A DNA stretch of 64,000 nucleotides from Bacteroidales bacterium (lineage in GTDB: Bacteria; Bacteroidota; Bacteroidia; Bacteroidales; F082): assembly GCA_017395365.1 (NCBI GenBank), contig JAFPUN010000016.1, forward strand, positions 1-64,000, given 5' to 3'. The position numbers were made by a program, and so were the translations under genes. Under the pieces are notes generated by a model. It was not told the DNA's origin. It saw nothing but the letters and a program-made list of their open reading frames with translations, and did not search any database. Each line of letters begins with the position of its first letter. The stretch's first letter is position 1. This document shows, in pieces, positions 1 through 64,000 of the stretch.

Positions 1-284
1 ATAAGCAGGCGACGTGAGTCCCCGCCAAAAGTCCCGTAGGGACGACAGCCCATAAGTAGGCGACGTGAGTCCCCGCCAAAAGTCCCGTAGGGACGACAGC
101 CCATAAGCAGGCGACGTGAGTCCCCGCCAAAAGTCCCGTAGGGACGACAGCCCATAAGCAGGCGACATGAGTCCCCGCCAAAAGTCCCGTAGGGACGACA
201 GCCCGTAAGCAGGCGACGTGAGTCCCCGCCAAAAGTCCCGTAGGGACGACAGCCCATAAGCAGGCGACGTGAGTCCCTGCCCCC
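1..284. repeat. 51-bp tandem repeat array
   Basis: Five full copies and one partial copy of a 51-bp unit start at 1, 52, 103, 154, 205 and 256. The units differ by single bases only (for example at 57, 167 and 205). Each unit contains the inverted repeat GTCCC-gta-GGGAC. There are no unique spacers, so it is not a CRISPR array. The array runs off the left edge, so its true copy number is unknown. Degenerate unit-like sequence continues to about 335. Confidence 0.95.
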
Positions 285-355
285 AAAAAAACGACATATA
301 AATGCTGCCGCAGTGCGACAGCCCGACAGCCATACAACTCCTAACAGCAAACGCA

Positions 356-2266
356 ATGTCCCATCCCCTAGAATCTCTCTACCTCCAGTCCGACCTCCTC
401 CGCAAGGAATACGACTACGAGAAGGCCGAATATCTCGAAGCCGTCAAGCGCGCTCCGATGAACGGCGACGTAGCCGAAGGCGACTGCTGGTACCCCATCC
501 GCTTGGGCAACACATCATATAACATTGCCAACCAATTAGTTGTGGACGTCTTCTTCGACGGCACACAGCCCGAAGACACGAGCAGCGACTTCGAGCCAGG
601 CAAGATCGTCAACTTCTTCAGCCTCGAGAACGGACAGATGCGCGTGCTCAACTTCAACTGCACCGTGAGCCGCATCCAAGAGTTCCGCATGGAAATAGCG
701 GTGAACAACCGAAACGTACTGATGGCTCTTGAGAACCTGGCCTCGCGGGGCAACATCGGTGTGCTGTTGGGCATCGACGACTACTCCTATCAAGTGATGC
801 AGAGCAGCTTGCGACAGGTGCGCGAACGCAACGACGAGGACTTTGTCAACCTGCGCGGCGTGCTCATCGGTGAGCGGCAGCCCGCCTTCCGCGACAACCA
901 TTTCAACACGATACCATGGCTCAACGCGAGCCAAAACGCCGCCGTCAGCAAGGTGCTCAACGCCCGCGAGACCGCCATCGTGCACGGCCCGCCCGGCACA
1001 GGCAAGACAACCACCCTCGTGGAAGCCATCAGCGAGACCCTGAAACGCGAGACGCAAGTGTTGGTCTGTGCCCCGAGCAATGCCGCCGTCGACTGGATCA
1101 GCGAGCAGCTCTATCGGCGCGGCATCTCCGTTTTGCGCATCGGCAACCCGCTGAGGATCAACGACGTGATGATGGAATGCTCCTATGAATACCGCTATGG
1201 CAACCATCCCGACTATTTGGAGCTTTTCAGCGTGCGCTCGTCGCTCCGCGAAATCAAGAGCAGGCCCAAACTCGGCGACAAGGAACACAACCAAATCCGC
1301 AAGCTGCAGCACCGCGAGACCGAGTTGGAGGTGAAAATCCGCGAAGAGCTCTTTGCCACTTCGGGCGTCATCGCCTGCACCCTCATCGGCAGCGCCCACC
1401 ACTTGATGGAACGCCGCCACTTCGGCACCGTCTTCATCGACGAGGCCGCGCAAGCCCTCGAAGCCGCCTGCTGGACGGCCATCCTCAAGGCCGACCGCGT
1501 CGTCTTTGCCGGCGACCACCAGCAGCTGCCACCCACGGTGAAATGCAAGGAAGCCGATCGCGAAGGACTTGAACACACGCTGATGCAAAAAGTGGTGAAA
1601 AACAAGCCCTCGTGCGTCACCCTGCTTGACGTGCAATACCGAATGAACCGCGACATCATGGAGTTTTCGTCGCGACAGTTCTACCACGGCCAGCTGAAAG
1701 CCGACCCTTCCGTGGCCGACCGCGTGGTCTCCCCCATCGACAAGCCCTTGATGTGGGTCGACACGTCGCGATGCGACTTCGGCGAGCAGCAAAGCCGCAG
1801 CCTGAGCCGCAGCAACCACGAGGAGGCCAAACTCCTGATGAAGACCCTGATGGACTACGTAAAGCTCATCGGCATGGAGCACCTCCTGCGCGAGCAGGTG
1901 GACTTCGGCATCATCTCGCCCTACAAGGCACAAGTCAGGCTGTTACGCAAATACATGCGCAACAACAAGATGCTGAAGCCTTTGCGTCATCAAATCACCA
2001 TCAACACGGTGGATGGCTTCCAGGGGCAAGAGCGTGATCTCATCCTCATCAGCATGGTGCGCGACAACGACAGCGGCAACATCGGCTTCCTCAACGACTT
2101 GCGCCGCATGAACGTGGCCATCACCCGCGCCAAAATGAAACTCATCGTCTTCGGCAACGCGGAGACGATGAGTAAGACGAAGTTTTATGAAAAGCTAGTG
2201 GCTTATTTCCAAGAACGCGGCGACTTCGTCACGATTCAGCCCGATAACAGCGCCGAAAGTGATTGA
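356..2266 (+). CDS. SF1 (UPF1/IGHMBP2-like) DNA/RNA helicase
   Basis: An ATP-driven superfamily 1B helicase of the IGHMBP2/UPF1 group, 636 aa from the chosen start. Visible motifs are Walker A GPPGTGKTTT at about residue 211, motif Ia CAPSNAAVD, motif II FIDEAAQ, motif III FAGDHQQLPP, motif V TVDGFQGQERD and motif VI NVAITRAK. The N-terminal 190 residues resemble the OB-type 1B region of the family. The frame is open from an ATG at 302, but that stretch is still degenerate tandem-repeat sequence; MSHPLESLYLQ at 356 starts like family members. It converges on the next gene through a shared terminator. The nucleic-acid substrate cannot be read from sequence. Confidence 0.9.
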   Translation: MSHPLESLYLQSDLLRKEYDYEKAEYLEAVKRAPMNGDVAEGDCWYPIRLGNTSYNIANQLVVDVFFDGTQPEDTSSDFEPGKIVNFFSLENGQMRVLNFNCTVSRIQEFRMEIAVNNRNVLMALENLASRGNIGVLLGIDDYSYQVMQSSLRQVRERNDEDFVNLRGVLIGERQPAFRDNHFNTIPWLNASQNAAVSKVLNARETAIVHGPPGTGKTTTLVEAISETLKRETQVLVCAPSNAAVDWISEQLYRRGISVLRIGNPLRINDVMMECSYEYRYGNHPDYLELFSVRSSLREIKSRPKLGDKEHNQIRKLQHRETELEVKIREELFATSGVIACTLIGSAHHLMERRHFGTVFIDEAAQALEAACWTAILKADRVVFAGDHQQLPPTVKCKEADREGLEHTLMQKVVKNKPSCVTLLDVQYRMNRDIMEFSSRQFYHGQLKADPSVADRVVSPIDKPLMWVDTSRCDFGEQQSRSLSRSNHEEAKLLMKTLMDYVKLIGMEHLLREQVDFGIISPYKAQVRLLRKYMRNNKMLKPLRHQITINTVDGFQGQERDLILISMVRDNDSGNIGFLNDLRRMNVAITRAKMKLIVFGNAETMSKTKFYEKLVAYFQERGDFVTIQPDNSAESD

Positions 2267-2284
2267 ATGTTAGCAGTAACCAAC

Positions 2285-2314
2285 AAAAATGGCGGCCTCG
2301 CAGCCGCCATTTTT
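2285..2314. terminator. bidirectional rho-independent terminator
   Basis: Arms AAAAATGGCGGC and GCCGCCATTTTT enclose a 6-nt loop, giving a T-run on either strand. It lies between the convergent helicase and surface-protein genes. Confidence 0.9.
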
Positions 2315-2333
2315 CATAGCGATGATCAACATC

Positions 2334-5300
2334 TTATTCTATCGTCACTGTCTTGGAGTCTACCGAGTTAGAGATGTAAATATAACCCTTGCCCGGCTGT
2401 AACTCGCTGAGCGTACCGCTCCAGCCACTTCCCTCTTCGGTGACAGTGTAGATGGCGAAACCTCCATCTTGAGAGATAATTTTGTCGCCATTTTCTGGAA
2501 CAAAGTCGTCGCCAAACAGCGTGGCGATGCCGACATTATTCGCGCCCAAGTAGCCAATCCAGTTGGTGCCTTGCTCGATGGTAATATTGGTAGACGAAGC
2601 GAGACCCGTAATCGAGAACTCTCCTCCTTCGCTCACATAAATCTTGACCATTTGGCCGGGAACGATGGTTCCACTCGTGTTTCCGATTACGGCGTCACTA
2701 CCAAACATCGTTTGCAATGTTTCCAAACTTGTTTCAACCGCTGGAGCAAACCAATTCCAGCCTGCAAGCAAAGAGAAAACTAGCGATGCATCCTGATGCT
2801 CCGACTGTTCATGCGACAGCGGCAGCTGAGGCGTGGCCGTCATGGTTTGCGAAACAAATTCTCCAGGCACCCTAGTGAAAATGACTTTTGAATCTTCTGG
2901 AGTGGCTATAACAAACACGGCTTCCAAAGGATGGATAGGTTCGTTGGTAGTGACCTCGACAAGACCTGTTCCTTCCGCGTTCATCCGATAGTAAGTCCTG
3001 TTGATATAGGCATCGTAGGTCCAAGGATTGCCAACAAGGTTGAAGCCCTTGAATGACGCAGATTCATCATACTGCACATTATAACCACTGAAACTCTGAT
3101 TCAAATATCCTTCAATTTCCACAGTAGTACCATTCTTGCTGGCATAGAGCACGCCTTGACCGCGATTCCACCGTGGATTGTCTCCGTCTATTTTGAAGTT
3201 TCTCCATTCATCATTCTCGCTTTGGTCGAAGGAATAAAGGTCATAATCGCCATTGTCGACAAGGTTATAGATTTTGCTGTTTTCGGCATAGACATTGTCA
3301 TGGGGTATTGGGCATGAAAGCAAATACCAGTTCCCTGTACCTTCACCATAGCCGACAATGTTTTTGCGCATAGTGCCATAAAAAGGATGATTATTATTAT
3401 AAATCACTTGGGCACCATCGTCAATGATAAACAGTTTTACTCCATTGGCTCCATTATTAATTCGTTTGTCACCCATATCCAGCACTGCGCCAGCGGCCAC
3501 AAGCGTTGGTCCGCCTATACGGAGACCTTCTTCACCGCCGCCATACGTTTGTTCGCCGACGAACACCATGGTGTAAAGTTCCTCCTCGCCTGCCTTCTGG
3601 AACAAAGGCCAATACCAAATGTCGTCACTATTGAGCATGGTGGCACCCGTCTCATAAACGCCATAATCCAAATAGTCGCCGCAATAGTTTTCCGTGCCTC
3701 TCGAAAAACCGACCAAAGAATAGCCTTCGGGGGCAGGCATCGTCATATCATACAAGGGGCCTGAATGCGGATATAATCCATCTGACATGGATGCCTTAAG
3801 TCGGACAGTTCCGTTCTCATTCATATATTTATAGTACCGAAGCGGATACCATCTGGCATAATACACCTCTACATGCACGTCTTCATTGGGCATGGTGAAC
3901 TCAATCCAACTCCGATTGTCGCTGGCATCGCCGCCTTCCGCTGTCAGGTAAGTCCTCTGGTCCTGTTCGTCGAGGGTATAGACGCCGACACCTGAATACT
4001 GGTAGAAGATTTCATCATTGGCTCCCGTTGTCAACGAGGTCGGGAAACTGAGGTTGATTTGGTCGTCTTGCATATAGGCTCCACTATAGTTGCTTTCTGT
4101 ATTGAGCGTGACGACCGGCAAATATTGCGCGTCGGGGGTGGATTCGTTTTGGATCACAGGGCCGTAAATCACGTTGTGCGGGCGATAGACGGTGATGTCG
4201 TTGGCCGAGCGGGGCACAAGTTCAGGAACATTAGAAGTCCTTCTGAACACACCAATCACGTCAACTTCATTGAATTGCGCCACTTCCACATTGGTGTGGT
4301 GCGACACCGTGGCTTGCACCGTTTCTTGGGAAATGGTGAATTCCGTACTCGAAGTCACATAGTCCACAACGGCATTCTCTACTTTGACAAGCATGAATTC
4401 CTTGGTGTTCCATGGATCGCTTCCATCATCATTCGTCAACTCTGAAGTAGTCACCACGATCGGTGTCACCGTGTTGCCCTGACTCTTCACCTGGAGCAAG
4501 CTGAGGTTGTGCATGGCCAATACATAACCATTCCGATAAGGCCTACCTCTCACGATGATTTCGTCGCCCTTAACGATCTGGTTGTAATCGTCTTCGTTGA
4601 CAAAATCGTTACGTCTGAGCATTATGGCAACATGTGAACTGGCATCATCTGCATCTTGCAAATAAAGGTAATTGCCCAACTTGTGACTCACCACGCCACG
4701 CACGTTAAGCACCACGGGATCAGCTTGGCTTGCCTGGTATCTTGCAGTAGCAATATTATCATAAAGGTATTCATACGTCTTCTTGAAGAATTTGGTTTGC
4801 CTTCCTGGAGTATGGTTGGCATCAAAGCCTTTCCAATAGTGATTGTAATAATCGCCGTTTTCGTCAATGACCAAATAGTAGCCGTTGCAGTAGAGGTAAT
4901 AGTAGTCGTTGAACATTGGGCGGGGCGACCATTCGAAACCACGATTGTCGGGGCCTGTTCCAATGGTCACATCCCCCGAAGTGGAGCACTTCAAGTATTG
5001 GCCCGTAGTGCCAACAGGCTTGAAGAGGTATTTGCCTTGATAGCGATCAAAAGTCCATTTTACGCTGTTGAAATCCGCTGAAGAACCAGATTCAATGCCT
5101 AACAATACCGATTCGTTGCTTGGACTAAGGTGTAGCGGAATAGCCTTGCCATTGGTGTTGTCCATGCCATACCAATGGAAAACATAATATCCAGCAATGA
5201 CAAACTCATCGCCAGGGAGAATGTCCTCCAAGTCGGTCTCATACCATTTTTCAGTCACATAGCTCGGCGCTCCCACATAATCAACCGTGACGCCTTGGCA

Positions 5301-7799
5301 ATAAAGCGTTCCAGCCGTTGTGGTGATGCGGATCTTCAACACATCCCCCGATCCGATGACATAATCGGCATCGTCTCCGTTCATCTGGATGTCAATGTCG
5401 TGATAGCACTCTTCGCTATAGGTTTTGTTGGGCCACGACGACTTGAAAGCACCATTGTTGATGTGGGCCAAATCATAGTAAATTGGTTCGTTCAAATCTC
5501 CCACATAGACCTGCACTGTGCCCCAAGCAGTTTGGCCCGGCATCATATCCAACTTGATACCCTTGATGGCGTGGTCTACATAGCCGCTCAGTTGAAGCTC
5601 GAGATAATAGTTCTCGGAAGCATTATAGGGAATTTCATTATAGTCAAAAGACCCTGTTTGGTTTGAAACAACAGTGAAGCTGCTTCCTTCGGGCGGGCAG
5701 GTGTAGACTTGCGTAGCGCCAGTTTCGTCGAAACTATACACGTCGCGCGTGGTGGAGATGAGCGTTTCGGGGTTTTGGTAGATGGACATGTAGTCGCCAT
5801 CAAGCCAATTCTCGGAAGCTCCCATGACGTTGCCGTTGGCATCGTAAGCCCAAACAGAGAAGTTTATGCTGCGAATAATGGCCAAGGGATTGGGTTGGCA
5901 GGTGTATTGGATTTCGTAACCATCGCTGGTCTCCTCGAAATTGAACGTAATCCAGTTGGACTTGAGTTCGCAACCGCCTTCAGGGGTTTTCACCTTCCAA
6001 TGGTCGACACCCGACAAGTTGTTGCAAACCAACGGGATGGTGCCGCTTTGGGCTCCAGAGGCAAGCTCCAATTGATTGTTTTCGCCAAAGCTGATGGAAG
6101 CCCTGCCCAACTGTGTGATTTCGATTGGGGCGGAATAAACGTTTTGGTTTTCAGCGGTTACGCCTTCTATTCGCGCATAAGTCGTGCGATTCTCCGAACT
6201 TGTATTGATTGTCTCATAATGGACTAACAAAAAGTATCCAGTACCATTCCAATCCGTGGTTATGGTCAGCCAACGAGTAGTTTGCTCTACTTGACAAGTT
6301 GCGTCCGTATATTGCTTGACAGTGATGCCGCCTTGCGGGGTGAAATTGTGACAAATCGCACCCGTCATGCGGAAACCTTCAGCCACCGACTGGGAAAGGG
6401 TAATGTAATAATCACCCACCACGATGCAAGGCTCGGTCTCTGACCTGAAATGAGGTTGTATCTTGATGTCGTAGGCAGGCATGATGAAACTATTGCCGAT
6501 GATTTCCACTGAGTTGTCGGCCACCCATTCGCCATCTTCTTCCTTGAACACGGTCCAAACGCCAGTGCCAACATAGCCTGAGCTGAGTTGCGTCGCCAGA
6601 GTGACCTCAGTGCCTGCGGTGTGGTCATAGCCTTGATAGCACACGGCATAACCTCCGGTTTCTTCCATGATGGTAATGTGATAAGTCGGATCCGTCACCG
6701 TTCCTGTCAGGTTGATAACCACATCGGTAGCGCGTTCGGCGCCTAACGTGAGGACGCCGCTGTAGGTGCCACGTTCCAAGCCGGGCTTCAGGCGCACGCC
6801 CAAAGTGAAGCCGAAATAACTGGCGTCCGTGCTTTGAACGCCAACGTATTGCCCGTTCCAAGTGATGGCATCCGGATCGGTGACTTGGCAAAGCTCGAAG
6901 TCGGTTGAGTTCACTTCAGCCCAAATGGCCGAATTGTTGCCAGGATTTTGGACGCCAAACCACATGAAATTTCCTTCGGGGTCGGGGTCGCCATAGCCGT
7001 AGGAGAGTGCCATCGGGGTGGTTCCCATCATGATGGTAGGTGTAGGCAGTGAACTGTTGGGCACAAACGATGCTTCAATCAGCAGATCGTAGGCGGGCAT
7101 TAGGAAGACATATTCATGGTCTGCATACGGATCAGCGCTCAAATCATCAATTGTGATGCTTTCGGTCACATTTTCGTTGGTATTCTTGTTGTATAAAGTG
7201 AATCCATCAAAGCGATAGCCAGAGGTTGGATGCACATCCATATAAACCAAATCACCTGCCACGACATCATGTGAAGGGTAAACGGCCACCCAACCATGAG
7301 GATTGAGGCCATAGTCAAACTCGATGTTGTAGGTTGTTGCCGTCACCGTTCCCGTAAGCGTGATGGTGGCCGAAACGGGGTTACCATTTACCGTCGCGGT
7401 GAGGTTGACGACATCCGAGTGGGTGCTGCCTTGATCATAGCCTGGCTTCAGGCGCACAAGGAAATCGAATCCAAACCAGTATTGATCGGTATTGGTGGCT
7501 GTGAATTCGGTAAGGTTGGTCCACTCGCTTTGGCTCGATTCCGAGTTCCACAGCTCGAAATGGCTGTTACTGCCTTGGACCAAGCTGACAGTCACGTCGT
7601 TGCCTTCACCAAGGTTGGCGCAACTGACATAGACATATTGTCCCTCAGGGGCATCATTGCCAACGCCATAGCTGAAACTCAAACTAGGCTCTGTTAGGTT
7701 AGTAAATGTAATCGATTGTCCCTTGGCCTTCCCCATCGGGCCGACCAAGCCGCCGAGCAGCACCAAGGCTGCCAGCAGAAACGTAAACTTTTTCTTCAT
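2334..7799 (-). CDS. very large exported surface protein with Ig-like repeats
   Basis: 1821 aa. The N-terminus (MKKK then about 18 hydrophobic residues, ending near GKAKGQ) is a Sec signal peptide. The first third has repeated beta-sandwich modules: two copies of a unit with S.GYG..DPEG and LKPG...G.(Y/H)S, each followed by an InlB-like module with GY....W or GYRFDG and an MPAYD(I/L) motif. The middle has a BACON-like segment and an OB-fold-like segment around VVLNVRGVVSHKLGNY. The C-terminus has an LAGWNWFAP...LQPGKGYIYIS block instead of the PNP...GLY sorting domain seen in neighbours. Surface exposure is inferred; the export route beyond Sec is unclear. No enzymatic motif was recognised. 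The gene is monocistronic and ends at a shared terminator. Confidence 0.75.
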   Translation of the reverse strand: MKKKFTFLLAALVLLGGLVGPMGKAKGQSITFTNLTEPSLSFSYGVGNDAPEGQYVYVSCANLGEGNDVTVSLVQGSNSHFELWNSESSQSEWTNLTEFTATNTDQYWFGFDFLVRLKPGYDQGSTHSDVVNLTATVNGNPVSATITLTGTVTATTYNIEFDYGLNPHGWVAVYPSHDVVAGDLVYMDVHPTSGYRFDGFTLYNKNTNENVTESITIDDLSADPYADHEYVFLMPAYDLLIEASFVPNSSLPTPTIMMGTTPMALSYGYGDPDPEGNFMWFGVQNPGNNSAIWAEVNSTDFELCQVTDPDAITWNGQYVGVQSTDASYFGFTLGVRLKPGLERGTYSGVLTLGAERATDVVINLTGTVTDPTYHITIMEETGGYAVCYQGYDHTAGTEVTLATQLSSGYVGTGVWTVFKEEDGEWVADNSVEIIGNSFIMPAYDIKIQPHFRSETEPCIVVGDYYITLSQSVAEGFRMTGAICHNFTPQGGITVKQYTDATCQVEQTTRWLTITTDWNGTGYFLLVHYETINTSSENRTTYARIEGVTAENQNVYSAPIEITQLGRASISFGENNQLELASGAQSGTIPLVCNNLSGVDHWKVKTPEGGCELKSNWITFNFEETSDGYEIQYTCQPNPLAIIRSINFSVWAYDANGNVMGASENWLDGDYMSIYQNPETLISTTRDVYSFDETGATQVYTCPPEGSSFTVVSNQTGSFDYNEIPYNASENYYLELQLSGYVDHAIKGIKLDMMPGQTAWGTVQVYVGDLNEPIYYDLAHINNGAFKSSWPNKTYSEECYHDIDIQMNGDDADYVIGSGDVLKIRITTTAGTLYCQGVTVDYVGAPSYVTEKWYETDLEDILPGDEFVIAGYYVFHWYGMDNTNGKAIPLHLSPSNESVLLGIESGSSADFNSVKWTFDRYQGKYLFKPVGTTGQYLKCSTSGDVTIGTGPDNRGFEWSPRPMFNDYYYLYCNGYYLVIDENGDYYNHYWKGFDANHTPGRQTKFFKKTYEYLYDNIATARYQASQADPVVLNVRGVVSHKLGNYLYLQDADDASSHVAIMLRRNDFVNEDDYNQIVKGDEIIVRGRPYRNGYVLAMHNLSLLQVKSQGNTVTPIVVTTSELTNDDGSDPWNTKEFMLVKVENAVVDYVTSSTEFTISQETVQATVSHHTNVEVAQFNEVDVIGVFRRTSNVPELVPRSANDITVYRPHNVIYGPVIQNESTPDAQYLPVVTLNTESNYSGAYMQDDQINLSFPTSLTTGANDEIFYQYSGVGVYTLDEQDQRTYLTAEGGDASDNRSWIEFTMPNEDVHVEVYYARWYPLRYYKYMNENGTVRLKASMSDGLYPHSGPLYDMTMPAPEGYSLVGFSRGTENYCGDYLDYGVYETGATMLNSDDIWYWPLFQKAGEEELYTMVFVGEQTYGGGEEGLRIGGPTLVAAGAVLDMGDKRINNGANGVKLFIIDDGAQVIYNNNHPFYGTMRKNIVGYGEGTGNWYLLSCPIPHDNVYAENSKIYNLVDNGDYDLYSFDQSENDEWRNFKIDGDNPRWNRGQGVLYASKNGTTVEIEGYLNQSFSGYNVQYDESASFKGFNLVGNPWTYDAYINRTYYRMNAEGTGLVEVTTNEPIHPLEAVFVIATPEDSKVIFTRVPGEFVSQTMTATPQLPLSHEQSEHQDASLVFSLLAGWNWFAPAVETSLETLQTMFGSDAVIGNTSGTIVPGQMVKIYVSEGGEFSITGLASSTNITIEQGTNWIGYLGANNVGIATLFGDDFVPENGDKIISQDGGFAIYTVTEEGSGWSGTLSELQPGKGYIYISNSVDSKTVTIE

Positions 7800-7953
7800 A
7801 TTATTTATGTGTTTTGATTGTTATGTAAGCTACTGACACGGGACACGAGACAAGGATAACGACTCGCGTCCCGCGTCTCGCCTTCATTCCGTGGAAACGG
7901 AACTCGCGTTCATTATTTCAATTTGCAAAAATCAAAACAAAAATCCGACTACC

Positions 7954-7973
7954 ATTCCGTATTAATACGGAAT
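7954..7973. promoter_or_regulatory. perfect 20-bp palindrome, possible operator
   Basis: ATTCCGTATTAATACGGAAT reads identically on both strands. It sits in the 216-bp gap between the surface-protein start and the response-regulator stop. A nearby CCGT-ggaa-ACGG shares the CCGT/ACGG half-site. It could be a binding site for the neighbouring LuxR-type regulator; that is inference only. Confidence 0.4.
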
Positions 7974-8016
7974 TTGCATGGTCTCTGTTTCAAAAATGAA
8001 GATTTTCGGATGTCAC

Positions 8017-8628
8017 TCACTCCGTCAACCCATAGCGGACGGCGTAGTTGATCAATTCTTTCGTGGACTTCAGGCCAAGTTTGAGGAAGACGCGTTCCTT
8101 GTGGGTCTCAACGGTGCGTTTGCCGATGTGCAGCTTCTCACCTATCTCTTTTGCGGTCAAGCCTTGGGCACAAAGCTTGATAATCTCTTTCTCGCGATCA
8201 GAAAGTTCTTCGGAAACCGGGACTGAGACGGCCTCGAGAGTTGTCCCGAAAAGCATATCAATGCGTTGCTTCATCTCATCAGGCTTCACGTTCTTGCCGA
8301 TAAAGCCGTCAATGCGGTCATGTAATTGCGCCATCACCTTAGGGGGCAACACCTCGCCCGAAAGCAACAACACCTTTACTGAGGGGCAGTACAATTCAAC
8401 CGCATCGAGCACATCGAAGGCCGTGCCATCGGTTAGGAAAAAGTCGAGCAGGAGCAGGTCGAGTTCGTGGCCATTGGTTTTCAAGTATTCTGTGGATTGC
8501 ATCACATTCTCTGTCTCCGACACCACTTGGAAGGCAATGCCTGAATACCGCAACGTCATCTTCAAACCAACACGAAAAATCGGGTGGTCGTCCACTATCA
8601 TAATATTGATTTTCCGTTTGTTAGCCAT
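8017..8628 (-). CDS. NarL/LuxR-family response regulator
   Basis: 203 aa. A receiver domain occupies residues 6-120, with acidic pair D13/D14 and phospho-acceptor D62 in LLLLDFF. A LuxR-type helix-turn-helix lies at about 140-200 (LSDREKEIIKLCAQG, then TAKEIGEKLHIGKRTVETH). It lies 5 nt downstream of the histidine kinase gene on the same strand, so the two form a cognate pair. Phosphorylation by that kinase would drive DNA binding. Targets are not evident; the palindrome at 7954-7973 just downstream is a candidate. Confidence 0.93.
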   Translation of the reverse strand: MANKRKINIMIVDDHPIFRVGLKMTLRYSGIAFQVVSETENVMQSTEYLKTNGHELDLLLLDFFLTDGTAFDVLDAVELYCPSVKVLLLSGEVLPPKVMAQLHDRIDGFIGKNVKPDEMKQRIDMLFGTTLEAVSVPVSEELSDREKEIIKLCAQGLTAKEIGEKLHIGKRTVETHKERVFLKLGLKSTKELINYAVRYGLTE

Positions 8629-8633
8629 TTTCT

Positions 8634-10475
8634 TTACGCTTTTTTGACAGTGAAACTAACTGTGGTGCCTCGTCCCTCTTCGCTTTCCAACTTTACCTTG
8701 CCGCCATTGCGTTCCATTAATTGCTTGGTGACGAAGAGGCCGATGCCCGTACCCATCTCCCCGATGGTGCCGTCGCTGTTGGTGACCACATCATTGAACA
8801 ATCGTTGCAACTTGTCCTTCGGGATGCCCATACCCTTGTCGCTCACTGCAACCCAATAGCTCCCTGATGCTTCGTTGGCACTGATCTTGATCTCGCCGTT
8901 GGGCCACGAGAATTTCACCGCGTTAGACAAGAGATTTTGCATCACCATCCTCACGATATTGTCATCGTCGAGGCACGCCCATTCGGCCGGAATCGTGTTG
9001 ACAACGGTCAACGACTTCATCTGGATATGTGAAGTCATTTCGCCAACCACCTCGTCTGCCAAGTCACGTAACACAAAGCGTTTGGGCGGGTTTTCGGCCT
9101 TGCCCATCTCACATTTCACCCAATAGATGATGTTTTGCAGCTTCTCGTTCAGGTCGTCTGCCGAAACCTTCAGGGCTTGCAGGCTCTCCTTCATTTCGGG
9201 CATGGTCATCTCGTCGATGTGTTCATGGGTCATCTCAAGCAATTGGGATTGCGTTTGCACCGGCGTCTTGATATCATGTGCAACGACAAATAGCAAATGG
9301 TCCTTCAGGGCATTGCGCCGTTTGCGCTGCCACAAAACGACCAGCACGACGCCCAACAACACCAACAGCAAGAAAGCCACTGTCGCCGACAACGCCAGCA
9401 AACGTTTGCCTTGACGGTTTTTCTCACGTTGCAAGGTCAATTCATGCTCTTTCTCCTCCATCTTGTATTGCACCTCGAAGTCGCGGATGAGAGCTTGTTG
9501 CTCCTTATTGTAAATGGAGTCTTTGAGGGCGACGTTTTGGGTGAAGTAGGCTAAAGCCCGTTTAGGTTGGCTGTCTTTGGTGGATTCGTAGGCACCGCTT
9601 AGCGCCTCCATCTCAAACTCGCCAAAGTGGTTCTCTTGGGCCAAAGAGAGTGCGTCAAGATACGCTCTTTCTGCGTTTTCGTTTTGGCCAAGTTTCAGCT
9701 TCACATCGCCTTTCAGCAGGTGGATGGCGGCGAGCATATAGGGGTCGTTGAGGGTGGTGGCCAGCTGCAACGCAGTATCCAAGTTATGGTTGGCGTCGTC
9801 GGTGCGGCCTGCCTCGAAATAGGCCTTCGCCAAACCCGTCAGCCGACCGACAATCTTGTTGGGTTCGGCGCCATAGCGTTCCGAATAGTCGAGCGACTGC
9901 TCCAAAAAGCGGATGGCCTCGCCGATCTTTTCCTGTTGGTTTGGGTCATCGCTGTCGGCCTGCGCCAACCGCAACTCGGCGAGGTTTTGGTAGTAGGTGG
10001 CCAAGTCGAGGCAACGGAGCGAGTCCTGGTTGTATTGCGGCAAGAAGCCTGGGTCGGCCTCGTTGACCGAAGCGACGCACCGGTTCCACATCGACTCGGC
10101 CTGGTCGTATTCCCCCATTTCGAGGTACATCACAGCCATGTTGTTGAGCACATACCGTTTGTTGACCTTAGCCATCGGGCCACCAATTTGGTCCATCGTT
10201 TCGCTGCAAAGGTTGTAGTTGCGGATGGCCTCCTCGTATTGACCCATACGTTGGTAAGCGTTGCCCAAAGTCATGTAGCAGCCTGCCATGTCCATGAGGT
10301 CGTTGCGGCTGCGGTAGTACTCCACGGCCGCCTTAGCATACCCCACCGTCTTGTCGAAGTCGTCCTCTTCCAGATAACGGATGAGCTCCACCTTGACGGA
10401 ATCAGGATCAGCGTGGTCATCAATCAGGTTGTCATGACCCACAAAACACAACACGAAGAGCAAAACATGAATCAT
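8634..10475 (-). CDS. TPR-containing sensor histidine kinase
   Basis: 613 aa. An N-terminal hydrophobic leader is followed by about 300 residues of TPR repeats (for example MTLGNAYQRMGQYEEAI), a coiled coil, one TM helix near residues 360-382 and cytosolic DHp and HATPase domains. The H-box is VVAHDIKTPVQTQ with H400; N, G1 and G2 boxes follow (NLLSNAVKFSW, SDKGMGIPKD, GTGIGLFV). A periplasmic TPR sensor signalling to the response regulator 5 nt downstream is the usual reading for this architecture. The frame opens at a TTG at 10499, but that codon overlaps the -7 box, so the ATG at 10475 is the likely start. Confidence 0.92.
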   Translation of the reverse strand: MIHVLLFVLCFVGHDNLIDDHADPDSVKVELIRYLEEDDFDKTVGYAKAAVEYYRSRNDLMDMAGCYMTLGNAYQRMGQYEEAIRNYNLCSETMDQIGGPMAKVNKRYVLNNMAVMYLEMGEYDQAESMWNRCVASVNEADPGFLPQYNQDSLRCLDLATYYQNLAELRLAQADSDDPNQQEKIGEAIRFLEQSLDYSERYGAEPNKIVGRLTGLAKAYFEAGRTDDANHNLDTALQLATTLNDPYMLAAIHLLKGDVKLKLGQNENAERAYLDALSLAQENHFGEFEMEALSGAYESTKDSQPKRALAYFTQNVALKDSIYNKEQQALIRDFEVQYKMEEKEHELTLQREKNRQGKRLLALSATVAFLLLVLLGVVLVVLWQRKRRNALKDHLLFVVAHDIKTPVQTQSQLLEMTHEHIDEMTMPEMKESLQALKVSADDLNEKLQNIIYWVKCEMGKAENPPKRFVLRDLADEVVGEMTSHIQMKSLTVVNTIPAEWACLDDDNIVRMVMQNLLSNAVKFSWPNGEIKISANEASGSYWVAVSDKGMGIPKDKLQRLFNDVVTNSDGTIGEMGTGIGLFVTKQLMERNGGKVKLESEEGRGTTVSFTVKKA

Positions 10476-10496
10476 AGCAGCATCGAAATATCGGTG

Positions 10497-10504
10497 CAAA
10501 AATA
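10497..10504 (-). promoter_or_regulatory. TAnnTTTG promoter of the kinase/regulator pair
   Basis: TATTTTTG on the minus strand. Transcription about 5 nt downstream gives a short leader to the ATG at 10475 and rules out the upstream TTG start. Confidence 0.7.
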
Positions 10505-10609
10505 CAATTTTTTGAAAAATAGAGCTATTCCGTTTTTCTCATCATAAATGATGATAAAATTCTTGCATAAACCTTATAAATAATGAAGCCAACAACGCAC
10601 TAAAAGCCG

Positions 10610-10617
10610 TATTTTTG
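10610..10617 (+). promoter_or_regulatory. TAnnTTTG promoter of feoAB
   Basis: TATTTTTG ends 23 nt before the ATG of the FeoAB gene. Confidence 0.75.
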
Positions 10618-10640
10618 CAGGTTGAAAACACCAGAACGAA

Positions 10641-13001
10641 ATGACAACCCTCGATAAACTTGGAGTCGGTCAATCCGCCCGCATTAAAACCGTGGAAGGC
10701 GAAGGCCAACGCCGCCAGCACTTCCTCGACATGGGCCTTATCCCCGATGCGTTCATCAAGATAGTGAAATACGCGCCCCTAGGCGACCCGATGGAAGTGA
10801 TGATCCATGGCTATGCCCTCACCCTTCGCAAGGCCGATGCCGCCCTCATCGAAGTGGAGGCCTGCGACGACAGTCAAAGCGAAGAAAAAGGCAGCAACCT
10901 CGACCAACTGTATATCACCTCCCTCCCCGACCATAACGCCCACCCGGGCTTGGGTGAGGCAGGCATTTACCATGACAAGACCCACGAGACACCGCTTCCC
11001 AAAGGCACCAAGCTCACCTTTGCCCTCGCCGGACAGCAGAACTGCGGCAAGACCACCCTCTTCAACCAGCTGACGGGCGCCAACCAACATGTGGGCAACT
11101 TCCCTGGTGTCACCGTCGACCGCAAAGACGGCGTCATCAAAGGTCATCCCGAGACCTCTGTCACCGACCTACCGGGCATTTACTCGCTATCGCCTTACAC
11201 CTCCGAGGAGATCGTTTCTCGCGAGTTCATCATGAAGGAGAAGCCCAAGGGCATCATCAACATCGTGGATGCCAACAACATCGAGCGCAACCTTTACCTC
11301 ACCATGCAACTGATGGAGTTAGGCAAGCCCATAGTGCTGGCACTCAATATGATGGACGAAGTGCGCAACAATGGCGGCAGTATCCTCATGAACGAGATGG
11401 AGAAGATCCTAGGTCTGCCCGTGGTACCCATCTCAGCCTCCAAAAACGAAGGCATCAACGAGTTGGTCGACCATGCCATCCATGTGGCGAAATACCAGGA
11501 AGCCCCTGCGCGTCAGGACTTTTGCGACAAGGACGACCACGGCGGTGCCGTGCACCGTTGCCTCCATAGCATCATGCACCTCATCGAAGACCATGCCCAA
11601 CGTGCTGACATCCCCGTGCGCTTTGCTGCCTCCAAACTTGTGGAAGGCGACCCCATCGTGCTCGAGGCCTTGCAACTCACTCAAAACGAGAAAGAGACCT
11701 TGGAACACCTCATCGTTCAGATGGAAGAGGAACGCGGCCTCGACCGCGCCGCGGCCATGGCTGAGATGCGTTTTGCCTTCATCAAGAAGCTGTGCGACAA
11801 GACAGTGGTAAAGCCCAAGGAAAGCAAGGAATACCAACGCAGCCGCAAAATCGACAAAATCCTGACGGGCAAATGGACCGCCATCCCCATCTTCATCCTC
11901 GTCATGATGGGCATCATCTGGCTCAGCATCGACGCCCTCGGCGCACCCTTGCAGGACTGGCTCGACCAAGGCATCTCGTGGCTCGCAGGAGTGACAGGCA
12001 ACGCCTTGGCCAACTGGAATGTCAGTCCCGCAGTGCAGTCGCTCGTCGTCGACGGCATCTTCGGTGGTGTGGGTAGCGTGTTGAGTTTCGTGCCTATCAT
12101 CATCTTGCTGTTCTTCTTCCTCAGCCTGTTGGAGGACAGCGGCTATATGGCCCGCGTGGCCTTTGTCAGCGACAGCTTCCTGCGTAAGCTCGGCCTTACT
12201 GGACACAGCATCGTGCCCATGCTCATCGGCTTCGGCTGCACCGTGCCCGCCGTGATGGCCACGCGCACCCTACACTCCACCCACGACCGTTGGCGTACCA
12301 TCCTGTTGACGCCATTCATGAGTTGTTCAGCCAAGATCCCGATCTATGCTTTCTTTACCAGCATGTTCTTCCCGCATCATGGTGGATTGGTACTGATAGG
12401 CTTGTATCTGTTGGGTATCATTGTAGGCATAGTCACCGCCTTGTTCACCAAGTGGTTTGGCGACAAGGGCGACGTGGCGCCTTTCGTCATGGAGTTGCCC
12501 AACTACCGTCTGCCGAGCCTCAAGAATGTGGCGCACCTGCTGTGGGACAAGACCAAGGACTTCCTGCAGCGTGCCTTCACCGTCATCTTCATCGCCTCCT
12601 TGGTGATCTGGCTCTTGCAGACCTTCGACTTCCATTTCCAGATGGTCGAGAACGGCGAAGGCAGCATGCTGGCTAGCGTGGCCGGCTGGATTGCGCCTGT
12701 GTTCCGTCCCATCGGATTGGGCGAATGGCAAATCGTCACCGCTCTGGTGAGTGGCTTCATGGCCAAGGAAAGCGTGGTGGCCACCCTCGAGGTTCTGAAT
12801 GCCATGCCACTGTTCACCACTGTCACCAGCATCTCTATGTTGGTCTTCTGCCTGCTCTACACGCCTTGCGTGGCCGCCATGGCCGCCGTCCGTCGCGAGT
12901 TGGGCAGCAAGTGGATGCTCTTCATCATCCTGTTCCAGTGTGTCGTCGCCTGGCTTTGCGCCTGGTTTGCCTACCTCATCGCCAACGCTGTCATCGCATG
13001 A
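10641..13001 (+). CDS. feoB: fused FeoA-FeoB ferrous iron transporter
   Basis: 786 aa. Residues 1-75 form a FeoA-type SH3-like domain (FLDMGLIPDAFIKIVKYAPLGDP). A FeoB G domain follows, with G1 GQQNCGKTT at 131-139, G2 in the VTVDRKDG region, G3 DLPG and G4 NMMD. After a helical spacer there are membrane helices from about residue 415, with two Gate-type cores containing GCTVPAVMATRTL and LYTPCVAAMAAV. It imports Fe2+ across the inner membrane with GTPase gating. FeoA-FeoB fusions are common in Bacteroidota. It overlaps the next small gene by ATGA, so the two are translationally coupled. Confidence 0.96.
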   Translation: MTTLDKLGVGQSARIKTVEGEGQRRQHFLDMGLIPDAFIKIVKYAPLGDPMEVMIHGYALTLRKADAALIEVEACDDSQSEEKGSNLDQLYITSLPDHNAHPGLGEAGIYHDKTHETPLPKGTKLTFALAGQQNCGKTTLFNQLTGANQHVGNFPGVTVDRKDGVIKGHPETSVTDLPGIYSLSPYTSEEIVSREFIMKEKPKGIINIVDANNIERNLYLTMQLMELGKPIVLALNMMDEVRNNGGSILMNEMEKILGLPVVPISASKNEGINELVDHAIHVAKYQEAPARQDFCDKDDHGGAVHRCLHSIMHLIEDHAQRADIPVRFAASKLVEGDPIVLEALQLTQNEKETLEHLIVQMEEERGLDRAAAMAEMRFAFIKKLCDKTVVKPKESKEYQRSRKIDKILTGKWTAIPIFILVMMGIIWLSIDALGAPLQDWLDQGISWLAGVTGNALANWNVSPAVQSLVVDGIFGGVGSVLSFVPIIILLFFFLSLLEDSGYMARVAFVSDSFLRKLGLTGHSIVPMLIGFGCTVPAVMATRTLHSTHDRWRTILLTPFMSCSAKIPIYAFFTSMFFPHHGGLVLIGLYLLGIIVGIVTALFTKWFGDKGDVAPFVMELPNYRLPSLKNVAHLLWDKTKDFLQRAFTVIFIASLVIWLLQTFDFHFQMVENGEGSMLASVAGWIAPVFRPIGLGEWQIVTALVSGFMAKESVVATLEVLNAMPLFTTVTSISMLVFCLLYTPCVAAMAAVRRELGSKWMLFIILFQCVVAWLCAWFAYLIANAVIA

Positions 13002-13168
13002 ACTGGCCTACCGTCATAGTGCTGTTGGTTGTAGTGGCCCTCGTCGTGGTTGCCATAATGGCGATGCGACGCGGCAAGGGCTCATGCTCTTGCGGTGGAA
13101 AAGGCAAAAAAGATGAAAACTGCAACGGATGCCAAGGCTGTACGGTGGATTGTCCGTTTAGACGGTAA
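12998..13168 (+). CDS. FeoB-associated Cys-rich membrane protein
   Basis: 56 aa. One N-terminal TM helix (PTVIVLLVVVALVVVAIMAM) is followed by a short Cys-rich tail with CSC, CNGCQGC and DCPF motifs (seven cysteines). Its ATG overlaps the feoB stop by four bases, the standard position for this family. The role is probably to assist FeoB or bind iron at the membrane; the exact function is not established. Confidence 0.85.
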   Translation: MNWPTVIVLLVVVALVVVAIMAMRRGKGSCSCGGKGKKDENCNGCQGCTVDCPFRR

Positions 13169-13170
13169 TT

Positions 13171-13190
13171 GAGATTCCCGAGGGAATCTC
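13171..13190. terminator. hairpin after the feo operon
   Basis: GAGATTCCC-ga-GGGAATCTC forms a perfect 9-bp stem directly after the operon, but no T-tract follows. It may act as a 3' stabiliser rather than a terminator. Confidence 0.4.
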
Positions 13191-13289
13191 ACACATTAAT
13201 CTATTTATTATCAACAACTTATATTACTTATTATTAAAAAACTAATAAAAATAAGTAATTTTACGGATAGCATATTTTGTTTTTATCAT

Positions 13290-13297
13290 TAACTTTG
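13290..13297 (+). promoter_or_regulatory. TAnnTTTG promoter
   Basis: TAACTTTG within an AT-rich stretch, 72 nt before the first of two paralogous secreted-protein genes. Confidence 0.6.
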
Positions 13298-13369
13298 CCC
13301 ACGATAACAGCAAACTGTGTTTGTTGTAGTTAGCAAACAAATAATAACATAAAATAAAAATCTACTATT

Positions 13370-15055
13370 ATGAAAAGAACTCTACTCCTTATCCTGTCGG
13401 TGATGGCATTTGCCGGCATAAGCGTGGCCCAGGACGTTTACACTTCGGGCGCACGCCTAAACTCATATGGCACGCATGATGCCGTTGTTTACAAGAACGG
13501 CGAAGTGCTATATTCCATCGGCTCCAGCAATAGCGAGGAGTCTTTCCAAGCCAAAGACGTGCTTTACCTGAACGGCGATGTATATTGGGTGGACAACCAT
13601 TACGTTAACAACGTCTCAGATTACGGCGATGTCTTCAAGAACGACGAACGTTTCTTGAGCACTCCTATAGGTTCAGGGGGATTCATCCAACGACTATTTA
13701 CCGACGGTAGTAACATTTATGCCGCTGGTTTCAAGATTATTGACCATAAGAGGTATCCTACAGTGTGGAAAAACGACGATCCTGAACCTTACCTTTTCAT
13801 TGACAATGTGGAATGCCCCGACATCTATGTTTATGATGGAGTAGTAGTGGATGACATTGTTTATATCTGCGGTTATATATCATGCGAAGAAATGACTACG
13901 GGAGTCGTATGGACCGAAGGTGAAGAAGTGTTTTTAGAATTTGGCGAAAACAAGCCTACAGGCATGGCCTTCTACAATAACGATTTCTATTTTTCACTCT
14001 CTGGTATATTTAACCCTATCAGCATGGTCTACAAAAACAGCCTTGAACTCTATACCTTGACCACAAATGGTAATGTTCACTCTATCTCCATGGATGCTGG
14101 CGACATCTATGTTGCTGGCTCTGACAACGATAGCGCGAAGATATGGAAAAACGGAGAACCCTTGTATGAATACTCGGGTTATGTGGATCGTATTAAGGCG
14201 AACAGCGAGGGCGTTTATTATGTGGGAACCATTGATGAACATGGACAAGTATGGAAAGATGGCACTCCACTATACACACTCGATAGAAGTATAGAATTGA
14301 GTGGTATTTCTGTTGACCTTTCGTGTCAAGACAACACACCGCTCTCTCTGCCCTTTTACGACGGCTTTGAGACAGATGCAACCCAGTGGACCTGCTGGCA
14401 TATTTTCGACAATGACAATCATAACTATGGTGAGGCTTCCTATTGGCATCGCGGTGGCATGAACCAAGATATCTATCCTGCCACGGGCAACCACTGTGCT
14501 TGGCATAGATACAACAGCGACAATAGCCAGGAAGGCTGGCTCATCACACCTTACCTCCAACTCCCCACTGGTGGCAACATCACGCTGACTTTCAAGACCT
14601 ACGAGCAATATCCCTCAGACTACACCCATGAATCCGTGTGGGTAGGCACCGAGGACAACGAATACGAGGTATGGGTGCAAAACGATCCTTCAAGCGATTG
14701 GAATACCGTCACTATCGACCTCTCCGACTATCAAGGACAGATGGTTGTCGTTGGCTTTCTATACCAAGGCGAGGACGCCCACAGCTGGTACATCGATGAT
14801 GTGAGCATAGTACAGACCGAAGGTGTGGAGGAAAACCAAGACGGTTGTCTAGCTGTCTGCCCAAACCCCGCCAAGGAGAGCATACACATCCTCGGCATCG
14901 AGGCCAATAGCCAGATTGAGATCTACAGCAGCATCGGCGAGCTGGTCAAGACGGCCAACGTGAACCCCAACCAAGAGATCGGCATCGGCGAGTTGAGCGC
15001 CGGCCTTTACCTCGTGCGCTGCGGCAACGCGACGATGCGGTTTGTAAAGGAATAA
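13370..15055 (+). CDS. T9SS-secreted protein: seven WKNG repeats plus choice-of-anchor J-like domain
   Basis: 561 aa. A signal peptide ends at about SVAQD. Residues 25-320 hold seven copies of a motif like VWKNGEPLY (AVVYKNGEVLY, DVFKNDE, TVWKNDDP, VVWTEGEE, MVYKNSLELY, KIWKNGEPLY, QVWKDGTPLY) about 45 residues apart. This fits a seven-bladed beta-propeller. Residues 325-490 form a choice-of-anchor J-like beta-sandwich (LPFYDGFETD, EGWLITPYLQL, WYIDDVSI). The C-terminal 65 residues are a T9SS type A sorting domain (VCPNPAKESI, LSAGLYLVRCG). Its paralog starts 42 nt downstream. Ligand unknown. Confidence 0.8.
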   Translation: MKRTLLLILSVMAFAGISVAQDVYTSGARLNSYGTHDAVVYKNGEVLYSIGSSNSEESFQAKDVLYLNGDVYWVDNHYVNNVSDYGDVFKNDERFLSTPIGSGGFIQRLFTDGSNIYAAGFKIIDHKRYPTVWKNDDPEPYLFIDNVECPDIYVYDGVVVDDIVYICGYISCEEMTTGVVWTEGEEVFLEFGENKPTGMAFYNNDFYFSLSGIFNPISMVYKNSLELYTLTTNGNVHSISMDAGDIYVAGSDNDSAKIWKNGEPLYEYSGYVDRIKANSEGVYYVGTIDEHGQVWKDGTPLYTLDRSIELSGISVDLSCQDNTPLSLPFYDGFETDATQWTCWHIFDNDNHNYGEASYWHRGGMNQDIYPATGNHCAWHRYNSDNSQEGWLITPYLQLPTGGNITLTFKTYEQYPSDYTHESVWVGTEDNEYEVWVQNDPSSDWNTVTIDLSDYQGQMVVVGFLYQGEDAHSWYIDDVSIVQTEGVEENQDGCLAVCPNPAKESIHILGIEANSQIEIYSSIGELVKTANVNPNQEIGIGELSAGLYLVRCGNATMRFVKE

Positions 15056-15096
15056 TCATCAATAAACAACTTTAAACAACATTAAAACTTACCATT

Positions 15097-16839
15097 ATGA
15101 AAAGAATTCTACTTACTATCCTGTCGGTGATGGCTTTCGCCGGCATGAGCGTGGCCCAAGACATTTATGTTGCGGGCTACCACACGGACGAGAGCGGCAC
15201 GAAACAACCCGTGGTACACAAAAACGGCCTTAAAATCTACGAGTCCAGTCTCTCTAACGGTTATTACGGAGAGGTCTCTGCCGTGGAATTGTGCGACGGA
15301 GATGTCTATTGGGCCGAGAATGTATTTAGTTCTAACGGCATACCTAATTACGGCGATGTGGTAAAGAACGGATCGGTTTATCTTAACAGTCCTTCGGGGG
15401 AAGGACGTCATATCAACCGCCTGTGCCACGACCCGAAAACCAATATCATATATGCAGCAGGCTATATGGATATTGGCGGTGTGAGAACTGGTGTCGTTTG
15501 GAAAGGCAGCAATGCAAATCCACACTACACCATGGGCAATGGCGCAAATTCGAGCGAAGCAACAGGTCTTTGCCTGGATAACGAAAACGCAACGGTTTAC
15601 ACGGCAGGCATACAATTTGACGGTCCTAGCGTTTTTCATGGAGCGATATGGAAAAATGGTTCTGAATTGTATAATCTTGGCACCTCCGTCATTATCAACG
15701 ACATCGCCTTTTATAACGGCTTTGTCTATACCGTCGGCGTCGTTTCAGTCGGTTCCAACCTGATTACCAAGGTTTGGAGAGACAATGTAGTCCAATACAC
15801 ACTTACACAAACTTACAGCAGCGGAAACAAGATCTACATCGACGCAGGCGACATATACGTTAGCGGATACGAAGGCTACTACCTGAAAGTTTGGAAAAAC
15901 GGTGAACCGCTGTATGAGCATCCCACCGGCAGTTCCGGAGCTTCCTTGAACTGTGTGATGGCCAACAACATGGGTGTTTATTACTCTGGCCGTTTATCAT
16001 CGGACTCACCATGCATGATTTGGAATGACGGCGACAAGATAGGGGAATTATCCGATTGCGATTTTGTCAAAGCCATTTGCGTTGAAGAACCTGTATGTGA
16101 AGATGGAGACACTCGCTATCTGCCATACAAGGAGGATTTCGAAAACGGCTCCACCGACTGGGCCTGTTGGACTAAGGTTGACGTGGACAACAACAATCTT
16201 TTAGGTCATGTATCCTATTGGGACAGAATTGGCACCAGAATGGCGACAGGCCTTTCTGGAAACTACGGCGCACGGCACTATTATAACGTCAATGATCAAG
16301 AAGGATGGCTCATCAGCCCGAAGATAATCCTTGAGCCCAACTACGACAATATCAAACTATCTTTTATGACCCAAGAATCGCCAGCAGCCGATTACACCTA
16401 CGAAGGCGTTTGGGTAGCTATCAATAATAACGCATTGAGCAATTTCCATGAAGTGTGGACGCAAGAATCCCCAAGTGAAGAATGGAAAACCGTCACCATT
16501 GACCTCAAAGACTATCAAGGTGAAGCGATTTACGTCGCATTCAAGTACAGCGGCGAATATGGCCATAACTGGTACATCGACAACATCAGCATCACAGGGG
16601 GCACTGGCGTGGAGGAAGGCGAAGCCACAGCGCTGACGGTCTGCCCCAACCCTGCCCGCGAGAGCATCCGCATCCCAGGCCTGGAGGCCAACAGCCAAGT
16701 CGAGATCTACAACAGCCTTGGCGAATTGGTGAGGGTAGTGAATGCCAATCCTGACCAAGAGATCGGCATCCGCGACCTCGCATCGGGTCTCTACCTCATC
16801 CGCTGCGGCGACGCGACGCTGCGGTTCGTGAAGGAATAA
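15097..16839 (+). CDS. paralogous T9SS-secreted WKNG-repeat/choice-of-anchor J-like protein
   Basis: 580 aa and a tandem paralog of the gene just upstream, with near-identical signal peptide and sorting domain (VCPNPARESI, LASGLYLIRCG). Seven WKNG-type repeats are again visible (PVVHKNG, DVVKNG, VVWKGS, AIWKNGSELY, KVWRDN, KVWKNGEPLY, MIWNDG). They are followed by the anchor-J-like domain (YKEDFENGS, EGWLISPKI, WYIDNISI). The 42-nt gap has no clear promoter, so both probably share a transcript. Like its paralog it should be exported by Sec and then T9SS to the cell surface. Confidence 0.8.
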   Translation: MKRILLTILSVMAFAGMSVAQDIYVAGYHTDESGTKQPVVHKNGLKIYESSLSNGYYGEVSAVELCDGDVYWAENVFSSNGIPNYGDVVKNGSVYLNSPSGEGRHINRLCHDPKTNIIYAAGYMDIGGVRTGVVWKGSNANPHYTMGNGANSSEATGLCLDNENATVYTAGIQFDGPSVFHGAIWKNGSELYNLGTSVIINDIAFYNGFVYTVGVVSVGSNLITKVWRDNVVQYTLTQTYSSGNKIYIDAGDIYVSGYEGYYLKVWKNGEPLYEHPTGSSGASLNCVMANNMGVYYSGRLSSDSPCMIWNDGDKIGELSDCDFVKAICVEEPVCEDGDTRYLPYKEDFENGSTDWACWTKVDVDNNNLLGHVSYWDRIGTRMATGLSGNYGARHYYNVNDQEGWLISPKIILEPNYDNIKLSFMTQESPAADYTYEGVWVAINNNALSNFHEVWTQESPSEEWKTVTIDLKDYQGEAIYVAFKYSGEYGHNWYIDNISITGGTGVEEGEATALTVCPNPARESIRIPGLEANSQVEIYNSLGELVRVVNANPDQEIGIRDLASGLYLIRCGDATLRFVKE

Positions 16840-16843
16840 AAAT

Positions 16844-16871
16844 GTAGAGACGGTGCATGCACCGTCTCTAC
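16844..16871. repeat. 28-bp perfect palindrome (GTAGAGACG repeat family)
   Basis: A perfect palindrome built on GTAGAGACGGTGCA and its complement. A related copy is at 29215-29240. Dispersed palindromes with the CGTCTCTAC end recur in Bacteroidota genomes. Confidence 0.75.
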
Positions 16872-16876
16872 CAATA

Positions 16877-16908
16877 AACAAAAGGCTTCCTACGGGAAGC
16901 CTTTTGTT
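16877..16908. terminator. bidirectional terminator
   Basis: Arms AACAAAAGGCTTCC and GGAAGCCTTTTGTT around a short loop, between the convergent secreted-protein gene and the BtuF-like gene. Confidence 0.85.
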
Positions 16909-18158
16909 TATTCCTGTATCAGATGGTAGTATTTCGGCTCGTACCCTTCCCATTCCCCTGTCAGCAGCTCGGGATGGAAGAAATGGATGAAGTCGGCCAG
17001 CAATAAATCGGGCTCGCACTGTGACTGCTCGAAATAACCCGTCGATAGGATGTCGCAAACGATGATTTGGTGGTTCTTGAAAGCGTCGAAAAGCGGATAG
17101 ACGGGGCTCTCTTTCGACAATGACTCGTAGGTCATTGGGAAAGGATTGGAGTTGATGACGCGCCAATAGTCGGCATGCTGCGCCTTGGCAAGGATGCTCT
17201 CGGCATCCATGGGGACACTAGCCGTCGAAGGGTTGTCTTTCCAGATGTAGTCGGCACCGGCATCGGCAAAGAGCTTGGCGATATAGCTACGACCGCCTGC
17301 CACATACCATTGTCTATTGAAGGCCAAGTCGGAGAACACCGTGGGACGGTGCTCCACCCCAACGCAGAGTCCAGAGAGGGCATTGTAACGCCTCTCGATG
17401 TCGTCAAACCAGGCGTTGGCCTTATCCTCGCAACCCGCCATGATGCCGATGACACGGATCCATTCCGCTCGACCCAAAGGCGTGTTCTCCATATAATCGG
17501 CAAAGGGGAATAACACGGCACCCGTGACGTTGAGACCGCCTTGGTTGCCATCGAAATAAGGGGAATACAACAAGGCATCAGGCTTCAGTTGTATCATCCG
17601 TTCAATGTCGGCGGCGGCTTCCGTGCCGATATCGTAGACCTTCTCCTCCGCCAGCAAGGCGCGCATGGTGGAATCGGTGACAAAACGGCCTTCGAGAATG
17701 CCTTTAACACGGTCGATCTCACCCAAACGAAGGAAGACAGCCCACTGCGTGGCTGAGAACGAGATCACGGACTTCACAGGGACTCGAAGGACGCCTTTCA
17801 CATCCGTGTCGACGGCTTTCGTCGTGTCCTTGACCATGGCGAACTTGCCCAGCGACAAGGTCGTATCCCATGGACAGATCACTTCCATCAGGTAGCCGTA
17901 GTCCTTCTCGCTGATGACGACATTGTGAGCATAGCGCATGAGGTTGTCGACCTCGGTCTTCTCTTCCTTGACTTGGTGGTTGAACCTACAACCAACCGCA
18001 GAGAATAGCAATCCTAACAGAAGTAAAGACCCAAACAGGCATCGCTTCGCGTCATTGCGAGCGTAGCGCGGCAATCCAGATGAGGTGCTTCCTTTCTGGA
18101 TTGCTTCGTTCCTCGCAATGACAATATCCGTCAGTATTGTTGGTTTATTGTTTTCCAT
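16908..18158 (-). CDS. BtuF/FepB-like substrate-binding lipoprotein with repeat-derived N-terminal insert
   Basis: 416 aa. A type III periplasmic binding fold is recognisable from VISFSATQWAVFLRLGEIDRVKG, KPDALLYSP and RAEWIRVIG. The lipoprotein signal is KRCLFGSLLLLGLL-FSAVGC. In front of it, residues 13-36 are encoded exactly by a 72-bp palindromic repeat (18051-18122), so the signal peptide begins unusually late. The ATG at 18158 overlaps the end of the upstream CWC gene, which supports it as the true start; no internal in-frame ATG precedes the signal. It is the last gene of the cobalamin-riboswitch operon, so B12 or a corrinoid precursor is the likely ligand. The permease and ATPase are not in this window. 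Confidence 0.82.
   Translation of the reverse strand: MENNKPTILTDIVIARNEAIQKGSTSSGLPRYARNDAKRCLFGSLLLLGLLFSAVGCRFNHQVKEEKTEVDNLMRYAHNVVISEKDYGYLMEVICPWDTTLSLGKFAMVKDTTKAVDTDVKGVLRVPVKSVISFSATQWAVFLRLGEIDRVKGILEGRFVTDSTMRALLAEEKVYDIGTEAAADIERMIQLKPDALLYSPYFDGNQGGLNVTGAVLFPFADYMENTPLGRAEWIRVIGIMAGCEDKANAWFDDIERRYNALSGLCVGVEHRPTVFSDLAFNRQWYVAGGRSYIAKLFADAGADYIWKDNPSTASVPMDAESILAKAQHADYWRVINSNPFPMTYESLSKESPVYPLFDAFKNHQIIVCDILSTGYFEQSQCEPDLLLADFIHFFHPELLTGEWEGYEPKYYHLIQE
18051..18122. repeat. 72-bp palindromic repeat inside a coding sequence
   Basis: The arms both read GTCATTGCGAG...GCAATCCAG inward from each end (29 and 27 nt), around a central loop. The element is exactly 24 codons long and leaves the lipoprotein frame intact. 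It translates to the familiar RNEAIQ...GLPRYARND pattern of dispersed palindromic repeats. Confidence 0.9.
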
Positions 18159-18312
18159 TGATTTCCTCCAAGCATTCTTTGCACAGGCAGTCGCTGTAGT
18201 GATCCTTCAGATAGGCTTTAGTGCTGTCTTTGAGCTGCACTTTCACGCACCAGCAGTCGATGGAATGCACGCATTCGAATGTCTTTCCGCAACGGGGACA
18301 GGTTTTTGTCAT
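18145..18312 (-). CDS. cysteine-rich CWC family protein
   Basis: 55 aa, starting MTKTCPRCGKTFECVHSIDC, with a WC motif immediately after and a second Cys cluster CLCKECLEE near the end. The CPxCG...C...CWC arrangement is the CWC family signature and suggests a small metal-binding (probably zinc) protein. The stop codon lies 14 nt inside the next gene, so translation of the BtuF-like gene is likely coupled to it. It lies 90 nt after the BtuG-like gene, behind two hairpins. Function unknown; small CWC proteins often sit beside B12 uptake genes in this phylum, from memory. Confidence 0.8.
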   Translation of the reverse strand: MTKTCPRCGKTFECVHSIDCWCVKVQLKDSTKAYLKDHYSDCLCKECLEEINGKQ

Positions 18313-18338
18313 TGTTGAAGTGTTGATTGTTGGTAAAA

Positions 18339-18388
18339 GTTCGGGCGGATGAAATCCGCCCGAACCGAGTCGGGGATTTGGAATCCCC
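18339..18388. repeat. two adjacent perfect hairpins
   Basis: GTTCGGGCGGAT-gaa-ATCCGCCCGAAC (18339-18365) and GGGGATT-tgg-AATCCCC (18372-18388). On the operon strand the first ends with a weak TTTT. They may lower read-through from the BtuG-like gene into the CWC and BtuF-like genes, or may simply be dispersed palindromes. Confidence 0.7.
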
Positions 18389-18402
18389 TAAAAGAATATC
18401 AA

Positions 18403-19482
18403 TTATTTAAACAACATTGCACTGGGAATGATGCCTGCCGTGAACGAACCGAGCAGCAAGCCATCGCTGGTATAACGGTAGACCGTTCCGTTGTCTTGGT
18501 AGTTGCCTGCATCGGCGACATAAATCTCGCCGCTTTGAGGCTCGACCGCCAAGTTATAGAACCAGCCCATGGGACTGGCAGTGATACGGAACGTCTCCGA
18601 CAGGGATGACGAGGCGATATCATAACGACGCACCTCGTTGTTATTAATCAGATACAGCTGGTCGCCCGTAGGATTCGCCTTCAATGAAGAAGCCGTGCCA
18701 GGCAACTCGCAACGCTTCGTTGCGGTCTTCAGCATCGGGTCAATCTCCCACAAGGAGGGGGCCTCTCCGTAGTCTTCCTCCCAAGAGCGGCCTTCGCAGA
18801 GCACCCACACATGGCCGTTCTTGTCGACAGCCATCGTATTGGGCTCCTTGCCCACCTCGATTTCAGCCACCTTCACGTCATTGTTGATGTCGATGACCTG
18901 AACGGTGGTGAAACTGTCATGCGAGTCGGGATTGATGTAATAATATGACCAGTTGCTGACATACAGTTCATTGCCCACCTGCACCATCTTCTCTGTGGTC
19001 TTACCCGTCTCAATATAGCCTGCATGGGTCATATCCTGCGGGTTGACAATCCAAAGACCTGTGCCGATGATATCGGTGACATAGGCCTTGTTGGGGGCCA
19101 CGAAATGCATCTCACGCGGCGAATAGAAATCACCGAGTTTGAAAGGCTTCGTAGTGTCGCACACCATCGTGCGGGCATCCACCTTATAGATATGGTTGCT
19201 GTTGTTGACCACGATATAAAGCATGCCGTTGGTCATCGCCAGGCTTTGGCCGACATCGCCAAGCGGTGCGTCGTTCACCTTGTAGAACAGGTTATGGCCT
19301 ACCGTGTCGGCTTCAAGGTCATAGAACGAAATCGAGGCGTTGGAAAACTGGAAGTTGCCCTCGTTGAGCACGAACACACCATGGCCTAGGTCGAGTGCTT
19401 TCGGATTGACGGGTTTCTCGGGCTTGCAAGAGAACAGCAACGCTGCCACAAGAGCCAACAAAAACAGGTGTCTTTTCTTCAT
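18403..19482 (-). CDS. BtuG-like YncE-family beta-propeller lipoprotein
   Basis: 359 aa lipoprotein (lipobox LLFSC at about residue 19). Repeated YncE/YVTN-type blades are visible: HGVFVLNEGNFQFSNASISF, LYIVVNNSNHIYKVD, VYVSNW-type segments, EVGKEPNTMAVDKNGHVWVL and EIYVADAGNY. This matches the DUF5074/BtuG type of surface propeller that captures cobalamin with high affinity in Bacteroides. The cobalamin riboswitch at the head of the operon supports a B12 role. It lies 13 nt downstream of the preceding T9SS-protein gene. BtuG normally caps BtuB, and no btuB is present in the window. Confidence 0.8.
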   Translation of the reverse strand: MKKRHLFLLALVAALLFSCKPEKPVNPKALDLGHGVFVLNEGNFQFSNASISFYDLEADTVGHNLFYKVNDAPLGDVGQSLAMTNGMLYIVVNNSNHIYKVDARTMVCDTTKPFKLGDFYSPREMHFVAPNKAYVTDIIGTGLWIVNPQDMTHAGYIETGKTTEKMVQVGNELYVSNWSYYYINPDSHDSFTTVQVIDINNDVKVAEIEVGKEPNTMAVDKNGHVWVLCEGRSWEEDYGEAPSLWEIDPMLKTATKRCELPGTASSLKANPTGDQLYLINNNEVRRYDIASSSLSETFRITASPMGWFYNLAVEPQSGEIYVADAGNYQDNGTVYRYTSDGLLLGSFTAGIIPSAMLFK

Positions 19483-19495
19483 AGATTATCGTAAT

Positions 19496-20476
19496 TTATT
19501 GTTTCACAATGCGTTTAACAACATCCTTTCCATCAGCGGCAACGCGGATGAAATAGATGCCCTGTTGCAACCCACTCATATCGACGATTGCTTCAGTCGA
19601 AGTCAGCACCTGTTGTCCGACCACATTGAAGACCTCCACCGATTGGAAATTCTCCACCTTGATAGTCAGACGGTCTTTCACGGGGTTGGGATATAAGGCG
19701 ACAACATCGGCTGTGTTCTCAGGCACGTCAAAATGGGCCAAGTCGTGGACCACACCGACAGCATCAAGGTCCATTCCGCTTGAGGCGAATTCTGTAGGCC
19801 AGGGGTCGTTAATGATATGACCCTCTGAGTCGTAGTTGGCATACTCCGGGTCGATGTTACCTATCACATCGACAATACGGATATGAGTGACCTTGTTCTT
19901 GTCGAGCAAGGCATTGTCTTCCACCTCGTCCAAGTCAAACGGAGTCCCATAAAACGCCCCGTATTTACTGGCGAAGTTATGGAGTTGTGCCGGATTGATG
20001 GAACCAGCATTGCCCAGCTGGGTCTCGGTCTGCACATATGTCACAGCGGGAAAACGGAAAAAGTTCTCACCGTCGGAGCTAACTTCAACGAAACCCAATT
20101 CAAGCGCCCAGGTATCAGGATTCTGTGCGTTAGCGAAACCGTTCTCAAACACAGCAAAATCAGGACCTGGTCCATTATAGATTGGCGAGGCGAAAGTCAA
20201 AATGGCCTTCCCTCCATCTCCAAGACTCACGACATCAAAGGTGCCTCCAGGCATACCCAAGGCCAACGAATCAGCACCATAGGAAGCCAATCCGTTTTCA
20301 GGCTTGTCGATACGCATCGGACCGCGCTCCACCGTGCATCCTGTGGCCCATGCCACGAATGCCGAGGAGTCGGCGTGCATGGCTGTGGTGCCGGGTTTGT
20401 CTTCTGCAGGCGCAAACTGTGCCCACAACGCAACCGGCACCATAGCCATCAGCAATATGGAGAGTCTCTTGATCAT
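19496..20476 (-). CDS. B12-operon T9SS-secreted surface protein
   Basis: 326 aa. A signal peptide ends near LWAQF. The single beta-rich domain has the motifs VVSLGDGGKAILTF, GPDFAVFENGF, ELGFVEVSSDGENFFRFPA and DLDAVGV. The C-terminus is a T9SS type A sorting domain (VALYPNPVKDRL, LQQGIYFIRV). I recognise the FAVFENGF family as a cell-surface family often under cobalamin control in Bacteroidota, with no settled function. Its start overlaps the preceding gene by ATGA. A role in presenting or binding corrinoid at the surface is inferred from the operon. Confidence 0.7.
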   Translation of the reverse strand: MIKRLSILLMAMVPVALWAQFAPAEDKPGTTAMHADSSAFVAWATGCTVERGPMRIDKPENGLASYGADSLALGMPGGTFDVVSLGDGGKAILTFASPIYNGPGPDFAVFENGFANAQNPDTWALELGFVEVSSDGENFFRFPAVTYVQTETQLGNAGSINPAQLHNFASKYGAFYGTPFDLDEVEDNALLDKNKVTHIRIVDVIGNIDPEYANYDSEGHIINDPWPTEFASSGMDLDAVGVVHDLAHFDVPENTADVVALYPNPVKDRLTIKVENFQSVEVFNVVGQQVLTSTEAIVDMSGLQQGIYFIRVAADGKDVVKRIVKQ

Positions 20477-21666
20477 TTCACCACGAGTTTGGCAGTACGC
20501 ACGGCGCTGTCGCTACTCACGCTGATGAAGTAGACACCGGCGTTGAGCGTCTCGGTGCTGACGCGCACCTGCTCACCTTCCATGGCGGTCATGCTCATCG
20601 TGCTGACCATACGGCCTTGCATGTCGTAGACCGACACCGTGTTCATACCGGCATTCTCGATGGTCACGAAGGTCTCGTTGACAGCAGGATTCGGGTAGAC
20701 CGACAGGCTCATGGCACTCTCCATCACACTGGTAGGCACCCAGACGGGTTCCACTTCCTGTTCCCAAACATAAGTCCATGGGGCAATCTCAGTAGCGCAG
20801 GACTCATCGCCCCACTTGACGAAGGTGCCATCGACGAGCGGCTCGGCGTCATAACCATTGAGGCCCATCATGCCATTCACATTGTAGAGCCACCACTGGC
20901 CAGCCAGAGAATAATGCAATTCACCCTCTTCGAAGACAATGTCGTCAACGCCCCAGTCACCTTGCACATAGCTGAAACGGCTGTCGGCAGCAGCGATGTC
21001 ATCCATCACTTCTTTCAAAATCTTCTGGTCGCCATCAAAACGATAGCCCCAAGCCAGGCATCTGTTGGGTTCGTTCCAGTTGACGGCAAAGATGATTTCG
21101 TTCTCGCCTTGACCTACCCAATAGAGAATCTCCGAAGGATCAATCGTGGCTTCTTCGCCCAACGGATAGACGGCTGCGACTTCCTTCTCCCAGACATAGA
21201 TATAATTCTCGGGATCGATCAAGGTGCCGCAATAGGTGTCGCCCCATTTCACATAGTCGCCGTCAACAAGCGTCTGGACATCAAAAGTATTCCATGACGA
21301 CTCTCCATTGACCAGGTATGAGACCCACATCGGCTCCGTAAGCTTTAAATCAAGCACACCGTTATTGAAAAAGATGTCATTGAGCCAGCTGCCGTTAGGG
21401 CTGTCATAGCTGAAACGACTATCAACAGCAGCGATTCCGTCCATGACATCTTTAATCGTGACGCTCTCGCCTTCGAAGCGATAGCCCCAAGCCAAAGCCG
21501 TGTCAGGCTCGGCCCAGTTGACGATGAAAGTCACTTCGTTTTCGCCTTCGCCAATCCAGTAGCGGATATTGGCAGGATCGATAGTAGCATCTTGTTGTGC
21601 AAACAGATTGGTCGTAAACAGACCGAAGATTCCCATGAGGAATGCAAAAGTAAAGATTTTACGCAT
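20473..21666 (-). CDS. riboswitch-proximal T9SS surface protein with duplicated domain
   Basis: 397 aa. Signal peptide ending at about NLFAQQ. Two copies of a roughly 140-residue domain are clear: IRYWIGEGENEVTFIVNW...LAWGYRFEGE...DSRFSYD, and ILYWVGQGENEIIFAVNW...LAWGYRFDGD...DSRFSYV. Both copies end in a V(K)WGD segment. A T9SS sorting domain closes it (LSVYPNPAVNET, LNAGVYFISV). It is the first gene after the cobalamin riboswitch. Possibly a corrinoid-binding protein akin in role to BtuH, but I cannot confirm that family from sequence alone. Confidence 0.7.
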   Translation of the reverse strand: MRKIFTFAFLMGIFGLFTTNLFAQQDATIDPANIRYWIGEGENEVTFIVNWAEPDTALAWGYRFEGESVTIKDVMDGIAAVDSRFSYDSPNGSWLNDIFFNNGVLDLKLTEPMWVSYLVNGESSWNTFDVQTLVDGDYVKWGDTYCGTLIDPENYIYVWEKEVAAVYPLGEEATIDPSEILYWVGQGENEIIFAVNWNEPNRCLAWGYRFDGDQKILKEVMDDIAAADSRFSYVQGDWGVDDIVFEEGELHYSLAGQWWLYNVNGMMGLNGYDAEPLVDGTFVKWGDESCATEIAPWTYVWEQEVEPVWVPTSVMESAMSLSVYPNPAVNETFVTIENAGMNTVSVYDMQGRMVSTMSMTAMEGEQVRVSTETLNAGVYFISVSSDSAVRTAKLVVK

Positions 21667-21780
21667 AATAATATAATTTTAGGTTTGACATTCAATCCAT
21701 TACATTAAAATGCTTGGGGAGATGAGGGTACACCTTAATCTATATAAGGAAAGCCAGCTCTTGTCCCGAAAGCTTCGTTT

Positions 21781-21941
21781 CAGCGACAGGCGGCAGGTCT
21801 TCTGGCTTACTCCTGGGTCTGGCCGCCTTCCCGAAAGACTAGGTTTTCAGTGGCATAGTGGCCAGCGTGAAGAGCTTACAGCAGCGGGAACTGCTCGGGA
21901 TTTGCACCCGATTCCCTATTGAGCCTCACGGCACCGCTTAT
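21781..21941 (-). promoter_or_regulatory. cobalamin riboswitch
   Basis: Read on the minus strand, the conserved blocks appear in order: GGGAATCGGGTGCAAATCCC, CAGTTCCCGCTGCTGTAA, GCCACTG, GGGAAGGCGGCC and the closing AGCCAGAAGACCTGCC box. This is the canonical B12-binding RNA. It starts at the predicted transcription start and ends about 115 nt before the first gene. Binding of adenosyl- or methylcobalamin should shut down the five-gene operon at 21666-16908. Confidence 0.95.
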
Positions 21942-21947
21942 CGGCGG

Positions 21948-21955
21948 CAAAGATA
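21948..21955 (-). promoter_or_regulatory. TAnnTTTG promoter of the B12 operon
   Basis: TATCTTTG on the minus strand, directly upstream of the riboswitch. Confidence 0.75.
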
Positions 21956-21999
21956 CAGTATTTTCAACAAAAAGTATATAAGTTCACAGAAAAAGTTTC

Positions 22000-22007
22000 T
22001 ATTTTTG
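22000..22007 (+). promoter_or_regulatory. TAnnTTTG promoter
   Basis: TATTTTTG, 20 nt before the 1103-aa secreted-protein gene and divergent from the B12-operon promoter. Confidence 0.75.
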
Positions 22008-22027
22008 CACCGAAAACGAAATGTACA

Positions 22028-25000
22028 ATGAAAAAAACAACTTTACTAATAACCGCACTGCTGATGGCCATGGTAATGGCTCAAGCCCAAGACGTTTATT
22101 TCTCTGGCAATGGCAACAATATCGGCAAAATCTGGAAAAATGACACGCTGATTTATAGCATCTCCGATACAGCCATGGTCATGCTAACCGATATGAAAGT
22201 GGCCAACGACAGCACCATTTATAGCGCAGGCTATAATTATTCCAACTTTCGGGGTCATGTTTGGTTGAACGACTCGGTTCTATTTATGACCGACACCCCA
22301 ACTTTCATCGAGCGGATGATGCTCAATGACAACGGTTGGACAGCAGTCGGCGAAAACAAGGTATGGCAAAACGGCGAGATTCTCTATGAATATAGCATTG
22401 ACAGCAACACCGTTTGCAACCTTAATGCCTTGGCCCTTGACGATCTTACAGGCGACGTATATGCAGGTGGTTCCATCGTTACCCCTGGCGTATATGCCTG
22501 CGTCTGGAAAAACGACACCATACTTTGGCAATGTGCGGGCTGGTCGGAAATCAATGATCTCTACTTTGACGGTGACACCCTCTATGCAGCAGGTTTCATC
22601 TATGGCGCTGAGTCAATCGATGGCGTAGTATGGCAAAACGACTCCATCATTTTCCAAATCGAAGGGGGCGACATCACGGAAATCACCGCATACAACGGAA
22701 GTTTGTATTGGGCAGGAGTCTCAAGCCACGACAACACTGCATACATTTGGCAAGACGGTGAGGTGCTTTATTCCCATGTTGACGTAAACATTACGGCTTT
22801 GTACGTCAATGAATATGGTGTTTTTTATGCTGGTATTGACGATGACATTGCCACCGTATGGAAAGACGGTGAAGTCCTCTATGAACCTGAAGACTGCGAA
22901 AGCATCACGGCGATTGCAGTGCTGCCCACTGAGACACCGCAACCTGGTTATGAGCCCAAACTCCTGCCTTGGTTCGACGGATTCGAATCCGACAGCACCT
23001 GGACCGACTGGACCGTCCTCGACTTCGACGGCAACACCGCCATTGGCTGGGAACGCAATGATGACGAAGCGGCCACTGATGACTACAGCGCTCGTCATCT
23101 GGCCTTCGACAACATACAGGAAGGCTGGCTCATCACTCCCCCGCTCTACTTACACCCCTACTCCGACTCGGCTTGGATGTCGTTCAAGACCATGGAAGTC
23201 AACCCGAACAACTATACCAGCAGCCAGCTGATGATCTCCACCACGGGTACCGAACTCTCCGACTTCACGGAGATATGGTCGCAAGACAACCCCTCCAACA
23301 CTTGGGACTCCATCCATATCGACCTCACCGAATACCAAGGCGACACCATCTATCTCGCCTTCAAATACAGCGGCCACCACGGCCACGACTGGTACATCGA
23401 CGACATCAATGTCGAAGAAGCATTGACGCTATTCACCATCACCGTTGAAGCCGACAGCACGGGTTGGGGCACCACCACTGGCAGCGGCAGCTATCCCTAT
23501 GGCGAGACCGTCACCATCGAGGCCATCCCCAACATAGGCCACACCTTCCTCACCTGGAGCGACGGCAATATGAACAACCCTCGCACCATCGTCGTCACCC
23601 AAGACAGCACCTTCATCGCCCACTTCGGCACGCTGCAATACACCATTGAAGTCGTCGCCGACCATCCCGAATGGGGTACGGTGACTGGCGGCGGCACCTA
23701 TTACTATGGCGACACCATACAGATTTCGGCCACGCCCAATACGGGCTTTGCCTTCGATGGCTGGGACGACGGCATCACCGACAACCCGCGCACCGTCATC
23801 GTCGCCCAAGACAGCCTCTTCACCGCCATGTTTAGCACACTGCAACACACCGTCACCGTTGTGAGCGACCATCCCGCCTGGGGCTCGGTGGCTGGTGGTG
23901 GCACCTATTATTATGGCGACACCATACAAATTTCGGCCACGGCCTACCTCGGCTTCCAGTTTAACGGCTGGGACGACGGCAACAACGACAACCCGCGCAC
24001 CGTCATCGTCGAAGAGGACATCACCTTCACCGCACATTTTGGCATCCAGCAATGCCTCATCAAGACCGAAGTCACGCCAGAAGGCGCTGGATCGGTCAAC
24101 GGAGGCGGCACCTACGACTATGGTACCACGATACATCTGACCGCACACAGCAACACCGGCTATGTCTACAGCATGTGGGACGATGGCGTCATGGACAACC
24201 CACGCAGCGTATTCGTGGAAGGCAACGCCACCTATACCGCCGTCTTCACGCCATTGCAGTATGAAATCACCACCGAGTGCGACCCTGTGGAGGGCGGCAG
24301 CGTGACTGGTGCTGGCACCTACGACTACGGTAGCACCGCTACCCTGACCGCCACACCCAACGAATACTACATGTTCGCCTGCTGGAGCGACGGCATCGCG
24401 AGCAACCCACGCAATGTAACCGTGACAGGCAATGCCAACTATAAGGCCTTATTCCACTACCAAGGCGCACCCCAATACACCATCACCGTGTTGGCCAACG
24501 ATCCCGAGTTGGGCACCGTGACGGGCAGCGGCACCTATCCCGAAGGCACCACCATCGACATCAGCGCCACGCCCAACACGGGCGCTTATTTCACAGGCTG
24601 GGACGACGGTAACACCGACAATCCACGCAGCGTCACCGTCACCCAAGACATGACCTTCACGGCCATCTTCACGGAAGTGCAAACCTTCACCATCACCGTG
24701 CGTCCCGAATACCCGTTACTCGGCTCCACTTATGGCAGTGGCACCTATCCTGTCAATACGGTCATCAACATCGGCGCCACGCCCAACCCCAACTTCTACT
24801 TCTCGGGCTGGCAAGACGGCAATATGGACAACCCGCGTTCCATCACCGTGACCGAAGATGCCGAATACATCGCCTCGTTCTCGCAAGAACCAGTCCAGAC
24901 CTATACGGTAACGGTCTATTACGATGAGAACCAGGGCTTCATCCTTGGCGCAGGCAGTTACATGGCAGGCGCCACAGCCTCCATCGCAGCCATTGCCGCC

Positions 25001-25339
25001 GATGGCTTTGTGTTCAAGAAATGGAACGACGACACCACCGACAACCCGAAAGTCGTCGTCGTCGACCACGACATCTTCCTCGCCGCCTTCTTTGAGAGCA
25101 ACGATGTGACCGAGAGTGGATTTGATCACCTCCGCCTCTACCCCAATCCAGCCAACGACAAGATTCACATCGAAGGCTTTGAGGGCGAGCACGAAATCTT
25201 CATCTACAACACTACAGGTGCATTGGTGAGGACGGCTACCATTACCGATAGCCAGGAAATCGGCGTTGGCGATTTGCCTGCCGGCCTCTATCTCGTCCGC
25301 ATCGACCAGCTTCGTGCCTTCAGATTCATCAAGAAATAA
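22028..25339 (+). CDS. T9SS-secreted WKNG-propeller, anchor-J and InlB-type repeat protein
   Basis: 1103 aa. Signal peptide to about MAQAQD. Residues 20-310 carry seven VWKNG-type repeats (KIWKNDT, HVWLNDS, KVWQNGEILY, CVWKNDT, VVWQNDS, YIWQDGEVLY, TVWKDGEVLY). An anchor-J-like sandwich follows (LPWFDGFESD, EGWLITPPL, WYIDDINV). Then come eight divergent InlB-type repeats of about 68 residues at 470-1020, each with a G.GTY...G......A.....F..W.DG...NPR pattern. A T9SS sorting domain ends it (LYPNPANDKI, LPAGLYLVR). It is a longer relative of the two proteins at 13370-16839. DNA of repeats 2 and 3 is especially similar, indicating recent expansion. Confidence 0.85.
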   Translation: MKKTTLLITALLMAMVMAQAQDVYFSGNGNNIGKIWKNDTLIYSISDTAMVMLTDMKVANDSTIYSAGYNYSNFRGHVWLNDSVLFMTDTPTFIERMMLNDNGWTAVGENKVWQNGEILYEYSIDSNTVCNLNALALDDLTGDVYAGGSIVTPGVYACVWKNDTILWQCAGWSEINDLYFDGDTLYAAGFIYGAESIDGVVWQNDSIIFQIEGGDITEITAYNGSLYWAGVSSHDNTAYIWQDGEVLYSHVDVNITALYVNEYGVFYAGIDDDIATVWKDGEVLYEPEDCESITAIAVLPTETPQPGYEPKLLPWFDGFESDSTWTDWTVLDFDGNTAIGWERNDDEAATDDYSARHLAFDNIQEGWLITPPLYLHPYSDSAWMSFKTMEVNPNNYTSSQLMISTTGTELSDFTEIWSQDNPSNTWDSIHIDLTEYQGDTIYLAFKYSGHHGHDWYIDDINVEEALTLFTITVEADSTGWGTTTGSGSYPYGETVTIEAIPNIGHTFLTWSDGNMNNPRTIVVTQDSTFIAHFGTLQYTIEVVADHPEWGTVTGGGTYYYGDTIQISATPNTGFAFDGWDDGITDNPRTVIVAQDSLFTAMFSTLQHTVTVVSDHPAWGSVAGGGTYYYGDTIQISATAYLGFQFNGWDDGNNDNPRTVIVEEDITFTAHFGIQQCLIKTEVTPEGAGSVNGGGTYDYGTTIHLTAHSNTGYVYSMWDDGVMDNPRSVFVEGNATYTAVFTPLQYEITTECDPVEGGSVTGAGTYDYGSTATLTATPNEYYMFACWSDGIASNPRNVTVTGNANYKALFHYQGAPQYTITVLANDPELGTVTGSGTYPEGTTIDISATPNTGAYFTGWDDGNTDNPRSVTVTQDMTFTAIFTEVQTFTITVRPEYPLLGSTYGSGTYPVNTVINIGATPNPNFYFSGWQDGNMDNPRSITVTEDAEYIASFSQEPVQTYTVTVYYDENQGFILGAGSYMAGATASIAAIAADGFVFKKWNDDTTDNPKVVVVDHDIFLAAFFESNDVTESGFDHLRLYPNPANDKIHIEGFEGEHEIFIYNTTGALVRTATITDSQEIGVGDLPAGLYLVRIDQLRAFRFIKK

Positions 25340-25396
25340 CAACCCTTTCATAAACAAACCAACAGTTGCGCCCGACACGAACCAAGGGAAAAAAGA

Positions 25397-26011
25397 ATGA
25401 AAAAGATTTTGTTAACTGCTCTTGTGCTCATCGCTACGTCTTTGGTCTCTTATGCCCAATACAGTAAAGCATACAATGATGCGAAAAAAATCACGGACGC
25501 CTACGAACAAAGCGTCAACAATGCCAAATCATGTGAGGAATTGGATGACGCATCCATTAACTTCTTCATCCAATTGATGGGCCTCGTTGAGGTGGAATAC
25601 GATGAAAGCGAGGAAATGACCGAAAAAGAGAACGAACTGCTAGAAGAACAAATAGACCGTATTACCAACAAGGTCGAGTCAATGAAACAACAATTCGACT
25701 GCCCGATAGAAGAAGAGGAAGAAGAGGTAGAGCTGATACCCACTACCACCCAGGAATGGGATGAACTCATCAACAGTTATGAAGCTGTGACAAAAAAGTT
25801 TGAAGCCGTAAAAAGTGTAGACTATGATAATGATGACGACTTAAACAAACTGATGGAATTGTTGACTGAAGCCGAACCTATCGTCACCCGAATCGACAAT
25901 GCCGACACCGAAAACATTACCAAAAAACAATCCGAACGACTTGACGCGATCAACGATAGATTCGTGAAAGCCGCCTATAGACTTGGATTTGCCGAAGAAG
26001 ACGAAGAATAA
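25397..26011 (+). CDS. acidic exported protein of unknown function
   Basis: 204 aa. A signal peptide ends at about SYAQYS. The rest is highly acidic and helical, with Glu runs (ESEEMTEKENELLEEQ and EEEEEEVEL) and likely coiled coils. No domain recognised. It follows the large T9SS protein by 57 nt on the same strand and may share its transcript. It ends just before a strong bidirectional terminator. Confidence 0.7.
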   Translation: MKKILLTALVLIATSLVSYAQYSKAYNDAKKITDAYEQSVNNAKSCEELDDASINFFIQLMGLVEVEYDESEEMTEKENELLEEQIDRITNKVESMKQQFDCPIEEEEEEVELIPTTTQEWDELINSYEAVTKKFEAVKSVDYDNDDDLNKLMELLTEAEPIVTRIDNADTENITKKQSERLDAINDRFVKAAYRLGFAEEDEE

Positions 26012-26027
26012 ACAAATCCTTTTCTAC

Positions 26028-26069
26028 AAAAACGAAGGAAGCCGACATCAGCCGGCTTCCTTCGTTTTT
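26028..26069. terminator. bidirectional rho-independent terminator
   Basis: A long stem, arms AAAAACGAAGGAAGCCG and CGGCTTCCTTCGTTTTT, between convergent genes. Confidence 0.9.
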
Positions 26070-26084
26070 ATGTATAGGCAATCG

Positions 26085-27731
26085 TTATTTGGTCACGACC
26101 AGTTTCACCGTCTGGCTGCCCAATTCCGAAACAGCATTGATGAAATACACACCAGTGCCGAGCGTATTCAGGTAATTCTCCAGGGTGGTATGGTTCAAAC
26201 CGTTAAAAGTGTAAGTGTAGAGTTGGCGACCCGTAATGTCATAGACCGTCACGTCGGCCTTGGCACCTTCCTTCAGTGCCACTTTCACCTCGCCTTGTGA
26301 AGGGTTAGGATACACATTGATGATTTCATTGGCAGCAACAGAGTGTTCCTCGACCTTCAGCAGCTCCAGGGCTTGTGAGAAGTCAGGGATGCCATAGCCA
26401 TACTTGGAATCGGGATTATCTGCACGGTTGCCACAAGCACGGAGAGCGTCACAAATCTCCTGCACAGAAGAATAAGGACGGGCTTGGCGCAAGCATGCCA
26501 CTGCACCAGCGAGAACAGGAGTGGCAAACGAGGTGCCATTACCATTGTAGTAAGGCCACCAGCTGCCATAACCCGAAGCCACATAGGTGCCTTCGCCCAT
26601 AGCCATCACATCAGGTTTGATGCGGCCGTCATAGGTCGGACCCACCGAACTGAAACTAGCACGATCACCAGCGGCATTCACAGCTCCCACGGTCACGATG
26701 TGTTCGGCATCGGCGGGGATGCCCAGCGTGCAATTGCCATCGCCTTCGTTGCCGGCGGCATTCATGCAGATCATGCCACGACTTGCGGCAATTTCAGCTC
26801 CAATCGACATGGGAGCCGTCTTACCATCGTAGTGCTGATATGGATGATCCCATTGGCTCATGTCAAAAGTGATGTAACCCAAAGAGGTGGAGCACACGTC
26901 GACGCCCAGGCTGTCGGCATACTCGGCACCCGACACCCAGTTATACTCCTCGATGATGTTCTCACTGTCGCCGTCTTCGGTATGGATGAGATAATAGGAA
27001 GCCTTATAAGCCGTGCCCACCATATTGTTGGGATCGTAGGCGCCCATAGTGCTCAAGCAAGAAGTGCCGTGGGTGCTCTGCGTATACACCGAGTTGGAAC
27101 CGTACACGAAATCGCGGGTACCAAGCAGACGACCTTCTTCGCGCATATTGTCGAAGCAGGAAGTGTTTTCGGCTCCTTCGAAGCCGCCATCAAGGACAGC
27201 GATGATGACGCCAGTGCCATCGAAACCCATGTCGTGCAATACATCCACATTCAGTTGCTTCACTTGGTCTTCTGCGCCGCCATAGAAACCTTTTGAAGAA
27301 CGCGTGGAAGCGGCAGGCTTCATCTCGTTGGCCAGCCAACGCTCCTTTTGTTCTTGTGCCTTGAGGTCGTTGGGGCAGTTACGCACCGTCATCACGCAGT
27401 CGAGGGCGTTGATCGCCTCAATCACGCTCGGGTCGGTGACATGTACCGAAACGCCATTCAGCCACTTCGAAGGATTGATAATCTCGGCACCGCAATCGGC
27501 CACTGCCTGCAAGTACTGCGGATTGACAGGGAGGTCGTATTCGTCAATGGCGATGTTAAGGTTGGCACGGCGTTGCAAAGCCCTTGGGCTCAAATAAGCC
27601 TCTGGATTGTCGATGGAATAAGGAGAGCCTTCCTTATCCGTGAATTGCACCCAATAGATATTGGTCGCCACCTGCGCTTGGGCAAACATCGTGACAACCA
27701 AAAACATAAGTAAAAAAGACAGTTTTCTCAT
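26085..27731 (-). CDS. T9SS-secreted subtilisin-like (S8) serine protease
   Basis: 548 aa. Signal peptide to about MFAQAQ; residues 30-135 look like an inhibitor-type propeptide. The catalytic triad is D181 in VIIAVLDGGF, H221 in STHGTS and S401 in GNGTSFATPVLAG, with oxyanion N327 in NAAGNEG. A T9SS sorting domain ends the protein (NVYPNPSQGEV, LGTGVYFINA). It is an extracellular or surface peptidase. It has its own promoter 47 nt upstream and ends at a shared terminator. Confidence 0.93.
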   Translation of the reverse strand: MRKLSFLLMFLVVTMFAQAQVATNIYWVQFTDKEGSPYSIDNPEAYLSPRALQRRANLNIAIDEYDLPVNPQYLQAVADCGAEIINPSKWLNGVSVHVTDPSVIEAINALDCVMTVRNCPNDLKAQEQKERWLANEMKPAASTRSSKGFYGGAEDQVKQLNVDVLHDMGFDGTGVIIAVLDGGFEGAENTSCFDNMREEGRLLGTRDFVYGSNSVYTQSTHGTSCLSTMGAYDPNNMVGTAYKASYYLIHTEDGDSENIIEEYNWVSGAEYADSLGVDVCSTSLGYITFDMSQWDHPYQHYDGKTAPMSIGAEIAASRGMICMNAAGNEGDGNCTLGIPADAEHIVTVGAVNAAGDRASFSSVGPTYDGRIKPDVMAMGEGTYVASGYGSWWPYYNGNGTSFATPVLAGAVACLRQARPYSSVQEICDALRACGNRADNPDSKYGYGIPDFSQALELLKVEEHSVAANEIINVYPNPSQGEVKVALKEGAKADVTVYDITGRQLYTYTFNGLNHTTLENYLNTLGTGVYFINAVSELGSQTVKLVVTK

Positions 27732-27777
27732 AGTATTTAATATTAGATGATTCTACTTATTAGGTGATAAAAACGCG

Positions 27778-27785
27778 CAAAAATA
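27778..27785 (-). promoter_or_regulatory. TAnnTTTG promoter of the subtilase gene
   Basis: TATTTTTG on the minus strand, 46 nt from the start codon. Confidence 0.7.
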
Positions 27786-27864
27786 AACAAATTCTCCATT
27801 TTATGATTCTCCATCCTAAAAATTGACAAATAATCTAAACCAACAATCCATCTCCAAAGCAACA

Positions 27865-27915
27865 ATTCCTCATTCAGCATTCAGCATTCCTCATTCAGCA
27901 TTCCTCATTCAGCAT
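27865..27915. repeat. short tandem repeats
   Basis: Iterations of ATTCCTCATTCAGC with partial units, in the gap between the divergent subtilase and trmD genes. Confidence 0.8.
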
Positions 27916-27982
27916 TAACTCCGTTGAAATGCTTTGCATTCGATGTAATCAATCTTCGATTTCCACATTGAAAAATTTTCCC

Positions 27983-27990
27983 TACTTTTG
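27983..27990 (+). promoter_or_regulatory. TAnnTTTG promoter of trmD
   Basis: TACTTTTG, 23 nt before the trmD start codon. Confidence 0.75.
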
Positions 27991-28013
27991 CAAAACGAAA
28001 AAAAGCACACGTC

Positions 28014-28703
28014 ATGCGCATCGACATCATCGCCGTTTTCCCCGAAATGTTTGAGGGGCCTTTTACCGAAAGCATCATCAAACGTGCCATCAACAAGGGC
28101 ATTGTGGAGATAGGGTTACACAACCTACGCGACTACAGCACCGACAAGCACCACAAAGTGGACGACTACTCGTTTGCCGCAGGTGCGGGCATGGTGATGA
28201 TGATCGAGCCTGTCGACAACTGCATCAGCCACCTGAAAAGCCAGCGCGACTATGACGAAGTCATCTACATGAGTCCCGACGGCGAACTGTTGGACCAACC
28301 CTTGTGCAACCAACTCTCGATGAAAGAGAACCTCATCATCCTCTGCGGACACTACAAAGGCATCGACGAGCGTATCCGCGAGCATCTGGTCACCAAAGAG
28401 ATAAGCATCGGAAACTATGTCCTTTCTGGTGGCGAATTGGGTGCAGCTGTTTTGGTCGACAGTCTGGTGCGCCTCATCCCCGGCGCTTTGGGTGACGAGA
28501 CCTCTGCCCTCTCCGACTCATTCCAAGACGGGTTGGTGTCGCCACCGGTCTATACCCGTCCGCGCAGCTACAAAGGATGGGATGTCCCCGAAGTATTATT
28601 GTCGGGCAACGACAAACTCATCAGCGAATGGCGGATGGAGCAAGCCATCGAGCGCACCAAGGTACGCCGACCAGAAATGTACGAAAATTTCAAAAAAAGC
28701 TGA
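28014..28703 (+). CDS. trmD: tRNA (guanine-N1-)-methyltransferase TrmD
   Basis: 229 aa. Methylates G37 of tRNAs using SAM, preventing +1 frameshifts. SPOUT trefoil-knot signatures are clear: [16 protein letters not shown] at the start, [13 protein letters not shown], and [18 protein letters not shown]. The length is typical. It is followed 77 nt downstream by rplS, the usual neighbour, although a strong promoter lies between them. Confidence 0.97.
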
Positions 28704-28732
28704 GATTATTGGCTCAATATTGATTTTTTTTG

Positions 28733-28740
28733 TATTTTTG
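28733..28740 (+). promoter_or_regulatory. TAnnTTTG promoter of rplS
   Basis: TATTTTTG 40 nt before the rplS ATG; the open frame extends upstream of the real start through this box. Confidence 0.75.
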
Positions 28741-28780
28741 CACCCACTTTTTGGAGAAAAATATACAAAAATCATATAAA

Positions 28781-29134
28781 ATGAGCAAAAACGCATTAAT
28801 TCAATTCGTTGAAGATCAAATTGTTGTAAAAGATTTTCCGAAGTTCAAGACAGGTGACACCATCACGGTGACCTACAAGATTGTAGAAGGACAAAAAGAG
28901 CGTCTGCAAAAGTTCCAGGGCATCGTCCTGAAGCGCAGCGGTCAAGGCAAGGTTGGTACTTTCACCATCCGCAAGATTTCCAATAACATTGGCGTGGAAA
29001 GATGTTTCCCCATCGCCTCCCCCATGATTGAGAACATCGAGCTCAACAAGAGAGGTGACGTCCGCAAATCGCGCATCTACTACCTGCGCGGCCTGCGTGG
29101 CAAGAAAGCCAAGATCAAGGAACTCAAGGACTGA
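28781..29134 (+). CDS. rplS: 50S ribosomal protein L19
   Basis: 117 aa. Signatures include FKTGDTITVTYKIVEGQKER, FQGIVLKRSGQG, FTIRKISNNIGVER and SRIYYLRGLRGKKAKIKE. The frame is open from 28730, but the ATG at 28781 gives the standard N-terminus and lies downstream of the -7 box. It lies at the interface of the ribosomal subunits. A strong terminator follows. Confidence 0.97.
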   Translation: MSKNALIQFVEDQIVVKDFPKFKTGDTITVTYKIVEGQKERLQKFQGIVLKRSGQGKVGTFTIRKISNNIGVERCFPIASPMIENIELNKRGDVRKSRIYYLRGLRGKKAKIKELKD

Positions 29135-29159
29135 TTCCTTCGCAAAACAACAAAAAAAG

Positions 29160-29189
29160 AAGCTCCGAGCGTTTGCTCGGAGCTTTTTT
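29160..29189 (+). terminator. rho-independent terminator of rplS
   Basis: AAGCTCCGAGC-gttt-GCTCGGAGCTT followed by a T-run. Confidence 0.93.
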
Positions 29190-29214
29190 GTTATGTTGTT
29201 GGGTTGGATTTTTC

Positions 29215-29240
29215 GAGACGCGATAAATCGACGTCTCTAC
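29215..29240. repeat. palindromic repeat, GTAGAGACG family
   Basis: GAGACGCGAT-aa-ATCGaCGTCTC, then TAC. Related to the perfect palindrome at 16844-16871; it sits just past the 3' end of the symporter gene. Confidence 0.65.
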
Positions 29241-29249
29241 AGGGCCATA

Positions 29250-30698
29250 TCATTCCTTCGATGGTTCTTCTTTCTTCTTCCGTTTGAATATCTTCGTTCG
29301 TAGCATAAAGATGGTGAGGGCTGCCCAAAAGACAATCAAGATCCCCAGGGTGATAAAGGTGGCCGTCGTGCTCTGTGGGGCATAGCCTACCAGAAGCAAC
29401 ACGGGGAAGCCCAACACGATGGCCGAGAGGGTCTGCAGCACGAGGTTGTTAGCGGCAGGCGTCTCAAACTTCGGGTCGATTTCGCGCAGCAGGATCATGC
29501 CGTTGCTGGCCGTACCCGTCAGCATGCCGAACATCGAGAAGAAGCCTTCGTATTTGTAATTCGGATAGAGGTGCTTGCAAATCCACAACACATAGATAAA
29601 GGTGGCGACAGCGCCCAAAGTGACAATGAGGATGAAAGGCAACAGGAACTTGCCAAAGTGCTCAAAGTTGATGGCCGCCGTACCTGCCACAATCATGATG
29701 TCGAAGCAGAAACCGCTGATACGGTTGAGCATATAGTTGTTGATGTATTCGCGGCTCATCAGCTTGGCTTTCTTGAAACCCTTCAGGAGGTTCTTGAAAA
29801 GAATGCCGAACAGCGTGCCAATCAAGAAGTTGAAGCCCCACAGCATGGGTTTCAAGGTGTTGGTGCCGAAGTTGCCCAAATCCATGCCCTGAATCCAGTT
29901 GGTGAACAGGTAAACCAGAAAATACACGAACAGCACCATACAGATTTGTATCGAAAGCTTGTCGACCGACTCGGCATCGGGTATCTCGCCCTTGCTTTCA
30001 TAGTCTTGTAAAGTATTTATCTGGGCATCGGCGATTTTCTTTCTCGAAAGGATGCCTTTTCGGCGCAAGATGTTCATATAGACGACACCTACCACGCTAC
30101 CTACTATGAAACCAGTTGCTGCGATGGAGAGTCCAAAGTCGGCACCCGGGAATTCGATGCCCTGCTGTGCGGCCCATCCTGTGAAGATTTTGCCGAAGTT
30201 CAAGGCCTGTCCCGGTCCCTGACCATAGCCCATAGGCAACAGCAGACCTGCCGCATAGAACAAACGCCTACCAAAATAGAAAAACAGGATGGAGACGATG
30301 AGACCCACTATGCCTTGGATGACATAGGTAGAAGCCGTCAAGGCGCCCGTCTCAATCACTTTCATCGGCGTGGATCTCGATTCAATCTTGTTGTTCTTCA
30401 AAGCCAAGGCCACGAAGCCCAAACCCAAGGCATGATAGGTCACAATCTCCATCATGGGCTTGTTGATAAGTTCGCGACAACTAGGGATCTGCTTGAAAAG
30501 CAGCAAAAGCAAGCCACCCAGCAAAGCCGAAGGTAGCAGGCTCTTGTTCAAAAACGGCACTTTGGTCCTCAACACGTTACCAAGCAAGAGGGCCGTCGCC
30601 AAGATGCAAAACTGCACCAGCCATTGCCATGCTTCAGGCCGGTCAAAGGTCATCACGGAAACGTCAAGTAACATATTACAATGATTTTGGTTCAACAT
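29250..30698 (-). CDS. GltS-like sodium/glutamate symporter
   Basis: 482 aa integral membrane protein with about 11-12 hydrophobic helices. GltS-type features are LLPSALLGGLLLLLF, LLLPMGYGQGPGQALNFG and MFGMLTGTASNGMILLREIDP. It probably takes up glutamate with Na+. A basic cytosolic tail (KIFKRKKKEEPSKE) ends the protein. It lies 4 nt downstream of the ybjQ-like gene and is probably co-transcribed with it. Confidence 0.85.
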   Translation of the reverse strand: MLNQNHCNMLLDVSVMTFDRPEAWQWLVQFCILATALLLGNVLRTKVPFLNKSLLPSALLGGLLLLLFKQIPSCRELINKPMMEIVTYHALGLGFVALALKNNKIESRSTPMKVIETGALTASTYVIQGIVGLIVSILFFYFGRRLFYAAGLLLPMGYGQGPGQALNFGKIFTGWAAQQGIEFPGADFGLSIAATGFIVGSVVGVVYMNILRRKGILSRKKIADAQINTLQDYESKGEIPDAESVDKLSIQICMVLFVYFLVYLFTNWIQGMDLGNFGTNTLKPMLWGFNFLIGTLFGILFKNLLKGFKKAKLMSREYINNYMLNRISGFCFDIMIVAGTAAINFEHFGKFLLPFILIVTLGAVATFIYVLWICKHLYPNYKYEGFFSMFGMLTGTASNGMILLREIDPKFETPAANNLVLQTLSAIVLGFPVLLLVGYAPQSTTATFITLGILIVFWAALTIFMLRTKIFKRKKKEEPSKE

Positions 30699-30702
30699 TC
30701 AA

Positions 30703-30990
30703 TCATCTTGATCCATCGAGCTTTACGGCTGTGCCAGAAACATTTACCATGACACACGGCCCCACATCTGACACATCAAAATCAATCCTAACGCCGACGA
30801 CGGCATCGGCACCAAGTTCGGCAGCACGCTCTTCCAAATGTTTGAGGGCTGCTGCACGGGCATTGGTGAGAATCGACACATAATACCTCTCTCCCCTGAA
30901 TTCCTTGTTCTCGAAGGCTTCTCCAAAGACAATCCCCAAATATTCAGTGATCGTCTGTCCTTCAATGTTTGCTGTAGTAGTGAGTATCAT
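30703..30990 (-). CDS. YbjQ/UPF0145 family protein
   Basis: 95 aa, matching the small YbjQ (DUF74) family: ILTTTANIEGQTITEYLGIV, ARAAALKHLEERAAELGADA and VVGVRIDFD. The family forms pentameric rings and is sometimes called heavy-metal binding; function unsettled. It is the first gene of a two-gene unit with the symporter. Confidence 0.9.
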   Translation of the reverse strand: MILTTTANIEGQTITEYLGIVFGEAFENKEFRGERYYVSILTNARAAALKHLEERAAELGADAVVGVRIDFDVSDVGPCVMVNVSGTAVKLDGSR

Positions 30991-31034
30991 ACTGCAACAG
31001 GTTTAATTATTCACTTATATTGCCTTTATCGCGG

Positions 31035-31042
31035 CAAAGATA
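31035..31042 (-). promoter_or_regulatory. TAnnTTTG promoter
   Basis: TATCTTTG on the minus strand, 44 nt before the YbjQ start. Confidence 0.7.
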
Positions 31043-31074
31043 ATGCATTTTTCAATCAATGAACGAAAAACCCT

Positions 31075-31082
31075 TATTTTTG
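31075..31082 (+). promoter_or_regulatory. TAnnTTTG promoter of the chromate transporter pair
   Basis: TATTTTTG ends only 4 nt before the ATG at 31087. The transcript is therefore leaderless or nearly so. Confidence 0.65.
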
Positions 31083-31086
31083 CAGC

Positions 31087-31713
31087 ATGAAAAAGGTGCT
31101 ACAACTGTTCCTCACATTCTTCAAAATCGGGGCCTTTACCCTCGGTGGTGGCTATGCCATGCTGTCGATGGTGGAGAAAGCCGTCGTCGACCAGAAGAAG
31201 TGGATTCCCAACGACGAGTTTTGGGACATGATAGCCGTGGTACAGTCGCTACCTGGCGTCTTTGCCGTCAACACCGCCTTGTATGTAGGACATCGTGTGG
31301 CGGGTGTGAAAGGCGCTTTCGCCGCCATGTTGGGTGCCATCATCCCATCCATCACCATCATTTTGCTGTTGGCCACGGTATTTCATGAATATCGCGACAA
31401 TCCGGTGGTGGAGCGTATCTTCAAGGGCATCCGTCCCTGCGTGGTAGCCCTCATCCTCGCCCCCTCGCTACGCATGATCAAGTCGGCCAAGGTGACATGG
31501 AAAACCGCCATCATCCCCATCGCCACAGTATTTCTCATCTGGTGGCTCAAGATCTCGCCCGCCTATGTCATCCTTGCCGCCATCGCAGGAAGTCTGATCT
31601 ATGCATTGATTATTAATAGACGCGAGACTGCGAGACTACGGGACTGCGAGACGCCCCAGAGTCCCGAAGTCCCAGAGTCCCGGAGTCAAAAAGAAAAGGA
31701 GGTCAAGTCATGA
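31087..31713 (+). CDS. chromate transporter, first half-subunit
   Basis: 208 aa ChrA-type half-protein: FFKIGAFTLGGGYAML, VVQSLPGVFAVNTALYVG and about five TM helices. Short-chain ChrA proteins work as pairs, and the second half follows with an ATGA overlap. The last ~30 residues (RRETARLRDCETPQSP...) are polar and encoded by a GACTGCGGGAC/GTCCCGGAGTC repeat (31617-31689), not by conserved transporter sequence. Chromate or another oxyanion is the nominal substrate. Confidence 0.88.
   Translation: MKKVLQLFLTFFKIGAFTLGGGYAMLSMVEKAVVDQKKWIPNDEFWDMIAVVQSLPGVFAVNTALYVGHRVAGVKGAFAAMLGAIIPSITIILLLATVFHEYRDNPVVERIFKGIRPCVVALILAPSLRMIKSAKVTWKTAIIPIATVFLIWWLKISPAYVILAAIAGSLIYALIINRRETARLRDCETPQSPEVPESRSQKEKEVKS
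31617..31689. repeat. GAGAC/GGGAC inverted repeat within a coding end
   Basis: Iterated GCGAGACT and CGGGACTGC units followed by their complements (AGAGTCCCG, AAGTCCC, GAGTCCCGG). Similar GGGACGCGGGACTG units occur at 40871-40900. Confidence 0.7.
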
Positions 31714-32249
31714 TTTACTTGCAATTGCTTTGGGTATTCGTGAAAATCGGCGTGCTGGGCTTCGGTGGCGGCTATGCCATGCTCTCGCTCATCCAGCACG
31801 AGGTGGTCGACCACTATGCTTGGATGACCACCACCGAGTTTGCCGACATGGTGGCCATCTCACAGATGACGCCAGGGCCCATCTCCATCAACTTGGCAAC
31901 CTATGTGGGCTACAACACGGCGGGCTTCGGCGGTTCGCTGTTGGCCTCGTTCGCGCTTTGCCTACCCTCCATCATCATGGTGTATCTCATCCTCCGATTG
32001 TTTATGAGCAAGAAGAACAACACCTTGATGACCAACACCTTGAAAGGCTTGAAGCCTGCCATCGCAGGGCTCATCTTTGCCGCCGGCCTCGCGATGATGA
32101 ACACGCAAAACTTCGTTGACTTCGGTCGCGGCCAATACAATATCAGCGTCATTATCTGCGTTTTGGCCTTCGTGGCGTCGTATTTCTTCAAAGCGAATCC
32201 TATACTACTCATTGTGCTATCAGGTGTGGTGGGATTCTTCGCGTATTAA
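31710..32249 (+). CDS. chromate transporter, second half-subunit
   Basis: 179 aa ChrA-type half-protein: FVKIGVLGFGGGYAMLSLIQ, AISQMTPGPISINLATYVG and GLKPAIAGLIFAAGLAM. Its ATG overlaps the stop of the first half, so the two are translated together, probably forming a heterodimeric oxyanion exporter in the inner membrane. Confidence 0.9.
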   Translation: MIYLQLLWVFVKIGVLGFGGGYAMLSLIQHEVVDHYAWMTTTEFADMVAISQMTPGPISINLATYVGYNTAGFGGSLLASFALCLPSIIMVYLILRLFMSKKNNTLMTNTLKGLKPAIAGLIFAAGLAMMNTQNFVDFGRGQYNISVIICVLAFVASYFFKANPILLIVLSGVVGFFAY

Positions 32250-32291
32250 CCAAGGTCCCTAAACCCTGAACTTGTCGAAGAGTCGAAGGGC

Positions 32292-32362
32292 CGATTCAAG
32301 ATTCAAAGATTCATTCAAAGATTCAAAGATTCAAAGATTCAACATTTAAAGAATTAAGATTC
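32292..32362. repeat. AGATTCAA simple repeats
   Basis: About seven iterations of (A)GATTCAAA in front of the PNGase gene. Just before them, CCCTGAACTTGTCGAAG is typical of dispersed palindromes ending in TCGAAGGG. Confidence 0.8.
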
Positions 32363-32370
32363 AAAACGAT

Positions 32371-34074
32371 ATGAAACGGTTTATCTTTAGTCTGCTTGCA
32401 GTATTATCAGCTTCATTAGCCTTTGGGCAACATATACTTACCTATCAAAGCTACGCCAAAGGCGTTGCCGAACAAGACACAACCTCAATGCTGGTTGTTG
32501 AGAATGCAAAATGCTTAAAAATCAACACACTAGAAAAATCCATTTCAAATCCCATCCCTGGTTACGCACAAAACATCACCTATGTTGATTATGTCAACGA
32601 CAGCATTTATTCGATTATTGAATTCTCCGACAGCAAGTATTACAGCGCCCATTCATTCACCAACAACGATGTGGTTTTCAGCGAGGAAGGGACTGAAAAT
32701 CTATTGGGCTATCCATGTAAGAAATACAAGACCAGCATCAACTCCAACACCATCGAGGTATGGATGACGGAGAGCCTCGGTTTTGAGGCCACACTCATGC
32801 CAGGATTAGGCCATTTGAAAGGCGTGATGGTGCGTTGCATGAGAAACGGTTCGTATGTCACCGATCTGAAGGATGTGAAAGACCAGAAATATGCCATGGT
32901 CGACATGATTCCTGACTATAAAGGCGAGCGCAAGACCGTTAAGGAACTCAACCAATTGCGCAAGGACAAACTCGTCATCCGCATCCCCGTCTTCGAGGAC
33001 GAGCAGATACATTTCGCAGACTACGAGCCGTTTACCCAAGAAATACCTTTTGACACAACAATTCATTTCAGCCATGGCACGCTCATCGTGAAACGGTTGA
33101 GGCTGCCTGAATTCCCTGCGCATTACCAACTCTTTGCCGAGATCCGCCAACACAGCAATGGCGATGCCTACGACCGCTCGGCCTCCGTATTCGTCATCCC
33201 CACGGAAAAGGCCATGAGTTTCAAGGACGGCCTGACAAAAGGCATCGAGGCGTTGCCTGTTTTTGTCGGCAAAGACGGCAAGGAATACCAAGGCATCAAA
33301 GCGGAAAAGGACTACCTGCCGCCTGTTGAATTGGTGCGGTTTTTCACCTCTTTCGGCGCCGGTCATTTCAACGACAAGGTTCAGATTGACGGACTGGAAT
33401 GGGCAGAGGAAAACTATTATAAGCAAGAAGTCAGTGAGTTGCGTGACCGTTTGCGTGGCGATGTGCTCATCGGGGCTTTCATCGGCAACTACGACAAGGG
33501 CGGACACAAGGTTTCCCTCGACCTTCTCGCCTACCCTGGCGATGACAAATGGAGCGACAAACCCTTGAAACAACACTCCATCCCGTTGTTCAACACCTGC
33601 AATGTATTGGAGATGAGCGGACAAAACTACGGCCGTTTGTTTGCCACGGACACATTGGAAGTGGAGTTTGAAATCCCCGAAAATGCCAAGAACATTCATA
33701 TGCGGTATATCTGCACAGGCCATGGCGGCTGGGACGGCGGCGACGAATTCAACCCGAAAGAGAATGCGATCTACATCGATGGCGCCAAGATGTTCACCCA
33801 CACCCCATGGCGCTGCGACTGCGCCACCTTCCGCGACCAGAGCCCCGTCTCTGGCAACTTCTGGAATGGGCTTTCCTCCTCCGACTATTCGCGTTCAGGT
33901 TGGTGTCCTGGCACGGCCACCATTCCCGTCTATTTCGACCTGAACGGCTTGAAACCAGGCAAGCACACCATCCGTATTGCCATACCGCAGGGCAAAGACG
34001 AAGGGGAATCCTTCAGCCATTGGATGGTTTCAGGAGTGCTGCTGTATGAGTTATACGGAACCGGCTTTCTGTAA
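32371..34074 (+). CDS. PNGase F-type glycoamidase with GLPGLI-like N-terminal domain
   Basis: 567 aa. Signal peptide to about LAFGQH. Residues 20-190 resemble the GLPGLI family (EGTENLLGYPCKKYKT, IEVWMTESLG, LMPGLGHLKGVMV). From about 330 on it matches the two eight-stranded sandwiches of peptide-N-glycosidase F: VRFFTSFGAGHFNDKVQIDG, GAFIGNYDKGGHKV, HGGWDGGDEF, PWRCDCATFRDQSP and SGWCPGTATIPVYFDL. It should cleave N-glycans from glycoproteins outside the cytoplasm. The last 24 bp overlap the convergent aroC. No promoter was found in the repeat-rich upstream gap. Confidence 0.87.
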   Translation: MKRFIFSLLAVLSASLAFGQHILTYQSYAKGVAEQDTTSMLVVENAKCLKINTLEKSISNPIPGYAQNITYVDYVNDSIYSIIEFSDSKYYSAHSFTNNDVVFSEEGTENLLGYPCKKYKTSINSNTIEVWMTESLGFEATLMPGLGHLKGVMVRCMRNGSYVTDLKDVKDQKYAMVDMIPDYKGERKTVKELNQLRKDKLVIRIPVFEDEQIHFADYEPFTQEIPFDTTIHFSHGTLIVKRLRLPEFPAHYQLFAEIRQHSNGDAYDRSASVFVIPTEKAMSFKDGLTKGIEALPVFVGKDGKEYQGIKAEKDYLPPVELVRFFTSFGAGHFNDKVQIDGLEWAEENYYKQEVSELRDRLRGDVLIGAFIGNYDKGGHKVSLDLLAYPGDDKWSDKPLKQHSIPLFNTCNVLEMSGQNYGRLFATDTLEVEFEIPENAKNIHMRYICTGHGGWDGGDEFNPKENAIYIDGAKMFTHTPWRCDCATFRDQSPVSGNFWNGLSSSDYSRSGWCPGTATIPVYFDLNGLKPGKHTIRIAIPQGKDEGESFSHWMVSGVLLYELYGTGFL

Positions 34075-35022
34075 CATCCCCATATCGACCGTCACCATAG
34101 CCGCAAAGGCCTCGACCAAGACCACCGCTCTCGGCAAGGCGCACACATCGTGCCGCCCACCGATAGCAATTTGGAAGGTCTCCCCTTCCCGATTCACGGT
34201 CTGTTGAGGTTGAGCTATACTCGGTATCGGCTTGAAAGCCACACGGAAAACGATGTCATTGCCGTTGGTGATGCCGCCTTGAATACCTCCAGAGTGGTTA
34301 GTTAGAGTAGTGATTCTTCCGTCTTTATTGATAAAGGTGTCATTGGCTTCGGAGCCTTTCATCTGGGCGAGTGCAAAGCCATCACCAACCTCGAAACCTT
34401 TCACGGCGGGAATGCTGAACATGGCATGGGCCAACTCAGCCGAAAACTTGCCGAACACAGGCTCACCCAAGCCCACCGGAACGCCCACGATGCGGCATTC
34501 GACAATGCCACCCACCGTATCACCCTTTTTTCGGGCTTGTTCCGCATCGCCCATAGAGACTACCTCTGCGGCTATTTGGATGTTTTTTTCTTTCAAGATC
34601 TGCTTGGCAATGGCACCCGCCACCACGATGGGCAAAGTAGTACGAGCTGATGCCCTGCCGCCACCGCGCCAGTCGCGGATGCCGTATTTCTGCTCGTAGG
34701 TGAAATCGGCATGCGAAGGACGATATACATCTTTCAAAGCCTCGTAATCTTCCGACTTACCATCTTCATTGCACACCATAAAGGCAATGGGCGTGCCCAA
34801 GGTCACGCCATCGAGCAGGCCCGAAAGCCATTCGATTTGATCCGACTCCTTGCGTTGGGAGCTTTCAGAGAACTGCGCCGTCTTCCGTCTATGGAGTTCG
34901 CTATCAATAAAACCGAAATCCAGTTTCAGCTGCGACGGGCAGCCATCGATAACGCCGCCAATGGCCATGCCATGCGACTCGCCAAAAGTGGTTAACCTGA
35001 AAAGATGTCCTATGGTATTCAT
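34051..35022 (-). CDS. aroC: chorismate synthase
   Basis: 323 aa, converts EPSP to chorismate with reduced FMN. Signatures: GHLFRLTTFGESHG at the N-terminus, RPSHADFTYEQKYGIRDWRGGGRASARTT, and SGGIQGGITNG. Somewhat shorter than the usual 350-360 aa, mainly at the C-terminus, which ends in the 24-bp overlap with the PNGase gene. The frame is open to 35052, but MNTIGHLF at 35022 is the family start and lies 6 nt past the -7 box, implying a leaderless mRNA. Confidence 0.95.
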   Translation of the reverse strand: MNTIGHLFRLTTFGESHGMAIGGVIDGCPSQLKLDFGFIDSELHRRKTAQFSESSQRKESDQIEWLSGLLDGVTLGTPIAFMVCNEDGKSEDYEALKDVYRPSHADFTYEQKYGIRDWRGGGRASARTTLPIVVAGAIAKQILKEKNIQIAAEVVSMGDAEQARKKGDTVGGIVECRIVGVPVGLGEPVFGKFSAELAHAMFSIPAVKGFEVGDGFALAQMKGSEANDTFINKDGRITTLTNHSGGIQGGITNGNDIVFRVAFKPIPSIAQPQQTVNREGETFQIAIGGRHDVCALPRAVVLVEAFAAMVTVDMGMLQKAGSV

Positions 35023-35027
35023 AGCGA

Positions 35028-35035
35028 CAAAGGTA
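35028..35035 (-). promoter_or_regulatory. TAnnTTTG promoter of aroC
   Basis: TACCTTTG on the minus strand, 5 nt from the start codon. Confidence 0.65.
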
Positions 35036-35157
35036 CAACAATTTAGTTTCAACCATCATATTTCGAAGAAAAACATTCAATATATTATGTTTCAATATGT
35101 TACATAAAACATAGAAAAATATTTTCAAAAAACGTTGGTGGGTAATAGAAAAATGTC

Positions 35158-35165
35158 TACTTTTG
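35158..35165 (+). promoter_or_regulatory. TAnnTTTG promoter of the tRNA genes
   Basis: TACTTTTG, 19 nt before tRNA-Ser. Confidence 0.7.
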
Positions 35166-35184
35166 CACCGCAATTCACAACCGA

Positions 35185-35273
35185 GGAGAGGTGGGTGAGT
35201 GGCTGAAACCAACAGTTTGCTAAACTGTCGTATCCAGCAATGGGTACCGGGGGTTCGAATCCCCCCTTCTCCG
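35185..35273 (+). tRNA. tRNA-Ser (GCT)
   Basis: 89 nt. Acceptor arms GGAGAGG and CTTCTCC, discriminator G, anticodon arm ACAGT-ttGCTaa-ACTGT, long variable arm and T-arm GGGGGTTCGAATCCCCC. CCA is not encoded. Confidence 0.96.
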
Positions 35274-35283
35274 CGAAAGAAAG

Positions 35284-35311
35284 AAGACGATGGTTGCATC
35301 GTCTTTTTTTT
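35284..35311 (+). terminator. terminator between the two tRNAs
   Basis: AAGACGATG-gttg-CATCGTCTT plus a T-run. It should end most tRNA-Ser transcripts before tRNA-Pro, unless tRNA processing outpaces it. Confidence 0.75.
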
Positions 35312-35386
35312 CGGGGTATGGCGCAGTCCGGCTAGCGCACCTGCTTTGGGAGCAGGGGGTCGAAGGTTCGAATCCTTTTGCCCCGA
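35312..35386 (+). tRNA. tRNA-Pro (TGG)
   Basis: 75 nt. Acceptor arms CGGGGTA and TGCCCCG, discriminator A, anticodon arm CCTGC-ttTGGga-GCAGG, T-arm with GGTTCGAATCC. CCA is not encoded. Its 3' end borders the accessory block and is a typical integration target. Confidence 0.95.
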
Positions 35387-35453
35387 CTTGAAAATCAAGG
35401 AGTTACAAGCGATTGTGACCCCTTTTTTTTGCCCATTTCAAAAAACAGGACAC

Positions 35454-35537
35454 AAAAAGGACACGCTTTTTCGAAACATCTCCTATCGTTTTCTTATACT
35501 TTTTCGTAAATCCCCTGCCAAAAAGGACACGCTTTTT
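35454..35537. repeat. direct repeats AAAAAGGACACGCTTTTT
   Basis: Two identical 18-bp copies at 35454-35471 and 35520-35537, with a partial AGGACAC at 35447-35453. They start 68 bp after tRNA-Pro. They could be arm-type integrase sites; no integrase gene is in the window. Confidence 0.75.
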
Positions 35538-35540
35538 ACA

Positions 35541-35577
35541 AAAAAATAAAAAAAGCCGCCCCCGAAAGGACGGCTTT
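35541..35577 (-). terminator. terminator of a short minus-strand unit
   Basis: Stem AAAGCCGtCC/GGgCGGCTTT with a long T-run on the minus strand, 40 nt beyond the box at 35615-35622. Confidence 0.8.
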
Positions 35578-35610
35578 CACGCAAATATAAGTTGCTCATG
35601 TCTACTGAGC
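35545..35610 (-). ncRNA. putative short transcript, unnamed
   Basis: A TATTTTTG box and a strong terminator bracket about 65 nt. A possible short peptide, MSNLYLRESRPFGGGFF, starts at 35599 and runs into the terminator stem. It could be a small RNA or a leader; no known family recognised. Confidence 0.35.
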
Positions 35611-35614
35611 GATG

Positions 35615-35622
35615 CAAAAATA
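35615..35622 (-). promoter_or_regulatory. TAnnTTTG box
   Basis: TATTTTTG on the minus strand, followed by a short unit ending at 35541. Confidence 0.5.
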
Positions 35623-35714
35623 CAACTTTTTTGATTCCCACAACTATTTCTATAGTGGGTTGCGTTTTACTGCTTCTCCTCCACTTCTCCCCCAGCTGGA
35701 GCCTGACTGACTGA

Positions 35715-35925
35715 CAAAGGCTGCGGGGCAAAAAGCTTCCCCACCGGGGACGGGCTTCTCCCGCAGCCTTTGGCAGGCAGGCAGCCCATCCGAATCCCTT
35801 ACATTGACAGAACTGAACGACAAAGACCGAGCGAGAAAACGCAAACCCACTATTAGCCGAAGGCGGACAAAGGTTGCGGCTGGCCAGCTTCCTAAAAGAT
35901 GCGACACCTACCCCCGCAACCTTTG
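35715..35925. repeat. paired long-armed hairpins
   Basis: CAAAGGCTGCGGG...CCCGCAGCCTTTG (35715-35772) and CAAAGGTTGCGG...CCGCAACCTTTG (35868-35925) share arm sequence, loop size (32-34 nt) and an AGCTTCC in the loop. The intervening 95 nt hold no convincing gene. Together with 35390-35540 this accounts for the 577-bp gap before the next gene. Confidence 0.85.
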
Positions 35926-35963
35926 GCCGACTGAGGATTAATTAAAAAAGGAGAAGGCCTCCA

Positions 35964-36440
35964 TCAGGAGACCCTCACCATCTTGATTACAATTACTATT
36001 GCAGTGATGATGACAGCCAGCAACACTATCACCATACCGAGGAGGAACCACATGAAAGCGGGCGGCTTCTTCTTCTCAGGAGCCGCCTCGATGACGACTT
36101 GCTGATAGTGCAGCGTGTCGGAATAATGGATGGGTTCCTGCTCTGCCTCGTAGGTGACTGTGAGGCTGTCATCGGTGGCCGTCGCCGTGAAGGTGCCCTG
36201 CTCCGTCTGGATCTTGACGGCTTGGCCGTCAAGCAGCGGAGCAAGAGGCATCACGGCGGTATCGGCCAAGGGTGGCAATTCGATAAAGGTGTCGATGGGA
36301 TGCGCCTGGACGCTCAGCAGCTCCGGGCATTGCTCCGTGATGCGACGGATGCGACGCTGAGCGCGGCGCTTCGCATCGCAGGCGCATAATACCAACGACA
36401 CCGACAACACAAGGAAGAGGGTGAAAAGTCGCGTCTTCAT
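35964..36440 (-). CDS. lipoprotein with C-terminal TM helix, spanin-like
   Basis: 158 aa. Lipobox SLVLCAC at about residue 20, a basic stretch (KRRAQRRIRR), a periplasmic beta-rich segment and one C-terminal TM helix (FMWFLLGMVIVLLAVIITAI). A lipoprotein N-terminus with a TM C-terminus is the layout of unimolecular spanins that fuse inner and outer membranes during phage lysis. That analogy, plus the endolysin-like peptidase nearby, is the only basis for the call. Last gene of the six-gene minus-strand run. Confidence 0.55.
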   Translation of the reverse strand: MKTRLFTLFLVLSVSLVLCACDAKRRAQRRIRRITEQCPELLSVQAHPIDTFIELPPLADTAVMPLAPLLDGQAVKIQTEQGTFTATATDDSLTVTYEAEQEPIHYSDTLHYQQVVIEAAPEKKKPPAFMWFLLGMVIVLLAVIITAIVIVIKMVRVS

Positions 36441-36443
36441 GGC

Positions 36444-36704
36444 TTACAGGTTTTCGATGAGCTGTTTCAGTTCGGCGTTCTCCAGCGTCAGCTGGGCGAC
36501 CTGAGCCGAAAGCCCGACGATCTCCCGTCGGGCCTCGGTAAGCTCGGAATAGACGCGCTTGTTTTCCTCGACCAGGTTGAAGATGGTCTGCTGCATCTCC
36601 CGGATGGTGCGGTTCTGGCGCAGCCGCGTAGCGGCGAGCCAGGAGGCCACACCCGTGATGGGTGCCAACAGCAGCGAAGTCCATTCAAAGATGCTCATGG
36701 CCAT
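36444..36704 (-). CDS. small TM/coiled-coil protein, holin-like or spanin-partner-like
   Basis: 86 aa. One N-terminal TM helix (WTSLLLAPITGVASWLAA) is followed by a coiled coil (TIREMQQTIFNLVEENKRVY then heptads to the C-terminus). No family name recognised. Its size and position, 3 nt before the spanin-like gene and 6 nt after a DUF6266 gene, fit a lysis cassette, but it could equally be a structural protein. Confidence 0.55.
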   Translation of the reverse strand: MAMSIFEWTSLLLAPITGVASWLAATRLRQNRTIREMQQTIFNLVEENKRVYSELTEARREIVGLSAQVAQLTLENAELKQLIENL

Positions 36705-36710
36705 ACGGAT

Positions 36711-37394
36711 TTACTTGCCGACTTTGCGGCCAACCTTCTCGGCGCGGGTCTTGATGATGAAAGACCCAAAGCCTCTCAAATAGACATTCTCACCCGAAGC
36801 GGCATAGGTCAGGTAGAAGCGGACGCTGTCTCCCTGCTCTGCCCAGTTGCCGACAGGCACCGAAACACCCATGCTGGGGTCGGTGACATCGGTGTTGAAA
36901 ACGCCGATCTTCTTTTGGGTGATGTTGTAGGCAACCGCGATGAAGTTGGCTGCTGCGGGCTTGCCGATGCTTTCGGCAGCGGCAGCCTCGGCATAGATAT
37001 CCAACACATCGTCGGTGACAGTGACCATGCTCTCGAGCATCGGCGAGTCGATGCGTTCACCGTTGCCGATGCCCTCCAGCGTGGAGAGGTCGACGGACTT
37101 CACGTCGTCCACGACGGCAGCGGCGGCAGCCAGCTGGCGAGTGAGCATGTTGCGACGGGTCATGCCACGAGTGGCAGACGGAAACAGGGACTGCAGCTGC
37201 TCATCGCTGAGTTGAGCGACGAGCCCATGTAGCTCCTTGAAGAAGGCGCGCTGCTGAAGCTGTGCAGCGGTCTTCGGGTTCTTGTGGGACTGGGCGAGGC
37301 CACGCATGTAGCTGATGCCGTTCCACGAGGCACCGATGACGGTGCCGACTTTACCTCTGAATCCTCCGAGGATTCCTTGCTTGATTTTTCCCAT
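36711..37394 (-). CDS. DUF6266 family protein, copy A
   Basis: 227 aa. It starts with the shared MGKIKQGILGGFRGKVGTVI block, then SWNGISYMRGL and a KNPKTAAQLQQRAFF segment. A helical N-terminal part is followed by an Ig-like beta domain at about 100-220. Copies B, C and D have the same layout. Function unknown. The shared leader AACCCCTAAA...ATGGG precedes it. The 5' ~110 bp is much more conserved among copies than the rest. Confidence 0.85.
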   Translation of the reverse strand: MGKIKQGILGGFRGKVGTVIGASWNGISYMRGLAQSHKNPKTAAQLQQRAFFKELHGLVAQLSDEQLQSLFPSATRGMTRRNMLTRQLAAAAAVVDDVKSVDLSTLEGIGNGERIDSPMLESMVTVTDDVLDIYAEAAAAESIGKPAAANFIAVAYNITQKKIGVFNTDVTDPSMGVSVPVGNWAEQGDSVRFYLTYAASGENVYLRGFGSFIIKTRAEKVGRKVGK

Positions 37395-37425
37395 GATCTT
37401 TAAGTTTTAGGGGTTAGACATTAGG

Positions 37426-38100
37426 TTAGTTGTTCTTTTTGGGTGGACGAGCCGGACGATTGACCACGCCCAACGTTCCGAAGCCGACGAGCGGTATCTT
37501 CTTGCCCGTGCTGAGCATGAAGCCGACATATTCATCGGAGCCGATGCCGTAGGCAGCGGATTCGCAGCTGAAGGACTGCTCACCGGATGCGCCGATGGTG
37601 ACGGTGGAATGCACGAGGAAGATTTTCTTCCGTGTGACATTGGCCACAAAGATGGTTGGGTACTCGTCCGCGTGGGCGGTGCGCCAATCGTTCTCCTTGT
37701 TCCAAGTGATGTTGAGGCTGGAGCGCGAAGCGGTGACAGTGACATCGGGCAGGTCTGCCGTGGGTGCGTTGCCGATGGTGCCAAGGTTGGCCAGGTCGAC
37801 GTGCTTAGCACCCTCTTCCATGACTGGAAGAGCGGCAAGCTGCTTGACCATCGCATTGCGGCGGGACATCTCTTTCTCAGGATTGGGAAAGAGGAAGCGA
37901 AGCTGCTCGTAGGTCAGCTGGCCGACGAGATCCTGGACTTCAGCGAAGAAGGCGCGCTGCGCCTGTTGCGCTGAGGTCTTCGGGTTCTTAATTGATTGAG
38001 GAAGGCCTCGCATGTAGGCGATGCCGTTCCATGAGGCACCGATGACGGTGCCGACTTTACCTTTGAATCCTCCGAGGATTCCCTGTTTGATTTTTCCCAT
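37426..38100 (-). CDS. DUF6266 family protein, copy B
   Basis: 224 aa. N-terminal block MGKIKQGILGGFKGKVGTVI and SWNGIAYMRGLPQS; later LNITWNKENDWRTAHADEYP, TIFVANVTRKKIFLV and KIPLVGFGTLGVV. The second half aligns with copies C and D (VANVT..., G.SGEQSF, GFMLSTG), suggesting a common beta-sandwich. It lies 31 nt upstream of copy A. Function unknown. Confidence 0.85.
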   Translation of the reverse strand: MGKIKQGILGGFKGKVGTVIGASWNGIAYMRGLPQSIKNPKTSAQQAQRAFFAEVQDLVGQLTYEQLRFLFPNPEKEMSRRNAMVKQLAALPVMEEGAKHVDLANLGTIGNAPTADLPDVTVTASRSSLNITWNKENDWRTAHADEYPTIFVANVTRKKIFLVHSTVTIGASGEQSFSCESAAYGIGSDEYVGFMLSTGKKIPLVGFGTLGVVNRPARPPKKNN

Positions 38101-38114
38101 AGCTTTAGTGTTTT

Positions 38115-38885
38115 TTAGGGTTGAGTTTTCTTTGATTCAGCTTGCGGACTTGGTAGGGACTTGGTAGGGAGCGGGTCAGGACCAGAATCGGGCTGTTTTT
38201 CCGTCCCTGAGGACTTCGTTTTCTTGGGCGGGAATGGCGGGCGTTTGGTTACGCCGAGAGTGCCAAATCCGACCTTTGCACCGCCTTGGCCAGTGGCGAA
38301 CATGAATCCTGAGAATTCGTCGCGGGAATCGCCGTAAGGCTTCCCGACGACCTCGAAGGATTGTTTGCCAGAGGCTCCCAGCGGAACGCTGGAGGCGATT
38401 AGGAACAACCTCTGCTGCGTGATGTTGGCCACACAGATGACTGGATAGTCGTCTGGGTGCTGTTCGCGGTAGTAGGTCACGCCGTCCCAAGAGATTTTAA
38501 GGCCTTCCCTTCCGTAGGCGACCGTGACCGCCGGAAGGTCGGTCACGGGAGCGTTGCCGAGGGTGGTCATGCTGTCGAGGTCGACGGTCTTTGACTTGTC
38601 GACGAGGACAGCGTAGGAAGCCAGCTGCTTGACGAGCAGGTTTCTGCGAGTCATGCCTTTTGGCTTCCGTGGGTAGATGAACTCTAGATCCTCGTTGGAT
38701 AGGGACATGGAGAGCGCCACAAGCTCCTTGAAATAGCCTTGGCGCATCGCCTTGGCTCCTGAGCGGTCCTTCTTGTTGGACTGCGGCAGGCCTTTCATGT
38801 AGAAGATGCCATTCCAATAGGAGCCTACGACGGTGCCGACCTTGCCCCTGAATCCTCCGAGGATGCCTTGCTTGATTTTTCCCAT
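38115..38885 (-). CDS. DUF6266 family protein, copy C, with Pro-rich tail
   Basis: 256 aa from the ATG that matches the other copies; the frame is open to 38954, but the extra codons are the hairpin terminator of copy D. It keeps MGKIKQGILGGFRGKVGTVV, KISWDGVTYYREQHPDDYP and VICVANITQQRLFL. It differs by a C-terminal extension of about 30 residues rich in Pro, Ser, Lys and Gln (DSGPDPLPTKSLPSPQ). It lies 14 nt upstream of copy B. Function unknown. Confidence 0.85.
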   Translation of the reverse strand: MGKIKQGILGGFRGKVGTVVGSYWNGIFYMKGLPQSNKKDRSGAKAMRQGYFKELVALSMSLSNEDLEFIYPRKPKGMTRRNLLVKQLASYAVLVDKSKTVDLDSMTTLGNAPVTDLPAVTVAYGREGLKISWDGVTYYREQHPDDYPVICVANITQQRLFLIASSVPLGASGKQSFEVVGKPYGDSRDEFSGFMFATGQGGAKVGFGTLGVTKRPPFPPKKTKSSGTEKQPDSGPDPLPTKSLPSPQAESKKTQP

Positions 38886-38919
38886 AACGCGTTTAGTGTT
38901 TGAGGGTTGATGTGTTTTC

Positions 38920-38948
38920 AAAAAAAGCCGCCCGACTGGACGGCTTTT
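38920..38948 (-). terminator. terminator between DUF6266 copies D and C
   Basis: AAAAGCCGtCC-agtc-GGgCGGCTTTT with a T-run on the minus strand. The stem is nearly the same as that at 35541-35577. Partial read-through would make copy D the most abundant. Confidence 0.75.
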
Positions 38949-38970
38949 CGACATTCATCCCGAAAAAGGC

Positions 38971-39642
38971 TTAGTCGCGCTTCTTGGGTCTGGCGGGACG
39001 CTTGGTGACGATCATCGTGCCGAAGCCGACCAGCGGCACCTTCCCACCCGTGGCGAGCATGAAGCCGCTGAAGGTGTCTTCGGCTTCGCCGTAGGCGGCC
39101 AGGCCGACATTGAAGGACTGGGAACCAGTCGTGCCGATGGTGGCGGTGGAAGGCACAAGATAGACCTTCTTCTTGGTGACATTGGCCACGAAGATGACGG
39201 GGTACTCGTCGCCGTGCTCAGCACGGAAGGCGGCAGCACCGTCCCAAGAGATGGTCAGGTTCTCGCCAGCGGCGGCGATGGCCACATCCGGCAGCGTGTC
39301 CGTCGGCGCGTTGCCGATGGAGTTGAGATTGCCTAGGTCGACGCTCTTGGTGTCGCCGTCGACGGTGGCGACAGCGGTGAGCTGCTTGACCAGGACGTTG
39401 TGGCGGGTCATGCCGCTGATGTTCTCAGGGAACAAGAACTTCATCTGTTCGTCCGAGAGCTGGCCAGCGATGTCCAGCACTTCTTTGAAGAAGGCGCGCT
39501 GCTTGGTTTGCTCTGCGGTCTTCGGGTTCTTGTGGGACTGGGCGAGGCCACGCATGTAGCTGATGCCGTTCCACGAGGCACCAATGACGGTACCGACTTT
39601 GCCTCTGAATCCTCCAAGGATTCCTTGCTTGATTTTACCCAT
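38971..39642 (-). CDS. DUF6266 family protein, copy D (promoter-proximal)
   Basis: 223 aa. MGKIKQGILGGFRGKVGTVI start, SWNGISYMRGLAQSHKNPKT, then TISWDGAAAFRAEHGDEYPV and IFVANVTKKKVYLV. The N-terminal 40 residues are nearly identical to copy A. It is first in the run, downstream of a clear promoter with a ~125-nt leader, and followed by a terminator, so it may be expressed above the rest. Function unknown. Confidence 0.85.
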   Translation of the reverse strand: MGKIKQGILGGFRGKVGTVIGASWNGISYMRGLAQSHKNPKTAEQTKQRAFFKEVLDIAGQLSDEQMKFLFPENISGMTRHNVLVKQLTAVATVDGDTKSVDLGNLNSIGNAPTDTLPDVAIAAAGENLTISWDGAAAFRAEHGDEYPVIFVANVTKKKVYLVPSTATIGTTGSQSFNVGLAAYGEAEDTFSGFMLATGGKVPLVGFGTMIVTKRPARPKKRD

Positions 39643-39772
39643 GATAATAGAATTTTAGGGGTTAATAAATAGGTTAATTACAGGCCGCAGCCGTCATGGG
39701 TAGAGAAGCAGATCATAATCTTTATATTGTTTTTCCTCTGCAGCTCAGGCTCCTATCTTGGCAGCGGCTGGG

Positions 39773-39780
39773 CAAAAATA
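39773..39780 (-). promoter_or_regulatory. TAnnTTTG promoter of the DUF6266 run
   Basis: TATTTTTG on the minus strand, divergent from the box at 39867. Confidence 0.7.
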
Positions 39781-39866
39781 GCATAGAAAAGACTGAAACG
39801 GCTTGTTTTCTATTGTTTTGCTTGATATTGCTTCTTTGAGGGCGGGTTTTATCGTGTTTCTTGGTA

Positions 39867-39874
39867 TATTTTTG
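39867..39874 (+). promoter_or_regulatory. TAnnTTTG promoter of the nuclease/peptidase pair
   Basis: TATTTTTG, 28 nt before the nuclease ATG at 39903. Confidence 0.7.
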
Positions 39875-39902
39875 CATCGTTTTAACTCAAAACAATAAGA
39901 TT

Positions 39903-40493
39903 ATGAAGAAATTTTTGATGGTGGTGGCTGCTCTCCTTATGCTTTCCTGCAGCTGCCGGAACGAAGTGACGGAAAGCAGCCGCGCAGCGGCAAGTGTAAC
40001 GAAATGCCTATCAGGGCGCGACACCATCGGTGTCGTGCTGAACGTGAGCCGAGTCATCGATGGCGACACGTTTGAGGGTCGTTTGGATAACGGCGGGAAC
40101 CCGGGCGTTAATCCGTGGATGGTGCAGCTCACGAAGATTGTGGTCCGCATCAACGGCATCGATGCGCCTGAGCGCGGACAATGGTACGGGGATGTGTCCA
40201 CGCTGCATCTGCAGTGGCTCATCAGCGGGAAGGCCGTAGGCCTGAAGCTGAAGCAAAAGGATTCTTACGGGCGATGGATAGCGACGGCCTATTTAGATGG
40301 CGTAGACATCGGCGCGGAGATGCTGAAGGAGGGTTTAGCCTGGCATTATAAGGAGCACGACAGCAATCCTCGCTACGCTCAGCTGGAAGCTGAGGCGAAG
40401 CAAGCCGGACGCGGCTTGTGGAGCGATGACCGGGCCGTTCCCCCTTGGGAATGGCGACACATGAGCAAGTACGAGCGCGATGGTTACAGATAA
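39903..40493 (+). CDS. SNase-family (thermonuclease) lipoprotein
   Basis: 196 aa. Lipobox MLSCSC; mature OB-fold nuclease with VSRVIDGDTFEGRL, VVRINGIDAPERGQ, KDSYGRWIATAYLDG and a GRGLWSDD end. Catalytic-type Arg, Glu and Asp residues are present. It would degrade nucleic acid outside the cytoplasm, Ca2+-dependent as in the family. The frame is open from 39861, but the ATG at 39903 follows the promoter and starts the signal peptide. It shares a divergent control region with the DUF6266 run. Confidence 0.88.
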   Translation: MKKFLMVVAALLMLSCSCRNEVTESSRAAASVTKCLSGRDTIGVVLNVSRVIDGDTFEGRLDNGGNPGVNPWMVQLTKIVVRINGIDAPERGQWYGDVSTLHLQWLISGKAVGLKLKQKDSYGRWIATAYLDGVDIGAEMLKEGLAWHYKEHDSNPRYAQLEAEAKQAGRGLWSDDRAVPPWEWRHMSKYERDGYR

Positions 40494-40504
40494 GGAGGTG
40501 CGAG

Positions 40505-40867
40505 ATGGAACTGTCGGAATTATCGAAGAAGCGGCTGGAGGGCGTGGATGAACGCCTGAAGGCCATCGTGATTGAGTGCGCTGCTCGCTGCCTCTTCCCT
40601 TTCAACGTGTCCGAGGGGCTGCGCTCCGTTGAGCAGCAGCGCGAATATGTGAGGCAGGGCAAGTCGCGGACGATGAACAGCAAGCACCTCACAGGAAAAG
40701 CGGTAGATCTCTATCCGCTGAGCATGGACAGGAAACAGGTGGACTGGTCCAGGTTCGAGGAGCTGGCAGACCTGATGTTTCAGGTGGCTAGTGAGCTGGA
40801 TACCGAAATCGTCTGGGGTGGCCATTGGAAGACATTCGTCGACAAGTGCCATTTCGAGCTTCGATGA
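40505..40867 (+). CDS. M15-family peptidase, endolysin-like
   Basis: 120 aa. VanY/phage L-alanyl-D-glutamate peptidase pattern: SEGLRSVEQQREYVRQGKS, NSKHLTGKAVDLYPL, WGGHWKTFVDKCHFEL; Zn ligands are H and D in KHLTGKAVD and H in CHFEL. No signal peptide, as in phage lysins that need a holin. It lies 11 nt after the nuclease gene on the same transcript. The ATG at 40505 is chosen because the longer frame overlaps the nuclease. Confidence 0.85.
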   Translation: MELSELSKKRLEGVDERLKAIVIECAARCLFPFNVSEGLRSVEQQREYVRQGKSRTMNSKHLTGKAVDLYPLSMDRKQVDWSRFEELADLMFQVASELDTEIVWGGHWKTFVDKCHFELR

Positions 40868-40870
40868 CTC

Positions 40871-41016
40871 GGGACGCGGGACTGCGGGACGCGGGACTGA
40901 CTCCTCCGGCCTGCGGCCACCTCCTCAAAGAGGAGGACACCCCATAAATTAATTAAGTATCATTTTTTTCATTTTGTTACGGAAAGCTCCCGAGAAAATT
41001 TTCAAGGGAGCTTTCT
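40871..41016. repeat. tandem GGGACGCGGGACTG units and hairpins
   Basis: Two 15-bp units at 40871-40900, then CCTCCTC-aaa-GAGGAGG (40920-40936), then GAAAGCTCCC...GGGAGCTTTC (40982-41015), which may terminate the peptidase transcript. The 427-bp gap to arsR otherwise holds only the repeat and promoter listed separately. Confidence 0.7.
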
Positions 41017-41130
41017 ATTTCTCTCTCTGAAGGAAAGAGACGATTGCGCGAAATGCAGACAACGAGGTGGTTAAAAAAGCAAGTTCCCTAACGGCAAACG
41101 GAGACCCGCTTCGGCGGGGCGTAGTTTATT

Positions 41131-41174
41131 TAGGGGCTTGGCTTTTTTAAGCACCGCACCCATAGAAGGACACA
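41131..41174. repeat. 44-bp direct repeat, left copy
   Basis: Starts TAGGGGCTTGGC and ends AGAAGGACACA. One mismatch (41157) to the copy at 44093-44136; the two enclose the arsenic operon. Bases 41137-41155 also form an imperfect inverted repeat with 41066-41083. Confidence 0.9.
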
Positions 41175-41210
41175 ATTCCGCGACTTGGGGGAATGCTTGC
41201 GTTGTGGAAT

Positions 41211-41218
41211 TATCTTTG
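41211..41218 (+). promoter_or_regulatory. TAnnTTTG promoter of the ars operon
   Basis: TATCTTTG, followed 9 nt later by the ArsR operator. Confidence 0.75.
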
Positions 41219-41226
41219 TAAAAATT

Positions 41227-41244
41227 GTTCGTAAAAGTACGAAC
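41227..41244. promoter_or_regulatory. ArsR operator 1
   Basis: GTTCGTaaaagtACGAAC, perfect 6-bp arms at the expected transcription start. A second site with the same half-site is at 41643-41664. Confidence 0.75.
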
Positions 41245-41294
41245 ATATCAAAATAATGTGTAGTTTTGCTGCCGATAACAAAGGACAAACGAAC

Positions 41295-41621
41295 ATGGAA
41301 AAGCAGGAATACACTGACAAACAAGTCCGTATGGCACGCTACGCGAAAGCGTTGGGCAATCCAGCACGCATCGCCATCATGAACTTCTTGGCCAAGCAGG
41401 ACACTTGCTTCTTCGGCGAGATTCACGAGCAGCTGCCCATCGCCAAGGCGACGGCCTCGCAACACCTTTCTGAGCTGAAGGATGCAGGCCTCATCCAAGG
41501 CGAAATCATCCCGCCCAAGGTCAAGTATTGCATCAACGAGGAAAACTGGGATGAGGCCAAGCTGCTCTTCGGCGAGTTCTTCGGGCAGTGCATCTGCAAG
41601 AAAAAAAGCTGCTGTGGATAA
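41295..41621 (+). CDS. arsR: ArsR-family transcriptional repressor
   Basis: 108 aa winged helix: LGNPARIAIMNFLAKQ, FGEIHEQLPIAKATASQHLS and ELKDAGLIQGEI. The classic metal box of E. coli ArsR is not present at helix 3, where only C38 occurs; instead the C-terminus carries C99, C101, C106 and C107 (QCICKKKSCCG), the likely As(III) site. It should release the two GTTCGTA operators when metalloid binds. The ATG at 41295 is downstream of the operator; the upstream in-frame start at 41256 is less likely. Confidence 0.9.
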   Translation: MEKQEYTDKQVRMARYAKALGNPARIAIMNFLAKQDTCFFGEIHEQLPIAKATASQHLSELKDAGLIQGEIIPPKVKYCINEENWDEAKLLFGEFFGQCICKKKSCCG

Positions 41622-41642
41622 CAGTGCTTTTTTTTGCTTTCT

Positions 41643-41664
41643 ATGTTCGTAGTTTTACGAACAT
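41643..41664. promoter_or_regulatory. ArsR operator 2
   Basis: Perfect inverted repeat ATGTTCGTA/TACGAACAT with a 4-nt centre, between arsR and arsE. Same half-site as operator 1. No TAnnTTTG box lies beside it. Confidence 0.7.
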
Positions 41665-41704
41665 TAAACAGATAGTATATGTCAAACTTAAACACAAGAA
41701 GAAA

Positions 41705-41941
41705 ATGAAAATCACAGTTCTGGGAACAGGATGTTCCAAATGCAAGTCGCTGTACTCGACGGTGCAGCAGGTTGTTGAAGAGATGGGCGTTGAGGCCGAA
41801 GTGGTCAAACAGGAGGACATGATGGAGATCATGAAGTACAATGTGATGACCCTTCCCGCCCTCGTCATCGACGAAAAGGTGGTGGCCAAAGGCGCCATGA
41901 ACGCCAACCAAGTACGCGAAGCAATTCAAAAGGCATTGTAA
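41705..41941 (+). CDS. ArsE-like small thioredoxin-fold protein
   Basis: 78 aa, TM0996-type glutaredoxin-like protein: VLGTGCSKCKSLYSTVQQVV with a CSKC redox motif, and LPALVIDEKVVAKG. In Bacteroides vulgatus an arsE-arsF-arsG set is known in an arsenic operon, and the order here is the same, so ArsE is the likely identity. Probably a thiol-redox partner. The ATG at 41705 lies after operator 2; the longer frame overlaps arsR. Confidence 0.82.
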   Translation: MKITVLGTGCSKCKSLYSTVQQVVEEMGVEAEVVKQEDMMEIMKYNVMTLPALVIDEKVVAKGAMNANQVREAIQKAL

Positions 41942-41960
41942 ATCAAAACTCTTAAGCATC

Positions 41961-42401
41961 ATGAAGAAAGCATTATTGTTTTTGGTGGCTTTGGCCGTCA
42001 TGGCGGTGGTTTTTGCCGCCTGTGGACCATCAACCAACAACCAGGCAAAGGTTGAAAAGTCCGAAGCTCAAGACGAAAAAGGCGTGGTGAAAGTGCTGTA
42101 TTTTCACGGAGCGCAACGCTGTGCCACTTGTGTCGCAATCGAGGAAAAGACCAAGGAGTTGCTTCAGGAGGCCTACGTCCAAGCGCAGCAGGACGGCAAG
42201 GTGAAGTTCTGCCCCATCGACTTCTCGGAATCCGAAGGCGAAGCCATCGCCGACAGTTATGAGGTTGCGTTCTCTTCGCTGCTGCTCGACAAGGACGGAA
42301 CTGTCGTGAACCTTACCGACATGGCTTTCCGCTATGCGCACTCGGAGCCTGAGACTTTCAAGGCGAACCTGATGGCTGAAATCGACAAATTGCTTGAGTA
42401 A
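41961..42401 (+). CDS. ArsF-like lipoprotein of nitrophenyl-arsenical metabolism
   Basis: 146 aa. Lipobox VVFAAC; thioredoxin-like periplasmic domain with LYFHGAQRCATCVAIE (CATC motif) and FSSLLLDKDG. Matches the ArsF family implicated in reduction of nitrophenyl arsenicals. It shares one base with the next start codon (TAATG), so translation is coupled to the permease gene. Confidence 0.82.
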   Translation: MKKALLFLVALAVMAVVFAACGPSTNNQAKVEKSEAQDEKGVVKVLYFHGAQRCATCVAIEEKTKELLQEAYVQAQQDGKVKFCPIDFSESEGEAIADSYEVAFSSLLLDKDGTVVNLTDMAFRYAHSEPETFKANLMAEIDKLLE

Positions 42402-43108
42402 TGGAATTCCTGCAACAGCTTCTCGATAACAGCAGTCTGCCCATCGTCACTGCTTTCCTGCTCGGCTTGATTACCGCCATCAGTCCCTGCCCCTTGGCGA
42501 CCAACATCGCCGCCATCGGCTATATCAGCAAAGACATTGAAAGCCAGAAACGCATTTTCGTGAAGGGCTTGCTTTACACCTTGGGGCGTATCATTGCCTA
42601 TACTGTTCTGGGTATCATCCTATTGGCCATACTCAAAGGTGGCAGTAGTTTGTTTGGCATTCAGAAGTTCATCGCCAAATACGGCGAGATGCTCATTGGC
42701 CCCATACTCTTGCTCTTTGGCCTTTATTTGCTGTTTGGCAACCGCCTCAACTTGCCTTCGTTTGGCTTCAAGGGCAACGGCGAGGGCTTGGCGAAGAAAG
42801 GCGGTTGGGGTGCCCTGCTGTTGGGACTGCTCTTCGCCTTGGCGTTCTGCCCCTCCAGCGCCATCTTCTACTTCGGGATGCTCATCCCCTTGGCGGCATC
42901 GACTACCGCAGGATGGCTTCTCACTGTTGTCTTTGCCATCGCCACGGCCTTGCCCGTCATCGTCGTGGCCTGGATTCTGGCGTTCAGCACCAACAGCATC
43001 GGACGGTTCTACAACAAGATGAACACTATCCAAAAGTGGTTCAACTGGATTGTAGGCGGTCTGTTTGTGGCCATCGGCCTCTATTATTGCATCATCGTTT
43101 TCTTTTAA
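42401..43108 (+). CDS. ArsG-like CcdA-type membrane protein
   Basis: 235 aa with six or more TM helices: AISPCPLATNIAAIGYISKD at the first conserved Cys-Pro, LYTLGRIIAYTVLGIIL and LAFCPSSAIFYFGMLIPLA at the second. This is the CcdA/DsbD fold; the ArsG subgroup is reported to export trivalent aromatic arsenicals. It could also pass electrons to the ArsF CATC motif. Sits between ArsF and an ArsP-like permease. Confidence 0.82.
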   Translation: MEFLQQLLDNSSLPIVTAFLLGLITAISPCPLATNIAAIGYISKDIESQKRIFVKGLLYTLGRIIAYTVLGIILLAILKGGSSLFGIQKFIAKYGEMLIGPILLLFGLYLLFGNRLNLPSFGFKGNGEGLAKKGGWGALLLGLLFALAFCPSSAIFYFGMLIPLAASTTAGWLLTVVFAIATALPVIVVAWILAFSTNSIGRFYNKMNTIQKWFNWIVGGLFVAIGLYYCIIVFF

Positions 43109-43126
43109 TCAATCACTCATACCATT

Positions 43127-44095
43127 ATGATTCAACAATTTGCGGATTGGCTTATCTACAGCCTCATCGGGCTTGACAGTGCCTCGCGTTTGGGCAGCGC
43201 GCTCAATTTCTTCGTCTATGACAGCATCAAGATTCTGCTGTTGCTGTTTCTCATCAGTGCCGTGATGGGTGTCATCAACGCCTATCTGCCCATCGACAGG
43301 TTGCGGAACTATTTGCAGACGCACAAGATGTTCGGTTTGCAATACCTTCTGGCGGCTGGGTTCGGTGCCATCACGCCGTTTTGCTCGTGCAGCAGCATCC
43401 CGCTGTTTATCGGCTTCGTGAAGGGTGGCATCCCCTTGGGCGTAACCTTCTCGTTTCTCATCACTTCGCCGTTGGTCAACGAGGTGGCGGTGGCGATGTT
43501 CCTTGGGACTTTCGGCTTGAAGGTGACGCTGATATATGTAGCTTCAGGCATCCTCCTAGGTGTCATCGGCGGTGTTGTTTTGAGCCGTTTCCGCTTGGAG
43601 CGTTGGCTCAGTCCGTGGGTGCTGGAACTTCAGAAGCAAAGCATGGTCGAGACGGAAAAATGGGAGGCCGAAAAGGTCAGTTTTTGGAAAAGGCTGCCTG
43701 GTATCGTCAAGGACTCATGGGGCATCGTGAAAGGCGTGCTGATCTATGTCTTCATTGGCATCGGAATAGGTGCCGCCATGCATGGTTATGTGCCGGAGGG
43801 TTTCTTCCAGGAGCATCTTTCGGGCGGTCACTGGTGGGAGGTTCCGTTGGCGGTGATTCTAGCCGTTCCGATGTACAGCAACGCCGCTGGCATCATCCCC
43901 GTCATCGAGGTATTTGTGCAGAAAGGCGTGGCGTTAGGCACTTCTATAGCCTTTATGATGGCCGTAGTGGGTCTTTCAATACCCGAGGCCACCATGCTGA
44001 AAAAGGCGATGACTTGGAAGCTCATCGGCGTGTTTTTCGGCACGGTGACGCTGTTCATCATCCTCAGCGGTTGGCTGTTCAATGTGTTTTTGTAG
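43127..44095 (+). CDS. ArsP-like permease (DUF318)
   Basis: 322 aa, eight or more TM helices. ITPFCSCSSIPLFIGFVKGG and TFSFLITSPLVNEVAVAM are the PF03773 permease core; the Cys pair matches that needed for trivalent organoarsenical export in ArsP. A cytosolic loop (EKWEAEKVSFWKRLPG) splits the two halves. The TAG stop is the first three bases of the right 44-bp direct repeat. No arsA, arsB or arsC is in the window. Confidence 0.85.
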   Translation: MIQQFADWLIYSLIGLDSASRLGSALNFFVYDSIKILLLLFLISAVMGVINAYLPIDRLRNYLQTHKMFGLQYLLAAGFGAITPFCSCSSIPLFIGFVKGGIPLGVTFSFLITSPLVNEVAVAMFLGTFGLKVTLIYVASGILLGVIGGVVLSRFRLERWLSPWVLELQKQSMVETEKWEAEKVSFWKRLPGIVKDSWGIVKGVLIYVFIGIGIGAAMHGYVPEGFFQEHLSGGHWWEVPLAVILAVPMYSNAAGIIPVIEVFVQKGVALGTSIAFMMAVVGLSIPEATMLKKAMTWKLIGVFFGTVTLFIILSGWLFNVFL

Positions 44096-44136
44096 GGGCT
44101 TGGCTTTTTTAAGCACCGTACCCATAGAAGGACACA
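44093..44136. repeat. 44-bp direct repeat, right copy
   Basis: 43 of 44 bases match 41131-41174 (difference at 44119). It begins at the stop codon of the permease gene. Confidence 0.9.
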
Positions 44137-44160
44137 TTAAGCCGTTAACGACATTTTTAC

Positions 44161-44168
44161 TACCTTTG
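44161..44168 (+). promoter_or_regulatory. TAnnTTTG promoter
   Basis: TACCTTTG, 16 nt before the ABM lipoprotein gene. Confidence 0.7.
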
Positions 44169-44184
44169 CAGCAAATACTTTGAA

Positions 44185-44586
44185 ATGAAACATATTGTCA
44201 TAACCATCCTGGCAGCCGTTCTAATGACCGGATGCTGTGGGAACAAACAAGAGAAAGATATGCCAATTACCGTAAATATCAGATACACGGGCGCGAATGG
44301 AAACGCCTTGAAGTTTGCCGAGGAGATGATGGCCAGCGGCACTGTCGATGCCATTAGAGCCGAGGAAGGAAATCTTCGGTACGAGTATTTCCAGTCGTTG
44401 GATGATCTAGAGACCATCCTGCTCATTGACAGCTGGGCCAATCAGGAAGCCATAGATAAGCATCATGCCACGCCCATGATGGCGACCATTGCTGCGCTTC
44501 GTGAGAAATATGACCTTCACATGACCGTTGAACGTTACACGAACGTCGATACACCAGAAACAGAGAATCGGTTTATCAGGAAATAA
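44185..44586 (+). CDS. ABM-domain lipoprotein, putative quinol monooxygenase
   Basis: 133 aa. Lipobox VLMTGC; antibiotic-biosynthesis-monooxygenase ferredoxin-like fold with VNIRYTGANGNALKFAEEM, EEGNLRYEYFQS and HHATPMMATI. The family includes YgiN-type quinol monooxygenases and heme-related proteins; an exported lipid-anchored form is less usual. It has its own promoter and terminator. Substrate not evident. Confidence 0.8.
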   Translation: MKHIVITILAAVLMTGCCGNKQEKDMPITVNIRYTGANGNALKFAEEMMASGTVDAIRAEEGNLRYEYFQSLDDLETILLIDSWANQEAIDKHHATPMMATIAALREKYDLHMTVERYTNVDTPETENRFIRK

Positions 44587-44609
44587 ACTGACTTCAAATA
44601 ACAGCACAG

Positions 44610-44638
44610 AAACGCGGCCTTCGGGCTGCGTTTTTTTT
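44610..44638 (+). terminator. UUCG-loop terminator
   Basis: AACGCGGCC-ttcg-GGCTGCGTT followed by a T-run. Confidence 0.9.
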
Positions 44639-44639
44639 A

Positions 44640-45540
44640 GGGTGGCGGCGGGGTTAGATGGCGGTACGAGCGAGGCTTGCCGAGCGATACTTTCCAAATG
44701 CTAAAATTAGGGTGGTTGGTGGGGTTTGATGGTGGTTGGCCAGAGCGAAGCGTCAGCGGAGCGACATGACCAGTTTGCGGGTCAAGCCCGCAATGACACG
44801 GGGTGGTTGGTCGGGGGTGACGGCGGCACGGCCTGTGGGCTGGAAAAACCGAGGGGGAAAAGCGCCTGCGGCCTACTTACGCGGGAGTTTCAGCAGAACG
44901 ACAAACACTGCGCCCAAGAACTACGACTGCGATGAGAACGACTGCGCCCCGTCGCGCCAGGGAGCCCGACCCGCCCGACAGATGCCGCGCACGGTTTCAA
45001 TCCGAAGCGGCGGCGGGCGTGCCTTTTGCGGCGGCGCGTCCCGAAGAGGCAGGCACCAGTATGGCCATTGCGGGATGAGGTGGCAACGATGAGGGCGCGA
45101 AACACGATGCGCTTTAGCGCTCCGACAAGGGAACCGCCGGGCGGGCGACCCAGCAGGGGCGCAAAACTAAAGGGGCGCGGCTGCACCCGACAGAAAGATG
45201 CGGCCTTCAGGACGCTCCGCTTAGGGGGTACGGGGGCGGCCAAGGAAGCCCCGAGCGAGCAAGGAGCCACGAAAGCGGCTGGCCTTGGAGCCGAAGACGC
45301 TCGTCTGGAGCCGCGCCAGTGGAGCGCAGCGGAACGCTTGTCGCGGGACAGACGAAGGAAGCGGCGGTGTTGCGCAAGGCCGCCAACAGAAAAAAGCGCA
45401 CGAAGCTCAGCATTTTTTCTATTGGCGCTCGTTATAGCCTTGCGCACACCAAGGCAGGCGCAAGAAGCGGCGACGCAGGGAACACCGATTTCCCCCTCGG
45501 TTTTTATTGCGTTGGATGTGCGGTGGGCATCATCTGTTTT
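44640..45540. other. GC-rich gene-free stretch
   Basis: About 900 bp with visibly higher GC than neighbours. Long frames exist on both strands but are Arg/Ala/Gly-rich, overlap each other and resemble no family. It contains TTGCGGG-tcaag-CCCGCAA followed by TGAC (44775-44797), a common dispersed palindrome. I see no gene here. Confidence 0.6.
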
Positions 45541-45542
45541 TG

Positions 45543-45550
45543 TACCTTTG
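45543..45550 (+). promoter_or_regulatory. TAnnTTTG promoter
   Basis: TACCTTTG, 22 nt before the MBL-fold gene. Confidence 0.7.
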
Positions 45551-45572
45551 TCGGCGTTACCAACAATGGCCA

Positions 45573-46283
45573 ATGATCTACAACCTCGGTAATAGGGTCG
45601 TCAACAACTACCTCGTCAGTTTGGACAAGGGTGGATATATCCTGATCGATACTGGATATGCCGACGGCTTCGAGGGGTTCACGAAGAAGCTGGAAGAGAC
45701 TGGTGTCGCACCAAAGGAAATCAAGTTTGTGTTTCTGACCCATGCCCACGATGACCATGCCGGATTCCTGAATGACGTGTTGGCCATCACGGATGCCAAG
45801 GTGATTCTTCACCCTATGGCCATCGACAGGTTGCATCGGGGTCAGAACTCGTTTCAAGGTGGATGCTCCAGCCGTCAGGCGTGGCTGTTCTGCCAGATCC
45901 TGGCACTCTTCGGCAAAGGCGAGCATAAATATCCACCGATTAAGGAGGCGTATCTGTCGCGGCTCATCTCCATTGATTCCGATGCGTTCAAGGCCTTGGC
46001 CTTGCCGTTCGAGGTCGTCAGGACTCCTGGGCATACGGCAGACCATATCTCAATGTTGAAGGATGGCATCCTGTTTTGTGGCGATGCCGCCATGAACAAC
46101 TTCCCCAGTGTCAAGCGCACCATCATCTGGATTGAGAGCTTGGAGCAATACAAGCAGTCGTGGGAAAAGATGATTGCGCTCAATGCCCAGATGATTTACC
46201 CATCACATGGTAAGCCGTTTCCGACAACAGACTTGGTGAAATACCAAAGCTATTTGGACGGCATAAGGCTTTACTCCCTGTAG
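45573..46283 (+). CDS. MBL-fold metallohydrolase
   Basis: 236 aa. Metal motif LTHAHDDHAG with H57, H59, D61 and H62; further ligands in VVRTPGHTADH and LFCGDAAMN; YPSHGKPF near the end. Cytosolic glyoxalase-II/lactonase-like hydrolase; substrate unknown. The frame extends to 45507, but the ATG at 45573 follows the promoter and starts MIYNLGNRVVNNYLV like the family. It lies as an island between two GC-rich gene-free stretches. Confidence 0.88.
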   Translation: MIYNLGNRVVNNYLVSLDKGGYILIDTGYADGFEGFTKKLEETGVAPKEIKFVFLTHAHDDHAGFLNDVLAITDAKVILHPMAIDRLHRGQNSFQGGCSSRQAWLFCQILALFGKGEHKYPPIKEAYLSRLISIDSDAFKALALPFEVVRTPGHTADHISMLKDGILFCGDAAMNNFPSVKRTIIWIESLEQYKQSWEKMIALNAQMIYPSHGKPFPTTDLVKYQSYLDGIRLYSL

Positions 46284-46399
46284 GAGTTAGCCGCTGGCGG
46301 GGTTTTTTGCCCGGTTAAAGCTTCAGTTGTGGGTAAGGCGCGACGGCCTTTCATTAGATTTCCTTAGAAGTAATGGCTTACAAATGATGTGTGGCCGCA

Positions 46400-46655
46400 C
46401 TGGGCATGTGTCGTTAGCGGGCCAATGGCCAAAAGAAAAAAAGATGAAGCAGCCATCCGCTAACGACTCTTGCCCAGGGCGATTGAGAAGTAAAGGCTGG
46501 CCGTCGCGCGGGCTGGGCGGCATTACTGACGGGCAAAAAGTTGGCACGAGGAACGAAGGGACAACTTTTTGAACGGCAGCAGTGCCGAACAGCATTGGGC
46601 TGGCAGAGTTAAAGCCCAAGCATTGCAAAAACCGTGACAGCGGCGGCTTGGTAAG
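46400..46655. other. consecutive hairpins, structured non-coding DNA
   Basis: Three nested inverted repeats in a row: CTGGGCA...TCGTTAGCGG with its complement (46400-46420/46456-46476, 19 of 21 paired), CGGCA...CAAAAAGTTG with its complement (46518-46587), and TTGGGCT/AGCCCAA (46595-46619). No coding frame explains this conservation of pairing. Confidence 0.7.
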
Positions 46656-46670
46656 TTGGTGCTAAATTAT

Positions 46671-46808
46671 TCAAGTCTTAACGGTCAATTTCGGGTTGGC
46701 TATCTGGTCATTTGCTTTTATCAAATTATAGATAAGCAATTGACGTTCAGTAAGTTCTTTTAGGACATCTTTCAGGTCATCCGTGTCCTTTTGAGATTTC
46801 TTGAAAGA
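46671..46808 (-). pseudogene. 3' remnant of an AlbA/HTH-type ATP-binding regulator
   Basis: About 45 codons ending ELTERQLLIYNLIKANDQIA then a short tail and stop. This resembles the C-terminal winged-helix segment (KELTERQ..IYNLIKAN) of putative DNA-binding AlbA-domain proteins. It is less GC-rich than its surroundings and lacks everything upstream. Probably a decayed gene end. Confidence 0.4.
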
Positions 46809-47414
46809 CAAGCAATGCTTATGTTTACGGTAGTGGCCTACCCTACGGGGTGCGGCTGCTGGTATTGGCCGCGTAGGTGAGCGGAATAGGCGTTTTGTGG
46901 GTGAGAGACGGCGCGACCGACTACGGCACAACAAGCCTTTCTTTTCGTGTAGCCTTTCGGCGATGGTGTTGCTGGTGCGGTTGGGCGACCTGACGACGGA
47001 CTGTAGCGGAGCGAGCAGACGACAGCGGAGTTTACGGAGCCGTCGTCTGCCCGTCGGAGCGAAAGGTAGTTGTCAGGCCGCGAAGGGCTGGACACTCACG
47101 ATGAAGCTGAGGGCGCTTCGTTTGCGGAGGTGAAAACGCCCATGGAGCGACCGAAGCGGCGAATGGCAGCAGCAGGCCTTGTGCGGCTGACGGGATGAAC
47201 ACGATGTGGAGCCACCTAAGCGATGCGAGCAGGCGAAGGGGACGGCAGCGCGGAGAGGCGTTAATGGAGCGGAGGCCACAATGAGGCACGAATCGTGGCC
47301 GTAGCGGAATGGTAGCCCGTAGCACTGACGGCCACAAGACAAACGCTTCGCTGGGGGCGGAACACCTTGGCGGGGCATGGGATTAGCGGAACACCTTGAC
47401 GGGGATTGGTGGAG
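46809..47414. other. GC-rich gene-free stretch
   Basis: About 600 bp with the same character as 44640-45540: long, compositionally biased frames on both strands and no recognisable family. A GGCGGAACACCTTG/GCGGAACACCTTGACGG near-repeat lies at its right end. I see no gene here. Confidence 0.55.
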
Positions 47415-48539
47415 TTACATCAATTCCATGAGGTCTTTGGCTGCAGGAAGAATGCCTTGGTATTCCTTGGGTAGTTCAGAAGATGTTTTGTATGTGGCCA
47501 CACCCATAGGTTTATTGATGTCACGAAAAGCAAATTCCACTGTTTTAGTGTTTTTGTCTTTGCAGAGGATGATTCCTATGGATGGGTTCTCGTTGGGCAG
47601 TTTCACATATTCATCGAGAGCGGACAGATAGAAATTGAGTTTGCCAGCGTATTCCGGTTTGAACTCACCTTTCTTCAACTCGATAGCCACCAAGGACTGG
47701 AGCCGACGGTTAAAGAACAGCAAGTCGATGAAATACTCCTTTTCTGCGACCATGATTCGATATTGGTTGCCCATGAAGGAGAAGTCGCTTCCCAAGGCCA
47801 TTATGAAATTCTTGATGTTGTGGACGATTTGCTGTTCAAGCACTCTTTCGTCAAATTCATCAGGATCCTCTATATTGACAAAATCAAGAAAATACTCGTC
47901 TTTGAATGATTGCAGTGCCCGTTTACGCAAATCAGCTTTGGGTATGGTTAATTCAAAGTTGTTGGGTATGGAGGCCTGCTTGTCGTACAGACCATCTTTG
48001 AGGTAGTAAATCAACTTGTCTTTACTCCAAAAGCCAGAAGCGCATTTCTCAATATAGAACATCCGTTGGTCAAAGTCCTTGACTTTAGCGAGTATCTCGG
48101 AATGGTGAGAGAATCCCACAGAAAGAAAAGATTCCATCATTTCGTGGCTCAATTCGTCCGCCACCAGCGGACGAATTATAATGTGGTTGGCGTTTCCCAC
48201 AGGAATGACAGTCTCGGACAAATCGTCCGCCGCCAGCGGACGATTATCGAACAAGGGTTGCCAGGCTTCATAAAAAAGGCGCATACGTTTGATGTTGGTC
48301 TCGGAGAATCCCCTTAGACCAGGGAGTTCTTGTTGCAGCAATTCAGAGATGGTGCCTATGGCATTAGCGCCCCATGAAGCCGCACGACTTTGTTCTGAAA
48401 TGTAGCCTCCGATGGCATAATACAAAGCCAGGACTTCCCTATTCACCAAACGCGCAGCCTTGTAACGGCTTTCCAAAATGGCTTCCTTGATTGCCTTAAC
48501 CGCCAGAAAATATGATGGAGTCAATTGATTCTGTTCCAT
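47415..48539 (-). CDS. YhcG/DUF1016-type PDDEXK nuclease
   Basis: 374 aa. N-terminal DUF1016 helical domain (AARLVNREVLALYYAIGGYI, LRGFSETNIKRMRLFYEAW) and C-terminal PD-(D/E)XK nuclease domain (EKEYFIDLLFFNRRLQSLVA, IELKKGEFKPEYAGKLNFYL). YhcG-type nucleases often lie by restriction systems or mobile DNA. Two hairpin repeats interrupt the linker and encode RPLAADDLSE and RPLVADELSH. Start MEQNQ at 48539 gives a ~20-nt leader; an ATG at 48557 lies only 8 nt from the -7 box and is possible. Confidence 0.88.
   Translation of the reverse strand: MEQNQLTPSYFLAVKAIKEAILESRYKAARLVNREVLALYYAIGGYISEQSRAASWGANAIGTISELLQQELPGLRGFSETNIKRMRLFYEAWQPLFDNRPLAADDLSETVIPVGNANHIIIRPLVADELSHEMMESFLSVGFSHHSEILAKVKDFDQRMFYIEKCASGFWSKDKLIYYLKDGLYDKQASIPNNFELTIPKADLRKRALQSFKDEYFLDFVNIEDPDEFDERVLEQQIVHNIKNFIMALGSDFSFMGNQYRIMVAEKEYFIDLLFFNRRLQSLVAIELKKGEFKPEYAGKLNFYLSALDEYVKLPNENPSIGIILCKDKNTKTVEFAFRDINKPMGVATYKTSSELPKEYQGILPAAKDLMELM
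48151..48245. repeat. two GTCCGC/GCGGAC hairpins inside the YhcG gene
   Basis: ATTCGTCCGC-cacca-GCGGACGAAT (48152-48176) and AATCGTCCGC-cgcca-GCGGACGATT (48221-48245). Both keep the frame. Confidence 0.9.
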
Positions 48540-48565
48540 GATTCGATTGCTTGTCATTCAGGCGA

Positions 48566-48573
48566 CAAATATA
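48566..48573 (-). promoter_or_regulatory. TAnnTTTG promoter of the YhcG-type gene
   Basis: TATATTTG on the minus strand. Confidence 0.55.
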
Positions 48574-48672
48574 GGAAAAGAATTTGGAAGGCTTGATGAT
48601 AAGCGTCTATAATCTTGTAAAAGGCTATAGAACGGGATGCGTGCTATCGTGCTAACGACCGCAATAGTGATG

Positions 48673-49111
48673 TTATGCTACCATTAGAATTGCGGCGAGG
48701 GATGCGAGGCCTTCGGAGAGGTGGCGAAGCCAGTGGCCATCGGTGAGTTTGTGCTCAACGATATAGTCGCGGAGGCGGGTGCGCCACTCCTTGTTTTGGA
48801 GCAGCACCCAGAGATCTTCGTCGAAGAAGGCGCAGGTGACGTTTTCCTTCAGCCAGGCTTTTGAAGGGGTCGTGCTCTTGTCTTCTTTCGCTTTGAGCTG
48901 GAGGTGCCAGAAACCATCGGTGGACAGGTGCCAGAAGGGATTGGCGATGTCTGTCGGCTTGTCGAACTGGGATTGGCGTGTGTACTGGCGCATCAGCGAA
49001 AGATAATGCTCTTCGAGCCATTCATTCAGCGCGAAGCGGTTGTTGGTGAACACACCCGAATCTATACCATCAATCAGCGCAAGCATCAGGACGGGCTTGG
49101 CCACGATGACC
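48673..49111 (-). pseudogene. 3' part of an IS66-interrupted restriction-type gene
   Basis: Removing the insertion sequence and one target copy joins this piece in frame to 51711-51805 and gives a 177-aa protein. Features are IVAKPVLMLALIDGIDSGVF, ANPFWHLSTDGFWHLQLKAK and DLWVLLQNKEWRTRLRDYIV. The K-P-LMLALIDGI and PFWHL..DGFWHL pattern resembles the N-terminal region of HNH-type restriction endonucleases that carry sulfur-binding domains. No catalytic motif is visible, so it may be a DNA-recognition subunit. Its own short ATG within the insertion end is an artefact. Confidence 0.75.
49104..49111. repeat. target-site duplication, left
   Basis: CGATGACC directly flanks the IS66 terminus; an identical copy is at 51703-51710. 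Confidence 0.95.
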
Positions 49112-49228
49112 GTAAGCATTCGACGAACTACAGGTAGTTGAACCTTTATATTGCACCAACAGCGACTGTAACTTGAACTGAAGTTGTAGTCGCTGTTGCT
49201 ATTGTTGCACCTATTTGCTGTACCTATA

Positions 49229-50854
49229 TCATGAAGTTGTTGTCATCACCGATTCCGGATGTTGCACCTTCCACTTGTGGGGTAGCAGCTGCACCAGCTC
49301 GTCGTGTGTCGCCTTGGCCTGATAGGGCATCCGACTGATGACGTCGTTGAGGTAGTCCCTGGGGTTGACGTCGTGGTTGCGGCAGGTGGCCAGCAGCGAG
49401 CAGACGACCGTCATGTTCCTGGCGGCCTCGTGGTTGCCGCAGAAGAGGTAGTTCTTCCTGCCGAGCGTGATGGGGCGGATCTCGTTCTCGGCAAGGTTGT
49501 TGTCGAGCAGCAGCCTCCCGTCCTCGAGGACGCGCATCATGTTGTCCCAGCGGGTGTAGGCGTAGGTGATGGCCTTGCCGATGAGCGAGCCCTCGCTGTA
49601 CTTGACGCCCTCGGTCTCCATCCACACCCTCATGGCCTCCATGATGGGCTTGGACAGCTCGTTGCGCTTGGCCTTGCGCTCGTCGGGTGTCATCTTGGCG
49701 TCGTCACACTGGTGCTCTATCCTGTAGAGATGCTGTATCTCCGCGAGGGCATGCTCCGCCACGGGACGGTTCTCGTCGAGTGCCTGCTCGAAGTGGCGGC
49801 GTATGTGGACGAGGCAGTTCACCAGGCGCACGCCGGGGTTGTCACGGAAGGCCGTCTCATAGCCCCCGAAGCCGTCGCATTGCAGGTATCCCTTGAAGTC
49901 GTGTCTCTTTGCCAGCGCCTCTATCACCGCTCCCGCCCGGGAGCCCTGGTCGTAATGGAACAGAACCAGCCTCTCTATCACCGCCCGTATCATCCAGACG
50001 TACTCCTTCGCCGCCTTGTGGCTGTCGCGGTCGATGACCGGGGTGGTGGTCTCGTCGGCCTGGGCGTACTCCGTCCTCATGACCTCGGCCTCAAGTGCGT
50101 CGTGGAGCGGGCGCAACAGCTCCACGGTCTGCTTGAACCAGCCGTCCACGGTGCTCTCGGTCAGCCCCTTCATGCCGAGGTGGCTGTACTGCTTGATCTG
50201 GCGGTAGTAGGGCATGTGGTACTCGTACTTCTGGAGCAGGAGGTCGGCCAGCAGGCTGGCGCCGGCGATGCCCTTGTTGATGGGCAGCAGCGGCATCGGG
50301 GCTATCATCACGCCACTTTTCCCCTCGGGAGCCAAGGCGGTGTTGTCCCTCAGGCCCCACTTCTCGCGGACGATCTCCTTGATGTAGAGCTGCCCGGGCT
50401 TGTGCTCGACAACGCGGGTCACCTCCTCGCCGATCTTCTTGTAGAGGGTCTCGTCCACACCCTCGGGGGTGATGACCACGCGTTCCAGCACGGGAAGGCC
50501 TTCCATCAACTGGCGGTTCCTCCTCTCGCGTGCGCGGTCCTCCTTGGTCTTGGCGATCTTCCCCACGGCCTCGTCGCGCGCTTCCTCGGCCTGCTTCATC
50601 CGCTGGGCCTGCTCCTCCGCGAAGAGGCTTGTCTGGTTGGGGTCGATGATGCCGAGCCTCTCGGACTTGCGCCCGAAGAGCTGGCGGTTGAGCCATGCGA
50701 CCTGGGCGGTCAGTTCCTTGATGCGCTCGTTGAGGGCGTCGACCTCCTTCCTGTGGTTCTCCGACATGACGGCAATGGAGGCGTTGAGCGTCTCTATCGT
50801 CCTGGCCAAAGTCTCTCTTTCCTCCATTTTCCGTGTCGTTTGAATATGGTACAA
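49229..50854 (-). CDS. IS66 transposase TnpC
   Basis: 541 aa DDE transposase. N-terminal leucine-zipper-like coiled coil (LNERIKELTAQVAWLNRQLF, then GRKSERLG), zinc-finger region without the usual Cys set, and DDE core with YAQADETTTPV, LQCDGFGGYETAF and LAENEIRPITLGRKNY. It is the last gene of the IS66 operon and catalyses transposition. Full length, no frameshift. Confidence 0.95.
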   Translation of the reverse strand: MYHIQTTRKMEERETLARTIETLNASIAVMSENHRKEVDALNERIKELTAQVAWLNRQLFGRKSERLGIIDPNQTSLFAEEQAQRMKQAEEARDEAVGKIAKTKEDRARERRNRQLMEGLPVLERVVITPEGVDETLYKKIGEEVTRVVEHKPGQLYIKEIVREKWGLRDNTALAPEGKSGVMIAPMPLLPINKGIAGASLLADLLLQKYEYHMPYYRQIKQYSHLGMKGLTESTVDGWFKQTVELLRPLHDALEAEVMRTEYAQADETTTPVIDRDSHKAAKEYVWMIRAVIERLVLFHYDQGSRAGAVIEALAKRHDFKGYLQCDGFGGYETAFRDNPGVRLVNCLVHIRRHFEQALDENRPVAEHALAEIQHLYRIEHQCDDAKMTPDERKAKRNELSKPIMEAMRVWMETEGVKYSEGSLIGKAITYAYTRWDNMMRVLEDGRLLLDNNLAENEIRPITLGRKNYLFCGNHEAARNMTVVCSLLATCRNHDVNPRDYLNDVISRMPYQAKATHDELVQLLPHKWKVQHPESVMTTTS

Positions 50855-50927
50855 AGGTACGGAAAAAGGTTGGAACTGACAAATTTTTTAGGCCAAAAAA
50901 CGATAAAAGTTATCAACATTTTTCGCT

Positions 50928-51305
50928 TTACACGACGTACTCGTGACGCTGTGCGCGGAGCCTCTTGAGCCGCTGTCCGGGTGTCTCCCGGATGCCCTCC
51001 ACCATCACCACCAGGTCGCGCCATTCCATCGGGTAGCTCCCTGTCGCCTCGTCGTATTCCGGCAGCTTGAAGCGTCCCGCCTCCAGCCGCTTGACGTACA
51101 TCACCATCCCGCCGTCCTCGGCGTGCAGGAGCTTCATCAGCCGTCGGCTTTGGCCGACGAAGATGAACACGTCGCCGTTGCGGACCTCGCTCTTCATCTT
51201 CTCGTGCACCACCCCACACAGCGAGCTGATGCCCTTGCGCATGTCGGTCATCCCGGGGCAGAGCCAGTAGCGCATCGTGTCATTCAGGCAGAACATGGCT
51301 CCCAA
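50928..51305 (-). CDS. IS66 accessory protein TnpB
   Basis: 125 aa, the IS66 Orf2 family: RYWLCPGMTDMRKGISSLCG, VFIFVGQSRRLMKLLHAEDG and VMYVKRLEAGRF. Required with TnpA for efficient IS66 transposition; biochemical role unclear. Its start lies inside the end of tnpA (26-bp overlap). Confidence 0.93.
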   Translation of the reverse strand: MGAMFCLNDTMRYWLCPGMTDMRKGISSLCGVVHEKMKSEVRNGDVFIFVGQSRRLMKLLHAEDGGMVMYVKRLEAGRFKLPEYDEATGSYPMEWRDLVVMVEGIRETPGQRLKRLRAQRHEYVV

Positions 51306-51609
51306 GGCTTTTGGTCAGCAACTCCATGAGCATGCCCTCCGTGCCGCTGCCGAAGTGGGCGCGAAGGCCGTTGGGGAACAGCAGCGTCGCTCCCGACGGG
51401 ACGACACCAGTGAAGGCGGGATCGGACTGCTGTCGGCTGGTGAAGCTGATGGGAGCCAGGTCCCTTGCGGGACTCGCCTCTGCTTCCAACTTCTTCCTCC
51501 AGTAGTTGTAGGTGGAATAGCCGATACCCGCCTCTTGCAGGTACGACTTGATCGACTTGCCACTCTGTTGCAAGTCCAGTTGTAATACTTCGAACTCTTC
51601 TTTGGTCAT
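51280..51609 (-). CDS. IS66 accessory protein TnpA
   Basis: 109 aa, small HTH-type Orf1 of IS66: LQLDLQQSGKSIKSYLQEAG and YSTYNYWRKKLEAEA. First gene of the insertion-sequence operon, 39 nt after a clear promoter. It overlaps tnpB, which suggests translational coupling. Confidence 0.88.
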   Translation of the reverse strand: MTKEEFEVLQLDLQQSGKSIKSYLQEAGIGYSTYNYWRKKLEAEASPARDLAPISFTSRQQSDPAFTGVVPSGATLLFPNGLRAHFGSGTEGMLMELLTKSLGSHVLPE

Positions 51610-51648
51610 GATCTGTAACAGTTGTAGTCTTGTGCACTATTGCGACCG

Positions 51649-51656
51649 CAAAAATA
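51649..51656 (-). promoter_or_regulatory. TAnnTTTG promoter inside IS66
   Basis: TATTTTTG on the minus strand, upstream of tnpA. Confidence 0.7.
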
Positions 51657-51702
51657 CAGCACGACTATAACCCCCACAACGTGTATTTCACCGAATGCTT
51701 AC

Positions 51703-51805
51703 CGATGACCTCGCCACGGATTTTCGCCTGGCGAATGCTCATAATCCTGTCCGTATAATGTGCGTAGCACAGGGAGTAATCGTAGAATTTGAGAGAGCGG
51801 TTCAT
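51703..51805 (-). pseudogene. 5' part of the IS66-interrupted gene
   Basis: ATG at 51805 overlaps the stop of the upstream GHKL-helicase gene (ATGA). The encoded start is MNRSLKFYDYSLCYAHYTDR, then IMSIRQAKIRGEVI. The insertion at CGATGACC (51703-51710) ends it; the frame continues in 48673-49111. The overlap shows the intact gene was translationally coupled to the helicase gene. Confidence 0.8.
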
Positions 51806-54800
51806 TTTATCTGAATATCAATACTCTTGTCATCAATACGAACTTCGTATTTGGACGATGGAGCTGTATAGACATTTGCCAATTGATGTGTGGTGACGAA
51901 AGTATTCTTCTCAATATGGTTAGTATCACCAAACATGTATTTCTCAACTTCTTGGGCTGTATGATAAGACATCTCACTCAAATTCTCCTTAGCAATTACG
52001 CCAATGCTCTTTGCCTGGAGTTTGTCGAAGTGTTCATAATCACGGTCAGGTATCAACAAGAAGAGATAATCTTGAGCACGGCTAATGGCAACATTCAAGA
52101 TGTTTTTCCTGTTGATGAAAGTCCTGTCAGCAGCTCTAACCATTCCTGACGCTGGCGGGTTGTAAACAGCAATGATAATATCACACTCATCACCTTGGAA
52201 GCCATGAACCGTTCCTATAGTGACTTCTATTTGAGAATATGGTTCTTTGCGCTGTTCCCAAAGCTTATTTACCACCTCAGCCTGGGCATGATATGGACTA
52301 ACTATACCAATTCTCCATGGTTTGCCATCATCTTTCACTGACAGGTTTTTGGCTACATATTTTGTAAACTCAAAAGCAAACAATGCCGCATACACATGAA
52401 CATTTGATGTACCAACCTGCTGTGCGCTGTATATAGATTGTGATCTCTCTACCGGGAATGTAATGAAGTTCACGCTTTTTGCTAAATAATCACCCAAAGA
52501 TATTTTTTGTTGGGACGATTGTTCTCTTTGCGATGTCACACCTCCTCCGTAAGCATATTTACTATACAAATCACCTATTGCAGGTACGGCACGATATTGT
52601 GTTGGAAGATTCAGAATATCGAACTGCACAGGGCGTGTTTGTGGGTTCTTAAAGTTTTCCAAGTGTATCATTTTATAGATGTTTTCGTCTTTCCATAACT
52701 CTTCGTGCACAATCGGTTCTATCTGCATCGGGTCGCCAGCAATTACGATTTGTGCACTGGTACACTTGTATATAGGATACACTATTTGAGCCAATGGAAT
52801 CATTGATGCTTCATCAATCACAACATAATCCCATCCAATGTCTTTCAGTTTTGCATCATCAAAACCATCGTAAGAGAAACGAGCGATGGTTGAAATTACA
52901 CAGCATTTATTCTCTTCCCATATATTGCTTTCACGCATACAAACATGCTCAGCCAATGAATCTTCATTAGTTGCAACAAAACGGAATAACCAGTCTTCAG
53001 GGCGAGAACGTTTATCTATCATCGCAAAAGCCTTTTTTGCAATAACATCAGCGGCTTTGTTTGTTGGGCATAATATCAGCATTTTTCCTCTTGGCTTCAT
53101 GGCAATTTGGCTAATCCATCTCTTGACAAGATGAGTGGTTTTGCCTGTACCAGGAGGGCCAAAAATAAATTTTATAGTTGGATTGATGTTTTCCATCATT
53201 GAATAATCATCAGGCAACTGCAAATCGAAAAAGGCTTCTTGTAGTTTTGCGATAAGCTGAACAGGAGTATCGGTCTTTAATTCGGCTCGATATATTTTAT
53301 GCGCTAACGACATCAGCGTGTCAACCGCATTTACATCTTCGTTTTTACATTTCAAGCGAAGCACATAATCCTGCACACTTGCCACTTCGAAAACAATGGT
53401 TTGATGCGTGTCTTCTGGTAAACGGAATGTCACCGCGATATTATTCATCTCTTCGATAGCGATTGGTATGTGTCGAGATGGATTCTTTAGTAATACTCCA
53501 TGTTCTGAATACGGGTCTTTTTCAACTCGAGAGAAGTTTATCTCAATACCACGTTTACCTCTATTCTCTTCTCCACTTGCATTGAACTCCATCTCAAGCA
53601 TCGTCAAAAACCATTCATACGTGTACCGTTTCTCTGAATCGATTGCAATTTGTTGAAGTCGCTTTCTTTCTTCTTCCTGGTCTTGTAATTGTTTTAATTG
53701 CTTGTCAAAATCTACAGACGTTAAAGGCTCTGAGCTTTGGGGTTTAGAAGGTGTCGTGGTAGCGGTTTTATCAAAAGTCTCATCAACCGAATATTTGTTT
53801 TGCTTATGTGTAAAAGGGGTTTCATCGTGCTCCGCTTGAAGCATTTGCAACTTTTTACGTTCCTCTTCTTCCTGTCTCTTCTTTTCTGCTGCACGCATCT
53901 CTGCCTCTTCTCTTTTGATTTTTTCCTCTCTGAGTTTAATTAACTCAGCCATTTCCTCTGGCGATTTTATGCCTGCGTCTTGGGCCATTCTGCCCATACG
54001 TGTTGCATTGACTGTGGCTTTAGAGCAATGCTCTTCAATGAATTTGTCATCTTGTGTCTGTGGCAGGTGTTTTAGACCAATGAGATTAATCATTGCTTCT
54101 GAGACGGTGTATTTTCCGCTCAAATCCTCAATGTATACATTACTAGGATTGCACAGTTGCCCATTCTTATTATAGAGCCACTTGTTTCTTTTTATGGTTA
54201 TTGACAGAGTGCTTTCGAAACAACATGTTTTGCGATTATATCTATAATCATTATGAGGTTGATATGAGCAATCACCCGTCAAGCATCGGTTTATCTTATT
54301 TATCTGTTGGCTCAATGAAAGCCAAATAAAAGCAGAATACTCCTCTGTTATACTATTGTTTCCACAGCATTCGTCCAATGTATCCAGATAGTAATCCGTA
54401 AATCGAGGACTGCCATACTCATACATGCTTTTTGCTGCAATTCTTCTTAAGAACTCGTCGTTTTCAATACTATTTGATTCAACAATCTGCAGGTATGGAC
54501 TAAAACCAAACCGATTCAAAAAGCTATCACAAATCCCCTCTTTAATGCCTTCAATTTTATGATAATAATCTCTATCAAGTATATGCATATATTCAATGAT
54601 GTTGCTTGCCATCATTGTTTGTTCCGTCTTGTCATAAATAACATCTTCAATCAAATGGAAGTGATTATTTGTGCATTTGAATTTAAATCTCTTCTTGACT
54701 ATTGACAAATACTCTTCTGTGTTTATGCATTTTTGATACACTTCGCAAATAAATCTAAAATCTTTCTTGTATTGATTGTCATCATAAAGGCAGCCACTAC

Positions 54801-56574
54801 CAGAATATCTTGGCAAAATCACATTCTCCACATAGTTTCTCCCATCGGGCACCGTGATATTGATTTTTTTAAGCAATTCACGAAAATCTGCATCAGCTAC
54901 AAGGATTGGATCAACGTAATTAAAGCCCTCCATTTGCGACGTTCCATCGCTTATAAAAATAGTTGGCTTGCCAGTAAGCGTATACGGGGCGACAAACTTT
55001 TTCTTTGAATTACGTATAAAAGGTTTGGTGAGAAGTGGCGCGGATGTAGAATTAAAGAAGTTCACCTTATATTTCTCTATTAACCTTCTTGCAGGTTCTG
55101 TAGTAAGAAACTTATAAAATTTCAATAGCCATTCTTCATCCTGCTTTGTAATAAAGGCCTCTGAAAAGTCTCTACCGAACTTATCTATGGTATATGTTTC
55201 AATGCCGATATCATCCAGATAGTTATCTATTTCATCAGTTCTCTTAAGTTTTGTATGTACATAATAACCTCTTCCAGACTTTACTAATTGATTAAACTGC
55301 TCAACGCTTAATAATTGTCTAAGGTGTTCGTCAACTTTATAGGAATTAGAAGCCGGTACATACTTCTTTTCGGTACTCAAATGAACTGCTTTATTAGATA
55401 ACGTAGCCTCAAACGAAGTATAAAAACTATTGAACCACCTCTCCTGGTCCTTGTCATCATCACCATATCTTTCATCGAGCGGGACTATTTCAAAAATGTT
55501 CTCATCAATCCATTGTTTGTTTTGCTTTTCAGACAATTCACACAATAGAACTAATGCTTTTGTAGCCAGTACAGACAATTCATCAAACAAATCTGAGTTA
55601 ATCTCTTCTTCTCGTTTGATTTGTTGTCGATTGTCGACAAGGGCAAACGGTGCGTGCATCACGAAACAAAAACCAAGGCTTTCGCTCGTAGGGAAATAGC
55701 AGAAAATCTTGGGTCGTCGTTGGGTATCTACCTTACCTTTATCATTGATGTAATATCCAACAGAAATAGGATATATTCCATTTTCAACCTCTACGTCACG
55801 TGTAAAAAGCCAGAGATTATCTTCGGTAAGACTATCACCAAGGCTTTTTACTATGATGTTCTCGCAAATTATATCACCTATTTTGATGTGTTTTTCGACC
55901 TCTTTAAGATAAATACCTTTCACCTTGTCGTCTTCACTACTCCAACTAATCTCTTTCAAATGGTTCAAAAACAATATTGGACTATTCAGAGACTTCAGTT
56001 TAGATTCAATAATGCTGTATGCTTTGGGGGCTTGCAGTTTTTCGCTATCAAATGGTAAGTAGAAAAGGGTTTCTCCTTTTTTTCTCCAAGGGTGGTCTTT
56101 CTCTATCAATTCGGGAATAATGTAGTCTCGCAGACGGAAACAAACATTATCGTCATATATTTCAGGCGTTTTTGTGAATTGGAAAACTGCCTTGAAACCA
56201 ACACCAAATTTACCGATTTTATTATCCGTCGATCCTTCGGTTTTTGTTGACATTCCAATTGATGTAATCGAATTGAGATGTCCCAATTTCCCTTTGGCTA
56301 TATCCTCTTCATAACTGTCCGGATCTGATACAGTGAATCTAATGGTTCCATTATGTTTGAACAGAATACCTGCTTTGGTCAAATATATGTCAGCAGCTGT
56401 TGCTTTCGCATCATCAGCATTTTGGAGCAATTCATAGATAAAATGAGCTGAGTCAGGATATTTGTCAATAACCGAAGACCACCACCGCTTGTATTCAGGC
56501 TCCATAAATACTTTAGCATGGTTTATTTTCTTTTCATTCAGTCTTTGAAACCATTTAATCTCTTGATCGTTCAT
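51802..56574 (-). CDS. GHKL-ATPase/SF1 helicase fusion protein
   Basis: 1590 aa. Residues 30-140 are a sacsin/HSP90-like GHKL ATPase: YELLQNADDAKAT (E48, N52, D55), HNG at 74-76 and GKFGVGFKAVF at 121-131. The middle is helical, with a charged coiled coil (KIKREEAEMRAAEKKRQEEE). From about residue 1100 it is a UPF1-type helicase: Walker A GPPGTGKTT at 1139, CPTNKAADVI, VVIDEASMIP, VIAGDPMQIEP, TVHGFQGDECDIII and NVAISRAQDYLFLL. Both ATPases look intact. Similar two-ATPase proteins occur in phage-defence islands. It follows a DUF2971 gene by 49 nt and is coupled to the IS-disrupted gene. Confidence 0.85.
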   Translation of the reverse strand: MNDQEIKWFQRLNEKKINHAKVFMEPEYKRWWSSVIDKYPDSAHFIYELLQNADDAKATAADIYLTKAGILFKHNGTIRFTVSDPDSYEEDIAKGKLGHLNSITSIGMSTKTEGSTDNKIGKFGVGFKAVFQFTKTPEIYDDNVCFRLRDYIIPELIEKDHPWRKKGETLFYLPFDSEKLQAPKAYSIIESKLKSLNSPILFLNHLKEISWSSEDDKVKGIYLKEVEKHIKIGDIICENIIVKSLGDSLTEDNLWLFTRDVEVENGIYPISVGYYINDKGKVDTQRRPKIFCYFPTSESLGFCFVMHAPFALVDNRQQIKREEEINSDLFDELSVLATKALVLLCELSEKQNKQWIDENIFEIVPLDERYGDDDKDQERWFNSFYTSFEATLSNKAVHLSTEKKYVPASNSYKVDEHLRQLLSVEQFNQLVKSGRGYYVHTKLKRTDEIDNYLDDIGIETYTIDKFGRDFSEAFITKQDEEWLLKFYKFLTTEPARRLIEKYKVNFFNSTSAPLLTKPFIRNSKKKFVAPYTLTGKPTIFISDGTSQMEGFNYVDPILVADADFRELLKKINITVPDGRNYVENVILPRYSGSGCLYDDNQYKKDFRFICEVYQKCINTEEYLSIVKKRFKFKCTNNHFHLIEDVIYDKTEQTMMASNIIEYMHILDRDYYHKIEGIKEGICDSFLNRFGFSPYLQIVESNSIENDEFLRRIAAKSMYEYGSPRFTDYYLDTLDECCGNNSITEEYSAFIWLSLSQQINKINRCLTGDCSYQPHNDYRYNRKTCCFESTLSITIKRNKWLYNKNGQLCNPSNVYIEDLSGKYTVSEAMINLIGLKHLPQTQDDKFIEEHCSKATVNATRMGRMAQDAGIKSPEEMAELIKLREEKIKREEAEMRAAEKKRQEEEERKKLQMLQAEHDETPFTHKQNKYSVDETFDKTATTTPSKPQSSEPLTSVDFDKQLKQLQDQEEERKRLQQIAIDSEKRYTYEWFLTMLEMEFNASGEENRGKRGIEINFSRVEKDPYSEHGVLLKNPSRHIPIAIEEMNNIAVTFRLPEDTHQTIVFEVASVQDYVLRLKCKNEDVNAVDTLMSLAHKIYRAELKTDTPVQLIAKLQEAFFDLQLPDDYSMMENINPTIKFIFGPPGTGKTTHLVKRWISQIAMKPRGKMLILCPTNKAADVIAKKAFAMIDKRSRPEDWLFRFVATNEDSLAEHVCMRESNIWEENKCCVISTIARFSYDGFDDAKLKDIGWDYVVIDEASMIPLAQIVYPIYKCTSAQIVIAGDPMQIEPIVHEELWKDENIYKMIHLENFKNPQTRPVQFDILNLPTQYRAVPAIGDLYSKYAYGGGVTSQREQSSQQKISLGDYLAKSVNFITFPVERSQSIYSAQQVGTSNVHVYAALFAFEFTKYVAKNLSVKDDGKPWRIGIVSPYHAQAEVVNKLWEQRKEPYSQIEVTIGTVHGFQGDECDIIIAVYNPPASGMVRAADRTFINRKNILNVAISRAQDYLFLLIPDRDYEHFDKLQAKSIGVIAKENLSEMSYHTAQEVEKYMFGDTNHIEKNTFVTTHQLANVYTAPSSKYEVRIDDKSIDIQIK

Positions 56575-56623
56575 TTTCAGTTTATATGTCTTAATTCGTT
56601 TGCGAAGATGTCTTTAGAATTGG

Positions 56624-57571
56624 TTAGTCGACAGCATAAGACTTCAATTTGAACACATTAGCTGTATCTGGTTGGATTTTCATAACCTGATTTTTTACTC
56701 CACCAATGTAATTAATTATGCTTTGTGCTATTGTTTCAGGACATCTACATCCAATAAACACTTGATAAATATTTTCTTTCCCTATTGGCAAATAGATATT
56801 TCCATCTTTGCTCCAATAATACTGGTTACAATTATAATCACGGTCATACCATACAAGCCTCCATTCATTTTCTTCTTCATAATCTTTTGTTTTTGACATA
56901 AAACCATCAGCTACAATACCTCGGTCAAATTCAAAAACATCCTTATACTCAACCGCATTAAAAACGAATTTTTCTCCAAGACCCTTTTCCAAGACATCAT
57001 TAAAGAACCTATAACGAATGCATATTCCTTTGCTTCCAGCACCATAATAAGCCCATTTTTTACTGTCTTCCCAAGCTCTTTGTTTTCCTTTAACAAGACC
57101 AAAACAACACACCCTTAACCCGTCAAAAACCGACTTGGTAGGAAAAATGTCTTGATTTAATCCTTCTTGAACAATTGAGCAATCTGTAGGGTCATTAAAA
57201 GATGAGGGCTTAACTAAACGAATCGTTCTTAATATCAGATCGATGTTGTTTTCATTGACATCATAAAACTTATAGAAGTCCTGATATTGGTAATTTTTAT
57301 TTTTGCTGCCTTTTATGTGGCATTCAATGCTTCTTTTGTAATACTCTTCACTTTGAACGCCAAATAATCTTGCAAGAATAAAGTAACAGTGAGCTAAATT
57401 ACAAAGAATGTTTTCTGTTTCTGAGTGTTCATAATAGTAGACCGCAGCCTCAAAACACATTTTTCGCTGTTCAGGGCTGAGCCCCGCAGTTTTCCCTAAT
57501 TCATAACATTGTTGACCCTTCTCTTCAAAACTAGTATTCCAGTTTGATTGTATTCTTTCAAGCTCTTCCAT
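56624..57571 (-). CDS. DUF2971 domain protein
   Basis: 315 aa. N-terminal ~90 residues are helical with TPR-like character (GLSPEQRKMCFEAAVYYYEH). The DUF2971 part follows from about residue 95: FYKFYDVNENNIDLILRTIR, LVKPSSFNDPTDC, CCFGLVKGKQRAWEDSKKWA, YGAGSKGICIRYRF and KDYEEENEWRLVWYD. Function of the domain is unknown; it recurs near restriction and defence genes. It lies between the helicase-methyltransferase gene (23 nt) and the GHKL-helicase gene (49 nt). Confidence 0.8.
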   Translation of the reverse strand: MEELERIQSNWNTSFEEKGQQCYELGKTAGLSPEQRKMCFEAAVYYYEHSETENILCNLAHCYFILARLFGVQSEEYYKRSIECHIKGSKNKNYQYQDFYKFYDVNENNIDLILRTIRLVKPSSFNDPTDCSIVQEGLNQDIFPTKSVFDGLRVCCFGLVKGKQRAWEDSKKWAYYGAGSKGICIRYRFFNDVLEKGLGEKFVFNAVEYKDVFEFDRGIVADGFMSKTKDYEEENEWRLVWYDRDYNCNQYYWSKDGNIYLPIGKENIYQVFIGCRCPETIAQSIINYIGGVKNQVMKIQPDTANVFKLKSYAVD

Positions 57572-57594
57572 TACAATTACTTTCTATGTACAAC

Positions 57595-60500
57595 TTATTC
57601 TTCCTTTCGGGCAAGAACTTCTTCGATGTGGGTTTGTTCAGGTGATGATATTTTGAAGAGCTTGTATAGTTGCTCGTCGATGTTTTTGCTGAAATCGATG
57701 AACTTGTTCTTGTCGGAATAGTCGAGGATGTCTGGGACTTTGAGGGCGAGCGATGTGAGTGATTCGTCGGTCATCAGGAAGGCGAAACGGATGAGCTTGC
57801 TTTGGGCGTAGGCATAGAAGTTTTGGGCTTCTTTCTTCGTGTCGAAGGTCTTCAGGGCGACACGGGCACGGCCAAAAGCACTGTGGTTGTCAAGGATGGC
57901 AATCTGATTGCTACGCTTCTGGCCACCAGCATTGGCACTTGACACCACAACTTTCCATTTGTTCAAGTATTCGGTTCCAGTGGTGATGACATCCTTGCTG
58001 GCCACATACCACCTTGCCCTTCCACTCTTACCAGCCTTGTCGTTGGTCAACAACTTGATTTCGGTGGTTGGATCGAACAATTCGCCCTCGGAGTACTCGC
58101 GAACCAATGTAGGATTATCTTCAACAAAACTACTTTCAATAGAGAATAGTTTTTGTGATAGGACAGAATCGTGTAGCATTTTAAGTTTGTTTTCTTCCAC
58201 AAACTTTTCAATACTTGAAACAATTGAAGCATCTGCGGGATTGAGCGGCATTAGACTATCACCAGGGTTTTGCATAAAAACCTCTTGGTTCATACCATGT
58301 TCGGAATAGATATATTGGAAGCCTGATGTGGTTTTGGCTGCATCCTTCATCACAATAGTAATTCCATCGGCAATGCCAGCATCCGTAAAGATTTCGTTGG
58401 CATCGGGATAGAAATACAACAAACTCAAATGAGGATCGTTGATTTGGCTCTTTCCAAAATCAGCCAATCCCTTGCCCGACCTGTGAATCCATCTTGCACC
58501 AGGATATATTAACGAAGTGTAGTGGCCTAATTTGTCACTTACAATCTGGAAGAGATGGAATATGCTCGACACCCTCTTCTGGCCATTTTCAGTTTCCTTC
58601 TGGGCTACCGTCAGTTGATACGGTGGATTTCCTACTATAGCGTTGAATTTCATATTCTTTTCGTTGTTTGCGTTCCAGTAATTTTTTCCGTTCGTCACCT
58701 TGGCGATGAACTGCGGCTGCTTGTTTTGTATTTGGTTGATAAGGTCTTCAAAGTATTTGGCATTGACCTTTGCATTGCGGAAACCGCGCAATGTGCGGCG
58801 GGTGATGCTCTTGGCCATTGGAGTTTTGCAGATGACAAAGATGTTTTCGGCCAAGGTCTTATTCCACAGTTCGCGCTGCTTATCATCAGGCAAGTCGGTG
58901 GGCAATGAATGCTCATCACGATACCGCTGACAGCGGGCGGCGAATGTGCTGTAGGTCATGTAGAGCGGATAGAGACCCGTCTTTGAGTTGATTTCGAGGA
59001 TGCGGGTATCGGGATTGAGAAAAACCTTTTGTGTTGGCTCGCCACGGTCAACAAAACGAGGCTCGGCCAAGAGGCCGTTTTCATCGTCGTGGGTTTCGTC
59101 ATAGAAGTCCCAACCGCCAAGGCAGTTGCTAATGTGCATGTTGACCACACGCCAAGGAGTCAGCACGGTTTCCTTGTCGGGATTGCGGAAGTAGCCAAAG
59201 ATGCGAGCGATGCGCTGCACACGCTCCGCAGGAGCGAGACTATCAGCAGCGCGAGCCATATCGCGGATTTGGCGGCCAGCCGCACGGAAGATGTCGGGAT
59301 CATAGTATTTGATGAACTGCGCGAACTTATCCTTGGTGACACCATTAGGCATGAACTCATCCCATGACTGGTCGTCGATGAGCTTTGCAAAATTGTCGAT
59401 GGTGACATCTTCGTTTTCGTTGGTGAGGTCGGCACCATAGATGAGCAAGGGGAAACGGATGCTAATGCCACGCAAGATGCTGATGGCAGCCTGACGGTTG
59501 CTGCGTTTCTTCTTCAGCTCTTCAAGCAAACGCTTTTCCTCTTCAGTAAGCTCTCTCTTTGGCTTTTTCTTGGCTTTTTCAATCTGCTCATATTCTTCAT
59601 CGGTAAAGCCCTGCTTGTTGATGTCAACATCGTCAGAGCCGTGGCTGGCTTTGGTAGCTCCGATAATCTTCTTCAAGTCTTCGAACTGGCGAAGCTCAAC
59701 ATCGGTAAGCTTCAAAAGATTATCGTTGTAGAGATGGGCATCTTCAAAGCCGTGGCGCACAACACGGTCAACATAAGCACGTTTGAGCTGTTCGAGCATA
59801 CCTTCAACATTGAAGGCTTCCATTCGGGTGCCGTTGTAGCCGATGATGGGACAGAAATTGAGGAACTGACCCATGGTGGCGCGGTCGTCATCGCTTTGCA
59901 CCTTGCCAGCTTTAGCAGTGATTTTAGCCACCTGTGCGATGACTTTCAAAGTACGGTCGGGAGCGAAGTCGAACACGAAACATTCTTCTTTCCGTTTGCC
60001 TGATTTGGCCTCGTATGGGCTTTGCACACGGAAGATAGTTTGCATATAAGCTTTGGCATCGGTTTGAGCGGAACCAGCCAGCATGAAGACTGCAGTCCAT
60101 GGACGAACAGTTACGCCTGTAGTCAAGCGGCCACAAGAGAGCGTAATGGTGAAGGTTTCTTCAGGGTTGTCGCCCATGGCCTTCTCCACCATTTTGAGAG
60201 CTTCGTCGTGTTCGGCTTCCTCGTCGCCTTCACCAGCCACATTGACAATTTCGAAATGCTGAAACACGGTGTGGTTCTGCAACAATGCAGACAGGGCACG
60301 AGCTTCTTTCACACCTGGCAACATCCAAAGAGAGTGACGGAAGTTGCGACGGTATTCAGCAGTGCTATATGGATAGTTGCTTTCCTTGTCGTATTTCACA
60401 ATCAGATCAAGGAAACGCAAGACATCCTTTTCGTGGACAAAACGCCCGATTTCAGTGTTGGCGGGCATGTTTACATGGTCACGCTTTGGGTCGCCAGTCC

Positions 60501-61701
60501 AAGTGCGGAAAAACTCCTTGAAGTTGAAGGCAGCGTCTTCCACATCGGCGTATCCAGAAACAATTTTGCCGAGGTCGAAAGTGAAGATGTTGAGCCTGGG
60601 CAGACCTGCGTATGGGTTGGGGTCGCCGAAGTGGTTCAAGTCCCACTCTTGCTTGGCGCGTTGCTCCATCACATAGTCCCAGGTATAGACTTCATCTTCG
60701 TTGAAGTCGTCCAAAAGGTTGAATGGAGTGCCAGACAGGTTGAGGATGCAGGTGTGTTGCTTCTGCAAAGAATCAAGCACCGATTGGCCGAGTTGCGTTT
60801 GGGTGCCTTCGTGAGCTTCATCTATGATTAGGCAATCCCACGGAGCAGAGAGGATTTCCTCATTTTTCTCAAACTTACCACCTACCTGTTCAGAGCCACG
60901 CAGGTCTTGCATGGAGGCGAAATAGATATAATGCCACAATGGATAGCGGGATGCATCCTTTTCGAGTTCGGCAAACATAAAACCGTTATTGCGAGAGCCA
61001 TAGCGATAGGTTTCCTTCTTTTTGTCGTGGCCGCCGTAATCATAGAAGATCTTGCCGAAATCTTCAAACCAGCCCTTATCGACCACGGGGCGATGGGTCA
61101 GGATAAGAGTGCGGTGGAACTGGCATTGCCGAACCACTTCAAGTGCAGACAGCGTTTTGCCAAAACGCATCTTGGCGTTCCAAAGCATGTGACTTCCCTC
61201 GTGCTGGAACTTTTTAACTGTCTTGGCAATGGCCTCTTTTTGCTCTGGACGGAAGACGATGGGGTTGTGTTCCTTGGTCACCTTGCTGCCATCGAGAGCC
61301 GTCTGGCCATGTTTCACAGCTTTGATGGCTTCGAGGGCGGTTTGCAAGTCACATTCAAACCATTCGGAGCCTTGTTTCTCGGTACTGAAATCATGGCGTT
61401 TGACACCGGAGCGGAGCAAGACTTCGTGGACGGCCTTGTCGTTGAAAGAAACAATGCTGCCGCCTTCAATGTGAAGGGTTAACTCGGTGTGGAGAAGGTC
61501 GTAATCAACCCCAGCCGTTTGCGTGTATTGGTTGATTCTGGCTTTGGCCGCTTGGTTTAATTCATGGCAATTAGGCGGCAGATTAAGCGAGCTGGCTTCA
61601 GGCAGCGTGGCTTCTCCGATTTTGACACATCCCGCATGAGCTTTGTCGTTGATGCGAAAGATGTAGATTAGTTTAGCCTTCAGTGATGATTGATACTTCA
61701 T
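57595..61701 (-). CDS. T5orf172/GIY-YIG - helicase - N6 methyltransferase protein
   Basis: 1368 aa. Residues 10-130 resemble a T5orf172 (GIY-YIG-type) domain: LIYIFRINDKAHAGCVKIGE and EWFECDLQTALEAI. A restriction-type SF2 helicase follows: LWNAKMRFGKT at 173-183, DEAH at 294, SGTP, and TFTITLSCGRLTTGVTVRPW. A charged linker (EEQIEKAKKKPKRELTEEEK) leads to a methyltransferase: VLTPWRVV, odd motif I ILEINSKTGLYPLY near 901-914, and NPPY at 1025-1028. The C-terminus may be a target-recognition region. The order nuclease-helicase-methylase resembles single-chain Type IIG/ISP enzymes. It lies 3 nt after a second methylase-like gene. Confidence 0.82.
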   Translation of the reverse strand: MKYQSSLKAKLIYIFRINDKAHAGCVKIGEATLPEASSLNLPPNCHELNQAAKARINQYTQTAGVDYDLLHTELTLHIEGGSIVSFNDKAVHEVLLRSGVKRHDFSTEKQGSEWFECDLQTALEAIKAVKHGQTALDGSKVTKEHNPIVFRPEQKEAIAKTVKKFQHEGSHMLWNAKMRFGKTLSALEVVRQCQFHRTLILTHRPVVDKGWFEDFGKIFYDYGGHDKKKETYRYGSRNNGFMFAELEKDASRYPLWHYIYFASMQDLRGSEQVGGKFEKNEEILSAPWDCLIIDEAHEGTQTQLGQSVLDSLQKQHTCILNLSGTPFNLLDDFNEDEVYTWDYVMEQRAKQEWDLNHFGDPNPYAGLPRLNIFTFDLGKIVSGYADVEDAAFNFKEFFRTWTGDPKRDHVNMPANTEIGRFVHEKDVLRFLDLIVKYDKESNYPYSTAEYRRNFRHSLWMLPGVKEARALSALLQNHTVFQHFEIVNVAGEGDEEAEHDEALKMVEKAMGDNPEETFTITLSCGRLTTGVTVRPWTAVFMLAGSAQTDAKAYMQTIFRVQSPYEAKSGKRKEECFVFDFAPDRTLKVIAQVAKITAKAGKVQSDDDRATMGQFLNFCPIIGYNGTRMEAFNVEGMLEQLKRAYVDRVVRHGFEDAHLYNDNLLKLTDVELRQFEDLKKIIGATKASHGSDDVDINKQGFTDEEYEQIEKAKKKPKRELTEEEKRLLEELKKKRSNRQAAISILRGISIRFPLLIYGADLTNENEDVTIDNFAKLIDDQSWDEFMPNGVTKDKFAQFIKYYDPDIFRAAGRQIRDMARAADSLAPAERVQRIARIFGYFRNPDKETVLTPWRVVNMHISNCLGGWDFYDETHDDENGLLAEPRFVDRGEPTQKVFLNPDTRILEINSKTGLYPLYMTYSTFAARCQRYRDEHSLPTDLPDDKQRELWNKTLAENIFVICKTPMAKSITRRTLRGFRNAKVNAKYFEDLINQIQNKQPQFIAKVTNGKNYWNANNEKNMKFNAIVGNPPYQLTVAQKETENGQKRVSSIFHLFQIVSDKLGHYTSLIYPGARWIHRSGKGLADFGKSQINDPHLSLLYFYPDANEIFTDAGIADGITIVMKDAAKTTSGFQYIYSEHGMNQEVFMQNPGDSLMPLNPADASIVSSIEKFVEENKLKMLHDSVLSQKLFSIESSFVEDNPTLVREYSEGELFDPTTEIKLLTNDKAGKSGRARWYVASKDVITTGTEYLNKWKVVVSSANAGGQKRSNQIAILDNHSAFGRARVALKTFDTKKEAQNFYAYAQSKLIRFAFLMTDESLTSLALKVPDILDYSDKNKFIDFSKNIDEQLYKLFKISSPEQTHIEEVLARKEE

Positions 61702-61704
61702 GGC

Positions 61705-62736
61705 TCATTTGTTTAATAGTGACTTGAACAATATCTTCTGTTTCTCTTTGTCCTTTATGCGCCAATCACGAACAAGGCAATAGATACCATTGTGCTTGTG
61801 CGGATTATCTTCGGCGCAGCCAGGGCAAGGCATAATCTTCAGTGATAACTGAACTGGGGTTTCGGTGCCAAATATATCAAGTTGTGGCCCATCTTGGTTT
61901 CTTGATTCCACATTATGGCAAGTCCCCGGCACTACGAACTTCAATCCGTCCATCTGCCATAGGTTCCACGAAATGATGTAGGCCATATAGTTGACAGACT
62001 TCATCAACGGTTCCTTACCAAATTTTGCGGTATAGAAGTCGATGAAGGTATAAAGCAGATTTTCACGGGCGAGTAACAGATTATCTCCCTGCCACTCGTA
62101 GCCGTAAGTATTCTGATAGGCTATTTGTGCCCAATCAAGCCATTCGCCGCTCGTTTCAGTGTTTTCACTGACAACACGGAGCTTACGGTCTAACAGACCA
62201 ATGCGACGCTCAACGGGGATAATCTCGCCCGAGGTGGTATCGTAGCGGCTGACGAGATATGGGGCTTCACCACAGGTGATTTCAAGGCGGGTGTCGCGAA
62301 CATAGTCTTTCCAGGTCTTTCCTTCAGGGAAGCTGATGGGATCGGCTGTAGGTTCCCATTTTTGGGAACCATCTTCAGCAGTGACAACGGTGTTGAAAAC
62401 ATCCTTTCTGCCAAACCAGGCTTCATCGACGAGGTTGTTCTGCGCATTGCAGATCCACGACGGAGTGAACACCTCAGCTTTGTCTTTTACCCTAAACTCT
62501 TGCTCTTCCTTCGGCTTCACAGCACGTGGCTTGATGACTTCGCCGAAATCACCAGTGATTTGCTCCACTTTGATTTCGTTGGAGAAGGAATAGGCCTCGC
62601 CATATTTGGCAACGTACATGTCGGTTGCCCAGATGATATTTCGGTGGGTAGTATGGTCGATGAGCAAGGTCTGCAGCACTTCAGGCCAACGGCGAAGGAT
62701 GTCGTTTTCTTTTATGTCGGTGGAGATGTCGGGCAT
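61705..62736 (-). CDS. methyltransferase-like subunit of a restriction-type system
   Basis: 343 aa. It has VFTPSWICNAQNNLVDEAWF (89-108) and a SAM-motif-like TRLEITCGEAPYL (149-161), followed by RRIGLLDRKLRVV and WLDWAQIAYQNTYGYEWQGD. I see no NPPY-type catalytic motif; the C-terminus has CPGCAEDNPHKH. I recognise the family as one usually labelled restriction endonuclease subunit M. It pairs with the adjacent large protein, whose own motif I is unusual and which carries NPPY. It has its own promoter. Confidence 0.78.
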   Translation of the reverse strand: MPDISTDIKENDILRRWPEVLQTLLIDHTTHRNIIWATDMYVAKYGEAYSFSNEIKVEQITGDFGEVIKPRAVKPKEEQEFRVKDKAEVFTPSWICNAQNNLVDEAWFGRKDVFNTVVTAEDGSQKWEPTADPISFPEGKTWKDYVRDTRLEITCGEAPYLVSRYDTTSGEIIPVERRIGLLDRKLRVVSENTETSGEWLDWAQIAYQNTYGYEWQGDNLLLARENLLYTFIDFYTAKFGKEPLMKSVNYMAYIISWNLWQMDGLKFVVPGTCHNVESRNQDGPQLDIFGTETPVQLSLKIMPCPGCAEDNPHKHNGIYCLVRDWRIKDKEKQKILFKSLLNK

Positions 62737-62764
62737 TGTTCAAAATGCTTGATATATGAGTGTG

Positions 62765-62772
62765 CAAAGATA
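62765..62772 (-). promoter_or_regulatory. TAnnTTTG promoter of the methylase/helicase genes
   Basis: TATCTTTG on the minus strand, 28 nt before the subunit M start. It separates this operon from the WYL regulator gene. Confidence 0.7.
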
Positions 62773-62849
62773 GGGAAAAAAGGGTGTTTTTAGGTCTATT
62801 TTTATAAAGAGGTATAAAAAAACAAAAAGATGTATAAGTTGAAGTTGGT

Positions 62850-63755
62850 TTAAACTATGGATAAGTGTTTTTCAGTGAAGTCTTTGATGTATTGGACGAG
62901 TTCGGGGGTGTCGATGATTTCGATGTCGTCGGCGAGGCCGATGACGAAGCGGCCAACGCCACGATAGTTGGCGACGAAGGTGTCAAGAATCCAATGGGTG
63001 CCATCCGCCTCAAAGACATCATCCTCGGCCATGGGGTACTCCTCGACGAGCAGGCTGTAAGCCCTCACGCCCAGGCGAAGCTGGACACGGTGACGGTCGA
63101 AGCCTGTCATGCGGAACGGGTCAACAAAGCCTTTGCGATGCGCGTGGCCGTGTTCCCATCTGGCGGGAAGCACCTCGGCATTGTAGATGCGGGCCATCTT
63201 GAAGGTCTTGTTCTTGCCGTCTTCAAGATCATAGCACCAGATTTCAGCGTAGTTGGTGGTGAATTCGTAAGGCTCCACGTAGCGGTCGCGGACGGATGCC
63301 GAGTTGGACGAGGCATAGTCGTGGAAGATGACTTGCTTGTGCTCCTTGATGGCGGTGGCCACAGCGCGGACGTTTTTCTCGTTCTTGTATTTCATGGTGC
63401 ATTTTGGCAGGTTGAGCGTGTCGATGAACGAGCCGAGCTTTGCCCGGATGTTCTCCCTGAAGAGCGTGTCGTCGGTGATGTTGTTTAGGGCTTCCTTGAG
63501 GACATGGGCTTCCTCGTTGGTGAAGTACATGACCTTGGAGAGGTCTTTCGTTTTTTCGGTGGCGAGGCTGTGGCGGCCACCACTGTAAATGACTGGAAGG
63601 CCGCCCTGTTTTAGGTTTTCGAGGTATCGATAGATGGTGGTGGTTGAGACTCCAAGCTGCTCGGCGAGTTCGGCAGTGGTGAAGCCTTTGCCTATGGCGA
63701 GGATGGAGATGAGTTTTACCATCTGAGCGATTTTCGGGTCTGTATTATCGGTCAT
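62850..63755 (-). CDS. HTH-WYL domain transcriptional regulator
   Basis: 301 aa. N-terminal winged helix (FTTAELAEQLGVSTTTIYRY, then LENLKQGGLPV) and a WYL domain at about 140-290 (YVEPYEFTTNYAEIWCYDLE, then KMARIYNAEVL). WYL regulators head many phage-defence islands and usually repress them until a ligand is sensed. It is followed by a separate promoter for the methylase/helicase genes, which may be its target. Confidence 0.88.
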   Translation of the reverse strand: MTDNTDPKIAQMVKLISILAIGKGFTTAELAEQLGVSTTTIYRYLENLKQGGLPVIYSGGRHSLATEKTKDLSKVMYFTNEEAHVLKEALNNITDDTLFRENIRAKLGSFIDTLNLPKCTMKYKNEKNVRAVATAIKEHKQVIFHDYASSNSASVRDRYVEPYEFTTNYAEIWCYDLEDGKNKTFKMARIYNAEVLPARWEHGHAHRKGFVDPFRMTGFDRHRVQLRLGVRAYSLLVEEYPMAEDDVFEADGTHWILDTFVANYRGVGRFVIGLADDIEIIDTPELVQYIKDFTEKHLSIV

Positions 63756-63865
63756 CTGTATCTATGGTTTGACAACAACAGGGTGTTGTGGTGAAAAGGT
63801 TATATATCTTTGAGTCACTGATTTGGCAAAATCAGAGGGTGGCCGAAAAGGGCTTCCCGTTGGCA

Positions 63866-63873
63866 CAAAGGTA
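63866..63873 (-). promoter_or_regulatory. TAnnTTTG promoter of the WYL regulator
   Basis: TACCTTTG on the minus strand with a leader of about 105 nt. The remaining 64000-side sequence (63874-64000) shows nothing else recognisable. Confidence 0.6.
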
Positions 63874-64000
63874 GTGATTTTCGGTGAGTTACATAAAGAT
63901 TTATAAGTAGAGTTTTAGTTTTTTATATCTGCGGAGCATAGATGGCCGCTTCCTCAACACGAGGGGTTGAGGAAGATGAGGAATTTGAGGAAAAAGGATT

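What the first reader, a model, noticed from the sequence alone, without database searches (positions are those of the whole stretch)
51802..63873. Candidate undescribed defence operon: WYL, split-type methylase, GIY-YIG/helicase/methylase, DUF2971, GHKL-helicase, SBD-like gene
Six genes on one strand with gaps of 113, 3, 23 and 49 nt, then a 4-bp overlap, combine a restriction-modification-like pair with a GHKL-ATPase/UPF1-helicase protein and a coupled small DNA-recognition-like gene. WYL control and the IS66 insertion fit an anti-phage island. I know single-chain Type IIG/ISP enzymes and GHKL-containing defence proteins, but not this exact combination.
Basis: partly seen in the sequence, partly recalled or inferred. 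Interest (0 to 1): 0.85.

Follow-up and report, generated by a model that had tools for sequence, protein, structure and literature searches.

The report
Split-methylase restriction operon plus helicase accessory
This stretch of a Bacteroidales-type genome looks like several separable defence genes side by side rather than one new system; the most interesting part is a restriction enzyme whose DNA-methylating domain is divided between two proteins.

Summary
The six genes and their spacings are real. The sixth, an SBD-like gene, is broken by an IS66-type element (49112-51702).

They are not one conserved system. The closest relatives found of four parts lack the others: the methylase pair at 94/95% (L078), the GHKL-helicase at 75% (L021), SBD at 86% (L068), DUF2971 at 66% (L086). 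Of 48 other loci (mostly 3-20 kb, 47 with the small methylase), none holds the GHKL-helicase; one locus, L110, combines both. The GHKL-helicase is still linked to restriction operons: 8 of 47 upstream ORFs carry a methylase motif against 4 of 304 background ORFs (p=2e-5).

The notable part is the methylase. Small protein A has SAM motif I but no NPPY. The large protein has NPPY plus target domain (B), and a second motif I half whose first glycine is lysine in 38 of 38 modules, window included. Relatives fuse or separate A, B and nuclease-helicase differently. One viral-contig locus has an inverted B cassette with repeats on the NPPY codons beside a recombinase.

Verdict: new variant of restriction-modification; function inferred.

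The parts
62850..63755 (-). HTH-WYL transcriptional regulator; promoter-like TACCTTTG at 63873; absent beside the closest methylase pair
   Evidence: L078
61705..62736 (-). Module A: SAM-binding half of a gamma-type N6-adenine methylase (motif X AEVFTPSW, motif I LEITCGEAPY), no NPP[YFW]
   Evidence: PADLOC MTase_II 5e-121; alignment A2; the related A' half in L229 reaches the Pfam MmeI_Mtase cut-off over positions 21-92. No Pfam hit for A itself
57595..61701 (-). Large restriction subunit: GIY-YIG/T5orf172 nuclease - SF2 helicase - X' - B
61282..61701 (-). G: GIY-YIG-type (T5orf172) N-terminal domain
   Evidence: 20.5 bits, cut-off 20; 27-35 bits in L020, L087, L229, L231; Y..KIG..R..H pattern
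59722..61266 (-). C: SF2 helicase/translocase (ResIII)
   Evidence: Pfam ResIII 6e-14; RadD PDB hit E 0.003
58702..59199 (-). X': second motif X/motif I half with lysine in place of the first motif I glycine (LEINSKTGLYP)
57595..58668 (-). B: catalytic motif IV (GNPPYQ) plus target-recognition half
   Evidence: Pfam Eco57I 2e-23; A8
56624..57571 (-). DUF2971-like protein; its only close relative in 173 family genomes (65-66%, L086) sits beside another methylase/PLD-helicase set
51802..56574 (-). GHKL (sacsin/HSP90-type) ATPase fused to a UPF1-type SF1 helicase, 1590 aa; family enriched behind RM operons
56146..56478 (-). sacsin/GHKL ATPase domain (ELLQNADDA, GKFGVGFKA)
   Evidence: Pfam SACS 3e-13
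52054..53178 (-). SF1 (UPF1/SEN1-like) helicase domain
   Evidence: Pfam AAA_11/AAA_12; PDB NAM7/SEN1/UPF1
51703..51805 (-). 5' piece of the SBD-like gene (overlaps the GHKL-helicase stop by 4 bp)
   Evidence: 74-76% to intact relatives L068, L069, L071
49112..51702 (.). IS66-type element interrupting the SBD-like gene; 11-bp terminal repeats, 8-bp duplication at 49104-49111 and 51703-51710
48673..49111 (-). 3' piece of the SBD-like gene (sulfur-binding-domain type, no nuclease domain found)
   Evidence: intact relatives L068 (86%), L069, L071

Best explanation
The interval is a patchwork of separable defence genes. Its core is a two-protein restriction-modification system with a split gamma-type N6-adenine methylase. 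Protein A carries the SAM-binding half. The large protein carries a GIY-YIG-type nuclease, an SF2 translocase, a lysine-altered second SAM half (X') and the catalytic plus target-recognition half B. Most likely A, loaded with SAM, completes B to methylate host sites, while the large protein uses B to find unmethylated sites, translocates and cuts with GIY-YIG. The following GHKL-helicase is an accessory ATPase/helicase whose family repeatedly sits behind RM operons of different types and probably acts on the same invading DNA. DUF2971, WYL and the broken SBD gene are loosely attached neighbours. Shown from sequence: the domains, the split, natural A-B fusions, the lysine conservation, and separate occurrence of the parts. 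Inferred: all activities, which halves pair, and the role of the GHKL-helicase.
For: 42 loci scanned with module profiles (some of these loci seeded the profiles). A|G-C-X'-B: 18 (L084 without a scored G; L169 over two frames). A|B|G-C-X': 4 (in L017 an IS256 copy lies between A and B and the B ORF shows no NPP[YFW]). A-B fused beside G-C-X': 4. A+B with no helicase in the fetched stretch: 2 records of one phage. Truncated A plus X'-B (L085): 1. A alone: 12. No A (L086): 1. Seven further loci are A|G-C-X'-B and three are A'|X'-B|G-C. In the fusions, motif I of A and NPPY of B stand in one chain, as in ordinary gamma methylases. The A' half alone matches the motif X-I part of Pfam MmeI_Mtase. 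X'-B aligns colinearly to a solved adenine methylase, 7lo5 (E 2e-4). GHKL-helicase: 8 of 47 upstream-operon ORFs of 300 aa or more carry [ND]PP[YFW] against 4 of 304 background ORFs, behind Type I, III, IIG and split systems.
Against: A shows no distance correlation with B (r 0.10; -0.13 within the main layout) and only a weak one with X' (0.23; 0.16), so partner choice is not supported by co-evolution. Twelve viral records carry A without a nearby B; a search of the whole records found a weak B-like match in one of the twelve (many records are fragments), so A may have another role there. The enrichment test uses pattern matches in 78 loci from a capped scan, and in the same set 26 of 55 loci with over 3 kb upstream have no contiguous upstream gene at all.
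Confidence: 0.68

Rival explanations
1. One integrated six-gene defence system in which the WYL regulator, split RM, DUF2971, GHKL-helicase and SBD reader work together.
For: Tight spacing and a 4-bp overlap. L110, a Eubacterium MAG, independently has the split RM genes directly upstream of a GHKL-helicase, though flanked by GmrSD genes and without DUF2971 or SBD hits. The GHKL-helicase is enriched behind methylases.
Against: Parts occur apart in the 173 family genomes. 0 of 48 other loci, 47 of them with A, hold the GHKL-helicase. A G+C step falls at the RM/DUF2971 border. The closest relatives found of four parts lack the other parts.
Confidence: 0.1
2. RM system plus accessory: the split RM and the GHKL-helicase act as one unit here (a helper that remodels or loads the restriction complex, or a back-up when restriction fails), the other genes being bystanders.
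For: Enrichment behind RM operons of several types; L110; precedent of GHKL ATPases in RM operons (PMC2292703, abstract and passages).
Against: Many GHKL-helicases have no operon: 26 of 55 loci with over 3 kb upstream have no contiguous upstream gene. The 75% copy has no RM genes beside it.
Confidence: 0.2
3. Ordinary Type IIG/ISP-like enzyme in which X'-B is itself the full methylase and A is only a regulatory or dimer subunit.
For: X'-B is colinear with 7lo5 through motifs X, I and IV. A-B distances do not correlate. In L229-L231 X' stays with B, apart from the helicase.
Against: The first glycine of X' motif I is lysine in 38 of 38 modules, whereas canonical enzymes in held loci have glycine (4 of 4 with a readable motif). 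A-B fusions leave X' on the helicase. Phage PTm1 has A and B without helicase in the fetched stretch.
Confidence: 0.2

Closest known systems
Type ISP restriction enzymes (LlaGI, LlaBIII)
   Same: Nuclease, SF2 translocase, gamma-methylase and target domain joined in one long chain
   Different: Here the nuclease is GIY-YIG-type (ISP: Mrr-like, PMC3874165 passages), the fused methylase half has lysine in motif I, and a separate SAM-half protein accompanies it
Type IIG / MmeI- and Eco57I-type enzymes; PADLOC REase_MTase_IIG and MTase_II PDLC03390
   Same: Methylase family and target domain; PADLOC already files A as a Type II methylase and the large subunit weakly as IIG
   Different: Helicase present, methylase split, B found on different chains
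Split DNA methyltransferases mentioned by R. J. Roberts (personal communication in PMC4335053, passages)
   Same: Two or three subunits needed for one methylase activity
   Different: The passage gives no genes or motif layout; the locus it discusses is a Cj0031-type gene with a frameshift. The paper it cites (PMC3936762, passages) showed me no split methylase of this kind. Whether this family is meant cannot be told
MORC / paraMORC GHKL ATPases of RM systems (PMC2292703, abstract and passages)
   Same: GHKL ATPase encoded beside methylases, SF2 helicases and nucleases
   Different: Here a sacsin-type ATPase is fused to an SF1 UPF1-type helicase; MORC family membership not tested
Tiamat (TmtA) and Mokosh (MkoA)
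   Same: TmtA models match residues 39-819 (5e-58); MkoA models match the helicase end
   Different: Neither model covers the whole protein; it joins the two halves. The system names behind TmtA and MkoA are recalled
Sulfur-binding-domain (SBD) proteins / Type IV phosphorothioate readers
   Same: Sequence match to SBDHga1 (8h0l, 4e-25); lysine and proline of the sulfur pocket kept
   Different: No nuclease fused; the H116 and Y164 positions read A and N by my alignment; broken here
Invertible hsdS loci (PMC4948785, search listing with start of abstract)
   Same: DNA inversion swaps specificity cassettes
   Different: In L167 the repeated piece contains catalytic motif IV itself and the repeats lie on the NPPY codons; inversion itself not observed

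Membership tests
Type ISP | All functions in one polypeptide | tested here: not met
   A is a separate protein from the nuclease-helicase in the window and in the complete relatives
Type ISP | Mrr-type nuclease | tested here: not met
   T5orf172 (GIY-YIG type), no Mrr hit in Pfam
Type ISP | SF2 translocase next to a gamma-methylase and TRD | tested here: met
   ResIII and Eco57I, colinear X'-B
Gamma-type N6 methylase | Canonical motif I and NPP[YFW] in one chain | tested here: not met
   In the window they are on two proteins (A and B); they share a chain in four fusions. Motif I of X' has lysine in 38 of 38
Gamma-type N6 methylase | SAM-dependent m6A formation | not testable with these tools
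   needs expression and methylation calling
Type IIG (PADLOC model) | Full-length match to a REase_MTase_IIG model | tested here: not met
   Best model PDLC03626 3.6e-27, best stretch residues 317-732
Tiamat | Full-length match to TmtA | tested here: not met
   Best model covered 38-810 of 1302
Mokosh | MkoA helicase with its second gene, or single-chain MkoC (recalled) | tested here: not met
   Helicase part only; no Mokosh partner hit among the seven window proteins scanned
MORC/paraMORC RM systems | Membership of the MORC or paraMORC ATPase families | not tested
   Pfam gives SACS; no MORC profile was compared
SBD / PT-dependent Type IV | SBD fold with pocket residues | tested here: inconclusive
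   8h0l 4e-25; K and P kept, H to A and Y to N (residue roles from PMC6224610 passages)
SBD / PT-dependent Type IV | Fused HNH nuclease | tested here: not met
   Proteins of about 140-210 aa; no nuclease domain in Pfam for the two scanned (window C-part; L068)
IS66-type element | 8-bp target duplication and terminal repeats (recalled criteria) | tested here: met

The most novel reading that the evidence does not exclude
A restriction enzyme with a movable catalytic cassette. Half-domain B (NPPY plus target recognition) can be completed either by A, which binds SAM, giving methylation, or by X', a SAM-blind half on the nuclease-translocase whose invariant lysine stands where SAM's glycine loop should be, giving a restriction-only reader. 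B is exchanged as a unit, by fusion or fission and, in at least one viral-contig locus (L167), by recombinase-driven inversion with joints on the NPPY codons, so specificity of both activities changes in one step.
Probability: 0.3. Interest if true: 0.78.

Novelty: new variant of a known kind. Interest (0 to 1): 0.55.

Why it matters
Restriction enzymes must recognise one sequence in two modes, protect and destroy. A split methylase whose catalytic and recognition half sits between a SAM-binding partner and a lysine-blocked partner on the nuclease would be a physical switch between the modes, and would explain why specificity can be swapped as a cassette. It is testable with two intact genes. 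Separately, a GHKL-SF1 helicase found behind Type I, III, IIG and split RM operons points to a general RM accessory that PADLOC's models split between Tiamat and Mokosh.

Tried and rejected
Rejected: a single six-gene system; WYL as conserved controller (absent in L078; promoter-like box before A); A as a stand-alone complete methylase (no [ND]PP[YFW] in the unfused A proteins).

Tried without result: PDB search with A profiles (none at E up to 1); co-evolution of A with B or X' (weak, not informative); hhalign of X' against A (a 20-column motif X match only, E 0.0023, probability 12.8%); literature on Tiamat (no paper with three of four terms; five papers listed, none opened) and on this methylase split (nothing found that describes it; only the held open library was searched, not REBASE). 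My early note that X' always stays with the helicase was wrong: L229-L231 carry X'-B apart from the helicase. No chance model was run for the six-gene order.

Full report
OBSERVATION. The six genes, strand, gaps (113, 3, 23, 49 nt) and 4-bp overlap are all as written. The last gene runs outside the stated interval and is cut by an IS66-type element at 49112-51702 with 11-bp terminal repeats and the 8-bp duplication CGATGACC. Intact relatives of the broken gene read through the same point.

ANATOMY. The GHKL-helicase (1590 aa) has a sacsin/HSP90-type ATPase at residues 33-143 and a UPF1/SEN1-type SF1 helicase at about 1133-1507. PADLOC Tiamat models cover the first half and Mokosh models the helicase end (system names recalled). 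The large RM subunit (1368 aa) is T5orf172 (GIY-YIG type), SF2 helicase, a motif X/I half (X') and Eco57I-type motif IV plus target domain (B). T5orf172 is above its cut-off in 6 of 8 N-termini tested, window included. The small protein A (343 aa) has invariant motif X (AEVFTP) and CGE-type motif I in 12 of 12 aligned sequences and no NPP[YFW]. Motif names are standard and partly recalled (motifs I and IV are in PMC3874165, passages). G+C steps from 48-49% (RM) to 34-38% (DUF2971 and GHKL-helicase).

IS IT ONE SYSTEM? In 173 genomes of the family: GHKL-helicase 6 (E up to 1e-30, one of them partial), A 10 (1e-10), SBD C-part 20 (1e-5), DUF2971 5 (1e-5). Only the window's genome and G313 have both GHKL-helicase and A, in G313 on different contigs. 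In 198 genomes of the order: GHKL-helicase 7 (three of them helicase-only matches), A 8; both in the window's genome and in G166, there a helicase-only match on another contig. Gene maps: the 94/95% methylase pair in L078 has no WYL, DUF2971 or GHKL-helicase, and the 75% GHKL-helicase in L021 has no RM genes (an rmuC gene precedes it). Of 48 other loci (47 with A, plus L086; many only 3-13 kb), none holds the GHKL-helicase and one (L086) holds DUF2971 (E up to 1e-10). Among 78 GHKL-helicase loci from a capped genome scan, one (L110) has the split RM directly upstream, in the order A, B, nuclease-helicase, GHKL-helicase, and two (L100, L133) have a WYL-like gene within two genes.

GHKL-HELICASE AS RM ACCESSORY. 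In those 78 loci, 8 of 47 ORFs of 300 aa or more in the contiguous upstream stretch (up to four genes) carry [ND]PP[YFW], against 4 of 304 elsewhere in the same loci and 1 of 25 downstream (Fisher p=1.9e-5). The neighbours are Type I (L093, L145), Type III (L091, L101, L105), a methylase plus ResIII pair (L120), Type IIG (L141) and the split type (L110). Two plasmids also carry a methylase and a DEAD/DEAH helicase upstream, and PADLOC candidate PDC-S68, a RecD-like helicase, neighbours it in L023, L093 and L111. However, 26 of 55 loci with more than 3 kb upstream have no contiguous upstream gene. GHKL ATPases in RM operons are known (PMC2292703, abstract and passages).

THE SPLIT METHYLASE. 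I scanned 42 loci with module profiles built from the window family, some of these loci being profile seeds: 18 A|G-C-X'-B (L084 without a scored G; L169 in two frames), 4 A|B|G-C-X' (in L017 an IS256 copy lies between A and B, and the B ORF shows no NPP[YFW]), 4 with A and B fused beside G-C-X', 2 records of one phage (PTm1) with A and B and no helicase in the fetched stretch, 1 remnant (L085), 12 A only, 1 without A (L086). Seven more loci are A|G-C-X'-B, and three, one of them a second system in the window's own genome (L229, whose B frame holds one stop), are A'|X'-B|G-C. Thus motif I of A and NPPY of B stand in one chain where they are fused, and are divided between two proteins here. The A' half alone reaches the Pfam MmeI_Mtase cut-off over its motif X-I part. 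For the 12 A-only viral records, no xPP[YFW] ORF lies nearby, and a search of the whole records with one B protein gave one weak match.

THE LYSINE. X'-B aligns colinearly with PDB 7lo5 through motifs X, I and IV (E 2e-4; I recall this entry as the Type IIG enzyme DrdV). In that alignment the lysine of X' (LEINSKTG) stands on the first glycine of DPATGTG. All 28 X' modules (window included) and all 10 have lysine there (38 of 38; some are near-duplicates), while four canonical methylases in held loci have glycine (a fifth, L016, gave no comparable motif). This suggests a SAM-blind half. Co-evolution did not show which half A pairs with.

MOVABLE B. In the IMG/VR locus L167 the B joined to the large subunit is followed by a second B with one stop and an inverted third B 42% identical to the first. 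Inverted repeats of 45 nt (87%) and 33 nt (97%) lie on the codons for DAVIGNPPYQ and its counterparts, and a tyrosine recombinase (PF00589, 4e-28) lies beside the inverted copy. This is one locus: in 17 genomes with A (or A remnants), one search found no second B beside the first. I did not see both orientations.

SBD GENE. The family profile matches SBDHga1 (8h0l, 4e-25), keeps the lysine and proline of the sulfur pocket but has A and N where ScoMcrA has H116 and Y164 (my reading), and sits by SspC/SspD/PbeA in L069 and between BrxP and BrxC in L075. The window's genome (72.6% complete) has no PAPS-reductase-type match over the cut-off.

MECHANISM. Shown: domains, split, fusions, lysine, linkage. 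Inferred: A with B methylates; the large subunit recognises through B, translocates and cuts; the GHKL-helicase assists or backs up.

NOVELTY. PADLOC files A under Type II and the large subunit weakly under IIG, and a 2015 paper mentions a class of split methylases without describing its genes (PMC4335053, passages; its cited source PMC3936762 seen in passages). I found no description of this split, the lysine or the B cassettes in the searches named, which cover only an open-access library. I rate it a new variant of a known kind.

Noticed in passing
L167:9922-12987 and L217:14887-17695: Shufflon-like locus: three B cassettes, one inverted, repeats on the NPPY codons, tyrosine recombinase alongside.
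   Followed up: partly
L229 (G000:C12, about 5300-10070): Second, differently arranged split RM system in the window's own genome (A', X'-B with DPCSKSG, nuclease-helicase); the B frame contains one stop.
   Followed up: partly
L177, L180-L182, L184, L186-L192: Twelve viral records carry an A-like protein with no B nearby; a whole-record search found a weak B-like match in one. Possibly a decoy or anti-restriction subunit.
   Followed up: partly
L023, L093, L111: PADLOC candidate PDC-S68 (RecD-like helicase) recurs next to the GHKL-helicase.
   Followed up: partly
L069, L075: Small SBD proteins inside Ssp/Pbe and BREX (BrxP-BrxC) phosphorothioation-type clusters.
   Followed up: partly
47415-48557: YhcG-type PDDEXK gene (PADLOC PDC-S02) just after the broken SBD gene; YhcG-like genes also lie in four of the 48 other loci.
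   Followed up: no
L086:3128-11581: A DUF2971 relative (65%) beside a TaqI/Eco57I-type methylase, a PLD-SNF2 helicase and DUF3800: DUF2971 may be another RM accessory.
   Followed up: partly
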